Positions 1-64,000 of a stretch of 64,000 nt of DNA are shown in pieces. The notes under the pieces are model-generated. The model made no database searches. It had not been told where the DNA came from and saw only the letters and a list, made by a program, of their open reading frames with translations. Position numbers and translations under genes: made by a program. This DNA is from Isoetes taiwanensis (taxonomy: Eukaryota > Streptophyta > Lycopodiopsida > Isoetales > Isoetaceae). Location: contig JAJEKV010000298.1 of the NCBI GenBank assembly GCA_021234155.1, positions 248,001-312,000 of the forward strand. The letters are read 5' to 3'. Each line of letters starts with the position of its first letter. Within the stretch, counting starts at the first letter, position 1.

Positions 1-760
1 GGGATCACCACGGCGGATAAGCGTCGCATGGGTTATCACCACGGGGGGATCCGGAGGAGGGATCACGGCGGATAGCGCCACCAGATTATCAGCCCATTAG
101 GGGTGATCCCTGAGGAGGGGATCCGTCCGGGGGTGCCGGGGATCCCGGGAGGAGGGATCACCTCTATGGATGGCGGCCCGTTATCGTGCGCGGCGGGGTG
201 ATCCCCGAGGAGGGGATCCAAGGTCGGGGTGCCGGGGATCCCTGAGGAGGGGATCACACCTATGGATAGCGGCCGTAGATTATCGGGCCCATTAGGGGTG
301 ATCCGGGAGGAGGGGATCCGCAAGCCCCGGTGCCGGGGATCCCTGAGGAGGGGATCACCTCGGCGGATAGGGTCCCGGCCGTCAATTTCTGGGTCCGGGT
401 GACACAGGGTCCGGAAGGGTCAAAATTTTTTCACTACCGGGTGATCCCTGAGGAGGGGATCCGCTGTCCGGGGGCCCTGGGATCCCTGGGAGGAGGGGAT
501 CACCTCGGCGGATAGCGCCCCACCGTTATCACTACCAGCGGGTGATCCTGAGGAGGGGGATCCTCAAGGGTGGTGCGGGGATCCTGAGGAGGATCACCTC
601 GGCGGATAGCGTCCGCCCGTTATATCAGTCATTAGGTGATCCGGAGGAGGGGATCCGTCCGGGGTGCGGGATCGGGAGGAGGGGATCACCTCGGCGGGAT
701 ATCGTCCCACTGCTAATTAACTCATCGGCCGTGGGGATCCGGGAGGAGGGGATCGTGCGT
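1..760. repeat. GC-rich minisatellite array, period about 100 bp
   Basis: The core GGTGATCC-(C/T)GAGGAGGGGATCC recurs at about 105, 196, 297, 439, 540 and 635, with spacings of 91-142 bp. Between the cores, a second block (GGATCACCTCGGCGGATAGC and variants) alternates with it. Units are imperfect. The window starts inside the array, so the left limit is unknown. Open frames across it are by-products of the repeat and show no protein family. Function unknown; it may be a satellite or an intergenic spacer repeat. Confidence 0.8.
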
Positions 761-1614
761 GGATGATCCCGGGGATCTACGAGGAGCGGGCCACGTGATT
801 GCCGCGAGGGGTTTGGATGGCGGGGGATGCAGGCCGGGTGGCGTCTGCCGTACCCTCGAACGGGGTCTCCGAGCGGACCCCGTCGAGGGAGACCCGGGAT
901 CCCGGAGGCCGGTAAATTTATCTCCGGGATCACCGAATCAAGGGTAAAAGTATCCTTAACCTCTAAGTCCTCTCACCCACGATTCACATGTGAAATGACT
1001 AATAATAAATTCTAGCTACTAATTTAAAGATGTGACTTTACAAGATACAATTCCATATTAAAGCCTATAAAAATCCAAAAGTCTAGGTCACTTTTGGGAT
1101 GTGTGGCTCAAAAAATGCCCACGTATCCTACAACATCTCCAAATAAATGATTAGATAGTTTCTTAACAAAATAAAGTAAGCAAGTTGGCAACTTGTATTT
1201 CTTTAGATTTGACCATCAAATGTACCAATTAGCATTTCCTTTTGCTAGTTGCAATTATCAAAAGGCTGACCCCATGGGGCATATCAAACTAAACATTAGC
1301 TTGGTATAACAGGCACTATTCAAGTGCTACACTTCTAGCCTCTCACAATTAACAAGGCGCAAACCTCCAATTAATTTTTAAGATCACAAGACCTATGAGG
1401 ACCAAATAGCAAAGCTTTTGGACAAACTTATGCAGCGTTTATGGGGCTATAGCCGCTTAAGGCTATAGAGAGAGCAAGTAGTATTTTCTCTTCCAGAAAC
1501 CAGCCCGGTAATAATTTCCTTCCAGAATGAGCAAATTTCATATGTCTACACCCTTTCAAGGTGGTTCTAGAAGCTATTACTGGTTTGCACCAAAAATCCG
1601 ACAGTAGTTAAATT
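761..1614. other. Intergenic, hairpin at 853-888, otherwise nothing recognised
   Basis: A strong GC-rich inverted repeat lies at the right edge of the minisatellite: arm 853-867 pairs with 875-888 with one bulged base and a loop of about 7 nt. From about 950 the composition drops abruptly to AT-rich plant intergenic sequence. I see no gene, RNA or repeat there. Confidence 0.5.
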
Positions 1615-3022
1615 TTATATGGGACTGCTAGCACCACCTATTTGAGCACAGCCAGTAGCAACCTTGATATATATAGATATATATTATATATATATAACCA
1701 CCCCGAAGGGTGGCGCATCCATCCAAGTACCAACGGCGAAAGAATATGCATCTAATCCTAAGGAAAACACCCCAAACCCCGGGTTCTACCCCCGATTCGG
1801 ACTCTGTGAGGATGGGTGGCGGCTCGGATCTCAAGAGATCGCCAGACGGTATAACCCGGCATTACCGGCATAGAACATCTGGGCTAGGGTTGTCCATTCC
1901 ATAAAGCCCCTCATGTACACTTTGCGGATCGGTCGATTCACGCTATGGTTTCGCTTATAGCCTTGGGAGACCTTGAGACTCAAGGTATCACCCTCGAGCC
2001 TACTCGGGGTTCATGATGCCCCGTCCAGATGAGGGGTCGGGGAAGTGTCCCCTTCGGGATCCAAGTGGTTCCATGGGTGAGCTAGAGAATACGTGCGCAT
2101 CGTGACCCATCATCGTGCGGACTTACTCACCCTAAATCTACTCAAAGTGCATGGTGCCCCATGCGATTATGAGACCCATGCAGGCCCCCACGTGACCCAG
2201 CCATCGAGGCCTAGCCCATTTGTAGGAGTCTCTGGGAGCCTTTTATGTTCATGCAAGATCCCCACCCCCACTTCACCAGCTGCGTCCCTTCTTTGGTGGT
2301 AAGCCATTCCATAGCATCTACTGACGGTGGTCTCTTGTACCTGGTTGCAACTAATGGGAAATACAGGGGATCAACCTAGGAGTATACTACTAACATGGCT
2401 CGGAGGTCTCTACCCCCATTAATTCCCCATTTCAGAATAATACTATGCAAAGAACTATCAATCCATCCCTTAAGAGCAAAACCAGAATCGGAGATAAAGA
2501 GAACTCACCTTTTGCAATCAAGGGTTAGTTCCTACAAGTAAAACACACAAAGAAACGAGAAGAAATAAACACTACAAGTGCCCACCGTGGGTAGCTACTC
2601 TAGAAATATCAAGCTACACTAACCACCCACCCGAGTTCTCTTTGGATCCGTTGTCATTTGGTGCTTCCATCTTCCCCGGACTTGGCGACTCTGGACCGGA
2701 CCAGTAAAGGTGTTTGGCAAGGTGGGTGCTGTTCTTTGCTCCCTCTTAATCGATTTTGGGAGTCAAGCGGGGCTAGGGGTCAAGTAGATGACCCAAATTG
2801 GAACTTCCCATGCTGGCCAATCGAAGTTAGGCGGTGTGGCCCCTAAATAGCCAATTAGTATTATTCAATTAATTGGATAATTATCCTTTAATGGTCAATT
2901 TAGCATAGCTAAATTAATCCCTTTTAGGTCAATGTCAAAATACCCCATGGTGGCGTACCTTTACTGGTGACGTGTCAGTATATTATTTATACGTATCCCG
3001 TATAAATACATGGAACGTCACA
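1615..3022 (-). mobile_element. Degenerate chromovirus-type LTR (solo or truncated)
   Basis: On the minus strand the LTR starts TGTGACGTTCCA (revcomp of 3011-3022). The adjacent block, with a paired TATAAATA-like stretch, resembles the start of the LTR at 62,094-63,560. The far end shares the ACC(T/C)CGAAGGGTGG motif (about 1698) with the LTRs at 59,821 and 62,178, roughly 80 bp inside their ends. Middle sections are similar but diverged. The left limit is an estimate by analogy. A run of TA dinucleotides lies at 1670-1697. No coding domain and no partner LTR is adjacent, so a solo LTR is the simplest reading. Confidence 0.5.
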
Positions 3023-3619
3023 CATTCGGCCTTCTAAGGCATCGATGAGATCAGCTAGGTGCTGCTGCCTAGCATAAGAACAGCAGAAAAAACAGCACGA
3101 AAATGAAAAATGGACGAAAATTTGGTAACACAAAACGGAGAATATGGAGAATATGGAGAATGGAAAGGAAACAATAGAAAATGTATGGAAAATAAGGAGG
3201 GTGCACCACTTTATACAAGAAAATAATACAAAACAATGCTTCAAGATATCTTGCATGGGGGAAGAGGTCTCTGACACCATCTTCCCAGGGCTGCCACTAC
3301 CCTTGCTCCATGTGAGATTCTAGAGCCAAGAGGAGGAGAACAAGTCCCCTCAAGATATTTATAACTTTTTTGATAAATCTTGGCCATCCACTTGGCATGA
3401 TCTTGGCACTCCTTTTTTACACCTCATCAATCCTTTGTTTTTTGTCTTCTTCTTCTCCATAACCAAATTTGTCTTTTTGTTTAACAACTAACACAACTTA
3501 ATATGGGCCCTTGGATTCTAACAACACGCACAAATGAATCTGGACCCTTGATCTTTATCCCCCCCTTTAGACCTTGATAGTGTTCTTCTATGTTGACCCC
3601 GATTTTGCCAAAAATCGGG
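3023..3619. other. Intergenic, possible second primer-binding-site-like motif
   Basis: No gene is recognised. On the minus strand, 3266-3279 reads TGGTGTCAGAGACC, close to the initiator-tRNA-Met primer-binding site of plant LTR elements. It may mark the start of the internal region of a decayed element. A short inverted repeat GCTAGG/CCTAGC lies near 3054-3073. Confidence 0.3.
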
Positions 3620-4154
3620 TCAACTGTTCTGGATCAGCATTTGGGTAGCCATACTCTTGCTATCAAGAGACTTCTCCAAATGAGACCACATCTCCTTAAA
3701 CTCGGTAAAATGGTTGATTTCATGACCAATTGTTTCTTCAACCAATATTTTGACAAGAGCACAAGCTTTTTGGTTTATCCTGCCAGCATCTACTGACTTG
3801 GTGCTGATAAAATCTTCATCAAACACCGCTCCCATGTCACTAAATATTAAATAATTCACCATGAACCTCTTCCAAGTATGGTAATTATTATTAGTGAGCT
3901 TTGCATTTTGTGAGAGCTTGAATGGATCCACGAATTTCTCCTGTTTTCAGCAGTTAAAAAGATGGTCGAGAAAATAAATTCTTCACCAAACAAAGCACCC
4001 ACCAGAAAAGTTGAATCTTGAATATTGTCGCCAAAAAAATCTTGAAAAACTCGAATCTCACACCAGAACTTGCTAGAAAATCTCTCTCCCAAAACACTTC
4101 CTTTAGGCCAAAAAGCAAGAAACTTGAGATTTTCCACCACCAAATCTCAGCCAA
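3620..4154 (-). pseudogene. Ty1/Copia gag N-terminal fragment
   Basis: The minus-strand frame 3931-3620 (103 aa) has the start of the Copia gag (UBN2/DUF4219-like) fold: KLTNNNYHTWKRFM, then a hydrophobic helix, and later EFKEMWSHLEKSLDSKSMA, the usual 'W..L...Y..KS.A' position. It ends early, without zinc knuckle, protease, integrase or RT. Upstream frames (4143-3856, 4154-3954) overlap and show no clear domain; they may be the leader. It lies just downstream of a matching LTR and primer-binding site in the same orientation, so this is the 5' end of a truncated Copia element. Family assignment is fairly sure; the fragment is not functional. Confidence 0.65.
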
Positions 4155-4222
4155 AGAACTTTTGGAAACGAATCCAATTTGGATGCTTCACCAATAGTTT
4201 GCTCCATTCTTCCCTTAAGAAA

Positions 4223-4235
4223 GCGTTTGATACCA
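4223..4235 (-). other. Primer-binding site of the Copia element
   Basis: The minus strand reads TGGTATCAAACGC, a near match to the initiator-tRNA-Met complement (TGGTATCAGAGC) used by most plant Copia elements. It abuts the inner LTR end (…CTATCA) directly, as expected. Confidence 0.7.
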
Positions 4236-4479
4236 TGATAGAACTAGTGCAAAACCAGCATAAACCCCGCAAGATCAAATCAAGAGATAGAATAGAAGAA
4301 CAAGAACAACTCTATTGAGAAAAGCAATAGAATTACGACACGGATTTAAGGTCGGTGCTTAGTGCTGACAAAGTGCTGCCGTCTGTATACTTCATCACCT
4401 GCTCAGCACCTGCGTGCTAAGTGCTGAACCACTGCTGTTTCAGCACATTATGCTTAGTCAGCATATGTATATTCCAACA
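4236..4479 (-). repeat. Copia 5' LTR, 244 bp
   Basis: On the minus strand it begins TGTTGGAATATACATATG and ends TTCTATCA, the TG…CA termini typical of Copia LTRs; the TGTTGGAAT start is very common in that superfamily. The inside is rich in CAGCAC/GTGCTG words. No partner LTR is visible at lower coordinates, so the 3' part of the element is lost. Confidence 0.7.
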
Positions 4480-5684
4480 ATTTCTCTCCACAGATGCAGG
4501 TAACCTAAATAGTATAGTTCTCACAAAAGGCATGGAATGACTAGAATTCAACAGGATTTTCTAGGCCGCTCTAACTATATGCTCATTAATATGAGCACTG
4601 TTAGAAGGTATATCCACGAACTAGACAACGTAAAACTTTCAAATCTTATCATCCTATACAAAGTATATGTCAAGCTAGCAGTCAGCCTTCGATTGCCATG
4701 ATACTTAACAAAATGGGCAGCCCTGTTCAGCAAGTTCTTGTTGTCCAATACAACAAAGTTCTTTACATCACCAGCACTAAGTCCTTCCCTTTCTCAATTA
4801 TAGACTCATTAATGTTGTGAAGATGACACACATAATGGACTATTGCCAAATTCCTTCATGCAGTAACCTACCATGCCCTTGAAGCAGTGTAGCCTATTGA
4901 TCTTCGAGACTTTACATAAGGGCACAACTCCAGGAAGTTTTGGCAGGCCAATTCATATCCTTCTTGATGGCCTCATTCATAGCCCTAGCAGACTTGTAAC
5001 AGGCTCTAAGAATAGCCTAGCAATGCAAATAATCTACAAAAATGTCTCATTAGTGTCACTGCCCCTTCTAAGCACCTTCTAACACAGAAACAAATCATAG
5101 CATCATAGAAGCTTCTGGGACATCCTGGCCTGAGAGCCCCAATGTCACACTCACGTCAATAGCTCCCCAATCCTGACCCAAACCAGGCCTTAGAGATGAA
5201 CCTCCAATTTGCTATCCCTCCATCTCTGAACTACTCAAAGATGGGGGGTAGCCCTAGCTATTCCCTTACCATTTCTTGTTGCCTTTTTCAAAGACATGCT
5301 GCCCTTAACTAAACCTACAACCTAATAGCCGGAAAGAACCTGTACCTTAGGCGCTGCCGACAAAGGAAGGAGCCAACATAACAAATGGATTTGAGATGGG
5401 TTCCTCGCTTCGCAGCAGGAAAACCAAACATGGAAATCTAACACCTGCAGGTTGCAAGAAAAGAAACTCATCTGCAGTTCGGCCATATGTAGCAATCTAC
5501 GTGCCATACCATCCTCTTCGGGCAATGATACCTCTTGTGATTCGCATAAGGCAGGTTCACCGTCAAGGATTATGGTATTAAAAAAAAGGACCAACAAATA
5601 CCTTATAAAATCGTATGTAGTAAAAATACGGTTTGTGATATCGGTCACGTTATGGTTGTGGATTTCTTTCCATCCATTAACGGT
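4480..5684. other. Intergenic flank left of the tyrosine-recombinase element
   Basis: No gene, RNA gene or repeat is recognised. A long minus-strand frame (5969-5322) runs across the retroelement boundary at 5,685 and has no recognisable domain, so it is not called. Confidence 0.4.
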
Positions 5685-5720
5685 CATTCCTAGGATGGGT
5701 CCTGATCTACACACAAGTGG
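5685..5720 (-). repeat. B2 repeat, outer (3') end of the element
   Basis: Begins CATTCCTAGGATGGGTCC on the plus strand and matches 6469-6504 over 36 bp with one mismatch. The preceding bases (…TAACGGT) are flank and differ from those preceding B1. Confidence 0.75.
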
Positions 5721-6312
5721 CCTGGTGTTCTCATTGAGCTTTGGAAAAATTTTGAGTACAAAGAGCCCCCGTAGGGTGGATGAAACAATGCTTAATACTA
5801 TATGCCCGAAATATAGACAATCCTCGAGAGCATGTAACTGGCCAAGTTCGATTTGAGTCAAGGAGTCCGCCAAAGCCGAAAAATCGCCCCCCCATCGAAA
5901 GTGCAAATTGCTTGTTGTGGAGCCGACGTGAACGTTGCCCCCCGAAGTTGAGGAGTCCGTGGATCGCATACCCTGTCACCGAAAAAGGCTAATTAGAGGG
6001 AGAGAATCTGGAAAGAGAGAACCCATTAGTCGTTAGAAGTTCCATAGTAGGCGAGGAACGATGCCACAAGAGAGAGAAAAAAACAATCTCGAAGCCACGG
6101 TGGCTACGCCGGTAGAGAAAGCTGGTCGACCAACAGGAAAACATTACTAGGGATCGGCTTTGGTTGGTACGCACGGAGGAACAACATCGCCACGCCGAGA
6201 GAAGAAGAAAAATATCTATACACATGCCCCCAAGGACCCCAACAAACCTAAGGAACCCAACCGAACAAGTGAAAACTCTCATCCAATGAAGGACAAAAAG
6301 CGGGGAAGGGCG

Positions 6313-6471
6313 GGGAAGCTAGGTAGAGGTGCAAGCGACCAAAGCAAAGCCCAAGAGAACCGATGGCCAATAATGTGGAAAACCGATCTATAAGTAGGAG
6401 GGCGAGGAGATGGGGGGCGTCCCCATCCAGGAATGACGGTTCTATTGCTATCGCGAATAGAACCGTGGCAT
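6313..6471 (-). repeat. A2 repeat (internal copy of the left terminal repeat)
   Basis: About 159 bp, nearly identical to 13,335-13,492, from GGGAAGCTAGGTAGAGGTGC through the palindrome to GTGGCAT. It abuts B1 with the CAT triplet shared. Confidence 0.8.
6436..6466. promoter_or_regulatory. Recombination-site-like palindrome in A2
   Basis: Arm ACGGTTCTATTG, short spacer, arm (G)AATAGAACCGT. It is one base longer than the perfect 12-6-12 version in unit 3 (43,585-43,614). It ends 2 bp before the shared CAT. The geometry resembles binding sites of tyrosine recombinases (paired arms of 11-13 bp around a 6-8-bp spacer); a transcript hairpin is the alternative. Confidence 0.5.
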
Positions 6472-6504
6472 TCCTAGGATGGGTCCCGATCTACACACAA
6501 GTGG
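6469..6504 (-). repeat. B1 repeat, joined to A2
   Basis: 36-bp match to B2 at 5685-5720. The CAT at 6469-6471 belongs to both A2 and B1, giving GTGGCATTCCTAGG, the junction expected in a circular intermediate. Confidence 0.75.
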
Positions 6505-6539
6505 TCGAAAAGAAGAGGAACCTACCTCAAAGACCCGGA

Positions 6540-7253
6540 TGGCGAATTGAGGAGGCTCCCTGAATATCGGGTAGAATGTAGCGTGAGTGGGAAGCGAGCC
6601 AACGCCCATGAGAGCGGACAATGTCGAAGGGATGACGTGGCAGAATTTTGTGGTGGCACCGCAGCCCTACGGCCGCATGGGTGCCAAAATTGCTGAGGCT
6701 CCAAACCGATAAGACGCAGAGGGCCTCAAACCACCAAGAACGGCAAAGCAAAGATAAGACAAAGGGCGTGGAGGGACAAGGATGAGCGAAAAGAGAGGAC
6801 CTCCCCGAGGTGGGTCGAGAAAGCTAAAACAAAGAAGCGGACAATAGACGTTTGCAATAACATGACCGGGCAAAAGGGAAAGAATGTGCGGGCTATGAGG
6901 ACCTCCTGGCCAGCGGCAGACTGGTCGCACTTAGACTTGCGGATATGCAACTGGACGTAGTCGGGGGAAAAAGACAGGTCGCGCCAATTCAAGTGCAGTG
7001 CCTCAGAGATGCGGAGAAAACCAGCAAAGCGGATAGTGACAAGGCATGCTTTCATAAGGCTGCGCCAATCGGCTCTTGCGGGGGCGAGAAGGGAGATGAC
7101 CTGGCGGACGTGAGATGCGGTAAGAGGTAAATGCCGCCGTGAAGAAGTGTGGGTACGAGGAGCAGCTTGGCGGACCAAAGCAGGAAGGGGGGCCGAACAA
7201 GGAGACGGGAGGTTGACCAAGCTATGAAAGAAGGTAATTGGCGGCGAGCGCAA
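6540..7253 (-). pseudogene. Tyrosine recombinase (YR) of the retroelement, frameshifted
   Basis: Encodes the site-specific recombinase that would integrate the circular cDNA without duplicating the target. In frame 7253-6726, residues 70-95 read …TIRFAGFLRISEALHLNWRD, the box containing the first catalytic Arg (R81, near 7013). The second half is in another frame (6751-6527): FGTH (His near 6679), then SHGRW (His/Trp box near 6610) and SRYI with the nucleophilic Tyr near 6580. The HxxR Arg appears in the overlapping frame as GRRAA, so one base has been lost there. The order R…H.R…H/W…Y matches DIRS/Ngaro YRs. The N-terminal arm-binding region probably extends up to about 8,050. Not functional as written; truncated away in units 2 and 3. 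Confidence 0.8.
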
Positions 7254-8072
7254 TCCCTATAGAAGTAGGACTAACGATGGGTGGAAATCAAGGAGGAAAA
7301 GAATGCAAAGAACATGCAAAGAGGAAGGAGCAAGGACGAAGTCGCCGGAGAATGACACCAACGACGAAATTGTAGCCGGCGGAAGAATAAGCGAAAGCAA
7401 GGTCGAGGGTACGAGTGGAGTGGAGGACGATGCCATAGCCGAGGCAAAGAAGGGCAAAGAGGGACCGGTCGAAAAAGGCAAGATATCTGGAACAAGGGAT
7501 AAACAAGTGTTAATATCGCCTAACAAAAATAGGATAACATCACCATGTACTACTCTAAGCCATACCAAACCCGACCAACAACCCGGAAGCCAAACACAAG
7601 TTTAACAAACAATCAAGAACAACCTTATATTACGATAAAGATAAAACTCAGAGAAGAATCACGCCGGACCGTAAGAACGAGCGGCGGAGAAAAGACAATT
7701 TTAAGTATCGAAAAATCACAACGTAAGGCAAACAAAGCCGTGATGACGACGACGGAAACAAGGCGGAAGAAGGTGATGGGGAGTAAGGCATGGGAAAATT
7801 CATGAAAGAAAACTGCGTCTCGAACAAAAGATTGCCAAGTGGAGGAGTCAACAGCAAGCGCTGGCCACCAAGGGCGTAAGGCCATGAGAAAACAAGAAGT
7901 GTAAGGCGAAAGCCCGCGAAATGCGAAAGCATGATGCAAAACCCGGGAACCAAGGAAGGTGGAGGAAAGCAGAAGTTGTTGAACAAATGCCACTATAAGA
8001 AAGCGTCGCTGTGTGCGATCCGACGAGGGTAATAATCCTTGGTGTGCAAAAAACCGGGAGGGTGTTGGAAGG

Positions 8073-8840
8073 GCTAGCAAGCGATCCACATGATGAGGTC
8101 CCCAACGCCATCCAAGAGGCAAAAACTGAAGGAGACAGAGAGAAAATTGGCCAAAGGCCCGGATCTTGGAAAGATAATCAGCCCACTCATTCTCCAAGCG
8201 TGGAACCCAAACCGGATCCAATCAATATGGTGCCGATAGCAAAAAATTAGTACTTCCAAAAGAAAAATGAAGAATGTGAGATCGCGAACCGCCATTCCGC
8301 AATAAAAAGAACACATTCTCGATTGTCCCACGAAGCTATCACCCGTGAGTTAGTTAGCAACGACACACCGGGCCGGGATCTCGGAAAAGAGCAAAAAGTT
8401 CACGCCAAGTGGATGATTGGAGGCGGGCATCCGCCGAGAAGTCCCCGAAAAAGAAAGAAGTTCGTAACCCGACATGAAAGCCAACCACCCCATCCCTCAT
8501 CATCGGCATCAAAACCCAAGGTAGACCCGACCACGTATAGCGGCCACAAAGGGGCTCGCCGAACCGATAAATCGGGGTTTGCCAAAGCTGGACCTCCCCG
8601 CTTTGCAAGGGGAGATAGTAGAAGGGGTATCCCAAAGGTCGGCCGACGCAGATCAGCATGAAGGCCACAAGATAAGGCAAAGACAAAGATGACCCAAGAC
8701 CAAGCGTAGGGATTGGATAAAGCCAAGGAAACGCAATCAGCAGGAGTGACATTTTGGGAAGATATGAGAGAAGAGCACTGAGACGTAACCCGTTCCTTCT
8801 TAGCCCGAAATAATGAAAGAAAACCCTCATGAGCATCCAC
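8073..8840 (-). pseudogene. RNase H and connector to the recombinase
   Basis: Frames 8836-8354 and 8969-8400 contain LGFDADDEGWGGW, the first catalytic Asp region of DIRS/Ngaro RNase H. Frame 8221-7625 contains WVPRLENEWADYLSK, the terminal 'WxPR..N..AD.LS' box of the same domain. This is followed, with shifts of frame, by WGPHHVDR and LASPSNTLPVFCTPR, the conserved 'fgph.vD.FAS..N..lp.f' connector found between RNase H and YR in these elements. At least three frame changes separate the motifs. The domain would degrade the RNA template during cDNA synthesis. Confidence 0.75.
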
Positions 8841-8970
8841 TATGAAACCTAAGAAGATTGTGCGATGGGGAGAGACGAAAACCGACACTTCTTCCAAGCT
8901 AGGAGAAAACCGCCCGCCAGAAGTCCGAAATGACGCGAATCTGCAGAAACTTCGGGACGGATGGGGCACA

Positions 8971-9440
8971 AGAATAGAATATCATCAACGAGGGTAGGCA
9001 ACGGATGCCCCCGACCTCGCCAAAACCGAACTATCCGTCCGACTAATTTGGTAAAGACAAAAGGGGCTGAAGCTAGACCAAAGGGGAGGACATTAAAGAC
9101 ATAGAACCACCATCAAGACCAAAACCCAAGAAAGTGCGATGAGGAGGCCGATCGCGGACATGGTGATAGCCGGATTTGAGGTCGACAAAGAAAGAGAAAG
9201 TCGCTGGGCAAACTCAAATGTGACAATAGTTCGAGGGACTCATACCGAAAAGGAGGGATAGTCAAGAAGGAGTTCGATAAGCGCAGATCCAAGATGACGC
9301 TAAATTTGTTTAGGCCTTTGGGGACGACCCCAAGGGGGAACGTAAGAAAGGACAGAGGAGGCGGGGAAGCGCACCCGTGGCGCAAGAGATCGGCTATAGC
9401 AGAAAGTGAGCAAAGTCTAGGTGGGGCATTAACGGACGAA
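8971..9440 (-). pseudogene. Reverse transcriptase of the YR retroelement
   Basis: In frame 10000-9113, residues about 220-260 read PLGVVPKGLNKFSVILDLRLSNSF…FRYESLELL, RT motifs 1 and 2 (VPK.…R.I.DLR.LN). After a frame change the minus strand gives LPFGLASAPFVFTKLV and then VDDILF at about 8,975-8,995 (YVDDILF in unit 2), the catalytic box. The pattern is closest to DIRS/Ngaro RTs rather than to Copia, Gypsy or LINE enzymes. Upstream residues of frame 10000-9113 show no other domain. Frameshifts make it non-functional as written. Confidence 0.8.
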
Positions 9441-10000
9441 AGTGGTTTGAGGCGGCGAAAAGCAACAGCATCGGACACGTGGATGACCAAGGAAGGCGAT
9501 AACCAAATCAGATCCAACTCAACACTGCTGTGAGGAGCAAATGGATTGCCAAAAAGGAAGGGACGATGGAGGCGGTCCAGACTATAGTACTTGCCAGGCC
9601 AAATCATCCACCGGGAGGGTCGATGCCAAGATGAGGGATGACCGATGTGAACGGAGCACACATTCAAAAGAGGCCACAAACCGTAAGTAAACAACCTAGC
9701 AACAAATGGAAAAACATCAAACCAAGTAGGCAACGGGATCCATGTAGCACCATGCAAGCCTATAACCCCCTTGACGCCGAAGTTAAACCAACACAAGCTC
9801 AAACCTAAAACCTCGCAGTAAAAAAATATAACCCACATGCAACCTTTAACCCGGTGGAGAAAAATTCCACTAATACTAGAAAACTTTCGAGGCAAGCACA
9901 ACACATACTTAAACAACATTTCAAACCGCATGCCCCAATAATGGGGAAGGTACCGCCCCCAATTCATCCAACACCACCCCAACAATGATCCGACTATCAC

Positions 10001-11219
10001 TTAACACGCTAAAAACCATAAAATAATGGTAACCAACAAACTCAAACCTAAGAACAACAAACGTGAGCTAACAAAGAATGGGACGAGCCAACAACATTCA
10101 ATGAATACCATACATAATAGTGTTGCTTTAACCTCCAAACCAGAAAAATCAGGGGGGGAACATGAATCATGGACCGGGTCGAGGAAAAATGGAGTCTGGG
10201 CCGCACCAAAGGACCGGGGTGGAATCAAAAGTGGCAGAGGAGTGCTAGGAGATCCGGCATTAGCGCGAGCATGGCAAGTTTCAATACGATGGCCAAGACG
10301 ACCACAAAAAGTACAAAAAGGACGAGAACCGGATCTAGATGAAGAGAACTGGGACGGAGGCGCAGCAGAGAAGGAAGAGCCAGTGGAGGGAGCAGAGGGT
10401 TTTGAAGCAGAGGGGCGCCGATCACGGTGCATTTGCCGAGCTAGCTTCAATTTCCTGGAATCATCAGCAGATAAAGCGGGGCCCGCATGGTCATCAAAAT
10501 CCAAGGCGACATCATAGCCTTCGCGATCAGCAATAATCAAAAACTTCATCCTCTGCAGAGTGGCAGCCTTACCTTCCTCAATAATCAAGAATCGACGCAC
10601 CCGAGGGGACAAAGCCGCCAAATCGGGCATGAAGCTCCCTAATCTTGACTCCGCGGGCACAAAGGAACTCATATTGGTGGCGCTGACGATTCCCTCTTAA
10701 AGTTGGGGAACGTAATCGAGACGCCTCGCTCAACCTCCGGGCGAAGCACTTCAACCGCCATGCACGTAAGCGCCGGCAAGTGAAGACCGAAGGCTCAGAC
10801 TGCGCTTATCCGTGAGTCGGAGGGTTCCAGCAGCCTCGAGGCACCATATCCAAAGATGGAGAAGGAATGGATGGGCCCGCGGCCGGCTAAGGAATGGTTA
10901 AGCCCTATAGAAGGACTCACCGGGGCCGTGAGAAAAACCGGGGCGGAACCGGGGCAAAAGAAACGTAAGAGACAACCCGAGATGGACCTACCAACCCAAG
11001 TGAGAAGTCATGCTCGTGCATCCGGACAGAGGGATCGCGGGCATGGCAAAGTTCAACGTAGCGGCCAGAGGAGGTATGGAGGGCACCCAGTGCAATAGAA
11101 ATCGCAATGGCGCGCGGCACGCCGGACAAAGTGGGTAGAAGGGGCGGCATCGATAGTAACCCCGCTACCGTCGCTCGTAAAGAAGCCCGAGATGTGCCGG
11201 GAGAGCTCGACCGCCATGC
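10001..11219 (-). pseudogene. Gag-like protein with CCHC zinc knuckle
   Basis: The clearest part is frame 10672-10001 (223 aa): an acidic/hydrophobic start, a basic segment RKLKLARQMHRDRRPSASK (residues 73-91), a Ser/Pro-rich linker, then CTFCGRLGHRIETC at residues 120-133 (C-X2-C-X4-H-X4-C). This is a nucleic-acid-binding knuckle. The probable true start is a minus-strand ATG near 11,217 (MAVELSRHISGFF…), with two or three frame changes before the 10,672 frame. It lies immediately upstream of RT, the usual gag position. It would package the element RNA. Confidence 0.7.
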
Positions 11220-11459
11220 TTTGAAAAAGTCTAGTAACAAACAAGTCGCGACGATTAGAACGAGACAAACAACAAACGATATAAAAGACATACAACGCAT
11301 GGGGAGAGAAAATAAAAAGGATGGACGATGCACCGGAACCATAACAACACAAACGTAGATATCGCCACAAACACACCGGGGAAAGACAACTAATGACCAC
11401 GAGACAAAACCTTAGCCTTAAAAAAATGCAAGGGAAAATATAGTCGAGGTGACCCTAGA

Positions 11460-12085
11460 CGATATGAAAGATCCAAAAAGGTGATAACCGGGGAAACAAT
11501 GACCATAAAACCTAAATATGCGTGCAAAATACCAAATTTATAGAGCAAAAAATAAAAAATAACCATAGGGACGTTATAACCAATCATATGCCCAAGGAGA
11601 GAGCAAACTAAAGGTGAAAGCAATCATATGAAGAGATCCTAAAGGTGATGCTGGGGAAACAATGACCATAAAACCGGACATATGCAAGCAAACTATCAAA
11701 TTTATAGAGCAAAAATTAAAATAACCATGGGGTTGTTATAACCAATCATATGCCCAAGGAGAGAGCAAACTAAAGGTGAAAGCAATCATATGACGATCCT
11801 AAAAGTGATACTAGGGAAACAATGACCATAAAACTGGAAATATGCAAGCAAAATACCAAATTTATAGAGCAAAAAATAAAACAACCATGGGGTCGTTATA
11901 ACCAATCATATGCCCAAGGAGAGAGCAAACTAAAGGTGAAAGCAATCATATGAAAGATCCTAAAGGTGATACTAATGACCATAAACCGGAAATATGCAAG
12001 CAAAATACCAAATTTATAGAGCAAAAATAAAATAATCATGGGGTCGCTATAACCAATCATATGCCCAAGGAGAGAGCAAACTAGA
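11460..12085 (-). repeat. Tandem repeats in the element leader, four units of 151-163 bp
   Basis: The phrase ATGCCCAAGGAGAGAGCAAA recurs at about 11,589, 11,751, 11,911 and 12,061. Each unit also contains ACCAAATTTATAGAGCAAAA and AACCATGGGG(T)…TTATAACCAATC. It lies upstream of gag and downstream of A1 on the coding strand, so promoter or enhancer repeats are plausible. The block is conserved in all three tandem units. Confidence 0.8.
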
Positions 12086-12639
12086 GCCCATATAACAAAA
12101 AACGGACGACTACTACCGAACAAACATCATAAAGAACCCCTAGGAACAAGGGGTAATCACAAAATCATAGAGCTATCCAACGAACCTTGAAACGGAAAAA
12201 ACTCAAAAACAAACTTGAGAGAAGAGGAGAAGATAGGCAACGTCCAACGACAAAAAAGAGGAGCTAACGCCAGGAGAACCCGGTCTGGGCATCCCCGTAA
12301 AACAGGGGATCGAACCTGGTATCCCCCCATTAAAAGAAGGCGAGTATGGTGGGCGGCGGCGTGCCTAAACAATAAAAAACAGTAACCCTAAACAAACAAA
12401 AAAAAGGGGGTCGAAACCGAGGTGGTGATCGAGCTATAAAGCGCAAATAAAAAAAGAACAGAGGTAGAGAATCGGGCCGATAATAGAAAAGAGAACGAAC
12501 CGGCCCAGATTGAAGAAAATTTATCTTGAAGAATCGGCCCAAGGGAGAAAAGAACGTAACCGCCTATCTATGGTACACCCGAAGAAATTGATTAAATCTC
12601 TACTTAGCAGCGAATCAACCAGCCGATCGGACTGTGCCA

Positions 12640-13000
12640 GATCCGGCTCGATGCCCCAATCGCCAATCAATCCGGCAGACGGCAAACCGGGGCGATCTTG
12701 CTCGCTGTCGCGGGCTTATCAAACCAAAGGGATTTACTAAAAAATGCAGCCTGGTAATCGAACCAACAAACACGATAGGGATAATCGGCCGAACATAGGA
12801 AAAAGGAGGAGCTTAATCTAAGGATCTCAGGAAGCCATAACGCCCCGGCCGATTTATGCCGACGGACAAAACAGACGGTTGATGCCCCATCGCTAATCGA
12901 TCCGCGACGGCAAAACCGGGCAAAGTTTGCCCAAGCTGGCCGAGGGCCGATCAAACCAACAAAACAACCAGAGGAAACCGATCAAACCAACAAAAACAAA
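12640..13000 (-). repeat. Direct repeat of about 231 bp in the element leader
   Basis: The phrase GATGCCCC(A)-TCGC(C/T)AATC(A/G)ATCC-…-ACGGCAAA at about 12,650 is repeated at about 12,881, followed in each case by a GATCAAACCAA phrase. Also present in units 2 and 3. Confidence 0.6.
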
Positions 13001-13334
13001 CGTAATAAACCGAAGAATAAACCGACAGAGAAAGAAACCACATAACGTAAAACGGTTCAATGCATAAAACCGGATAAAGCACCACGAGACTAACCAAGAC
13101 CGCCGCCGAAACTCACTTACTCGCAAAGATCCACGAGCGTGGCACATGGATTCAAGCAAAGGGAGAGATTAAACCGGTGAAAGAAAATAATGTGACTTAC
13201 CTTAGAGGATGCAAAGAACCGGACGCGGGAAGCGGTGTAGGGATGAAGAGCTTATCAGGCGCACCACCACAAGCTCGTCTTGGTGTGGATGAAGCTTGTC
13301 TTGGTGTGGATGGCTCTGGCTGGCGTGGGGTGCT

Positions 13335-13492
13335 GGGAAGCTAGGTAGAGGTGCAAGCGACCAAAGCAAAGCCCAAGAGAACGCCGATGGCCAATAATGT
13401 GGAAAACTGATCTATAAGTAGGAGGGCGAGGAGATGGGGCGCCCCATCCAGGAATGACGCCCTATTGCTATCGCGAATAGAACCGCGGGCAT
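13335..13492 (-). repeat. A1 repeat, outer (5') end of the element
   Basis: 158 bp matching A2 (6313-6471). It ends at CAT (13,490-13,492), after which the host sequence AAG(C/T)…TGCATATAAAAAC begins; the same host sequence follows the element end in units 2 and 3. In this copy one palindrome arm is altered (GCCC for GGTT). Confidence 0.8.
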
Positions 13493-13857
13493 AAGTTTGC
13501 ATATAAAAACAATCTCAACCGTGATTGTTTGACGAGATGTAGATCTCCAGGAACTATTCACTCATCTAGATGCATCCAAAATCGTCCAAAAGGCATATCT
13601 TGTGGACTATACTAATTCCTCACCCCACCCTAGGGCTTGCCCTTCAAGAATGAAATAGCAGTAACCAGTAGTATGATTAACTAATTCTCCCCTAAAAAAC
13701 CATTTTGGATTTATCCATTTAGATGTAGTCTCGATCTGCTGCAAACGACTTTATTCAAGTCGTCCGCTTCAAATGAACTGCATGCAAATTCAAATTCTCG
13801 ATTTGGGTACATGCAAATCAGATCAAAATCTAGAACCCAAAACTAGAAAAGGTTGGC

Positions 13858-14637
13858 ATGTCCATAAAAAATAGGCCTTTAATTTCTATTGTTAGGCCCG
13901 GAAAAGCATTTCTCTTTACGGCAAAAATGAATCGGAGGGCAGTATCTTCTTGCACAACGTCCAGAAAGTCTGAACAGGATGAATTTTCTACTTTAAATGC
14001 GGATCTCAGTGCAGATGTAGAAAAAAGAGCTCGGGAATTCTTAGAACTGGAACCCCTTTTTACAGATTTTGAAATTGAAACAGCAGATGGGAGCATTATT
14101 CAGGCAAATAGAGTCGTATTGGTGAACAGATCCCCTGTTTTTGCAGCAATGCTTCATCAGGAAATGGAAGAGAAAAAATTAGGAAGAATGAAGCTGTTAG
14201 ACGAAGACCCAATATCGGTGAAATCGTTTATATCTTTTCTGTATAAAGGAAAGATTTGCATGCAAGAAATGGAGCAGAATTGCAAGTCCCTTTTGAAGCT
14301 TGCTAACAAATACGGTGTTCAATTAATGAAGAGTGCATGCGAGGGATTTCTTTCCTGTAAGATAAATGATGATAACGTCTTAGAATTGCTGGAGCTTGCC
14401 AATGCAGCGAATGCAGACTGCTTGAAAGAATTTGCCTTACAGTACTTTGCAGTGCAACTCAAGAGGATCATGGAGAAACCACATTTTAACGAGCTAAAAG
14501 AGACTGATCCTAATTTTGTCATCAACATCTTTCACCAGATTTTGACAAGGCCAGACATCACTATTGGAATTCCCTATGATGTTCGGAAGATCAAATCTTT
14601 TGGGTCGCAACTATTCAAGCATGTCATTCTGGACTAG
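13858..14637 (+). CDS. BTB/POZ domain protein, intact copy (unit 1)
   Basis: 259-aa protein in one exon. Residues about 66-165 form a BTB/POZ domain: FTDFEIETADGSIIQANRVV (start), then VNRSPVFAAMLHQEMEEKK, the MKLLDEDPISVKSFISFLYKGKI strand/helix pair, and LLKLANKYGVQLMKSACEGFL. A C-terminal helical region (BACK-like, residues 170-235) follows: NVLELLELANAANADCLKEFALQYF. The pattern resembles small plant BTB proteins of the At4g08455 type, which act as CUL3 ubiquitin-ligase adaptors; this role is inferred from family. An in-frame TAG lies about 10 codons upstream, supporting the start at 13,858. It is convergent with the START-like gene on the other strand. Its upstream flank begins only 365 bp after the retroelement end. 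Units 2 and 3 carry broken copies. Confidence 0.85.
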   Translation: MSIKNRPLISIVRPGKAFLFTAKMNRRAVSSCTTSRKSEQDEFSTLNADLSADVEKRAREFLELEPLFTDFEIETADGSIIQANRVVLVNRSPVFAAMLHQEMEEKKLGRMKLLDEDPISVKSFISFLYKGKICMQEMEQNCKSLLKLANKYGVQLMKSACEGFLSCKINDDNVLELLELANAANADCLKEFALQYFAVQLKRIMEKPHFNELKETDPNFVINIFHQILTRPDITIGIPYDVRKIKSFGSQLFKHVILD

Positions 14638-15235
14638 GTACAAGCCATCTTCATTTTATGTTTTAATCTGTGAATCTGGTTTTATTCCAATCGAGGATTA
14701 AAACTGTATTCATTATTATAGAATTGTTCTTGTTCTTCTACTGATGTTTACTTTGTTGATTATTTTCTACGTTCAGTATGACACGCTCGTTTCCAAAAGT
14801 ATCTCAAGGTACAAATTCTATATGCTGTGAAACAGGTTACTAAACACATTCTAACAGTTTCTAAGTCCATAAGTTTCTTGTGTGGGTTGCAGAACGCACT
14901 CTTTTTCAATTAGAATGGGCTTCTTGTTTCTGCTGGTCAAAGGAAAATGGCTTAAAAGATCAAAGCAGAATTTTGACTTTGAGCACTCTGGTTCTTGCCT
15001 TATGCAAGAACATATTGTCGTGATGGCTGTCATTACTCATTTATTTTGGGATCTAGACCCCTCACTCGACCATGATCAATTTTATAATCCTTTACTTATT
15101 GGTAGTATTGATACTGTTTTCATTCATCTCTCAATGCTAAAACTGCATCATGCTCGAGAACACCGCAGACGCATCAAGGATCACTTATCATACTGTTGTA
15201 TGCTATACAATAATATACATGGATGACTCTCAAAA
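14638..15235. other. Spacer between convergent genes
   Basis: AT-rich 3' flank shared by the BTB gene (+) and the START-like gene (-). Contains no recognised gene; short frames here have no domain. Presumed 3' UTRs. Confidence 0.4.
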
Positions 15236-16707
15236 CTACAATCTAAATTTTGAAAGAGCCGCATCACGAATAGAAATTAAATTTCGTTGGATCTCTCGTG
15301 CCAATATACCTTCTACCAATCCTACAGGTAGCCAAAGTTTTGGTTGCACATCAACTACATAGGACAAACATGTTTCTGTGTTTGTAAATGTTGCATCCAT
15401 CTTCGGCTGCAAAACAAAATCAAAGCAGCAATTACCAACCAGAAATGCCTCGGAGGTAAAAAAATAATCAAATAACCTATTAATAATAAGTTGATAGCCA
15501 GAAATGCATTAATAAGCTGATAGCCAGAAATGCATTATAAGCAGAAGGAATTGGGTTACAAGATCTGTAGTTGAGATGCTTGCTGAAAGGGATAGTTGCT
15601 TGTTTAGGAGACACCCAAGAAATTCAGGTGAGAGAGATTATGTAGCTGCAATTGGTAATTTTATTCTGTGGACTATGAAGAATAGCTCTTTAGTTATAGT
15701 TTCCTGTTGCTCATGTTATAGTGGATGGAAAGCTAGTAGAGCTCCCAAACTTCCCACTATGTCTCTCCTTCACCAAACAAATCAATTATTTTATAGTGCA
15801 TTCCAGGGTAATGCTGAATATAGCTGGTAATTATCATGAGCTGTATTGCTACATGTAAAACCAAACTTTCTCCATGGCTTGCACTTCAAATGTATATCTA
15901 ATCAAAGTATACTACTAATTATTATTGTGTACGAATACATGCTGCAAATTCCTTATCATCAGTTAACAAAAGGAAGAATGTTGTCACATTCTACATTCTC
16001 AGCTCTTAATGCGTTCAATAGAATTCGTCAAGGTCAGTCACCAAGAAGAAAGATTGGGATGCTTAATCAGATTTGGCTAATTTTAATGCCAATCCAACTT
16101 ATACTGTAATGGGATCCATGGCACCCCATTGCCATTCCAATGATGTTGCATAATATAGATTGAAAATGTTCCTTTGATTGTGACCTACTGTCTTAAAAAC
16201 ATACTATTGTTTTGGCAAAAAGAAAACCTTTAACATACCTGTTCCAGACGCCAAGACCCCTTGAATATTTCAAAATCCCCTTCCATCATCTCAAAGTTGA
16301 TGGCACAATGTGTCTTATCATTTAATGCCTCTAGAGGAATCTCTGTTACGTTTACAATTCCCTTTGCTCTAAACTTGATGCCAAGTGCAAGGTTCTGCTC
16401 TCCAATCTAGTAACAATTTCCATCATAATAATGTTACTATCAGATTCCTAGGGTAAAAGAAAAGTTTAAAGCACACCAAGAAACGCGTTCCCCATCCGCC
16501 TTCTTTCCAAAGATCCGACACTCGCAAGGCTCTGAACAAAATTGGTGAGCTTCTCATAACTGTCAAAAGCTCCCAAACGATTTGCAGAGGAGACGCAATC
16601 TTAATGCCAATTAACTTTCTGCAGGGATTTATGACGTCTACTTGGCAGGTCATCAACACCATGACTTGCAGATGACTTTCATTGCTCTCTGCAAATTTTC
16701 TGAACAT
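15236..16707 (-). CDS. Polyketide-cyclase/START-like (SRPBCC) protein, three 3' exons (unit 1)
   Basis: Spliced minus-strand gene. Exon A: 16,707 or further upstream to 16,477. Exon B: 16,406-16,239 (168 bp). Exon C: 15,406-15,236 (171 bp including TAG). Introns have GT…AG borders (GTATGT after exon B, TTTTGCAG before exon C) and lie in phase 0. Exon B encodes IGEQNLALGIKFRAKG and later MMEGDFEIFKGSWRLEQ; exon C encodes CLSYVVDVQPKLWLPVGL. Exon A carries IKIASPLQIVWELLT. Together these are the start, core and C-terminal strand/helix of the plant COQ10/cyclase-dehydrase lipid-transport fold, often plastid-located. The 5' end (transit peptide) was not located; the ATG at 16,707 is only the first Met in frame. 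In this copy exon A is frameshifted just after WELLT, at a CTG where unit 3 reads AATCTGTC, probably a consensus error. Confidence 0.8.
15488..15541. repeat. Short tandem duplication in an intron
   Basis: The word TGATAGCCAGAAATGCATTA occurs twice, 24-25 bp apart, within the intron between exons B and C of the START-like gene. Present in all three units. Confidence 0.6.
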
Positions 16708-16969
16708 AAAGGAGCTTCATCAACATCACCTACTCTTCAAAGAAGAAAGCTACAAGTTTTTTGCTTCCCATCTGCAGTCAACATATCACAATGCAGCTCT
16801 ACCTTCTCACCTCATGTTTTCTTGATGTTTCAAACTACTAGTGCTGGTCATAACTGTTTGAATTAGTCTTGTGACTAGAAACACTTGTTTTCTCCCCTTC
16901 ATTAGTCTGCTTTCTAATAGCAGAACAATGTATAGTTTTTATTAATTATTGGAAAAATATCTCTTACTC

Positions 16970-17675
16970 AAAAAAAAAAAAAGAAAAAGAATGCACATAT
17001 GAAATCTACCACACACACCATAGCATCTGCGACGCAGATGCATCCTGCCATATCTAGATAGTACATCGTCTAGAACCCCCCCACTGGTAGATTCAACGTA
17101 AGGGAGAAACTACAAGCACATAGAATCCTCGAAGCATCTGGGCTGTTGGTTAACACTTACCACCGTCCCATACCAGTGGCAAATGCAACCTCACCAATCT
17201 CCAAGGAATCCCTTAGATAAGCTAATCCAGTCATCTAGTAGTGTTGGCATAAAATCACGTATATAGATAGCAAGATAATAATACAAGATAACACATGTAT
17301 TCCTGCTAGCTATCAAACATCTTGCACATGACTCCATGTATTAGTAACATGCATAAGTAGTATCAAGTAAAGTGATCATAAAGCAAGGACTGACGGACTG
17401 CAAGAATACACATATAGAATCCACCACACACACCATAGCATTTGCCCCGCATATGCACCCTGCCATATCTAGATAGTACGTCGTCTAGACCCCCTCCCCC
17501 CAACTGGTGAATCCAATACAAGGGAGAAACTACAAATACATAGAATCCTCAGAGCATCTAAACTACTGGTTAACACTTACCATCGTCCCATACCAATGGC
17601 AAATGCAACCTCATCAGTCCCCAAAGAATCCGTTAGATAAGCCAATCCACGCATCTAGTAGTGCTGGCATAAAAC
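16970..17675. repeat. Poly(A) tract followed by two direct repeats of about 250 bp, 415 bp apart
   Basis: A run of 13 or more A at 16,970 may be the tail of an old plus-strand retroinsertion. Directly after it, the sequence from ATGAAATCTACCACACACAC to GTGTTGGCATAAAA is repeated from about 17,410 with roughly 80 percent identity by eye. The first unit contains a perfect palindrome GCATCTGC-GAC-GCAGATGC at 17,023-17,041. No coding function is seen. Its position upstream of the START-like gene (minus strand) allows a promoter role, but this is not shown. Confidence 0.6.
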
Positions 17676-18724
17676 TCCCTAAGACGAGTACTTACTGCAC
17701 TCATGTAAGTATCAAAGATACAAGCATAGAGCATAGATCCATACTGGATTTGTTGCTTTCACTAGACTATTGATATACACATGATATTGTCCTATACCGA
17801 TACCATCCATCTACCTCACCAACACTCACAAGATTTCGATATGGACAAGCATAAGCTTATCCTTACAGAAGAATAAGTAGAGGCCGTTATTCAGTAGTAG
17901 AGATTGAACTGGCACTGCACTCGTAAAGAGCAGTCAGCAATATGGCTAAGGCTTCCCATACAGAGACACATGGAATCAAGGTAGTATGATCTGCCAATAG
18001 ATGACCATCACACCACCAGACTTATTTAAGGAGGTCTTAATTCTTTATATGCTAAATGCTTAAGGTCTGCATCTAGCACAAATCTTTAGCATGGAACTGA
18101 CAGTCGATTAGTCCATCACCATAAGGCTTACCAAGATTAAGCCCCAAAATGCACTGCAACTTTGCTTATGTCTAGTTCCTTATGCCAATTTCCTTCTCCT
18201 TGCCTCGAGTGCCTCTTTTCTTTTTCATCTAAGGTATTCTCGCTTCGACTCCCTTTGTAACTTGCAACCACCGCTTCTTAACTTGCACCCACTACCTCTT
18301 TATTATGTGCTCCCCGCCAACATGGCAATGCCATATAGCGCTTAATGGCAACATATCGACCGTTTGAAGTGTGTCCGGCAACCCAGTCCATTTTTATCAA
18401 CAGTTACGCTCCTATAAGCAAGCCTTGTTGTTGGTATGCTCCCGATATTTGAGTGCTTACCTTTTCATTATTAAAATAACCTTAAAGGTTATTAATGCCT
18501 TTTGTATTACTTTATAGGTAGAACATTAACCATAGCTTCTACATAAGCCATGTAATGTCTATCATTGTCTCAACCTTACAACCCCACATAGATTCTCAGA
18601 GTTCGAGGCCATATTTCATACTTCTTGTTATCCCTAGTCTAGGATCCGTTGGTGTCATGCCAGTACTCAACTAGAAGTAATGCAATCATAATTATTTTAA
18701 TGCCAAATTTAACACTGAAATACT
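17676..18724. other. Intergenic between the gene pair and the LINE
   Basis: No gene, RNA gene or clear repeat is recognised. It could hold 5' exons of the START-like gene, but no transit-peptide-like frame with good splice sites stood out. Confidence 0.35.
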
Positions 18725-18980
18725 TCAGGGAGGATGAGGCGCCAAGGTAAGCGCTAGGTAAGTTTGAATAGATGAACACAGGTGAACAGTAGATCTTGGC
18801 ACGGATGGGACAGATCAAAGGAAATGGTCCGACAGGGGGACCATTGCTCTGCCCAACAGGGGGGCCTCAGCAATAGTGGCCACAGGGACCCAAGGCAGGA
18901 CTGAACCGACAGGAGGTAATCAGAATAGTACGGGCTATGCAGCAGAATGGGCTGCCTTTTTTAATGGGCTGACATGAAAA

Positions 18981-20520
18981 ATGCAACATGAGATGATTGA
19001 CCTGATAAGGACAATATCTAAGGGAAAGGGTGGTCCAGTGGATCTTAAAGAACGGACCTTTTCGCAGAGAGGCTTAATCGGATCATTCCCGACAACCGAT
19101 GGGGCAAAAGAATCCAAACTCGGCTGTGTGGAGGAATACATTGTGCACGATGCAAGCAGAGTTAGTGCAACCAATTCTGGATCGAATCAATGAGGAACAG
19201 AAAGCTCTGCTTAGACATGGGGAAAGAAGGATACACCCAGAATTTAGAGGTATGTCTAAGCTAGCCCATTCTTATATTCTAAATAGATTAAAGGATCCGA
19301 AAGCAAGGTCGTGATTGGGCTGCCTTCGACATGAGGAAGTCAACTTAACCTTTCTCTAAATGAGCTCCTTAAAATAGATAAACAAAGTTGACATTGTGGG
19401 TATGTAATGGCTGGAATTTTTTTATAACGTAATGTGGGAAAATGGATGAAAAACCAGCCGACTAATCCCAAAAACCATGCATGCACAAAGTTCAACCTTC
19501 TTGGAGACTGGATACTTGATCCCAAAGTTATCATGAATCCGCTTACTAAAGATAATTGACACCGGTCAAAGATCCCTTAAAGAAAAATATGAATGGGAGT
19601 GCTCTGGAGGAAAGCTAAAAACAAAAACAAAGGGCTATTCAACAGGAAAGTGAACAGGCCACAGCTTCAAGAAAGAAAATCAGACAAGAATGGAAAAAGA
19701 AAACCCAGGATCTGAAATTGGTCAACCAGTTCAAGGTACTTGTAAGCCCACAAGGCCAGGAAGTGGATATTCAATCCATGGTTCCTATAAGTCCAAGTGG
19801 CCAAGGCAAAATCCAGAACCAAATACTTGCAACCCCGTAGGGATGTGGAGTTGACTCGATCATAACAAAAGAGACCTATAAGACCCGCTTTAAGAATTGG
19901 GATTCCAACCCCAAAGGCTTGTAACTCCAGTAGGCCAGGGAACTTGTTGTGAACAGATCAAGAGACCTTCAAGTCCTTCTAGCCAAGAATTGGGAATGGA
20001 TAAACTCAAAGGGAAGACTAAAGAAGATAAGGGTATCACTATCACACCAGCCCATGTACAGAGAAGAAATACAATAACCATTGAAGAAACTGATCTGCCA
20101 ACAATAAATGAATACCCTGAGTCCTCTGACTCGGATATTTCTGTTGGTGGAACTCTGTACCTAAAGCGAGAGGCCTCAAGAGGGAATATCTCCCTTATGA
20201 CACCAGCCCAGCTGAACTTTAATGATCCACCTGAAATGCATGATGTCTTGATGAAACTAATAGAGGCTGAAGAAAATGAGGGGGAGTTATCAAATCAAGA
20301 GTATAAATTCTTTACTAAGTCCCCAGTGGCCTGCACAGATGACAGTGATATAGGGGGGACAGAGGAAATCAAATTCACAGAAGACAGCTACATTGAGGGA
20401 TCATTTCCTGACAGCCTTGAGTCCCAAAGAGAACAGGAAACTCAGACATCATATGTCCCTTCTACAAGTAGGGAGGAAACAGAGGAGTTTTTCACTCCTC
20501 TTACAACTAAGAAGAAGTAG
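18981..20520 (+). pseudogene. LINE ORF1 (unit 1), frameshifted
   Basis: Pieces in different frames: MQHEMIDLIRTISKGKGGPVD… from 18,981, then a basic middle rich in Lys/Gln/Arg, and an acidic tail in frame 19,897-20,520 ending …FFTPLTTKKK. The tail has repeated Ser/Glu/Asp clusters (YPESSDSDISVGG; EETEEFF). No zinc knuckle was found in what can be read. Position directly upstream of the endonuclease and the basic/acidic composition support an L1 ORF1 RNA-binding role, but homology is not obvious from motifs alone. Confidence 0.55.
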
Positions 20521-20574
20521 TGACAGTCCTGCCCTTAATCTGAGGGTTAGAGATTAGATAAAATATCCTGCCTG

Positions 20575-21479
20575 ATGAAAATTATTTCTTGGAATATGAG
20601 AGGTATAAAAGGACCTCTCAAGAGAAAAAGGGCCCTTATTGCCCTTAGAGAATTGAAAGCCAATATTCTTCTCCTCCAAGAACATAGGCTCCCCTCTTTT
20701 GAATCTGAAAGACTTGGAAGTTGGGTGGACCCAAATAGTGACTCAATTTGGACTGCTGCTGATGGAACTCGGGGTGGCACTTACACTATTTGGAGTGGAT
20801 TAAAATATCTATACAGATTCTGTCACAACTTGGGAAGATGGACAGTTGTGGTTCTTGAAATAGAAGGGAAACCAACTGCTATTCTTAATGTATATGCTTC
20901 TACAGATCCAACAGAAAGAGCAATTCAATGGACTCAAACGAATGAATGGATATCTAGAAATAGGCATATCCCAAACCTATTGCTAGCAGGAGACTTCAAT
21001 AACACTCCCAGCTGGGATCAGAAGCTGGGTAGAAGAATTAACATGAATAGGAAAGAGAAAACTGCTTGGGACCAATTTATGGTGCATTTCTGCCACATCC
21101 CACCTTCCTCCTCTAATGTCTATTCTTGGAGCAACAAAAGAAAAGGTGATAATAGAACTTATTGTTTGCTGGACAGATACTATATCTGCAACAAATCCCT
21201 GCCCTCATGGGATAATATGATTGTATCTAGTGATATTAGTTCATCAATATCTGACCACTTCCCACAGATATTAGAGAACTCAGATAGCTCCTCTAAGGGG
21301 GGCTCTAATATCCCTTTCAAATTGAACACTGAACTGCTGAAGATGAAATCTTTCTGCACTGCTTTCCAGGAGTTCTACAACAGTCTCCCTAAAGTCCATA
21401 GCAATTCATTCTTCAGTAAGATGAAGCAGGCCAAAGGTTGGATTAAATCATGGGGCAGAGAATGGTTCAGGAAAAGGAA
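20575..21479 (+). CDS. LINE ORF2 endonuclease domain (unit 1), intact up to an insertion
   Basis: Apurinic-like (EEP) endonuclease that would nick the target for priming. Visible motifs: MKIISWNMRG at the start, NILLLQEHR (catalytic Glu), ILNVYAST, LLLAGDFNN (catalytic Asp/Asn), YSWSNKRKGD, LLDRYYI and SSSISDHFPQI (final Asp-His). Spacing is as in plant L1 endonucleases. The frame continues to 21,549, but its last residues (NIRVFLRLKK…) come from the foldback element, so the natural protein is cut at 21,479. This copy is free of the frameshift seen in unit 3 near 50,914. Confidence 0.85.
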
Positions 21480-22012
21480 CATTAGGGTTTTTTTGAGATT
21501 AAAAAAGGGCCTTCAAAACATGCCAACTAAGCCAAATGAAGATAAATGAACTACCAATCGAAATCGAGTCGACGGGTCCGGGCCAAGAATGGTTAGGACT
21601 AACTCATCGATCATATTTTATAGCATAGCTATTGATAGAAAAGTCCAAATGAGCTCTCGTTTAGTGCAATAGATAGATCTCGTTGAGATCTTTCCAATCT
21701 TAGGTGATTTGCACATATTTTAACCACTTATGATTGTCAAAACTGCAAAAAATATGGTTTTTACCATTTTTTACTATCCTACGGGGCTAAAAGATATGCA
21801 AAACCACCCAAGGTTGGAAAGATCTATTGCACCAAACAAGAGCTCATTTGGACTTTTCTATCAACATTTATGCTAGAAAATGTGATCCAGTGAGTTAGTT
21901 ATAACTGCTTTTGGCCGATCGGATTACCGCCTGCTTTTCTCGATTGGTAGTTCATATAGCTTAGTCAGCAGTTCTTAGAAGGCCCTTTTATGATCTCAAA
22001 AAATCCCTAATG
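21480..22012. mobile_element. Foldback (long inverted repeat) element, 533 bp (unit 1)
   Basis: Begins CATTAGGGTTTTTTTGAGAT and ends ATCTCAAAAAATCCCTAATG. The two halves are complementary over most of their length: the pairs GAACTACCAATCGA, AAAAGTCCAAATGAGCTCT and GCAATAGATAGATCT recur inverted. Only about 50 bp near 21,750-21,790 remain unpaired. Unit 3 has the empty site (between 51,631 and 51,632), which fixes both ends. No target-site duplication is seen against that empty site. Non-coding. Confidence 0.8.
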
Positions 22013-23084
22013 AGAATAGAAATATGATGTTTATAAACAGATGAAGGAGATTAGGACATCACTCTTTGCAGACAAAGATAATCAGGAACTTCAAAAACAG
22101 GAGCTAGAGTTGGAGAATAGAGTCAAACACATTGAGGAAGAGGAGGCCAAATCTCTGGCAATCAAGACCAGATGCAAACATATAAATTCAATGGACAAAG
22201 GAAGCTCAGCATATTTCTTTAGGGCAGCTAAGAACAAGATATGCAACAATGGTATTACAAAGGTCAAAATTTCACAGTGTGGTACATGTGGATATGCAAC
22301 AATGGTACTACAAAGGTCAAAACTTCAATGTGGTACTATAATTGACAAACGTAGGACATTGAAGGGTACTTCCACATGGAATACTCAACTATTTTTGACA
22401 AATACCAAGACAAGAGGATACACTCGTAACTTCTTCAAGGATATCCCCCAGCCTATCCAACCGATCAAGGAAGATGATCTTCTTTGCAATACCATCACAA
22501 AGAGAAAACTGGGACACTATTAAATCTCCGGGCAATAGAGAAGAGCCCGACCGGATGGATTCCTCCTCCAGAGTTCTACACTAAATTTTGGGAGATTATG
22601 ACGATGACCTTACTCTTTTTGTCCAAGGGGCATGGAAAGTTAATAAACCTGCTCCCCGCCATCAATGGCACATTGCTTTAATTCCTAAAGTGGAAAATCC
22701 AAGCTTTTAGGAGACTGGAGGCCAATTTCACTAACAAATACATCCTATAAGATCTTGGCCAAAATCTTGGCAAATAGACTATGCCCCTTCTCAAAAAGTA
22801 ATAAACCCTTGCCAATCGCTTTCCTCCCAACCAAGCATTTTGGACAATTAACTTGGGGCCTCAAGGGGAAACCGAACGACTCTCAAATCAAGGATGTATG
22901 TTGCTCAAACTTGATTTCAAACGCGCCTATGATACAATTAGTCGGGTAATTCCTTCAAAAGGCCATGAATCACATAGGCTTTTTCTAGAGAGAATATACA
23001 GAAAGTCCGGAGTTTTAATGCTACTACCGCCTCCAAAGATACTCATAAATGGAACCCCTACCAAACTTTTCAATGCAAGAGGGG
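22013..23084 (+). pseudogene. LINE ORF2 RT N-terminal part (unit 1)
   Basis: Frame 22,041-22,523 encodes an alpha-helical linker (QELQKQELELENRVKHIEEE…). After frame changes come the finger/palm start (FYTKFWEIM; KILANRLCP; CQSAFLPT-like) and LDFKRAYDTI. It ends before the YADD box because of the junction at 23,084. Several indels relative to unit 3. Confidence 0.65.
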
Positions 23085-23095
23085 AAAAACCGGGC
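23075..23095. other. Tandem junction 1: LINE RT joined to YR retroelement
   Basis: LINE sequence matching 52,690-52,714 stops at about 23,084. Sequence matching 8,048 onward starts at 23,085. Short G/A runs at the join prevent exact placement and could be microhomology. The same join occurs at 38,127. Confidence 0.85.
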
Positions 23096-23932
23096 AGAGG
23101 GTGTTGGAAGGGCTAGCAAAGCGATCCACATGATGAGGTCCCCAACGCCATCCAAGAGGCAAAAAATCAAGGAGACAGAGAAAATTCGCCAAAGGCCCTG
23201 GATCTTGGAAAGATAATCAGCCCACTTATTCTCCAAGCGTGGAACCCAAAACCGGATCCAATCAATATGGTGCCGATAGCAAAAAATTAGTACTTCCAAC
23301 AAAGAAAAAAATGAAGAACGTGAGATCGCGAACCGCCATTCCGCAATAAAAGAACACATTTCGATTGTCCCCACGAAGCTATCACCCGTGAGTTAGTTAG
23401 CAACCCAGACACACCGCCGCAGATCCGGAAAAGAGCAAAAAGTTCACGCCAAGTGGATGATTGAGGCGGCATCCGCCGAGAAGTCCCTAAAAAGAAAGAA
23501 GTTCGTAACCCGGGACGTGGAAAGCCAACCACCCCATCCCTCATCACGGGCATCAAAACCCAAGGTAGACTCGACTACGTAGGCGGCCACAAAGGGGCTC
23601 ACGAACCGATAAATCGGTTTGCCAAAGCCGGACCTCCCGCTTTGCAAGGGGAGATAGTAGAAGGGGGTATCCCAAAGGTCGGCCAGACGCAGATCAGCGA
23701 TGAAGGCCACAAGATAAGGCAAAGACAAAGATGACCCAAGACCAAGCGTAGGGGATTGATAAAGCCAAGGAAACGGGCAATCAAAGCGAGGAGTGACATT
23801 TTGGGAAGATAACAGAAGAAGAGCACGCAGAGACGTAACCCGTTCCTTCTTAGCCCGAGAAATAACGAAAGAAACCCTCATGAGCATCCACTATGAAACC
23901 TAAGAAGATTGCAGCGATGGGAGAGACGAAAA

Positions 23933-24232
23933 CTAACACTTCTTCCAAGCTAGGAGAAAACCGCCCGCCGAAGTCCGAAATGACGCTAACCGCAGAAACT
24001 CGGACGGATCGCACAAGAATAGAATATCATCAACGTAGGGTAGGCAACGGATGCCCTGACCTCGCCAAAACCGAACTATCTGTCTGACTAATTTGGTAAA
24101 GACAAAGGGGGCTGAAGCTAGACCAAAGGGGAGGACATTAAAGACATAGAACTGACCATCAAGACCAAAACCCAAGAAAGCGATGAGGAGGCCGATCGCG
24201 GACATGGTGATAGCCGGATTTGAGGTCGACAA
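23933..24232 (-). pseudogene. RT catalytic block of the YR retroelement (unit 2)
   Basis: Best-preserved RT piece in the window. One frame holds LGFGLDGQFYVFNVLPFGLA…SAPFVFTKLVRQIVRFW, then LPYVDDILFL with both catalytic Asp (about 24,020-24,050). 'LPFGL..AP..FTK' and 'YVDDIL' with this spacing are typical of DIRS/Ngaro-type RTs. Confidence 0.8.
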
Positions 24233-26459
24233 AGAAAGAGAAAGTCGCTGGGCAAACTCAAATGTGACAATAGTTCGAGGGACTCATACCGAAGGGGAGG
24301 GGATAGTCAAGAAGGAGTTCGGAGAAGCGCATCCAAGATGAGACTAAATTTGTTTAGGCCTTTGGGGACGACCCCAAGGGGAAACGTAAGAAAGGACGAG
24401 AGGAGATCGGGAAGCGGCACCTGGGCGCAAGAGATCGGCTATAGCAGAGTGAGCAAAGTCTAGGTGGGCAGACACGGACGAGTGGTTTGAGGCGGCGAAA
24501 GCAACAGACGGACACGTGGATGACCAAGGAAGGCGATAACCAAATCAGATCCAACTCAACACATTTGTGAGGAGCAAATGGATTGCCAAAAAGGAAGGGA
24601 CGATGGAGGCGGTCCAGACTATAGCAGCCAGAGGCCAAACCATCCCGGGGGAGGGTCGATGCCAAGATGAGGGATGACCATGTGAACGGAGCACATTCAA
24701 AAGAGGCCACAAACCGTGGTAAACAACCTAGCAACAAATGGAAAACATCAAACCAAGTAGGCAATGGGATCCATGTAGCACCATGCAAGTTTATAACCCT
24801 CAAGACGCCGAAGTTAAACCAACACAAGCTCAAACCTAAAACCCCGCACAAAATATAACCCACATGCAACCTTTAACCCGTGGAGAAAAAAAAATTCCAC
24901 CTAATACTAGAAAAACTTTCGAGGCAAGCACAATACATACTTAAACAACATTTCAAACCCATGCCCCACACTGTGGAAGGTACCGCCCCAATTCATCCAA
25001 CACCACCCCAACAATGATCCGACTATCACCTAACACGCTGTAACCATAAAATAATGGTAACCAACAAACTCAAACCTAAGAACAACAAACGTGAGCTAAC
25101 AAAGAATGGGACGAGCCAACAACATTCAATGAATACCATACATAATAGTGTTGCTTTAACCTCCAAACCAGAAAAATCGGGGAACATGAATCATGGACCG
25201 GTCGAGGAAAAAATGGAGTCGGGCCGGCACCAAAGGACCCGGGTGGAATCAAAAGTGGCGAGGAGTGCTAGGAGATCCCCAGATTAGCGCCGAAAGCATG
25301 GCAAGTTTCAATAATGATGGCCAAGACGACACCAAAAAGTACAAAAAGGACGAGAACCGGATCTAGATGAAGAGAACCGGACGGAGGCGCAAGCAGAGAA
25401 GGAAGAGCCGTGGAGGGAGCAGAGGGTTTTGAAGCAGAGGGGCCGATCACGGTGCATTTGCCGAAGCTAGCTTCAACTTCACGGAATCATCGCCAGATAA
25501 AGCGGCCCGCATGGTCATCAAAATCCAAGGCGACATCATAGCCTTCAGCGATCAGCAATAATCAAAAACTTCATCCTCCGCAGAAAGTGGCAGCCTTTAC
25601 CTTCCTCAATAATCAAGAATCCCATCGCACCCGAGGGGACAAAGTCACAAACGGCATGAAGCTCCCTAATCTTGACTCCGGGCACAAAGGAACTCATATT
25701 GGTGGTGCGGCGATTCCCTCTTAAAGTTGGGGAACGATCGAGACGCCTCGCTTCAACCTCCCGGCGGCACTTCAATCCGCCATGCACGTAAGGCCGGCGG
25801 GCGGTGAAGATCAAGGCTCAGACTGCGCTATCCGTATCGGAGGGTCCGCGAAGCAACCGAGGCACCATATCCAAAGATGGAGAAGGAATGGATGGGCCCG
25901 CTGGCCGGCAAGGAATGGTTAAGCCCCTATAGAAGGACCTCATTGGCGTAGAGAAAAACTGGGGGCGGAACTGGGGCAAAAGAAACAGAAGAGACAACCC
26001 GAGATGGACCGGCCGAACCCAAGTGAGAAGTCATGCTCGGCATCCGGACAGAGGGATCGCGAGGCATGGCGGTGTTCACCGTGTAGCCAGAGGAGTGTAT
26101 GGAGGGCACCTCGTGCAATAGAAATCGCACGGCGCGGCACGCCGGACAAAGCGGGTAGAAGGGGCGGTACCGATAGCAACCCGCCACCGGCTTGCGTCAG
26201 AAGAAGCCCGAGATGTGCCGGGAGAGCTCGACCGCCATGTCAGAAAAAAGTCTAGTAACAGCAAGTCGCACGCATTAGAACGAGACAAACAACAAACGAT
26301 AAAAGACATACAACGCATGGGGAGAGAAAAATAAAAAGGATGGACTATGCACGGAACCACAACAACACAAACGTAGATATCGCCACAACACACCGGGGAA
26401 AGACAACTAATGACCACGCAGACAAAAACCTTAGCAAATTTCTAGAAAAATGCAAGGGA

Positions 26460-27090
26460 AAATATAGTGAGGTGACCCTAGACGATATGAAAGATCCAAA
26501 AGGTGATAATCTGGGAAACAATGACCATAAAACCGAAAATATGCAGCAAAATACCAAATTTATAGAGCAAAAATAAAATAACCATAGGGACGTTATAACC
26601 AATCATATGCCCAAGGAGAGAGCAAACTAAAGGTGAAAGCAATCATATGAAGAGATCCTAAAGGTGATGCTGGGGAAACAATGACCATAAAACCGGACAT
26701 ATGCAAGCAAACTATCAAATTTATAGAGCAAAAATTAAAATAACCATGGGGTTGTTATAACCAATCATATGCCCAAGGAGAGAGCAAACTAAAGGTGAAA
26801 GCAATCATATGACGATCCTAAAAAGTGATACTAGGAAACAATGACCATAAACTGGAAATATGCAAGCAAAATACCAAATTTATAGAGCAAAAATAAAAAC
26901 AACCATGGGGTCGTTATAACCAATCATATGCCCAAGGAGAGAAAACTAAAGGTGAAAGCAATCATATGAAAGATCCTAAAGGTGATACTAATGACCATAA
27001 AACCGGAAATATGCAAGCACAAAATACCAAATTTATAGAGCAAAAATAAAATAATCATGGGGTCGCTATAACCAATCATATGCCCAAGAG
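26460..27090 (-). repeat. Leader tandem repeats (unit 2)
   Basis: Same four-unit array as at 11,460-12,085, with ATGCCCAAG(G)AGAG phrases at about 26,608, 26,769, 26,929 and 27,079. Confidence 0.75.
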
Positions 27091-28885
27091 AGAGCAAACT
27101 AGAGCCCATATAACAAAAAAAAACGGACGACTACTACCGGAACAAACATCATAAAGAACCCCAGGAACAAGGGGTAATCACAAAATCATAGAGCTATCCA
27201 ACGAACCTTGAAACGGAAAAAAAAACTCAAAACAAACTTGAGAGAAGAGGAGAAGATAGTGAACTTGAGAGAAGAGGGAGAAGATAGGCAACGTCCAACG
27301 ACAAAGAGGAGCTAACGCCAGAGAACCCGGTCCGGCATCCCCAAAAAGCGGGGATCGAACCCGGTATCCCCCCATTAAAAGAAGGCTGAGGCTGGCGGGC
27401 GATGGCGGCGGCCGAAACAATAAAAACGTAAACCCTAAAAACAAACAAAAAGGGGGTAAACCGAGGTGGTGATCGAGCTATAAAGCTTGGCCGAAAGAAC
27501 AGAGGTAGAGAATCCACGATAATAGAAAAAGAGAACAGACCTACTCATTGAAGAAAATTTATCTTGAAGAATCTACTGAAGGAGAAAAAAACGCAACCGC
27601 CTATCTATGGTACACCTGAAGAAATTGGATTAAATCTCACGACTAGCACTTAGAACCAGCCTGATCGGACTGTGCCGATCCGGGCTCGATGCCCCACCGC
27701 CAATCAATCTGGCAGACGGCAAACCGGGCGGAGATCTTGCTCAAAGGGGTGTCAGGCTTATCAAACCAAAGGGATTTACCAAAAACAAAGCCCAAATAAT
27801 CGAACCAACAAACAATGATAGGGATAATCGCCGCAATGATAGGAAAAAGGAGGGCTTAACGGAAGGATCTCGGTGAAGCCATAACGCCCCGTCGATGTTG
27901 TCCGACAATCGAAAAAATCGGTTGATGCCCCACCGCTAATCGATCCGGCAGACAAGCAAAACCGGGGCAAGTTTGCCTAAGCTGCCGAGGGGTGATCAAA
28001 CCAACAAAAACAACCGAGGAAACCGATCAAACCAACAAAACAACTGCATTAAACCAAGAATAAACCGGACAGAGAAAGAAACCACATAATGTAAAACGTG
28101 TTCAATGCATAAAACCAGATAAAGCACCACGAGACTAACCAAGACCGGCTGCCGAACTCACTTACTCGCAAAGATCCACAGAGCGCGGCACATGGATTCA
28201 AGCAAAGGGGAGATTAAACCCAGAAAGAAAAAATAAGACTTACCTTAGAGGATGCAAAGAACCGGACGTGGAAAGGTGTAGGGATGAAGAGCGATCGGGG
28301 CGACCACCACAAGCTCGCCTTGGTGTGGATGAAGCTTGTCTTGGTGTGGATGGCTCGGCCGGCGTGGGCGTGGAAGCTTTAGGTAGAGGTGCAAGCTTGA
28401 CCAAAGCAAAGCCAAGAGAACGCCGTGTGGCCAATAATGTGAAAACTGATCTATAAGTAGGGCGACAGGAGATGGGCCCCCATCCAGAATGACAGTTCTA
28501 TTGCTATCGCAATAGAATGTGGCATAAGCTGCATATAAAAACAATCTCAACCGTGATTGTTTGACGAGATGTAGATCTCCAGGAACTATTCACTCATCTA
28601 GATGCATCCAAAATCGTCCAAAAGGCATATCTTGTGGACTATACTAATTCCTCACCCCACCTAGGGCTTGCCCTTCAAGAATGAAATAGCAGTAACCAGT
28701 AGTATGATTAACTAATTCTCCCTAAAAACCATTTTGGATTTATCCATTTAGATGTAGCTCGATCTGCTGCAAACGACTTTATTCAAGTCGTCCGCTTCAA
28801 ATGAACTGCATGCAAATTCAAATTCTCGATTTGGGTACATGCAAATCAGATCAAAATCTAGAACCCAAAACTAGAAAAGGTTGGC

Positions 28886-29669
28886 ATGTCCATAAAAAAA
28901 ATAGGCCTTTAATTTCTATTGTTAGCCCGGAAAAGCATTTCTCTTTACGGCAAAATGAATCGGAGGGCAGTATCTTCTTGCACAACGTCCAGAAAGTCTG
29001 AACAGGATGAATTTTCTAATTTAAATGCGGATCTCAGTGCAGATGTGTAAAAAAAGAGCTCGGGAATTTTAGAACTGGAACCCCTTTTACAGATTTTGAA
29101 ATTGAAACAGCAGATGGGAGCATTATTCAGGCAAATAGAGTCGTATTGGTGAACAGATCCCTGTTTTTGCAGCAATGCTTCATCAGGAAATGGAAGAGAA
29201 AAATTAGGAAGAATGAAGCTGTTAGACGAAGACCCAATATCGGTGAAATCGTTTATATCTTTTCTGTATAAAGGAAAGATTTGCATGCAAGAAATGGAGC
29301 AGAATTGCAAGTCCCTTTTTGAAGCTTTGCTAACAAACACGGTGTTCAATTAATGAAGAGTGCATGCGAGGGATTTCTTTTTCCTGTAAGATAAATGATG
29401 ATAACGTCTTAGAATTGCTGAGCTTGCCAATGCAGCGAATGCAGACTGCTTGAAAAAGAATTTGCCTTACAGTACTTTTGCAGTGCAAACTCAAGAGGAT
29501 CATGGAGAAACCACATTTTAACGAGCTAAAAGAGACTGATCCTAATTTTGTCATCAACATCTTCACCAGATTTTGACAAGGCCAGACATCACTATTGGAA
29601 TTCCCTATGATGTTCGGAAGATCAAATCTTTTTGGGTCGCAACCATTCAAGCATGTCATTCTGGACTAG
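28886..29669 (+). pseudogene. BTB/POZ gene copy, multiply frameshifted (unit 2)
   Basis: Collinear with 13,858-14,637 but carries many one- to two-base indels, mostly in homopolymers (for example AAAAAAAA after the ATG, and TTTTT near 29,317 and 29,386), plus a TAA created near 29,047. No long BTB frame survives. Either a decayed copy or, because the errors sit in homopolymers while the rest is almost identical, a poorly polished consensus of an intact gene. Confidence 0.75.
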
Positions 29670-30265
29670 GTACAAGCCATCTTCATTTTATGTTTTAATC
29701 TGTGAATCTGGTTTTATTCCAATCGAGGATTAAAACTGTATTCATTATTATAGAATTGTTCTTGTTCTTCTACTGATGTTTACTTTGTTGATTATTTTCT
29801 ACGTTCAGTATGACACGCCTCGTTTCCAAAAGTATCTCAAGGTACAAATTCTATATGCTGTGAAACAGGTTACTAAACACATTCTAACAGTTTCTAAGTC
29901 CATAAGTTTCTTGTGGGTTGCAGAACGCACTCCTTTTCAATTAGAATGGGCTTGTTTCTGCTGGTCAAAGGAAAATGGCTTAAAAGATCAAAGCAGAATT
30001 TTGACTTTGAGCACTCTGGTTCTTGCCTTATGCAAGAACATATTGTCGTGATGGCTGTCATTACTCATTTTATTTTTGGGATCTAGACCCCTCACTCGAC
30101 CATGATCAATTTTATAATCCTTTACTTATTGGTAGTATTGATACTGTTTTCATTCATCTCTCAATGCTAAAACTGCATCATGCTCGAGAACACCGCAGAC
30201 GCATCAAGGATCACTTATCATACTGTTGTATGCTATACAATAATATACATGGATGACTCTCAAAA

Positions 30266-31760
30266 CTACAATCTAAATTTTGAAAGAGCCGCATCACGAA
30301 TAGAAATTAAATTTCGTTGGATCTCTCGTGCAATATACCTTCTACCAATCCTACAGGTAGCCAAAAGTTTTGGTTGCACATCAACTACATAGGACAAACA
30401 TGTTTTGTGTTTTTGTAAATGTTGCATCCATCTTCGGCTGCAAAACAAAATCAAAGCAGCAATTACCAACCAGAAATGCCTCGAGGTAAAAAAAAATAAT
30501 CAAATAACCTATTAATAATAAGTTGATAGCCAGAAATGCATTAATAAGCTGATAGCCAGAAATGCATTATAGCAGAAGGAATTGGGTTACAAGATCTGTA
30601 GTTGAGATGCTTGCTGAAAGGGATAGTTGCTTGTTTGGGAGACACCCAAGAAATTGGGTGAGAGAGAGATTATGTAGCTGCAATTGGTAATTTTATTCTG
30701 TGGACTATGAAGAATAGCTCTTTAGTTATAGTTTCCTCGTTGCTCATGTTATAGTGGATGGAAAGCTTAGTAGAGCTCCCAAACTTCCCACTATGTCTCT
30801 CCTTCACCAAACAAATCAATTATTTTATAGTGCATTCCCAGGGTAATGCTGAATATAGCTGGTAATTATCATGAGAGCCGTATTGCTACATGTAAAACCA
30901 AACTTTCTCCATGGCTTGCACTTCAAATGTATATCTAATCAAAGTATACTACTAATTATTATTGTGTACCTAATACATGCTGCAAATTCCTTATCATCAG
31001 TTAACAAAGGAAGAATGTTGTCACATTCTACATTCTCACTCTTAATGCGTTCAATAGAATTAGTCCCAAGGTCGTAGTCACCAAGAAGAAAGATTGGGAT
31101 GCTTAATCAGATTTGGCTAATTTTAATGCCAATCCAACTTATACTGTAATGGGATCCATGGCACCCCATTGCCATTCCAATGATGTTGCATAATATAGAT
31201 TGAAAAATGTTCCTTTGATTGTGACCTCTTTGCCTTAAAAACATACTATTGTTTTGGCAAAAGAAAACCTTAACATACCTGCTCCTGACGCCAAGACCCT
31301 GAATATTTCAAAATCCCCTTCCATCATCTCAAAGTTGATGGCACAATGTGTCTTATCATTTAATGCCTCTAGAGGAATCTTCATTACGTTTACAATTCCC
31401 TTTGCTCTCTAAACTTGATGCCAAGTGCAAGGTTAGCCTCTCAATCTAGTAACAATTTCCATCATAATAATGTTACTATGATTCCTAGGGTAAAAGAAAA
31501 GTTTAAAAGCACACCCGGAAGAAACGTTGCCCCATCCGCCTTCTTTTTCCAAAGATCCCGACACTCTGCCAAGGCTCCTAACAAAATTGGTGAGCTTCTC
31601 ATAACTGGCCAAAAGCTCCCCAAACGATTTGCGGAGGAGACTTAATCTTAATGCCAATTAACTTTCTTTAGGGGATTTATAGCGTCTACTTAGCGGTCAT
31701 CAACACCATGACTTCTGCAGATGACTTTCATTCATTGCTCTCTGCAAATTTTCCGAACAT
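30266..31760 (-). pseudogene. START-like/SRPBCC gene copy (unit 2)
   Basis: Exon equivalents: A 31,760-31,515, B 31,445-31,279, C 30,437-30,266, with the splice borders kept. Exon C is one base longer than in units 1 and 3. Exon A contains several extra bases in runs and altered CTG/CAG words. The protein would be broken as written; sequencing error is a serious alternative. Confidence 0.7.
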
Positions 31761-32019
31761 AAAGGAGCTTCATCAACATCACCTACTCTTCAGCAAGAAA
31801 GCTACAAGTTTTTGCTTCCCATCTACTTGATCAACATATCAATGCAGCTCTACCTTCTCACCTCATGTTTTTTGATGTTTCAAACTACTAGTGCTGGTCA
31901 TAACTGTTTGAATTAGTCTTGGACTAGAAACACTTGTTTTCTCCCCTTCATTAGTACGCTTTCTAATAAGCGAGACAATGTATAGTTTTTATTAATTATT
32001 GGAAAAATATCTCTTACTC

Positions 32020-32725
32020 AAAAAAAAAAAAAAGAAAAAGAATGCACATATGAAATCTACCACACACACCATAGCATCTGCGACGCAGATGCATCCTGCC
32101 ATATCTAGATAGTACATCGTCTAGAACCCCCCCACTGGTAGATTCAACGAAGGGAGAAACTACAAGCACATAGAATCCTCGAGCTATCCGGCTTTGGTTA
32201 ACACTCTTTACCACCGCCCCATACCAAAGGGTAAAATGCAGCCTCGCAATCTCCAAGGAATCCTTAGATAAGTTAATCCATCCATCTAGTAGTGTTGGCA
32301 TAAAATCACGTATATAGATAGCAAGATAATAATACAAGATAACACATGTATTCTCGCTAGCTATCAAACATCTTGCACATGACTCCATGTATTAGTAACA
32401 TGCATAAGTAGTATCAAGTAAAGTGATCATAAAGCAAGGACCCAGCGGACCGCAAGAATACACATATAGAATCCACCACACACACCATAGCATTTGCCCC
32501 CGATATGCACCCTTACATCTAGATAAAGCCGCCTAGACCCTCCCCCAACCGTGAATCCAATACAAGGAGAAACTACAAATACATAGAATCCTCGAGCATC
32601 TAAACCATTGGTTAACACTTACCATCGTCCCATACCAATGGGCAAAATGCAACCTCATCGGGTCCCCAAAGAACAGATTTAGATAAGCCAATCCACGCAT
32701 CTAGTAGTCTTTGGCATAAAACTCC
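32020..32725. repeat. Poly(A) tract and ~415-bp-spaced direct repeats (unit 2)
   Basis: Equivalent of 16,970-17,675. The second repeat is more degraded here. Confidence 0.6.
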
Positions 32726-33749
32726 CCTAAGACAGTACTTATCGTGACTCATGTAAGTATCAAAGATACAAGCATATATATAGATCCATCTTTGGATTTG
32801 TTGCTTTCACTAGACTATTGATATACACATGATATTGTCCTATACCGATACCATCCATCTACCTCACCAACACTCTACAAGATTTTCGATATGGACAAGC
32901 ATAAGCTTATCCTTCCATAAGAATAAGTAGAGGCCGTTATTCAGTGGTAGAGATTGAACTGGCTGCACTTTCAGTAAAGAGCAAAGTAATATGGCTAAGG
33001 CTTCCCATCAGAGACATTACATGGAATCAAGGTAGTATGATCTCAATAGATGACCATCACACCACTGGACTTATTTAAGGAGGTCTTAATTCTTTATATG
33101 CTAAATGCTTAAGGTCCGCATCTAGCACAAATCTTTAGCATGGGCCCGTGATGATTAGTCCATCACCATAAGGCTTACCAAGATTAAGCCCCAAAATGCA
33201 CTGCAACTTTGCTTATGTCTAGTTCCTTATGCCAATTTCCTTCTCCTTGCCTCGAGTGCCTCTTTTCTTTTCATCTAAGGTATTCGCCTTTCGACTCCTT
33301 GTAACTTGCAACCACCGCTTAACTTGCACCCACTACCTCTTTATTATGGGCTCCGCCAACATGGCAATGCCATATAGCGGTTAATGGCAACATATCGACC
33401 GCTCGGGGGGTGTGCGGCAACCCGTGTCCATTTTTTATCGAATATTTACGCCTCCTATAGCGACTTGTTGGTGGCGTTCCGATATTTTGAGTGCTTACCT
33501 TTTCATTATTAAAATAACCTTAAAGGTTATTAATGCCTTTTGTATTACTTTATAGAGTAGAACATTAACCATAAACTACATAAGCCATGTAATGTCTATC
33601 ATTGTCTCAACCTTACAACCCCACATAGATTCTGGGAGTTCGAGGCCATATTTCATACTTCTTGTTATCCCTAGTCTAGGATCCGTTGGTGTCATGCGGT
33701 ACTCAACTAGAAGTATGCAATCATAATTATTTTAATGCCAAATTTAAAA
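32726..33749. other. Intergenic, unit 2 counterpart of 17,676-18,724
   Basis: No gene recognised. Differs from unit 1 by clustered small changes, many at CAG/CTG words. Confidence 0.35.
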
Positions 33750-36700
33750 TACTGCTGAGGAGGATGAGAAACCAAGGTAAGCGTAGGTAAGTTTGAATAG
33801 ATGAACACGGTGAACATTAAGATCTTGGCGGATGGGGATGATCAAAGGAAATAATTAAAACGGGGACCATTGCTCATACAATGTGGGGGGCCTCAGCAAT
33901 AGTGGCCACGGGGACCCAAGGCGGGATGAACCGGCGGAGGTAATCAGGAATAGTACGGGCTATGTCACGCGAGAATGGGTTGCCTTTTTTTAAATAGGCT
34001 GACATGAAAAAATGCAACATGAGATGATTGACACGATAAAGGACAATATCTAAGGGAAAGGGTGTCAGTGGATCTTAAAAACGGACCTTTTACCATAGGC
34101 AACCTGGATCATTCAGGCGGCGATGGGGAAAAAGAATCCAAACTTCGGTTCGCGGGGAGGAATCCCCAGGAACGCGGATGCAAAGCGAGAGTTAGTGCAA
34201 CCACCGGATCGAATCAATGAGAAACGAAAAGCTCGCTTAGACATGGGGAAAGAAGGATACACCTGAATTTAGAGGTATGTCTAAGCTAGCCCATTCTTAT
34301 ATTCTAAATAGATTAAAGGATCCGGAAAGCAAAGGTGTGATTGTTCGCCGACATGAGGAAGTCAACTTAACCTTTCTCGAAATGAGCTCCTTAAAATAGA
34401 TAAGCAGGTTGACATTGTGGGTATGTCTTGGCTGGAATTTCCTTTTTATAATGAGAATGTGGGAAAATGGATGAAAAACCGGTGACTAATAATCTGAAAA
34501 AACCATGCATGCACAAAGTTCAACCTTCTTGGAGACCCGGATACTTGGATCCCAAAGCTATCATGAATCCAGTTACCAAAGATAATTGGACACTTTGGTC
34601 AAAGATCCCGAGAAAAGAAAAAATAGGAATGGGAGTGCTGGGAGGGAAAGCTAAAAAAACAAAAACAAAGGGCTATTCAGCGAGGGAAAGTGAACAGGCC
34701 ACGACTTGAAAAGAAAAATCGGACAAGAATGGAAAAACCCGAAGGATCTGAAATTGGTCAACTGGGGTTCAAAGGTACTTGTAAGCCCACAAGGCCGGGA
34801 AGTGGATATTCAATCCATGTTTCCTATAAAGTCCAAGTGGCCAAGGCAAAATCCGGAAACCAAATACTTGCAACCCGGAAGGGCGGGGAGTTGACTCGAT
34901 CATAACAAGTGAACCTATAAGACCGGTTAATAAGAATTGGGATTCCAACCCCAAAGGCTTGTAACTCGGTGAAGGCCGAGGGGAACTTGTTGTGAAGCAG
35001 ATCAAAGAGACCTTCAAGTCCTTCTAGCCAAGAATTGGGAATGGATAAACTCAAAAGGGAAGACTAAAAGAAGATAAGGGTATCACTATCACACCAGCCC
35101 ATGTCTGGAGAAGAAATACAATAACCATTGAAGAACTGATGCGCCAACAATAAATGAATACCTGAGTCCTCGACTCGGATATTCTCATTGGTGGAACTCT
35201 GTACCTAAAGCGAGAGAGCCTCAAGAGGAATATCTCCCTTATGACACCAGCCAATTTGAACTTTAATGATCCACTGAAATGCATGATGTCTTGATGAAAC
35301 TAATAGAGGCTAAGAAAAAATGAGGGAGTTATCAAATCAAGAGTATAAATTCTTTACTAAGTCCCCGGTGGCTGCCGGATGGATGGCGGTGATATAGGGG
35401 GGACAGAGGAAATCAAATTCACAGAAGACAGCTACATTGAGGGATCATTTCCTGACAGCCTTGAGTCCCAAAGAGAACAGGAAACTCAGACATCATATGT
35501 CCCTTCTACAAGTAGGGAGGAAACAGAGGAGTTTTTCACTCCTCTTACAACTAAGAAGAAGTATCCTGTCCCCCTTGTCGAGGGGTTAGAGATTAGATAA
35601 AATATCACACTTTGATGAAAATTATTTCTTGGAATATGAGAGGTATAAAAGGACCTCTCAAGAGAAAAAGGGCCCTTATTGCCCTTAGAGAATTGAAAGC
35701 CAATATTCTTCTCCTCCAAGAACATAGGCTCCCCTCTTTTGAATCTGAAAGACTTGGAAGTTGGGTGGACCCAAATAGTGACTCAATTTGGACTGCTGCT
35801 GATGGAACTCGGGGTGGCACTTACACTATTTGGAGTGGATTAAAATATCTATACAGATTCTGTCACAACTTGGGAAGATGGACAGTTGTGGTTCTTGAAA
35901 TAGAAGGGAAACCAAGCTGCTATTCTTAATGTATATGCTTCTCTGAGATCCAACGGAAAAGAGCAATTCAATGGACTCAAGCGAATGAATGGATATCTAG
36001 AAATAGGCATATCCCAAACCTATTGCTAGCGAGGAGACTTCAATAACACTCCAATTTGGGATCCCGAAAATTTTGGGTAGAAGAATTAACATGAATAGGA
36101 AAGAAAGCGCTTGGGACCAATTTATGGTGCATTTACGCCACATCCCACCTTCCTCCTCTAATGTCTATTCTTGGAGCAACAAAAGAAAAGGTGATAATAG
36201 AACTTATTGTTTGCTGGACAGATACTATATCTGCAACAAATCCCTGCCCTCATGGGATAATATGATTGTATCTAGTGATATTAGTTCATCAATATCTGAC
36301 CACTTCCGAGATATTAGAGAACTGAGATAAGCTCCTCTAAGGGGGCTCTAATATCCCTTTCAAATTGAACCTTTGAGCTTTGAAGATGAAATCTTTATTT
36401 GCTTTCAGGGAGTTCTACTTGATCTCCTAAAGTCCATAGCAATTCATTCTTCAGTAAGATGAAGCAGGCCAAAGGTTGGATTAAATCATGGGGCAGAGAA
36501 TGGTTCAGGAAAAGGAACATTAGGGTTTTTTTGAGATTAAAAAGGGCCTTCAAAACATGCCAACTAAGCCAAATGAAGATAAATGAACTACCAAGGAAAA
36601 CCAAGGCTGTGGGTCGGTCCAAAAGCAGTTATAACTAACTCACTGGATCATATTTTATAGCATAGCTATTGATAGAAAAGTCCAAATGAGCTCTCGTTTA

Positions 36701-38126
36701 GTGCAATAGATAGATCTCGTTGAGATCTTTCCAATCTTAGGTGATTTGCACATATTTTAACCACTTATGATTGTCAAAGCGCAAAAAATATGGTTTTACC
36801 ATTTTTACTATCCTCTGGGGCTAAAAGATATGCAAAACCACCCAAGGTTGGAAAGATCTATTGCACCAAACAAAGGCTCATTTGGAACACCTATCAACAT
36901 TTATGCTAGAAAATGTGATCCAAGTTACTGCTTATTTTCTTGGCTGGATTCGGTACGTTTTTTTCGATTGGTAGTTCTATAACTTAATCGCGATTCTTAG
37001 AAGGCCCTTTTATGATCTCAAAAAATCCCTAATGAGAATAGAAATATGATGTTTATAAGCGGATGAAGGAGATTAGGACATCACTCTTTTTGGAGACAAA
37101 GATAATCGGGAACTTCAAAAAGCGAGGAGCTAGAGTTGGAGAATAGAGTCAAACACATTGAGGAAGGAGGCCAAATCTCGCGGCAATCAAGACCAGATGC
37201 AAAACATATAAATTCAATGGACAAAGGAAGCTCGACATATTTCTTTAGGGCAGCTAAGAACAAGATATGCAACAATGGTATTACAAAGGTCAAAATTTCA
37301 CGGGGTACACGAGGATATGCAACAATGGTACTACAAAGGTCAAAACTTCACGAGGGGTACTATAATTGACAAAGCGAGAAGGACATTGAAGGGTACTTCC
37401 ACATGGAATACTCAACTATTTTTGGCCGGTCGGCCGGTACAAGAGGATACACTCGGGGGAACTTCTTCAAGGATATCCCCGGCTATCCAGATCCCAAGGA
37501 AGATGATCTTCTTGCAATACCATCACAAAGAGAAATCTGGGACACTATTAAATCTCGGCAATAGAGAAGAGCGGGACCGGATGGATTCCCTCAGTTCTAC
37601 ACTAAATTTTGGGAGATTATGACGGATGACCTTACTCTTTTTGTCCAAGGGGCATGGAAAGCCAATAAAGCTGGCTCCACGCCATCAATCACCGGGCACA
37701 TTGCTTTAATTCCTAAAGTGGAAAATCCGAGCTTTAGGAGGCTGGAGGCCAATTTCACTAACAAATACATCCTATAAGATCTTGGCCAAAATCTTGGCAA
37801 ATAGACTATGCCCCTTACGCAAAAAAGTAATAAACCCTTGCCAATCACTGCTTTCCTCCCAACGGAAGCATTTTGGACAATTAACTTTGGGGCCTCTCGA
37901 AGGGTTGCCTTGGAGCAGAGACTCTCAAATCAAGGATGTATGTTGCTCAAACTTGATTTCAAGCGTGCCTATGATACAATTATTGGTAATTCCTTTAAAA
38001 GGCCATGAATCACATAGGCTTTTGAGGAGAGAATATCTGAGGGAAAGTACGGGTTTTAATGCTACAATTTGCCTCGGCATTACTCATAAATGGAACCCCT
38101 ACCAAACTTTTTCAATGCAAGAGGGG
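33750..38126 (+). mobile_element. L1-type LINE, 5' part (unit 2), truncated
   Basis: Same extent as in unit 1. The endonuclease start is intact in frame 35,612-35,929 (MKIISWNMRG…) and is then frameshifted. The tail of ORF1 is readable at 35,379-35,600. Foldback at 36,518-37,034. RT finger region at 37,136-38,126 with several shifts. Ends at the second tandem junction. Confidence 0.75.
36518..37034. mobile_element. Foldback element (unit 2)
   Basis: Orthologous to 21,480-22,012: same ends (CATTAGGG…CCCTAATG) and the same LINE insertion site, but about 16 bp shorter through small indels. Confidence 0.75.
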
Positions 38127-38137
38127 GAAAAGCTGGC
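38116..38137. other. Tandem junction 2: LINE RT joined to YR retroelement
   Basis: Same join as at 23,085, with LINE ending near 38,126 and retroelement sequence (…GGGAGGGTGTTGG) resuming. The identical breakpoint supports descent from one event. Confidence 0.85.
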
Positions 38138-41100
38138 GGGAGGGTGTTGGAAAGGGCTAGCAAAAGCGATCCACATGATGAGGTCCCTAGCGCTCATCCA
38201 AGAGGCAAAAACCTGAAGGAGGCAGAGAAAATTCGTCAAAGGCGGGATCTTGGAAAGATAATCAGCCCACTCATTCTCAAAGCGTGGAACCGGCCTGGAT
38301 CCAGCCCGAATATGGTGCTGAGATAGCAAAAAATTAGTACTTCAAACTGGCAAAAATGAAAACGGGGAGATCGCGAAACGCCGTGCGCAATAAAAAGAAC
38401 ACATTACGATTGTCCCCACGAGCTATCACCGTGAGTTAGTTAGCAGCGAGACCTGCCATTTGCGGGATGGAAAAAGAGCAAAAAGTTCACGCCAAGTGGA
38501 TGATTGGAGGCGGGCATGCGGAGAAGTCCCGAGAAAAAGAAAGAAGTTGAACCTTGGGACGTGAAAGCCAACCACCCCATCCCTCATCAGTGGCATCAAA
38601 ACCCAGGTAGGCGACCACGGAAAGGCGGCCCCAAAGGGGCTCTGGTCGGTGATAAATCGGGGTTTTGCCAAAGTGGACCTCCTGTTTTGCAAGGGGAGAT
38701 AGTAGAAGGGGGTATCCCAAAGGTTGGCCAGGCTTGGAGTCGGCATGAAGGCCACAAGATAAAGGCAGCACAAAAAGATGACCCAAGACCAAGCGTAGGG
38801 ATTGGATAAAGCCAAGGAAGCGGGCAATCAGGCGGTGGTGACATTTTTGGGAAGATAAGAGAAGAGCGAGAGGCGGAGAACCCGTTCCTTCTTAGCAGAA
38901 ATAATGAAAAGAAACCCTCATGAGCATCCACTATGGAAACCTAAGAAGATTGTGCGATGGGAGAGCGAAACCGACACTTCTTCCAAGCTAGGAGAAAACC
39001 GGACTGCTTGCAAGTCCGGAAAATGGCGCGAATCTGGTAAAACTTCGGGCGTGACCGGCACAAGAATAGAATATCATCAGCGTAGGGTAGAGCAGCGGAT
39101 GCCCGACCTGTAAACCGAACTATACAATGTCGACTAATTTGGTAAAGACAAAGGGGCTGAAGCTAGACCAAAGGGAGGACATTAAAGACATAGAAGCTGA
39201 CCATCAAGACCAAAACCAAAAGAAAGTCTGATGAGGGAGGCGGATCGTGACATGGTGATAGCGGTTTGGGGTCGGCGGCAAAGAGAAAGTCGTTGGGCAA
39301 ACTCAAATGTGACAATAGTTCGAGGGACTCATACAGAAAGGAGGGATAGTCAAGAAGGAGTTAGGATAGCGCGAGATCCAAGATGAGACGAAATTTGTTT
39401 TAGGCCTTTGGGACTGACCCCAAGGGGAGCAGAAGAAAGGGCGAGAGGAGATCGGGAAGCGGCACACGGTCGCATAAAGATCGGCTATAGCTTGAGTGAG
39501 CAAAGTCTAGGTGGGCAGACACGGACCCAGTGGTTTGGGTGGCGAAAAAATGAGGCCGAGGACGTGGATGACCAAGGAAGGCGATAACCAAAGCTGTATC
39601 CAACTCAACACCTGTTGTGAGGAGCAAATGGATTGCCAAAAAGGAAGGGGCGCATGGGGCGGTCCAGGACTATATAGCGAAGCCAAACCATCCATTTGGG
39701 GAGGGTCGATGCCAAGATGAGGGATGGCCAGATGTGAGCGGGCACATTACGAAAAGAGGCCACAAACTGTAAGTAAACAACCTAGCAACAAATGGAAAAC
39801 ATCAAACCAAGTAGGGCAATGGGATCCATGTAGCACCATGCAAGCCTATAACCCACCAGTTGAGTTAAACCAACACAAGCTCAAACCTAAAACCTGGCGT
39901 ACAAAATATAACCCATGCAACCTTTAACCCCGTGGAGAAAAAATTCCCGAATACTAGAAAAAAAACTTTCGAGGCAAGCACAACACATACTTAAACAACA
40001 TTTCAACCTGCATGCCCCACACGGGGGAAGGTACCCCCAATTCATCAACACCACCCCAACAATGATCGACTATCACCCTAACCGTTGTAACCATAAAATA
40101 ATGGTAACCAACAAACTCAAACCTAAGAACAACAAACGTGAGCTAACAAAGAATGGGACGAGCCAACAACATTCAATGAATACCATACATAATAGTGTTG
40201 CTTTAACCTCCAAACAGAGAAAAATCGAGGGGAACATGAATCATGGATAGGGTCGAGAAAAAAATGGAGTCGGAGGCCGGCACCAAAGGACAGGGTGGAA
40301 TCAAAAAGTGGCGAGGAGGAGTGCTAGGAGATCCAGAGCATTAAGCGCGAGCATGGCAAAGTTTCAATCTGATGGCCAAGGCGACCACAAAAGTACAAAA
40401 AGGACGAGAAACCGGGATCTAGATGAAGAGAGCTGGGGCGAGGCCTTGTGCAAAGAAGGAAGAGCCGTGGAGGGAGCAGAGGTTTTTGAAGCCGAGGGAA
40501 TCACGGTGCATTGCCGAAACTAGCTTCAATTTCACGGAATCATCAGCCGAGATAAAAGCGGGGCCGCATGGTCATCAAAATCCAAAAGCGACATCATAGC
40601 CTTAGCGTCGGCAATAATCAAAAACTTCATCCCTGCGGAGTGGCGGCCTTACCTTCCTCAATAATCGAAAATCCCTATGGGGCAGAGGGAACAAAGGCAT
40701 CAAGCGGGCATGAAGCTCCGGAATCTTGACTCAGGTAACAAAGGGAACTCATATTGGTGGCTGACGATTCCCTCTTAAAGTTGGGAGCAGGCCAAGGGCG
40801 CTTGGTTCAGACCTCTGGCGAAGCACTTCAAATCTGCTCATGCAAAGCGTCCGGAGTAAAGTGAAAGGCCCGAGAAGGCTCGTAGTACCACCATGTTTGG
40901 AGGATTACCCGGTATTTGAGGGCACCATATCAAAAAGATGGAGAAGGAATGGATGGGCCCGCAGATTGAGCAGGGAATGGTTAAGCCCTATAGAAGGACC
41001 TGCTGAAGCCAGAGAAAAACTGGGGAAGCGGGCCCGGGACAAAAAGAAGCGAAAGAGACAACCAGGATGGACCCGGTAGAACCTAAGTGGGAAGTCAGCA

Positions 41101-41539
41101 CCGTGCATCGGCAGGGGAGGGATCGCGGGCATGGCTGAGGAGTTCAAGCGAAGCGAACGAGAGGAGGTGTATGGAGGCACCTCGGGTGCAATAGAAATCG
41201 CAGCCGGCACGCGTGCACTGACAAGACGGTAGTGAGGGGGGTAGAAGAGTCTTGATATACCCAACTTTCTCAGTCGGGCTAAGCCAGAAAAGCTTGAGAT
41301 GTCTTTGGGAGGCCCTCGATCCGCCATCTTTTAAAAAAGTCTAATGTTAAGTCGCGACGCATTAGAACGAGACAAACAACAAAGCGAAAAAAGACATACA
41401 ACGATGGGGGAGAAAAATAAAAAGGATGGGCGATGATGCGGAACCACAACAACACAAACGTGATATCGTCACAACACACACGGGGAAAGACAACTAATGA
41501 CCACGAGACAAAACCTTAGCGACCTAGAAAAATGCAAGG

Positions 41540-42190
41540 GAAAATATAGTCGAGGTGACCCTAGGCGATATGAAAGATCCAAAAGGTGATCTTTGGGGAA
41601 ACAATGACCATAAAACCAGGAAATATCACGGGCAAAATACCAAATTTATAGAGCAAAAATAAAATAACCATAGGGACGTTATAACCAATCATATGCCCAA
41701 GGAGAGAGCAAACTAAAGGTGAAAGCAATCATATGAAGAGATCTAAAAAAAGGTGATCTTTGGGGAAACAATGACCATAAAACCGGACATATGCAAGCAA
41801 ACTATCAAATTTATAGAGCAAAAATTAAAATAACCATGGGGTTGTTATAACCAATCATATGCCCAAGGAGAGAGCAAACTAAAGGTGAAAGCAATCATAT
41901 GACGATCCTAAAAAGTGATACTAGGAAACAATGACCATAAAACTGGAAATATGCAAGCAAAATACCAAATTTATAGAGCAAAAAATAAAACAACCATGGG
42001 GTCGTTATAACCAATCATATGCCCAAGGAGAGAGCAAACTAAAGGTGAAAGCAATCATATGAAAGATCCTAAAGGTGATACTAATGACCATAAACATAAT
42101 AGGAAATATGCAAGCAAAATATCAAATTTATATAGCAAAAAATAAAATAACCATGGGGTTGTTATAACCAATCATATGCCCAAGGAGAGA
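41540..42190 (-). repeat. Leader tandem repeats (unit 3)
   Basis: Four ATGCCCAAGGAGAGAGCAAA phrases at about 41,693, 41,853, 42,022 and 42,176. Confidence 0.75.
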
Positions 42191-43584
42191 GCAAACTAGA
42201 GCCCATATAACAAAAAACGGACGACTACTACCGAACAAACATCATAAAGAACCCCTAGGAACAAGGGGTAATCACAAAATCATAGAGCTATCCAACGAAC
42301 CTTGAAACGGAAAAAACTCAAAACAAACTTCAAAACAAACTTGAGAGAAGAGGAGAAGATAGGCAACGTCCAACGACAAAAAGAGGAGCTAACGCCCGAG
42401 AGAACCGGTGCAGGGCATCCCCGTAAAAGCAGGGGATCGAACACAGTATCCCCATTAAAAAGAAGGCGGAGGCGGTGGCGATGGCGGTACGGGAAACAAT
42501 AAAAACAGAACCGAAACAAACAAAAAGGGGGTCTAAAAACACGAGGTGGTGATCGAGCCATAAAGCGGGGGCGAAAGAACAGAGGTAGAGAATCGGCCGG
42601 ATAATAGAAAAGAGAAACGAAATCGGCTGTATTGAAGAAAATTTATCTTGAAAAGAATGGCTGAAAGGAGAAAACGAAGTTTCCCGCCTATCTATGGTAC
42701 ACACAGGAAGAAATTGGATTAAATCTCTACGGCCTAGCAGGAACGGAACCATCCGGGACCGAGGGGCGGATCCGGTCGATGCCCCACTGCCAATCAACTG
42801 CGACGGCAAGCCGAGGGTAGATCTTGCTCCTGCGGTGCATAGGCGATCAAACCAAAGGGATTTTACCAAAAAATGCGAGGCCGAAATCTTGAACCAACAA
42901 ACCACGGATAGGGATAATCGGCGGAACATAGGAAAAAAGGAGGAGCGAGCGGAAGGATTCGTGAAGCCATAACGGCCCGGGCGATTTATCTTGTCGGACA
43001 AAAGCAGAGCCGGTTGATGCCCTACGCCAATCGATCTGGCGGGGGCAAACCCGGGGGCAATTTGCCCAAAGCGAGGGGCCGATCAAACCAACAAAACAAC
43101 CGGAGGAAACCGATCAAACCAACAAAACAAACTGAATAAGCCAGGAAGAATAAACCCAAGAAAGAGAAACCACATATGAAACGTGTTCAATGCATAAAAC
43201 CGGATAAAGCACCCACGAGACTAACCAAGACCGGCTGCCGAAAACTCACTTACTCGCGGCATCCGCGAGGCGTGGCACATGGATTCAAGCAAAGGGAGAG
43301 ATTAAAACCGTAAAAAGAAAATAACAGACTTACCTTAGAGGATCAAAGAAGGACGTGGAAGCGGTAGGGATGAAGAGCGTCGAGGCGACCACCACAAGCT
43401 CGTCTTGGTGTGGATGAAGCTTGTCTTGGTGTGGATGGCTCGGCCGGGTCAAGTCGGGGTGGGAAGCTAGGTAGAGGTGCAAGCGACCAAAGCAAAGCCC
43501 AAGAGAACGCCGATGGCCAATAATGTGGAAAACTGATCTATAAGTAGGAGGGCGAGGAGATGGGGCGTCCCCATCCAAGGAATG

Positions 43585-43614
43585 ACGGTTCTATTGCTAT
43601 CGCAATAGAACCGT
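43585..43614. promoter_or_regulatory. Perfect 12-6-12 palindrome at the end of A1 (candidate recombinase site)
   Basis: Arm ACGGTTCTATTG (43,585-43,596), spacer CTATCG (43,597-43,602), arm CAATAGAACCGT (43,603-43,614). The arms are exact reverse complements and the spacer is asymmetric. The element-host boundary triplet CAT lies 3 bp further right. Other copies (6436-6466; 13,455-13,485; 28,490-28,520) are the same site with one to three changes. Confidence 0.6.
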
Positions 43615-43985
43615 GGCATAAGCTGCATATAAAAAACAATCTCAACCGTGATTGTTTGACGAGATGTAGATCTCCAGGAACTATTCACTCATCTAGATGC
43701 ATCCAAAATCGTCCAAAAGGCATATCTTGTGGACTATACTAATTCCTCACCCCACCCTAGGGCTTGCCCTTCAAGAATGAAATAGCAGTAACCAGTAGTA
43801 TGATTAACTAATTCTCCCCTAAAAAACCATTTTGGATTTATCCATTTAGATGTAGCTCTCGATCTGCTGCAAACGACTTTATTCAAGTCGTCCGCTTCAA
43901 ATGAACTGCATGCAAATTCAAATTCTCGATTTGGGTACATGCAAATCAGATCAAAATCTAGAACCCAAAACTAGAAAAGGTTGGC

Positions 43986-44770
43986 ATGTCCATAAAAAAT
44001 AGGCCTTTAATTTCTATTGTTAGGCCCGGAAAAGCATTTCTCTTTACGGCAAAAATGAATCGGAGGGCAGTATCTTCTTGCACAACGTCCAGAAAGTCTG
44101 AACAGGATGAATTTTCTACTTTAAATGCGGATCTCAGTGCAGATGTAGAAAAAAGAGCTCGGGAATTCTTAGAACTGGAACCCCTTTTTACAGATTTTGA
44201 AATTGAAACAGCAGATGGGAGCATTATTCAGGCAAATAGAGTCGTATTGGTGAACAGATCCCCTGTTTTTGCAGCAATGCTTCATCAGGAAATGGAAGAG
44301 AAAAAATTAGGAAGAATGAAGCTGTTAGACGAAGACCCAATATCGGTGAAATCGTTTATATCTTTTCTGTATAAAGGAAAGATTTGCATGCAAGAAATGG
44401 AGCAGAATTGCAAGTCCCTTTTGAAGCTTGCTAACAAATACGGTGTTCAATTAATGAAGAGTGCATGCGAGGGATTTCTTTCCTGTAAGATAAATGATGA
44501 TAACGTCTTAGAATTGCTGGAGCTTGCCAATGCAGCGAATGCAGACTGCTTGAAAGAATTTGCCTTACAGTACTTTGCAGTGCAACTCAAGAGGATCATG
44601 GAGAAACCACATTTTAACGAGCTAAGCTAAAAGAGACTGATCCTAATTTTGTCATCAACATCTTTCACCAGATTTTGACAAGGCCAGACATCACTATTGG
44701 AATTCCCTATGATGTTCGGAAGATCAAATCTTTTGGGTCGCAACTATTCAAGCATGTCATTCTGGACTAG
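43986..44770 (+). pseudogene. BTB/POZ gene copy with a 5-bp duplication (unit 3)
   Basis: Identical by eye to the unit 1 gene up to the C-terminal part, then GCTAA is duplicated (44,621-44,630). This shifts the frame and stops translation at 44,630 after 214 residues, versus 259 in unit 1. The BTB domain and most of the BACK-like helices are kept; the last ~45 residues are lost but still present in the DNA out of frame up to the old stop (44,768-44,770). Could still make a shortened protein. Confidence 0.8.
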
Positions 44771-45369
44771 GTACAAGCCATCTTCATTTTATGTTTTAAT
44801 CTGTGAATCTGGTTTTATTCCAATCGAGGATTAAAACTGTATTCATTATTATAGAATTGTTCTTGTTCTTCTACTGATGTTTACTTTGTTGATTATTTTC
44901 TACGTTCAGTATGACACGCTCGTTTCCAAAAGTATCTCAAGGTACAAATTCTATATGCTGTGAAACAGGTTACTAAACACATTCTAACAGTTTCTAAGTC
45001 CATAAGTTTCTTGTGTGGGTTGCAGAACGCACTCTTTTTCAATTAGAATGGGCTTCTTGTTTCTGCTGGTCAAAGGAAAATGGCTTAAAAGATCAAAGCA
45101 GAATTTTGACTTTGAGCACTCTGGTTCTTGCCTTATGCAAGAACATATTGTCGTGATGGCTGTCATTACTCATTTATTTTTGGGATCTAGACCCCTCACT
45201 CGACCATGATCAATTTTATAATCCTTTACTTATTGGTAGTATTGATACTGTTTTCATTCATCTCTCAATGCTAAAACTGCATCATGCTCGAGAACACCGC
45301 AGACGCATCAAGGATCACTTATCATACTGTTGTATGCTATACAATAATATACATGGATGACTCTCAAAA

Positions 45370-46843
45370 CTACAATCTAAATTTTGAAAGAGCCGCATCA
45401 CGAATAGAAATTAAATTTCGTTGGATCTCTCGTGCCAATATACCTTCTACCAATCCTACAGGTAGCCAAAGTTTTGGTTGCACATCAACTACATAGGACA
45501 AACATGTTTCTGTGTTTGTAAATGTTGCATCCATCTTCGGCTGCAAAACAAAATCAAAGCAGCAATTACCAACCAGAAATGCCTCGGAGGTAAAAAATAA
45601 TCAAATAACCTATTAATAATAAGCTGATAGCCAGAAATGCATTAATAAGCTGATAGCCAGAAATGCATTATAAGCAGAAGGAATTGGGTTACAAGATCTG
45701 TAGTTGAGATGCTTGCTGAAAGGGATAGTTGCTTGTTTAGGAGACACCCAAGAAATTCAGGTGAGAGAGATTATGTAGCTGCAATTGGTAATTTTATTCT
45801 GTGGACTATGAAGAATAGCTCTTTAGTTATAGTTTCCTGTTGCTCATGTTATAGTGGATGGAAAGCTAGTAGAGCTCCCAAACTTCCCACTATGTCTCTC
45901 CTTCACCAAACAAATCAATTATTTTATAGTGCATTCCAGGGTAATGCTGAATATAGCTGGTAATTATCATGAGCTGTATTGCTACATGTAAAACCAAACT
46001 TTCTCCATGGCTTGCACTTCAAATGTATATCTAATCAAAGTATACTACTAATTATTATTGTAATGCGAATACATGCTGCAAATTCCTTATCATCGAGTTA
46101 ACAAAAGGAAGAATGTTGTCACATTCTACATTCTCGACTCTTAATCGTTCAATAGAATTCGTCAAGGTCGGTCACCAAGAAGAAAGATTGGGATGCTTAA
46201 TCAGATTTGGCTAATTTTAATGCCAATCCAACTTATCTTGTAATGGGATCCATGGCACCCCATTGCCATTCCAATGATGTTGCATAATATAGATTGAAAA
46301 TGTTCCTTTGATTGTGACCTACTGTCTTAAAAACATACTATTGTTTTGGCAAAAGAAAACCTTTAACATACACATTTCCGGGCGCCAAGACCCCTTGAAT
46401 ATTTCAAAATCCCCTTCCATCATCTCAAAGTTGATGGCACAATGTGTCTTATCATTTAATGCCTCTAGAGGAATCTACATTACGTTTACAATTCCCTTTG
46501 CTCTAAACTTGATGCCAAGTGCAAGGTTACGCTCTCAATCTAGTAACAATTTCCATCATAATAATGTTACTATCAGATTCCTAGGGTAAAAGAAAAGTTT
46601 AAAGCACACCTGAAGAAACGTTGCCCCATCTGGCCTTCTTTCCAGCATCTGACACTCTGCAAGGCTCGGAACAAAATTGGTGAGCTTCTCATAATCTGTC
46701 AAAAGCTCCCAAACGATTTGCAGAGGAGACGCAATCTTAATGCCAATTAACTTTCTGCAGGGATTTATGACGTCTACTTGGCAGGTCATCAACACCATGA
46801 CTTGCAGATGACTTTCATTGCTCTCTGCAAATTTTCTGAACAT
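45370..46843 (-). CDS. START-like/SRPBCC gene copy (unit 3), best exon A
   Basis: Exon A 46,843-46,610 (78 codons from the first Met) reads cleanly: IKIASPLQIVWELLTDYEKL, then NFVPSLAECQMLERR, then GATFLQ, followed by the donor GTGTGC. Exon B 46,539-46,372 and exon C 45,540-45,370 follow, with GT-AG borders. 'VW..LTDYE.L..F.PSL' is the diagnostic start of plant cyclase/COQ10-like START domains. Exon B is locally frameshifted at its 3' edge, where unit 1's CTGTTCCAG appears as ACATTTCCGGG. Combining units shows that an intact ancestral gene existed; whether any one copy is intact depends on sequence accuracy. The true N-terminus was not found. Confidence 0.75.
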
Positions 46844-47107
46844 AAAGGAGCTTCATCAACATCACCTACTCTTCAGCAAGAAAGCTACAAGTTTTTTGCT
46901 TCCCATCTGCAGTCAACATATCACAATGCAGCTCTACCTTCTCACCTCATGTTTTCTTGATGTTTCAAACTACTAGTGCTGGTCATAACTGTTTGAATTA
47001 GTCTTGTGACTAGAAACACTTGTTTTCTCCCCTTCATTAGTCTGCTTTCTAATAGCAGAACAATGTATAGTTTTTATTAATTATTGGAAAAAATATCTCT
47101 TACTCTC

Positions 47108-47813
47108 AAAAAAAAAAAAAGAAAAAGAATGCACATATGAAATCTACCACACACACCATAGCATCTGCGACGCAGATGCATCCTGCCATATCTAGATAGT
47201 ACATCGTCTAGAACCCCCCCACTGGTAGATTCAACGTAAGGGAGAAACTACAAGCACATAGAATCCTCGAAGCATCTGGGCTGTTGGTTAACACTTACCA
47301 CCGTCCCATACCAGTGGCAAATGCAACCTCACCAATCTCCAAGGAATCCCTTAGATAAGCTAATCCAGTCATCTAGTAGTGTTGGCATAAAATCACGTAT
47401 ATAGATAGCAAGATAATAATACAAGATAACACATGTATTCCTGCTAGCTATCAAACATCTTGCACATGACTCCATGTATTAGTAACATGCATAAGTAGTA
47501 TCAAGTAAAGTGATCATAAAGCAAGGACTGACGGACTGCAAGAATACACATATAGAATCCACCACACACACCATAGCATTTGCCACGCATATGCACCCTG
47601 CCATATCTAGATAGTACGTCGTCTAGACCCCCTTCCCCCAACTGGTGAATCCAATACAAGGGAGAAACTACAAATACATAGAATCCTCAGAGCATCTAAA
47701 CTACTGGTTAACACTTACCATCGTCCCATACCAATGGCAAATGCAACCTCATCAGTCCCCAAAGAATCCGTTAGATAAGCCAATCCACGCATCTAGTAGT
47801 GCTGGCATAAAAC
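47108..47813. repeat. Poly(A) tract and ~415-bp-spaced direct repeats (unit 3)
   Basis: Equivalent of 16,970-17,675 and almost identical to it. Confidence 0.6.
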
Positions 47814-48859
47814 TCCCTAAGACGAGTACTTACTGCACTCATGTAAGTATCAAAGATACAAGCATAGAGCATAGATCCATCTTGGATTTGTTGCTTTCAC
47901 TAGACTATTGATATACATGATATTGTCCTATGGAGATACCATCCATCTACCTCACCAACACTCACAAGATTTCGATATGGACAAGCATAAGCTTATCCTT
48001 ACAGAAGAATAAGTAGAGGCCGTTATTCAGTAGTAGAGATTGAACCGCTTTGCACTTCGAAAAAAGCGGTCGGCCAATATGGCTAAGGCTTCCCATACAG
48101 AGACACATGGAATCAAGGTAGTATGATCTGCCAATAGATGACCATCACACCACCAGACTTATTTAAGGAGGTCTTAATTCTTTATATGCTAAATGCTTAA
48201 GGTCTGCATCTAGCACAAATCTTTAGCATGGAACTGACAGTCGATTAGTCCATCACCATAAGGCTTACCAAGATTAAGCCCCAAAATGCACTGCAACTTT
48301 GCTTATGTCTAGTTCCTTATGCCAATTTCCTTCTCCTTGCCTCGAGTGCCTCTTTTCTTTTTCATCTAAGGTATTCTGCCTTTCGACTCCCTTGTAACTT
48401 GCAACCACCGCTTCTTAACTTGCACCCACTACCTCTTTATTACAGGCTCCTGCCAACATGGCAATGCCATATAGCAGTTAATGGCAACATATCGATCTGT
48501 CGGAAGCAGGTCTGGCAACCCAGGTCCATTTTTTACTGAACAGTTACGCTCCTATAAGCAGCTTGTTGGTGGCGTTCCCGATATTTGGAGTGCTTACCTT
48601 TTCATTATTAAAATAACCTTAAAGGTTATTAATGCCTTTTGTATTACTTTATAGGTAGAACATTAACCATAGCTTCTACATAAGCCATGTAATGTCTATC
48701 ATTGTCTCAACCTTACAACCCCACATAGATTCTCAGAGTTCGAGGCCATATTTCATACTTCTTGTTATCCCTAGTCTAGGATCCGTTGGTGTCATGCCAG
48801 TACTCAACTAGAAGTAATGCAATCATAATTATTTTAATGCCAAATTTAACACTGAAATA
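47814..48859. other. Intergenic, unit 3 counterpart of 17,676-18,724
   Basis: Nothing recognised as a gene or RNA. Confidence 0.35.
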
Positions 48860-49117
48860 CTTCAGGGAGGATGAGGCGCCAAGGTAAGCGCTAGGTAAGT
48901 TTGAATAGATGAACACAGGTGAACAGTAGATCTTGGCACGGATGGGACAGATCAAAGGAAATGGTCCGACAGGGGGACCATTGCTCTGCCCAACAGGGGG
49001 GCCTCAGCAATAGTGGCCACAGGGACCCAAGGCAGGACTGAACCGACAGGAGGTAATCAGAATAGTACGGGCTATGCAGCAGAATGGGCTGCCTTTTTTA
49101 ATGGGCTGACATGAAAA

Positions 49118-50662
49118 ATGCAACATGAGATGATTGACCTGATAAGGACAATATCTAAGGGAAAGGGTGGTCCAGTGGATCTTAAAGAACGGACCTTTTT
49201 CGCGGTAGGCGACTGGATCATTCCGACAGCGATGGGGCAAAGAATCCAAACTCGGTTGCAGGGAGGAATACGACAGGCACAGATGCAAGCAGAGTTAGTG
49301 CAACCAATTCTGGATCGAATCAATGAGGAACAGAAAGCTCTGCTTAGACATGGGGAAAGAAGGATACACCCAGAATTTAGAGGTATGTCTAAGCTAGCCC
49401 ATTCTTATATTCTAAATAGATTAAAGGATCTGGAAAGCAAGGCTGTGATTGGCTGCCTTCGACATGAGGAAGTCAACTTAACCTTTCTCAGAAATGAGCT
49501 CCTTAAAATAGATAAACAGGTTGACATTGTGGGTATGTACTGGCTGGAATTTCCTTTTTTTATAACAGAATGTGGGAAAATGGATGAAAAACCAGCTGAC
49601 TAATCCTGAAAAAACCATGCATGCACAAAGTTCAACCTTCTTGGAGACTGGATACTTGGATCCCAAAGCTATCATGAATCCAGTTACCAAAGATAATTGG
49701 ACACTGGTCAAAGATCCCAGAAAGAAAAATATGAATGGGAGTGCTCGGAGGAAAGCTAAAAAACAAAAACAAAGGGCTATTCAACAGGAAAGTGAACAGG
49801 CCACAGCTTCAAGAAAGAAAATCAGACAAGAATGGAAAAAGAAAACCCAGGATCTGAAATTGGTCAACCAGTTCAAGGTACTTGTAAGCCCACAAGGCCA
49901 GGAAGTGGATATTCAATCCATGGTTCCTATAAGTCCAAGTGGCCAAGGCAAAATCCAGAACCAAATACTTGCAACCCCAGAAGGACAGGGAGTTGACTCT
50001 GATCATAACAGTAGACCTATAAGACCAGTTGGCCAAGAATTGGGATTCCAACCCCAAAGGCTTGTAACTCCAGTAGGCCAGGGAACTTGTTGTGAACAGA
50101 TCAAGAGACCTTCAAGTCCTTCTAGCCAAGAATTGGGAATGGATAAACTCAAAGGGAAGACTAAAGAAGATAAGGGTATCACTATCACACCAGCCCATGT
50201 CTGGAGAAGAAATACAATAACCATTGAAGAAAACGATGCGCCAACAATAAATGAATACCCTGAGTCCTCTGACTCGGATATTTCTGTTGGTGGAACTCTG
50301 TACCTAAAGCGAGAGGCCTCAAGAGGGAATATCTCCCTTATGACACCAGCCCAGCTGAACTTTAATGATCCACCTGAAATGCATGATGTCTTGATGAAAC
50401 TAATAGAGGCTGAAGAAAATGAGGGGGAGTTATCAAATCAAGAGTATAAATTCTTTACTAAGTCCCGGTGGCCCGCGGAGATGACAGTGATATAGGGGGG
50501 ACAGAGGAAATCAAATTCACAGAAGACAGCTACATTGAGGGATCATTTCCTGACAGCCTTGAGTCCCAAAGAGAACAGGAAACTCAGACATCATATGTCC
50601 CTTCTACAAGTAGGGAGGAAACAGAGGAGTTTTTCACTCCTCTTACAACTAAGAAGAAGTAG
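49118..50662 (+). pseudogene. LINE ORF1 (unit 3)
   Basis: Three overlapping frames: 49,118-49,603 (161 aa, MQHEMIDLIRTISKGKGG…, ending …TECGKMDEKPAD), 49,572-50,495 (307 aa, basic, with ARRKAKKQKQRAIQQESEQA and SRKKIRQEWKKK) and the acidic tail at 50,468-50,662. About two one-base shifts separate them. The middle contains repeated (S/P)(G/Q)GQE phrases about every 15-30 residues (SPQGQEVD, SPSGQGK, TPEGQGVD, RPVGQELG, TPVGQGTC), an unusual low-complexity module. RNA-binding by position and charge; no zinc knuckle seen. Confidence 0.6.
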
Positions 50663-50716
50663 TGACAGCCCTGCCCTTGTGTCGAGGGTTAGAGATTAGA
50701 TAAAATATCCTGCCTG

Positions 50717-53700
50717 ATGAAAATTATTTCTTGGAATATGAGAGGTATAAAAGGACCTCTCAAGAGAAAAAGGGCCCTTATTGCCCTTAGAGAATTGAAA
50801 GCCAATATTCTTCTCCTCCAAGAACATAGGCTCCCCTCTTTTGAATCTGAAAGACTTGGAAGTTGGGTGGACCCAAATAGTGACTCAATTTGGACTGCTG
50901 CTGATGGAACTCGGGGGGTGGCACTTACACTATTTGGAGTGGATTAAAATATCTATACAGATTCTGTCACAACTTGGGAAGATGGACAGTTGTGGTTCTT
51001 GAAATAGAAGGGAAACCAACTGCTATTCTTAATGTATATGCTTCTACAGATCCAACAGAAAGAGCAATTCAATGGACTCAAACGAATGAATGGATATCTA
51101 GAAATAGGCATATCCCAAACCTATTGCTAGCAGGAGACTTCAATAACACTCCCAGCTGGGATCAGAAGCTGGGTAGAAGAATTAACATGAATAGGAAAGA
51201 GAAAACTGCTTGGGACCAACTTATGGTGCATTTCTGCCACATCCCACCTTCCTCCTCTAATGTCTATTCTTGGAGCAACAAAAGAAAAGGTGATAATAGA
51301 ACTTATTGTTTGCTGGACAGATACTATATCTGCAACAAATCCCTGCCCTCATGGGATAATATGATTGTATCTAGTGATATTAGTTCATCAATATCTGACC
51401 ACTTCCCACAGATATTAGAGAACTCAGATAGCTCCTCTAAGGGGGGCTCTAATATCCCTTTCAAATTGAAACGAATGACTGGCGAAGATGAAATCTTCAA
51501 AACACTTGCTTTGCTTTCGGGGAGTTCTACAACAGTCTCCCTAAAGTCCATAGCAATTCATTCTTCAGTAAGATGAAGCAGGCCAAAGGTTGGATTAAAT
51601 CATGGGGCAGAGAATGGTTCAGGAAAAGGAAAGAATAGAAATATGATGTTTATAAACAGATGAAGGAGATTAGGACATCACTCTTTGCAGACAAAGATAA
51701 TCAGGAACTTCAAAAACAGGAGCTAGAGTTGGAGAATAGAGTCAAACACATTGAGGAAGAGGAGGCCAAATCTCTGGCAATCAAGACCAGATGCAAACAT
51801 ATAAATTCAATGGACAAAGGAAGCTCAGCATATTTCTTTAGGGCAGCTAAGAACAAGATATGCAACAATGGTATTACAAAGGTCAAAATTTCACAGGGTA
51901 CACAGGATATGCAACAATGGTACTACAAAGGTCAAAACTTCACAGGGTACTATAATTGACAAACAGAAGGACATTGAAGGGTACTTCCACATGGAATACT
52001 CAACTATTTTTGACAGTCAGCCAGTACAAGAGGATACACTCCAGAACTTCTTCAAGGATATCCCCCCCAGCTATCCAACCGATCAAGGAAGATGATCTTC
52101 TTGCAATACCATCACAAAGAGAAATCTGGGACACTATTAAATCTCTGGCAATAGAGAAGAGCCCGGGACCAGATGGATTCCCTCCAGAGTTCTACACTAA
52201 ATTTTGGGAGATTATGACGGATGACCTTACTCTTTTTGTCCAAGGGGCATGGAAAGCCAATAAACTGGCTCCTGCCATCAATGCAGGGCACATTGCTTTA
52301 ATTCCTAAAGTGGAAAATCCAGAAGCTTTAGGAGACTGGAGGCCAATTTCACTAACAAATACATCCTATAAGATCTTGGCCAAAATCTTGGCAAATAGAC
52401 TATGCCCCCTTCTGCAAAAAGTAATAAACCCTTGCCAATCTGCTTTCCTCCCAACCAGAAGCATTTTGGACAATTAACTTGGGGCCTCTGAAGGGTTGCA
52501 CTGGAACAGACTCTCAAATCAAGGATGTATGTTGCTCAAACTTGATTTCAAACGTGCCTATGATACAATTAGCTGGCAATTCCTTCAAAAGGCCATGAAT
52601 CACATAGGCTTTTCAGAGAGAATATACAGGAAAGTCTGGAGTTTTAATGCTACAGCTGCCTCAGCATTACTCATAAATGGAATCCCTACCAAACTTTTTC
52701 AATGCAAGAGGGGGGTAAGGCAAGGGTGCCCCCACCTTGGGCTTGCTCACCACCTACATGCTCAGAAAATGATCAATTGTCTCAATCTCCCAAAGGATCA
52801 GGGCAGCTTTGTCATCATGCAATATGCAGATGACACTTTTGTCTTTCTCAAAGATGGTGATCATAGTCTCAGACATTTCCTTGATGCTATGGACAGGTTT
52901 GGACAGGTTTCTGGGGTCTGGTTGAATAAAGATAAATGTGCAATTCTATTGGATGCACAGGTAAATAAGATGTTGGACATTTAGGTACTCAAGAAAGATG
53001 CTGCCACAAAAATCTTGGGCATACCTTTAGCACTCAATAGTACTATCCATGGCCTGTGGGAGCCTATTGTCACAAGAATCAAAAGGAAACTTTTGCAATA
53101 CCCTTCCTCCTTATCTCTGGCTGGAAGGATTGAGATTTCCAAAGCAAATAGAAATAGCAATCAGAAAGTTTATATGGCAGGGAAAGCATAAAGTGGCCTG
53201 GGCTGATCTCATCAAACCAAGAAAACTAGGAGGGCTCGGGTGTAAGGATTTATTTCTCCAAGCTCAAGCTCTTGCTGCAAAAATAATCTACAGAGCTATT
53301 TATGCAACTTCTCCCTCCCTAGCTTTGAAGTTAATAAGATATTGGGTGGAGGAATCCCACCCTGTTGGCAGCAAAACCCTAAAGCATTGCCTACCTGGTT
53401 CTGCCTTTTTTCAACTAGTTCCTTGCCCTAATACTTCCCCAACTATAAGGAGAATGTTGCAAGCCTAGAATCAGGCATATCTTTGCTACAGACCACCTGT
53501 GGTGGATGCTAGGTGCAAGGACATTAAAATATTCTGGCACCCTGACTTGGCCCCCCAAACAATTGGATATTTGGCTCTCCAACATCCACAGTACATGCAA
53601 TGGTTTATGGCAGGATACCAGTGCTTTGGGGATTTGAGATGTGAATATGACAGCAGATGGACTACCTGGAAGGAAATACAACAAAGAACAAAGGGTTCAG

Positions 53701-54371
53701 CTTTGGATAAAATGATTTTCAAAAAGATTATGGGATTGGTTAACATCTATGAGGATCTGGCAGCTGCCTCCAACAATTGGACTCTAAACAATAAGGAGAC
53801 CTATTTAGTCAAGGACATATACAATGCACTCCTGGGAAACACACAGTCAAGGGCATGTTCCCTATGGCCTTGTGATGAAAACACTTTAGCTTCAGTATGT
53901 GCTAAAGGCTAGAAGAACTATGGAGCACCAAAGATTAATACCTTCAGATGGCTCTTGTTGCATCAAAGTCTACAGACTAACCTCTCCAAATCCAAATATG
54001 ATAGTAATATCTCCAGTCTTTGCCCCCTTGGATGTGGAATGACAGAAGACTCGAACCATGTCTTTTTATGTTCAAAAATTGCTGAAATTTGGACATGGAC
54101 CTCACAATTCAACCTTGGGGCACCCGCAAATCTTCTTGAATTTCTAAATGGTAGCTCCAGGGTTGTAGACACTTGCAGAATATTAACATGTTGGATTATA
54201 TGGAAACATAGGAATCTGGTTGCCATTGAAAAGAAATCTATTAATCAGCATTGGATCAAAGCTAAACTTTTGAGTCTGATACAAGATACAACCACTGCCC
54301 ATAAAACTCTTAAAGGGGCTAAATATGACAAAGCTTGGGTTTCCAAGGTTTATATCACTTTTTTGTTCTAG
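50717..54371 (+). pseudogene. LINE ORF2: endonuclease, RT and zinc-binding C-terminus (unit 3)
   Basis: Endonuclease: MKIISWNMRG at 50,717; two extra G near 50,914 shift the frame; LLAGDFNN and SDHFPQI follow in frame 50,974-51,576. RT: EKSPGPDGFPPEFYTKFW, HIALIPKVENPEALGDWRPI, KILANRLCPLLQKVI, NPCQSAFLPTRSI, a TAA at about 52,477, then LDFKRAYDTISW, KRGVRQGCP and MQYADDTFVF (YADD at 52,823-52,834). C-terminus: FRWLLLHQSL…LCPLGCGMTED and HVFLCSKIAEIW (frame 53,955-54,371), the zf-RVT module (C..C…H…C) typical of plant L1. Several stops and shifts make it inactive as written. Confidence 0.85.
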
Positions 54372-56053
54372 TTCTAACAGATGTTAATGGTGTTCTTCAC
54401 AGATCATCAGAGGAGAATGTTGAAAGTGGGAGCCCCACCGAGATGCTCAGATTATCTGGTGGTAATTGAAGAGTTGTCAAGGACTATGGTTGCAGAAAAT
54501 ATGATTCTGCACAAGCAGGAAGTGATTCATGCCAGGGCAATTACAATAGCTTAAAGCCTATGTTTGTGGCCCACCACTGGCAAAAAAGGAAGGAAGCCCG
54601 AGTACTTATGATGATGGACTTCACCTCATACACTATCGAGGAGCTGGACGAAATGCTCAGTATCTTTGGTAACTCCACTGTAAACGATGTTTGAATTGAA
54701 ACACACTTATTTAAGAAGTGCGTTTGAAAGATTCCCTCAAAAAAATTAGAAATTTTTAAAAAGAGCAAAAAAATAGAGGCATTCAAGTTTTTTGGATATG
54801 ATTTTTGCAAAGCCGTCATGAAAACAACACTTTTGAAGAAAAATACTCTAAAAGCATAGGAAAAAAAAGGAAGCCATTTAGGGGGTCAAGCGAAATTTCC
54901 ACGAGCCATAGAATTTCCATTGCCAAAATACATGCAATTGAAGTAGGTTGTATTGCAAAGCGTGCATGAATACTCTCACCAGAAGTGAGAACACATTGTT
55001 TAAGCGTAAATAAATTCTTTAAACTTTTAAGAGAGAAGAAAGCATTCAAGTAAGTATTCATATTAAATAGTGTTACCAAAAGTTGTTACATAGCACTATC
55101 TGTATAAGGTCTTTAAATAACAGGGCATGTCACAGCCAATTTGCAGAGAATGTTTCAAGTAAAGAAATAGTCAGTAAGTGGTATAAATTTATACCGACAG
55201 TTGAAATGAAAACCCGCTTCGGTATAAATTTATACCCTGTGTGTGGTGGGTCCACCAGTCCATAAGACTCTCATCACCTTGAGATTTTGTTTTCCTTGAT
55301 CTCCGGCCCGGCATCGTTCTTACGTATGCATTCATACGTATGCATTTGTTTGATAATTTGAAGTACTTCAGCCTGCTTGTATTGACCATAAATTGTAATA
55401 ATAGACGTCCAAGTCACAATGTCTTGATCTCAAAAACTAGAGTTGCCTCGTCCAAGCTTGATCTTAACAATTAGCCGACATTGTATTTAGCACTTTTTGG
55501 AGCTTGTGACGACAAAAAGAGCTTACCAAGAAACTACAATGGAAGAACCCTATTAAATCTTCTGTAGTTTTTATTAGAAAGGAACCTTAACCTTTTCTTA
55601 CAAAACCCAACACACATATTACTTTGAATCAAAAGAACATGTGATCGTTTTCAATTAGTGCCAACTCCTTGGCAGTTGCAGTGTTGCAGAACCTTGAATA
55701 AGCACATAACACATGGCAGTAACACTTTTGCAGATGGGCCATGCTTCCTTTTGGCATATGCGAAACTTCTCGTCCTGGATTGTACCATTGTGCCACAGTT
55801 GAGATGAAGGTTTACACTAGGATTGAGACCATTATTACACCTTAAGTAACTTTAGAGTTTTTGAAAGTAACAACATAGTTACATCGTTCTCAATCTCCTT
55901 GCGCATGTCTGTATAAGTGGAACCTTCTTGAATCTTCAAAAAGCCAATCTCACTTACGCTGCCAAGGTCTTTCTCCTGAAAAGTTAAAGCTATTTTTTGT
56001 TGATCCATTTCTCAATGGAATCTCTCTCCTACTGCAAGAACTAATGGAGCAGA

Positions 56054-56106
56054 GCTGAGATGAGAACTTTGTAAAAATTTACCTCGAGCAAAGTTCTCAT
56101 CTCAGC
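56054..56106. other. Perfect 18-bp stem hairpin with 17-nt loop
   Basis: Left arm 56,054-56,071 (GCTGAGATGAGAACTTTG) is the exact reverse complement of 56,089-56,106. No flanking gene. Could fold in RNA or be a relic of a small inverted duplication. Confidence 0.7.
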
Positions 56107-56467
56107 AAGGCCTGGAAGGAGTTGGTGAAGATGGGGGTTTCAACTCAGGATACTGCATACCAAAGTTGGTTAATGAGATTCACACAATATACTCACTGAT
56201 AAACCACAATATGCACTCTTTCTTAAAATCAGAGCTGTTTTGTCAAAAAAATAGCTGGAAAATAGAGTCAACCAAGCTTGCTATTGCTCCGTGACTCCGA
56301 TTCTTGAGTCTCCACAAGGAGTTTTCAAACCTGTGTCATATTTGCATCTAATATCTGCCACTAATATCTGCATCTGTGAAATATTTGCAAAAAGAAACAT
56401 GCTTCGAATGGAGTAATGCTCCATGAACTAGTGCAAGGGAAAAAGAGATAGAAGCTTCTACACAGAA

Positions 56468-56790
56468 TGCAGATCCGCGGTCCAAGATCCGAACACAGTG
56501 TATCAATATCCAAGATCAGAACATGTGTATCAATATCCAAGATCCGAACTTCTAAATCTGCCAGAAGAACATGTGCTACCAGAACTTGTGTGCTACCAGA
56601 ACTTGTGTGCTACCAGAAGAATCGGCTACAAAAACCTGTATGCCGACCCATTCAAAACACATTCAAAACCTGTGGAAACCTATTTGATCTGTGCGAAATA
56701 GAGAATCCATTCGACCTGTGGAAACCGAAACAACCTGTGAGAGCCCATTCGACGTGTGAAAACCTATTCCACATCTGAGAAAACTTGGAC
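56468..56790. repeat. Block of several short tandem repeats
   Basis: A unit of about 31 bp around GTATCAATATCCAAGATC, three times; then AGAACTTGTGTGCTACC, two to three times; then CATTCGACCTGTG-like words with GAAACC, about four times. The open frame across it (56,467-56,778) is repetitive (SISKIRTCVSISKIRT…) and not judged a gene. Confidence 0.65.
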
Positions 56791-58249
56791 GAAGATGCTG
56801 GGCTGATTAAAACCCTAAAAAAAAACAAAAAAAATCTTCTTCAAAGCTTCTTCAGACTAAGAAACAAACCTTTTGCATCACTAAGAAACTGATGCCGCAC
56901 CAATAAAACACCTAAATCATTAGAGTATCACAACCCTAAAGTTTTCCCAACACACAGTTTTCCTAGCCTCGGTATAAATTTATACCGTCAAAAGCATCTG
57001 CCATGTTTTAGCCAGGCAAAAATCATGTTATATCCATGGAAGGTCAAGTTATAACCATAAATAAAATTCCGTTTACAAGAAATTTCTTGTGTTATTGAAT
57101 TTATAAGGAAATGTTTTTCAAGATAATGTATTGAATTTAAAAGGAAATGTTTTCAAGATCTCATGGTATAAATTTATACCGTGACTTCCTTTTAAAAAAT
57201 TTGGGGTATAAATTTATCTTGCTCTCGGCATTTTCATGTGGGGAGATGGTATAAACTTATACAGCTTGAGCTCACTGGCGGTATAAATTTATACCACTCG
57301 AGTTCTTTCCCTGGTATACGCTTGAGCTCACGTGGTAGAAATTTGAGCTCACGTGGTATAAATTTATACCGTTCGATAAATTCGTTGTATTGTTTGAACT
57401 CACCCGGTATAAATTTATACCGTCCAATAACGTGGGGAACATTAAAGCTTTCGAACTAACACTAAAAAACACCTTTTATGAAACAACCATGTTGTATGAT
57501 TACCTGGCCATGTTGTATGATTACATTTTGGAGCAACTCTAAGGCGAAGCTAACAAGTTGCATGTTGTGACTCAAACGATACTGAGGTTAGCATGCGGGT
57601 TGCGGTTTCATTGATAGACAATGCTGAGGAACGTATACTCATTGGCAGAGGACACGAATAGCTCTAGTGACCATGGTCACAACATGTCAGACGACAACAT
57701 GCATTCCCTCAAAAATAGTACCTAAAATATTCAAATTGTCACACTTGTCACAAATTTACCTCGAAAAGGGGCCTTTTTGAGGGAATTTTAGGGAATCTTT
57801 CAAAGATTGCTTTTAAAGTGCGTTTGGAGCAAATAAGTGCGTTTCATTTTAAACTTTGTTTGTAGCTGATCTATCCCTGCAGGATCTTATCGAAGCAAAC
57901 AGTTAAACCTCAGACTTAACATTTAGCTATTCCAGAAATAGCTAAGCTTTTTTAGATTGCTCTGTTTTGGCTGATTCAGAATTTTCTATGCTGAATTATG
58001 AACACAGAAACTGGCAATCTGAATATGCTCTAAATCTAGCTATCTTAAAATCAGGTTGTACCTCCCCTATTATGGAGGATTTACTTTTTGTTATTAATAG
58101 GTCTCCTCTGGAGTCCTATTATATTTTGATGTATCTTTTCTAATTATGAATATAAACACCACCTTGCCTTAAAAAAAAAAAAATATTTCATTACCCTAAT
58201 TAATTAAAACATATAAACTATACAAAAATGGTCTGTATAATATTGGACA

Positions 58250-58914
58250 TTAGATCTCTCTCCCCCTGGGATTTTGTCCTCAAGGATTAGCACCAGACTA
58301 TATTGAGTCATGAAAAAACGAGTTCTCCATGTCGCCTCCGAGACAAGTCTGTTTCCATTTCACCAAAAATTTCATCTGGTCTCTCTGACGGATCCAAACC
58401 ATTTGGGAATTTAATATTCTTTCAGTGATAGGGATTCTATCCAACTCCACCACGTGTTCTTTAGAAGGCACAACCTTTACTGTTTTTTCAAGAGTTGGAT
58501 GTAACCAGCTCAGATAGAAAAATTGGATGAATGTCCATATTTGATGGCAGTTGCAACTTGACAACAACGTCGTCGTACTTTTTTCGGGTTAAAAAGGACC
58601 ACTGTATCTTAGAAGAGCTTTGGTTTCTTTCTTGCTAGCAATGGCAATACTGCCTTTTTTTTTCGATTTGCAGGAAAGACCACACAAAGATACACCAGCT
58701 GGTCTTCATATAGCTCGATCTGGATGCTAGATAATCTGGCATGTGCTCTTGCCCGATTCTTAGTTTGTCTCATATGCATCTGATACAACCCAAGTGTCAC
58801 ATCCATGCCTTCAAGCATACTTATTGCGACATCAATTTTCAGCCCATCAAAACCAAGTGATATCAGTTCTCTGGGAATTCTACCAGCACCCGAGCCAGCT
58901 CCAATCATGCCCAT
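58250..58914 (-). pseudogene. Ty3/Gypsy chromovirus pol 3' end: integrase C-terminus and chromodomain
   Basis: Frame 58,914-58,609 contains LYQMHMRQTKNRARAHARLS…IELYEDQLVYL, the integrase C-terminal helix plus 'GD.V.L'-like strand. Frame 58,567-58,298 continues with FYLSWLHPTLEKTVKVVPS (the 'FHVS.L.P' box) and ITERILNSQMVWIRQRDQMKFLVKWK…GDMENSFF, a chromodomain (ILD.…R.R…LVKWK…). After the stop, GAGGACAAAATCCCAGG and a GGGGGAGAGAG purine tract (minus strand, about 58,280-58,255) mark the usual post-pol segment and polypurine tract. The expected 3' LTR is cut by the LINE tail at 58,184. Earlier pol domains are missing. Two frame breaks; inactive. Confidence 0.75.
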
Positions 58915-59735
58915 AGATCTCGCCCGACCTCTCCATCAGATACTGCAGCACCTTCCCTAGCAACAGTTGGAACCATGTTTTAGAGGATCTGATCTACGGT
59001 CACAATTACAAAGACATCTCTGCATATATCCCTGGAAAGCTGGGAAGAGGTTTAAGAGCTCTAGGCTTTCTAACAGAAGTAGTGTATTTTACTAGTGCCC
59101 CACAGCCACAGTCCCATTGGTAGTAGATGTGGTCATCCAGACTCTGCAAGCACACTTTCGGGCAGATGCCATGGTACAGACTGAGACACCACCATATGTG
59201 GATTTGGATGTGACATGCGTGGGGAGCGCCCGGACAACAGCAGCCGAGCGGATGCTAGCACTTCAAGCAGCACGCATGATGTAGGTTTAGAACCATCCAA
59301 TCACCCCTGATGCTTGAATTTATGCGTCATAAGGGTTCCAGAAACATGTTCCAACTCAGATACGGAGACAGACATACGTTTTTTTTATGAACACAATGCA
59401 TATCCGAAACTCCGAGGCCTTCACATCGTAGAGAGTAGCTTCTCAAAGGCGGGATTGGCCACGCCATCTTCTGGTGCATTTTTTGGCGTCACGGGATAGG
59501 CTTCATGTGCTATAGTATGGAAGTCACCTCACTGGCACGAACTTCTCTGTGCAAGAAGATCTCTCCCCAATGCAGCTAACCCGACGTCATGAAGAGCTAT
59601 GTAGGGTTCGATGTGATGCCCACTGCTCGTATACGGTGCCTCGCACATATAGAACGGGAGTTCAATCCTCCTGTCAGTGCATAGCTAGGTCATCTACCTA
59701 TCATCAGGTGCTTGATGGTGGCAAGAGAATAGACG
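58915..59735. other. Uncharacterised stretch inside chromovirus debris
   Basis: No domain recognised on either strand. Probably decayed retrotransposon interior, judged only from its position. Confidence 0.3.
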
Positions 59736-61072
59736 TGTGATTCGTCCCGTCTCCCTCGGGATCTACCTACCTACAGAAGCATATAAAATATAAGCACATA
59801 GCATCATATAAAATATATACCCACCTCGAAGGGTGGCTCACCATAACATAATATCTGAATATCAAATATCAGTAACATCAACAAAAAAAAGGAAATCCTA
59901 TGCAAGGCTCAAACTCATGGGGATCAACTGGCAGGTTGGGTCTCCAGAAGACAATGCAGACAGAATTCATGGCAAATGGATTGGGCTGGCATAAGAACAT
60001 GGCCGTTGGGTAGTCCACTCAATCCGCTCCTCTTGTGCATACTTTGTAGGTAGGTTGAATAGTATTGGGGTTGTGACTGTAGCCTGCTGGGTGCATAGTC
60101 AGAGGGACTACTCCTGGGTTGCATCTCCCCAGTCCTGATGAGGCAGGAGGGAATCACTCCCCTCCAGAAGGTCCACGTCAACTACAGGCGAGCTAGAAAG
60201 CCATTGCTCATTTATGACTTGAACCTCACTGAGGCGACCATCACCTAGGAGGTGTTGAGCCCATACTTTGCCCACACTCAATGGCAGACTATAGGCCTAG
60301 CCCACAACGTTTCTCGGCCGTCGTTACACACCAGAAGGATCAACTATAGCGGATAAGCCTTCCTTATCGGTCGGTCTAACCCCTCGCCACCCACAATGAG
60401 GCGGACTCCTAGGAACATCATCTACAAAGGCTCCGGGTTCCTACCCCCTTCCCAATACACAAGAGGTGCGCATGAGAGATAAACCATCATCATTCCATGA
60501 ACCTGAAAATGCAAAATAACTTCTAATCTATCTACCTAACATACATGGTTAGGCTCATTCGTTAGAAGCTGAGATTTGGGGATCCAGAGGTCTGCTAAGT
60601 CTAATCAAAGATGCAAACTAATATCGGTCAGGAAGCCCGATTACATGTCAGATCGATCACATACCAAATCCTTGGCTTGCTCCCAGTCCTCGGACAACGT
60701 CCATGTTATTGAGGTGGCTCGAGATGCTTGAGGCTTGGTGATCTGCTTGGGAAAGCGAGCTCCACAGATGCTGGCAGGTTGGAATGGATCTGTCGCAGGT
60801 GCAATGCGACCTCTGGAGGGGGGAATCTGAAAGGGACACTTATAGAGTTCCAGACTTCTTTTATCATGACACTTTTAGGGTTGGCAGCTAAAGGGTCATT
60901 TAGGGCTATTGCCACATGGCAGTGGTTATAGGCATATGTTAATGGTTCTAATGGTCATATTTCAGGATATATTTTGTATGGTTGCCGTGTACATATTGCT
61001 GGGTTGACATGTACTAGTGACGTGGAAGTACAATATGTCTATTTACAATGTATATTATGTTGGAACATCATA
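59736..61072 (-). repeat. Chromovirus LTR, about 1.34 kb
   Basis: On the minus strand it starts TATGATGTTCCAACATAAT (a variant of TGTGACGTTCCA) directly after a polypurine tract AAGGTGGGGAGAA. It ends …GGGACGAATCACA. It aligns by eye over its length with 62,094-63,560 (shared GGCTGGCATAAGAACATGG and GGTTGCATCTCCCCAG). Confidence 0.7.
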
Positions 61073-62093
61073 TTCTCCCCACCTTGAGTTGATGCTATTC
61101 GGAGCACCATGTGTCTCCCCACTTGGAAACCTGCATGGTCCCTATCGGACTTGTTTGATGCATGCAATTATAAGAATTACTTTAAGGTAGCTATTATAAT
61201 TTCATCATTTTAATATCAAAGTTTTACAAAATTATAGTAAGGCGATTAATTAATGCCCTGCATATAATTAGAATCAAACAATTGCCAACATGTGAATGCT
61301 TCTTCTTCGCTTGTAGCACGCTGTGGCAGTCCAGGGGCTGCAAGTTCTTTCGCAATGCGACCTTCCTGCTGTTTTTGTCGTTCTATTGGCCTGCAGGTCC
61401 ACACTACGTAAGCATATTTATTACATATAAAGATGGTTATTAGGGAACCGTCCATTTAATTACATTTAATTAACTAAATGAATGCAAGCATTGTGTCCCG
61501 GCGTAGGAAGAGAATGCTTCTTCCATCCTGTGGAGACAAGCATCTTATCATGCCTAATATGATTTCTAATACCTACCTTTCATCACTCTTGGCGTGGAGG
61601 ATGGCTTCTTCCTTGTAATGGCCATAGACTAGAAGTATTTTCCTATCATGCATTATCATATATTATCTCTTATCTCTCCTGCTTGTCTACTCTTGTCCCA
61701 TTGGAGAGTGGATCTTAATGTACCTTACTCACCTATCGGTTCAATGTCGACTATTTTAGCGACAAGATGTCATTTACATTGCTCCATGAATTGTGGGTAC
61801 TGCTTCTTGAGATCTGATTGTAGTACCCACGTCGCGTCTACCATAGGTAAGTGCTTCTATTTGACTACGTATTGGAGAAATTGTGACCTTCTTGTTTTCT
61901 TGTAAGATCTATCAAGAAGGACTTCCGGAACAATCTCTAGTTGTTCATCGGTCATTTCTTGTGACGTCCCCTGCTTCATATACGATGCACCATCGTATTT
62001 GAAGAAAGAGCATTCCCTCTGACAGCCAACTGACATGGGCCATCCATCGGACTCCACTCCTAGTGGAATGAGCCAGCAAGGGAAGAGTGGATG
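61073..62093 (-). pseudogene. Chromovirus 3' internal remnant with a broken chromodomain
   Basis: Minus-strand frame from 62,099: …LEIVPEVLLDRSYKKTRRSQ and FLQYVVK, then TAG where chromodomains have Trp, then in the same frame KHLPMVDATWVLQSDLKK and QYPQF (to about 61,775). This is a chromodomain (VLLDR…YVVKW…DATW…L..…PQF) with a single TGG-to-TAG change, which fits cytosine deamination on the other strand. The remaining ~0.6 kb to the polypurine tract is non-coding. It would have tethered the integration complex to modified histone H3 (family knowledge). Confidence 0.65.
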
Positions 62094-63560
62094 TGTCATT
62101 CACCCGTCTCCCATCGGGTCGACCTATCTGCGGAAGCATGAATAAACAATGAGCACATAACACAATACAACAATACAATCACCTCGAAGGGTGAAACATC
62201 ATCTCCTCATCAATATAACAACATCAATATGTACACTAATAGTAAAAGGGAAATCCTACCCAGGGCTCAGACTCGAGGGGGTATGACTGCCGGCTTGGGC
62301 CTCCAGAAGTCATGGCAGACAGAATTCATGGCACATGGATTTGGCTGGCATAAGAACATGGCTAAGGGTAGTCCACTCCATCCGCCCCTCCTGTGCACAC
62401 TTTGCAGATTGGGTTGAAAAGTGTTGGGACGGACCGTAGAGCCTGCCGGTGCATAGCCCAAAGGTCTACTATTGGGTTGCATCTCCCCAGCCCTGATGAG
62501 GCGGTGAAGAGAGTCGCCTCTCCTCGAAACTTCCATGCCCAACACACGGGTGACTAGAGGGCCACCGCCCTTATTCGACTTGAACCCAATGGAGAGTGAC
62601 GATCACTCCACGGGGTGTCGAGCTCATGCCTTGCCCACACGCAGGTGGCAAGCCATTAAGCCTAGTCCACGGGATCCCCTGTAGGCTTGACACACCAGAG
62701 GGATCATTCTGTGTTGGGACAAGTATCCCATTGTTCGCGGGCCTAGCCCCTCAACCCACAACCGGTGGGCTCCGTGCAATGTGCCGCATAATTGGGAGCT
62801 AGTAGGCTACCTATGATCATCGCTACACAAGCTTTAGGCCTCTACCCCTTCCCAATACATGGAGGTCGTGAATGAAATACCAACATCATCACGTAACTGA
62901 AATGAAGAATATCATTTAATCTATCTATCTAAACATCCAGAGTTAGGTTCCTTTGTTAGAGCTTATGATCTCGGGATCTATAAGGCCTCTATGGCTGAAC
63001 TAACATACTAAACCAGCCTATTGCCTAGCCAAAAGGCGGATTTGCACAACAGAATGACTCAATACCTGGTCCTTGACCTGCTCCAAAGCCTCGGAATGCA
63101 TTCATGCCTCTGATCCTGCTGAAGACTGCTGCTACTCGATGATCGGTTGTGCAAAGACGGCTTTGCAGAGCCGAACAATGCGAAATGGGGTCTTGGCTTG
63201 GCCGAAATAGCTCAAGAGAACCCTAAATGCGAGAAGGGAAAGGAGCTCTATGAAAACCCTAAAATGCAAAGAGAAGAAAGGGTTTAGGGTTTAAGGGGAA
63301 GCCCTTTTATAGAAACCCTTAGGGTTAGGTTAGACATTGACCAAATGGGGTTTAGCCATTTGGCAATGGGGTCCATGGGGTTATTAATTGTGAATGTTTA
63401 TTTAACATGCACAATATTCGAAGTTGCCCCCCTAGGTGCAACTCTTGCCCCCTAGGTGCAACCTATTACGGCCACCAAGTACATGTCATCTATGACATGT
63501 ATGGGTGACGTAGCAGTATAATATACGTATTCGGGGCATATATTATGCTGGAACGTCACA
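62094..63560 (-). repeat. Chromovirus LTR, about 1.47 kb
   Basis: Starts (minus strand) TGTGACGTTCCAGCATAATA after the polypurine tract AAGGTGGGGAGAA (revcomp at 63,561-63,575). Ends …GGGTGAATGACA. Same family as 59,736-61,072 and 1,615-3,022. Confidence 0.7.
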
Positions 63561-64000
63561 TTCTCCCCACCTTGACTTGATGCTGTCCTCAGTATAACGC
63601 GTCTCCCCACCTTGGAAACCTGCATACCCTGCAATACATTTGATGCATATAATTTTACGACACAATTACCCCAAGGTAATATTTAAGTTTTAATTTCTAT
63701 AACACATCCTTTTTGGGTTGCCCCTAGGGGGGCAAACCTCGTTTATGTGGGTTTGTGGGATATGCTGAGTATATGCTGGAATATACTCATATATGTTGAT
63801 GACCGCTATGGGGGCGTATGTGGGGCCAGTTATATCCCTCACCACTTGGAACGATCCGAGCAGGTGAAGGCCTTCTTGGCCCTGCACCGGGAGTGAAATC
63901 CACGGTCCCATATCGAGATCTTGCTCCAGAGACAAAGGCTTCCTTCCATTACAGAGGGGTGCTACTGGAACGTCACATTATTTACTTCCGAAGGTGGTGG
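63561..64000 (-). mobile_element. Start of another chromovirus internal region or tandem copy
   Basis: The segment next to the LTR (about 63,561-63,720) resembles 61,073-61,250, so it is again a sequence that precedes an LTR. A further TGTGACGTTCCA lies at 63,966-63,977 (revcomp), but what follows it does not match the LTR. The 81-codon frame 63,935-63,690 has no domain I can name. Confidence 0.4.

Follow-up and report, generated by a model that had tools for sequence, protein, structure and literature searches.

Described relatives and their hosts

Retrotransposons of the DIRS order have a DIRS-type reverse transcriptase (RT)/RNase H, and a tyrosine recombinase (YR) in place of a DDE integrase. 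Members of the PAT superfamily have split direct repeats (SDRs) in the order A1...B1A2...B2, and Pat1-like elements are marked by a Gag zinc finger and a YR co-oriented on the same strand. The sea-urchin element SpPat1, as described in passages of a comparative survey (PMC4157794), combines SDRs, a Gag zinc finger, an RT, a methyltransferase (MT)-like domain and a YR that is not inverted. The same features recur in the element reported here, the MT-like domain as a weak signal, and its host is a land plant; the likeness is one of described features. Passages of the same survey trace the discovery of PAT to a nematode and that of kangaroo to Volvox, so that a first, sequence-only reading of the present locus was wrong to place PAT in Volvox.

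Two further groups bear comparison. Kangaroo and TOC of green algae are described, in the parts of the literature consulted, with SDRs, a DIRS-type pol and Viridiplantae hosts, all of which they share with the Isoetes element. However, in kangaroo the YR is inverted and a zinc finger is absent (passages of PMC4157794), whereas the Isoetes element has a co-oriented YR and a knuckle, and a kangaroo type was rejected on these grounds. Ngaro elements share the SDRs and have internal repeats downstream of the YR; they are described in passages of PMC4157794 and PMC9210276 as being without an MT-like domain, while the Isoetes element shows a weak Dam-like signal.

How far do such elements extend into plants? 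Passages of a 2022 review give DIRS elements for green algae only and not for land plants (PMC9033089), and according to part of an earlier survey, DIRS1-like elements were undescribed in plants until that survey found them in chlorophytes (PMC3266345). Dirs1-like elements are placed in Viridiplantae, algae included, in a section of PMC4157794, where the sampling held three plants. Automatic 'DIRS' labels have been given to 361 pieces (45,453 bp) in the fern Ceratopteris (PMC6890710); the likeness to the Isoetes family is in name only, as the passage concerned gives no structure or sequence. In the parts consulted, DIRS appears among the classes of plant repeats in PlantRep and in a 2024 review (PMC9035001, PMC11630846), and a passage of a pine paper uses the RepeatMasker class 'Gypsy/DIRS1'. 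The word 'DIRS' is absent from the main text of the Isoetes genome paper as far as consulted (PMC8566536); a line in its supplementary repeat table is possible. The sequence-only reading had held YR retroelements to be scarce or unreported in land plants: this agrees with PMC9033089, and the automatic and class labels stand against it. In the open-access literature, accounts of YR elements come from green algae and scarcely at all from land plants.

The DNA analysed here, referred to as the window, is a stretch of 64,000 nucleotides from the quillwort Isoetes taiwanensis. Its element is best explained, with a probability of about 0.9, as a member of a multicopy PAT-type (Pat1-like, DIRS order) YR retrotransposon family in the nuclear genome of this lycophyte.

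Structure of the element

The window copy occupies positions 5685-13492 and reads on the minus strand, in order, as A1, Gag zinc knuckle, RT, RNase H, MT-like stretch, YR, B1A2 and B2, with B1 directly abutting A2. The features are as follows; two truncated copies from the same window are listed last.

13490-13492: flank trinucleotide ATG beside A1
13332-13488, minus strand: A1, left terminal repeat and 5' end of the element; direct repeat with 6310-6468 (92.5% identity, 161 columns)
11473-12086, minus strand: four tandem repeats of about 160 bp in the 5' leader (families D1-D3, spacing 151-164)
10001-10696, minus strand: Gag-like open frame with CCHC zinc knuckle (CTFCGRLGHRIETC); zf-CCHC_4 E 0.015, below cut-off
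8882-9511, minus strand: reverse transcriptase, frame broken; RVT_1 3.5e-12 on the X-joined reading, 34% to a DIRS1-like RT
8165-8513, minus strand: RNase H by motifs (FDADDEGWGG, RELFAL, VPRLENEWADYLSK), aligned in the open copy L059
7700-8104, minus strand: DIRS-type region past RNase H with MT-like stretch, by pattern match
6530-7145, minus strand: tyrosine recombinase, frame broken; Phage_integrase 6.5e-4, below cut-off; motifs RISEAL, HGRW, SRYIL
6469-6504, minus strand: B1, 97% to B2 over 36 nt
6422-6483, minus strand: imperfect palindrome of 62 nt across the B1A2 junction, from a DNA fold, holding the ATG core 6469-6471
6310-6468, minus strand: A2, abutting B1; direct repeat of A1
5685-5720, minus strand: B2, right terminus, ending in AATG; repeat pair with B1
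about 23085-28525, minus strand: second copy, 3'-truncated, unit 2 of a tandem array, 89.6% to unit 1
about 38137-43619, minus strand: third copy, 3'-truncated, unit 3, 84.4% to unit 1

Motif names of the RT, RNase H and YR are our own reading of the translations. The RT (9511-8882) shows DLKSGYHH, LPFGLASAPFVFTK and VDDI; WGPHHVDR lies at 8104-8079; and the YR shows the box RISEAL at 7013-6996, HGRW at 6610-6599 and a candidate tyrosine within SRYIL at 6586-6572. The RT pattern and the WGPH..DR pattern have two matches each in the window, whereas 100 shuffles gave a mean of 0.00. The CCHC motif lies in open frames of both the window copy and L059, a copy found elsewhere in the genome (zf-CCHC_4 0.012-0.015, below cut-off). 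L059 holds a 767-residue RT-RNase H in one open frame, with RVT_1 at 2.7e-15 and RNase H families at 0.007-0.013, below cut-off; the RNase H pieces of the window had no Pfam match.

Phage_integrase matched the open window piece as listed and a longer X-joined reading at 0.0018, both below the curated cut-off, as are the matches in two other copies (6.8e-4 in L060 and 0.0062 in L058); L058 carries THAGRRGGAT and HGRW...SRYIL in different frames. NCBIfam gave weak XerC/D-type matches for the YR only and none for the pol pieces. No DDE integrase family was found in the frames scanned, from the window and from family copies. The window had no Rfam match at gathering scores, and its tRNA scan was empty.

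Inverted repeats would be expected of a DIRS1-like element. A search of 4500-15000 (at least 25 nt, seed 14) gave no inverted pair, and a DIRS1-like element with inverted repeats was rejected. The order of domains on one strand and the A1...B1A2...B2 arrangement, both proposed in the sequence-only reading, are confirmed, the former by motifs and profile matches and the latter by the direct repeats. The window element is a real tyrosine-recombinase (DIRS/PAT-type) retrotransposon.

Relationships and classification

Is the RT that of a DIRS element or of a more ordinary retrotransposon? The pol of L059 matches that of L001, a DIRS1-like element, at 29% over 592 residues (215 bits, against 57.7 bits to the best Ty3-type PDB chain), through the Dam-like region and in the same RT-RNase H-Dam order. 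L001 differs in that its terminal repeats are inverted (90 nt, 99%) and its YR bears a TGH motif; BLASTP of our YR reading against its YR gave no match. The contig of L001 was deposited as a Phycisphaerales MAG, and we infer it to be eukaryotic.

It is scarcely credible that this is a Gypsy (or LINE) element in which repeats and YR-like motifs coincide by chance. Such an origin would fit the closest PDB relatives by sequence, which are Ty3-type chains, L059 scoring best with 4ol8_A (57.7 bits), ahead of Ty3-G Gag-Pol (54.9 bits); 4ol8_A is named RT/RNase H and we take it to be Ty3. No match was named DIRS, and the DIRS1-like control L001 behaves alike. Against it, the element RT scores 125 bits to the DIRS1-like RT and 64-71 bits to all eight Gypsy-type RVT_1 loci of the same genome, recognised as Gypsy by motif; it does not match the LINE of the window even at E 10; the WGPH..DR motif and the stretch that follows it match the DIRS type; and SDRs recur in 13 further two-ended copies. 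The element and DIRS1-like RTs group together with modest support (84/90) in a tree of 12 rows that has long branches and no starred branch. A place in Gypsy or LINE clades, which the sequence-only reading had named as the outcome that would count against it, is therefore not what these scores and the tree give, and a Gypsy/LINE origin was rejected.

Within the DIRS order, the element may be filed as PAT-type (Pat1-like) on structure; the structural features of such elements are homoplasious, as a passage of PMC4157794 warns. The preference for PAT over Ngaro draws on structure and on the weak Dam match (PF05869) in L059, at E 0.032 and 14.3 bits against a cut-off of 28.1; the control L001 also falls below the cut-off, at 1.1e-5, and the window piece of the MT-like stretch had no Dam match. 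A Ngaro-like element, with the same repeats and gene order, internal repeats downstream of the YR and no methyltransferase, is an unlikely reading: the weakness of the Dam match favours it, and B1A2 downstream of the YR also suits Ngaro as described in passages of PMC4157794 and PMC9210276. It is opposed by the single BLASTP stretch between L059 and L001, which runs to residue 716 (668 in L001) and spans most of both Dam matches, and by the lack of a hydrolase match in the pieces scanned, which past the YR consisted of the window frame 5322-5975.

Viral contigs searched with the window reading, L001 and their alignment yielded no relative, and the RT pattern had no match among them. Two WGPH..DR matches there (L002, L003) were taken for phage DNA, with no DIRS pol in frames of at least 200 aa.

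The family in the Isoetes genome

The family is multicopy: of 1613 candidates, 40 were scored as forward matches, and these are spread over 21 contigs. SDRs are present in the window copy and in the 13 further copies for which both ends were found. Since A1 and A2 differ by no substitution in four of 14 copies, the family has moved recently. Among 20 arbitrary 10-kb stretches, element similarity was seen in one (L018, two short matches); N makes up 14.8% of all letters in the loci gathered.

The family almost certainly belongs to the nuclear genome of the quillwort. Contamination from an alga or another aquatic organism might be suspected, as the contig of the window measures only 376 kb and the source plants were raised submerged in non-axenic culture, according to a passage of PMC8566536. 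However, of 19 junction copies fetched, 16 sit on contigs of 4.3-53 Mb (the other three on 2.6 Mb, 148 kb and 133 kb), and one shares its 53-Mb scaffold with a DELLA domain. The window also holds a plant-type LINE with zf-RVT above cut-off. An algal or contaminant contig, the other outcome that the sequence-only reading had held against itself, is contradicted by the large contigs and the DELLA scaffold; this origin of the family is extremely improbable and was rejected.

A multicopy, recently mobile family in Isoetes fills the land-plant gap left in the passages of the 2022 review (PMC9033089). It raises the question of whether such elements descended through the streptophytes or arrived by transfer.

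Insertion sites and the B-A junction

The left flank ends in AATG in 12 of the 14 fetched copies and in ATTG in two; in the window copy it ends in TATG. At the other end, five of 14 two-ended copies have flank-like target sequence in place of 6-13 nt of B2, and nine keep the element's own B2 end with no target sequence there. The left flank is matched at B2 exactly over 12, 16 and 11 nt (C1089, C1069, C907), at 13 of 14 nt (C343) and over 6 nt (C282). Exact matches that are 8 nt long or longer occur in 3/14 own pairs but in 0/182 mismatched pairs; at 6 nt or more the figures are 6/14 and 18/182, and C282 alone is not significant. For DIRS1, a passage of PMC3266345 gives a 3-bp junction match and no target duplication. 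The AATG/ATTG left boundary and the target sequence at B2 are new here. Where target sequence stands at both ends of a copy, target duplication is an alternative reading.

The B1A2 junction is the strongest hairpin of the element, which is also new here. The DNA fold of 121 nt at the junction has a z of -5.58 (none of 200 shuffles as good), and when 1549 windows of 66 nt were folded (RNA parameters, step 5), each of the six with the lowest energy overlapped the palindrome. The hairpin is whole at the B-A junction, partial at A1 and absent at B2. The inverted repeat is recognisable in 20/20 aligned copies, with 95.7% of 438 cells paired; its inner arm is shortened in L041 and its outer arm gapped in L066.

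How might the element integrate? From what the family suggests, transcription and reverse transcription to cDNA would be followed by completion of the ends from the internal B1A2 copy, and the YR would recombine the restored B-A junction (...GGAATG|CC...) with a short genomic match, AATG. The B1A2 palindrome is probably the recombinase binding site. The exchanged (heteroduplex) overlap may extend at most some 13 nt upstream of AATG, because B2 keeps the element's CATCCTAGGAATG in some copies and has target sequence matching the left flank in others. We tentatively propose, at somewhat less than even odds, that a recently mobile YR family in a vascular land plant, beyond the reported green-algal range, uses a palindromic B-A junction to enter at AATG, and that the exchange overlap, of about 13 nt at most, can be resolved in either direction. 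Target copies could then appear at both ends of the element even though the joining enzyme is a recombinase and not an integrase; the element may enter via a folded single-stranded cDNA junction.

Integron integrases act on folded attC sites. By analogy, the palindrome might act as a single-stranded hairpin, the recombinase working on folded cDNA and not on a double-stranded circle. The strength of the hairpin, its completeness at the B-A junction only and its recurrence in all aligned copies are in keeping with this, but a palindromic double-stranded binding site accounts for the same data, and the damaged arms of L041 and L066 argue against a hairpin role. Covariation is no better than in shuffles (1/27 pairs changed on both sides; 433/500 shuffles as high) and cannot tell, because the copies are too alike. 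The hairpin was thus not accepted as a proven functional fold; action through it is rather improbable.

To our knowledge, the crossover zone of DIRS-order elements has so far been largely inferred. As A1, junctions, B2 and flanks can be read copy by copy, the zone is mappable here, and the family is a natural series of integration products for mapping it for a retrotransposon recombinase.

State of the window copies

The frames of the window copy are broken many times. In units 1 and 3 of the tandem array, the gene stretch adjoining the element is nearly identical, but within the element the two units are set apart by many substitutions and short indels. The published assembly is described in a passage of PMC8566536 as nanopore with polishing and gap-filling. 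Given this assembly and the contrast between the units, old age was not accepted as the sole cause of the frameshifts, and part of the frame damage may be sequencing error. The tandem triplication, of about 15 kb, has its breakpoint inside the element, which leaves the copies of units 2 and 3 without the YR end.

Anatomy of the Element

The element on the minus strand of 5685-13492 is bounded and interrupted by split direct repeats (SDRs) in the order A1…B1A2…B2. A single strand of the enclosed region bears a CCHC knuckle, then a reverse transcriptase (RT), an RNase H, a stretch with WGPHHVDR and finally a tyrosine recombinase (YR). The sequence-only reading had claimed this order, with gag knuckle, RT, RNase H and YR co-stranded, and it was indeed seen.

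Split direct repeats of the window copy
13332-13488, minus strand: A1, left end
6469-6504, minus strand: B1, abutting A2
6310-6468, minus strand: A2, abutted by B1
5685-5720, minus strand: B2, right end

The coding frames of this copy are broken. In Pfam, RVT_1 was recovered from an X-joined reading (3.5e-12) and was absent from the single open pol pieces; Phage_integrase reached 6.5e-4, under its cut-off. The leader contains four tandem repeats of ~160 bp (11473-12086), which also have matches in units 2 and 3 of the surrounding tandem triplication. The last bases of the left flank are ATG, AGGAATG meets CCACGG at the B1A2 junction, and B2 ends in AGGAATG, directly followed by the right flank. 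Thus, the three joints have a short core in common.

Classification

To which group of YR retrotransposons does the element belong? A copy on contig C1089 (L059) retains an open frame of 767 residues, and 592 residues align with the pol of L001 (29%, 215 bits), covering the RT, the RNase H and the greater part of the Dam-like region. L001, which came from a scan of bacterial and archaeal genomes, is at 1-5841 a DIRS1-like element with inverted terminal repeats; its contig was deposited as a Phycisphaerales MAG and is probably eukaryotic DNA contaminating a bacterial bin. Among PDB chains, L059 scores highest against 4ol8_A, at 57.7 bits, and Ty3-G Gag-Pol, at 54.9 bits. A place in the Gypsy clade, named beforehand as the result that would speak against a YR element, was not what emerged: the element RT scores 125 bits to L001 versus 64-71 bits to eight of the genome's own RVT_1 loci, taken from their motifs to be Gypsy. 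In a tree of 12 rows, with long branches and none starred, it groups with L001 (support 84/90).

The structural keys of PMC4157794 define Pat1-like elements by SDRs, a Gag zinc finger and a YR that is not inverted, and on these keys the element is filed as Pat1-like. A Ngaro type is the less likely alternative: Ngaro elements have internal repeats downstream of the YR, as this element does, and the methyltransferase domain, which they lack, gives a weak signal here (0.032).

Copies and Junction Palindrome

A B1A2 query of the assembly gave 1613 first-look candidates, 40 of which were scored. Of the 71 matches, 40 are long, run forward and are spread over 21 contigs; the remaining 31 are short and lie on the opposite strand because of a palindrome at the junction. 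Half of the forward matches (20/40, window copy included) start at the start of B; the other 20 start at query base 18-37, that is, they hold A plus at most the end of B. Junction regions were fetched for 19 of the matches, together with 14 A1 ends. B2 is present in 17 of the 19 junction stretches and was not found within the fetched stretch of C1099 and C930. Both ends are present in 14 copies, the window copy counted.

The palindrome forms a single hairpin at 6483-6422 (z -5.58 for a 121-nt stretch, DNA parameters), and with RNA parameters it is overlapped by each of the six lowest-energy windows among 1549. The hairpin is complete only where B meets A. Its inverted repeat is recognisable in all 20 aligned copies, of which L041 has a shortened inner arm and L066 a gapped outer arm; covariation among these copies was not above shuffles. 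On a modest reading, the palindrome is a putative recombinase binding site; on a bolder one, it is a candidate folded cDNA site.

Insertion Sites

The left flank ends in AATG in 12 and in ATTG in two of 14 fetched copies, and in TATG in the window copy. The element's own B2 ending (CATCCTAGGAAT, last G present or absent) is kept in 9 of the 14 two-ended copies. In the other five, it is swapped for the copy's own left-flank sequence.

Left-flank sequence at B2
C1089: 12 nt
C1069: 16 nt, the first bases being element sequence too
C907: 11 nt
C343: 13/14 nt
C282: 6 nt

Flank and B2 share exact matches of at least 8 nt in 3 of the 14 own pairs, against none of 182 mismatched pairs; in this control, the left flank of the window copy was taken with its end misplaced by one base. 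Matches of at least 6 nt occur in 6/14 own and 18/182 mismatched pairs; therefore, C282 alone proves nothing. We read such swaps as traces of an exchange in which up to ~13 nt of heteroduplex overlap is resolved either to the element or to the target; the alternative is a staggered cut together with loss of the B end.

Age and Host

A1 and A2 of YR elements are expected to be alike at insertion. Four of the 14 copies, one of them with a single gap, show no substitution between the two repeats; overall the difference is 0 to 6.1% (mean 2.1%), versus 4.4% between copies (182 pairs), and in the window copy it is 3.2%. Hence, the family has been mobile in recent times. Errors in the assembly would be more likely to raise the A1-A2 values than to lower them.

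Does the family reside in plant DNA? Contig C907, which carries a copy at 18,582,962-18,589,832, also encodes a DELLA domain (2.9e-30) in a frame of 884 residues, besides a second match that contains a stop. The same scan found no DELLA in 14 control genomes, and we take this domain to be a vascular-plant marker.

Are such elements new to land plants? PMC9033089 (2022) left DIRS out of land plants because they were known from green algae only, PMC3266345 described DIRS1-like elements as previously undescribed in plants and then reported chlorophyte ones, and PMC8226300 placed PAT-like elements in Chlamydomonas relatives. The background statement in the sequence-only reading, that YR retroelements are scarce or unreported in land plants, agrees with the first of these. 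Against novelty, 361 automatic DIRS pieces are listed in a fern paper, and both PlantRep and a review of 2024 carry DIRS as a plant class. Among the open-access texts covered, which include the main text of the Isoetes paper, none was found to describe a land-plant YR retrotransposon with its structure.

Tandem Triplication and Surroundings

The triplication (8049-52714) consists of a BTB gene, a LINE, which comes next in each of the three units, and a truncated element. Its breakpoint cuts the element, and the YR and 3' repeats are therefore found in unit 1 only.

Units and neighbouring features
8049-23084: tandem unit 1, ~15 kb
23085-38136: tandem unit 2, ~15 kb
38137-52714: tandem unit 3, ~15 kb
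13834-14637: BTB/SPOP-like gene
20551-21549: LINE endonuclease, unit 1 (domain scan)
51956-52984 and 53913-54371: LINE RT and zf-RVT, unit 3 (domain scan)

In the element part, each 500-column stretch of the alignment between units carries 13 to 111 substitutions (about 3-24%). By contrast, the gene part of units 1 and 3 shows 0, 0, 0 and 1 differences in the four windows that span 13761 to about 15735; the next five windows show 2 to 27. A single age does not fit both parts. The simplest reading would be uneven polishing of the nanopore assembly, and the ~15-kb triplication may itself be partly an assembly product.

The LINE is interrupted by segments at 21480-22012 (unit 1) and 36518-37034 (unit 2), which match each other in opposite orientation (70%) and are absent from unit 3. 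A Copia-type gag fragment lies on the minus strand at 3620-3946 (Retrotran_gag_2 0.004, under cut-off). Local imperfect repeats outside the element occur in the region 45-755 (45-655 versus 138-754, 69%) and at 59726-60342 versus 62084-62706 (73%).
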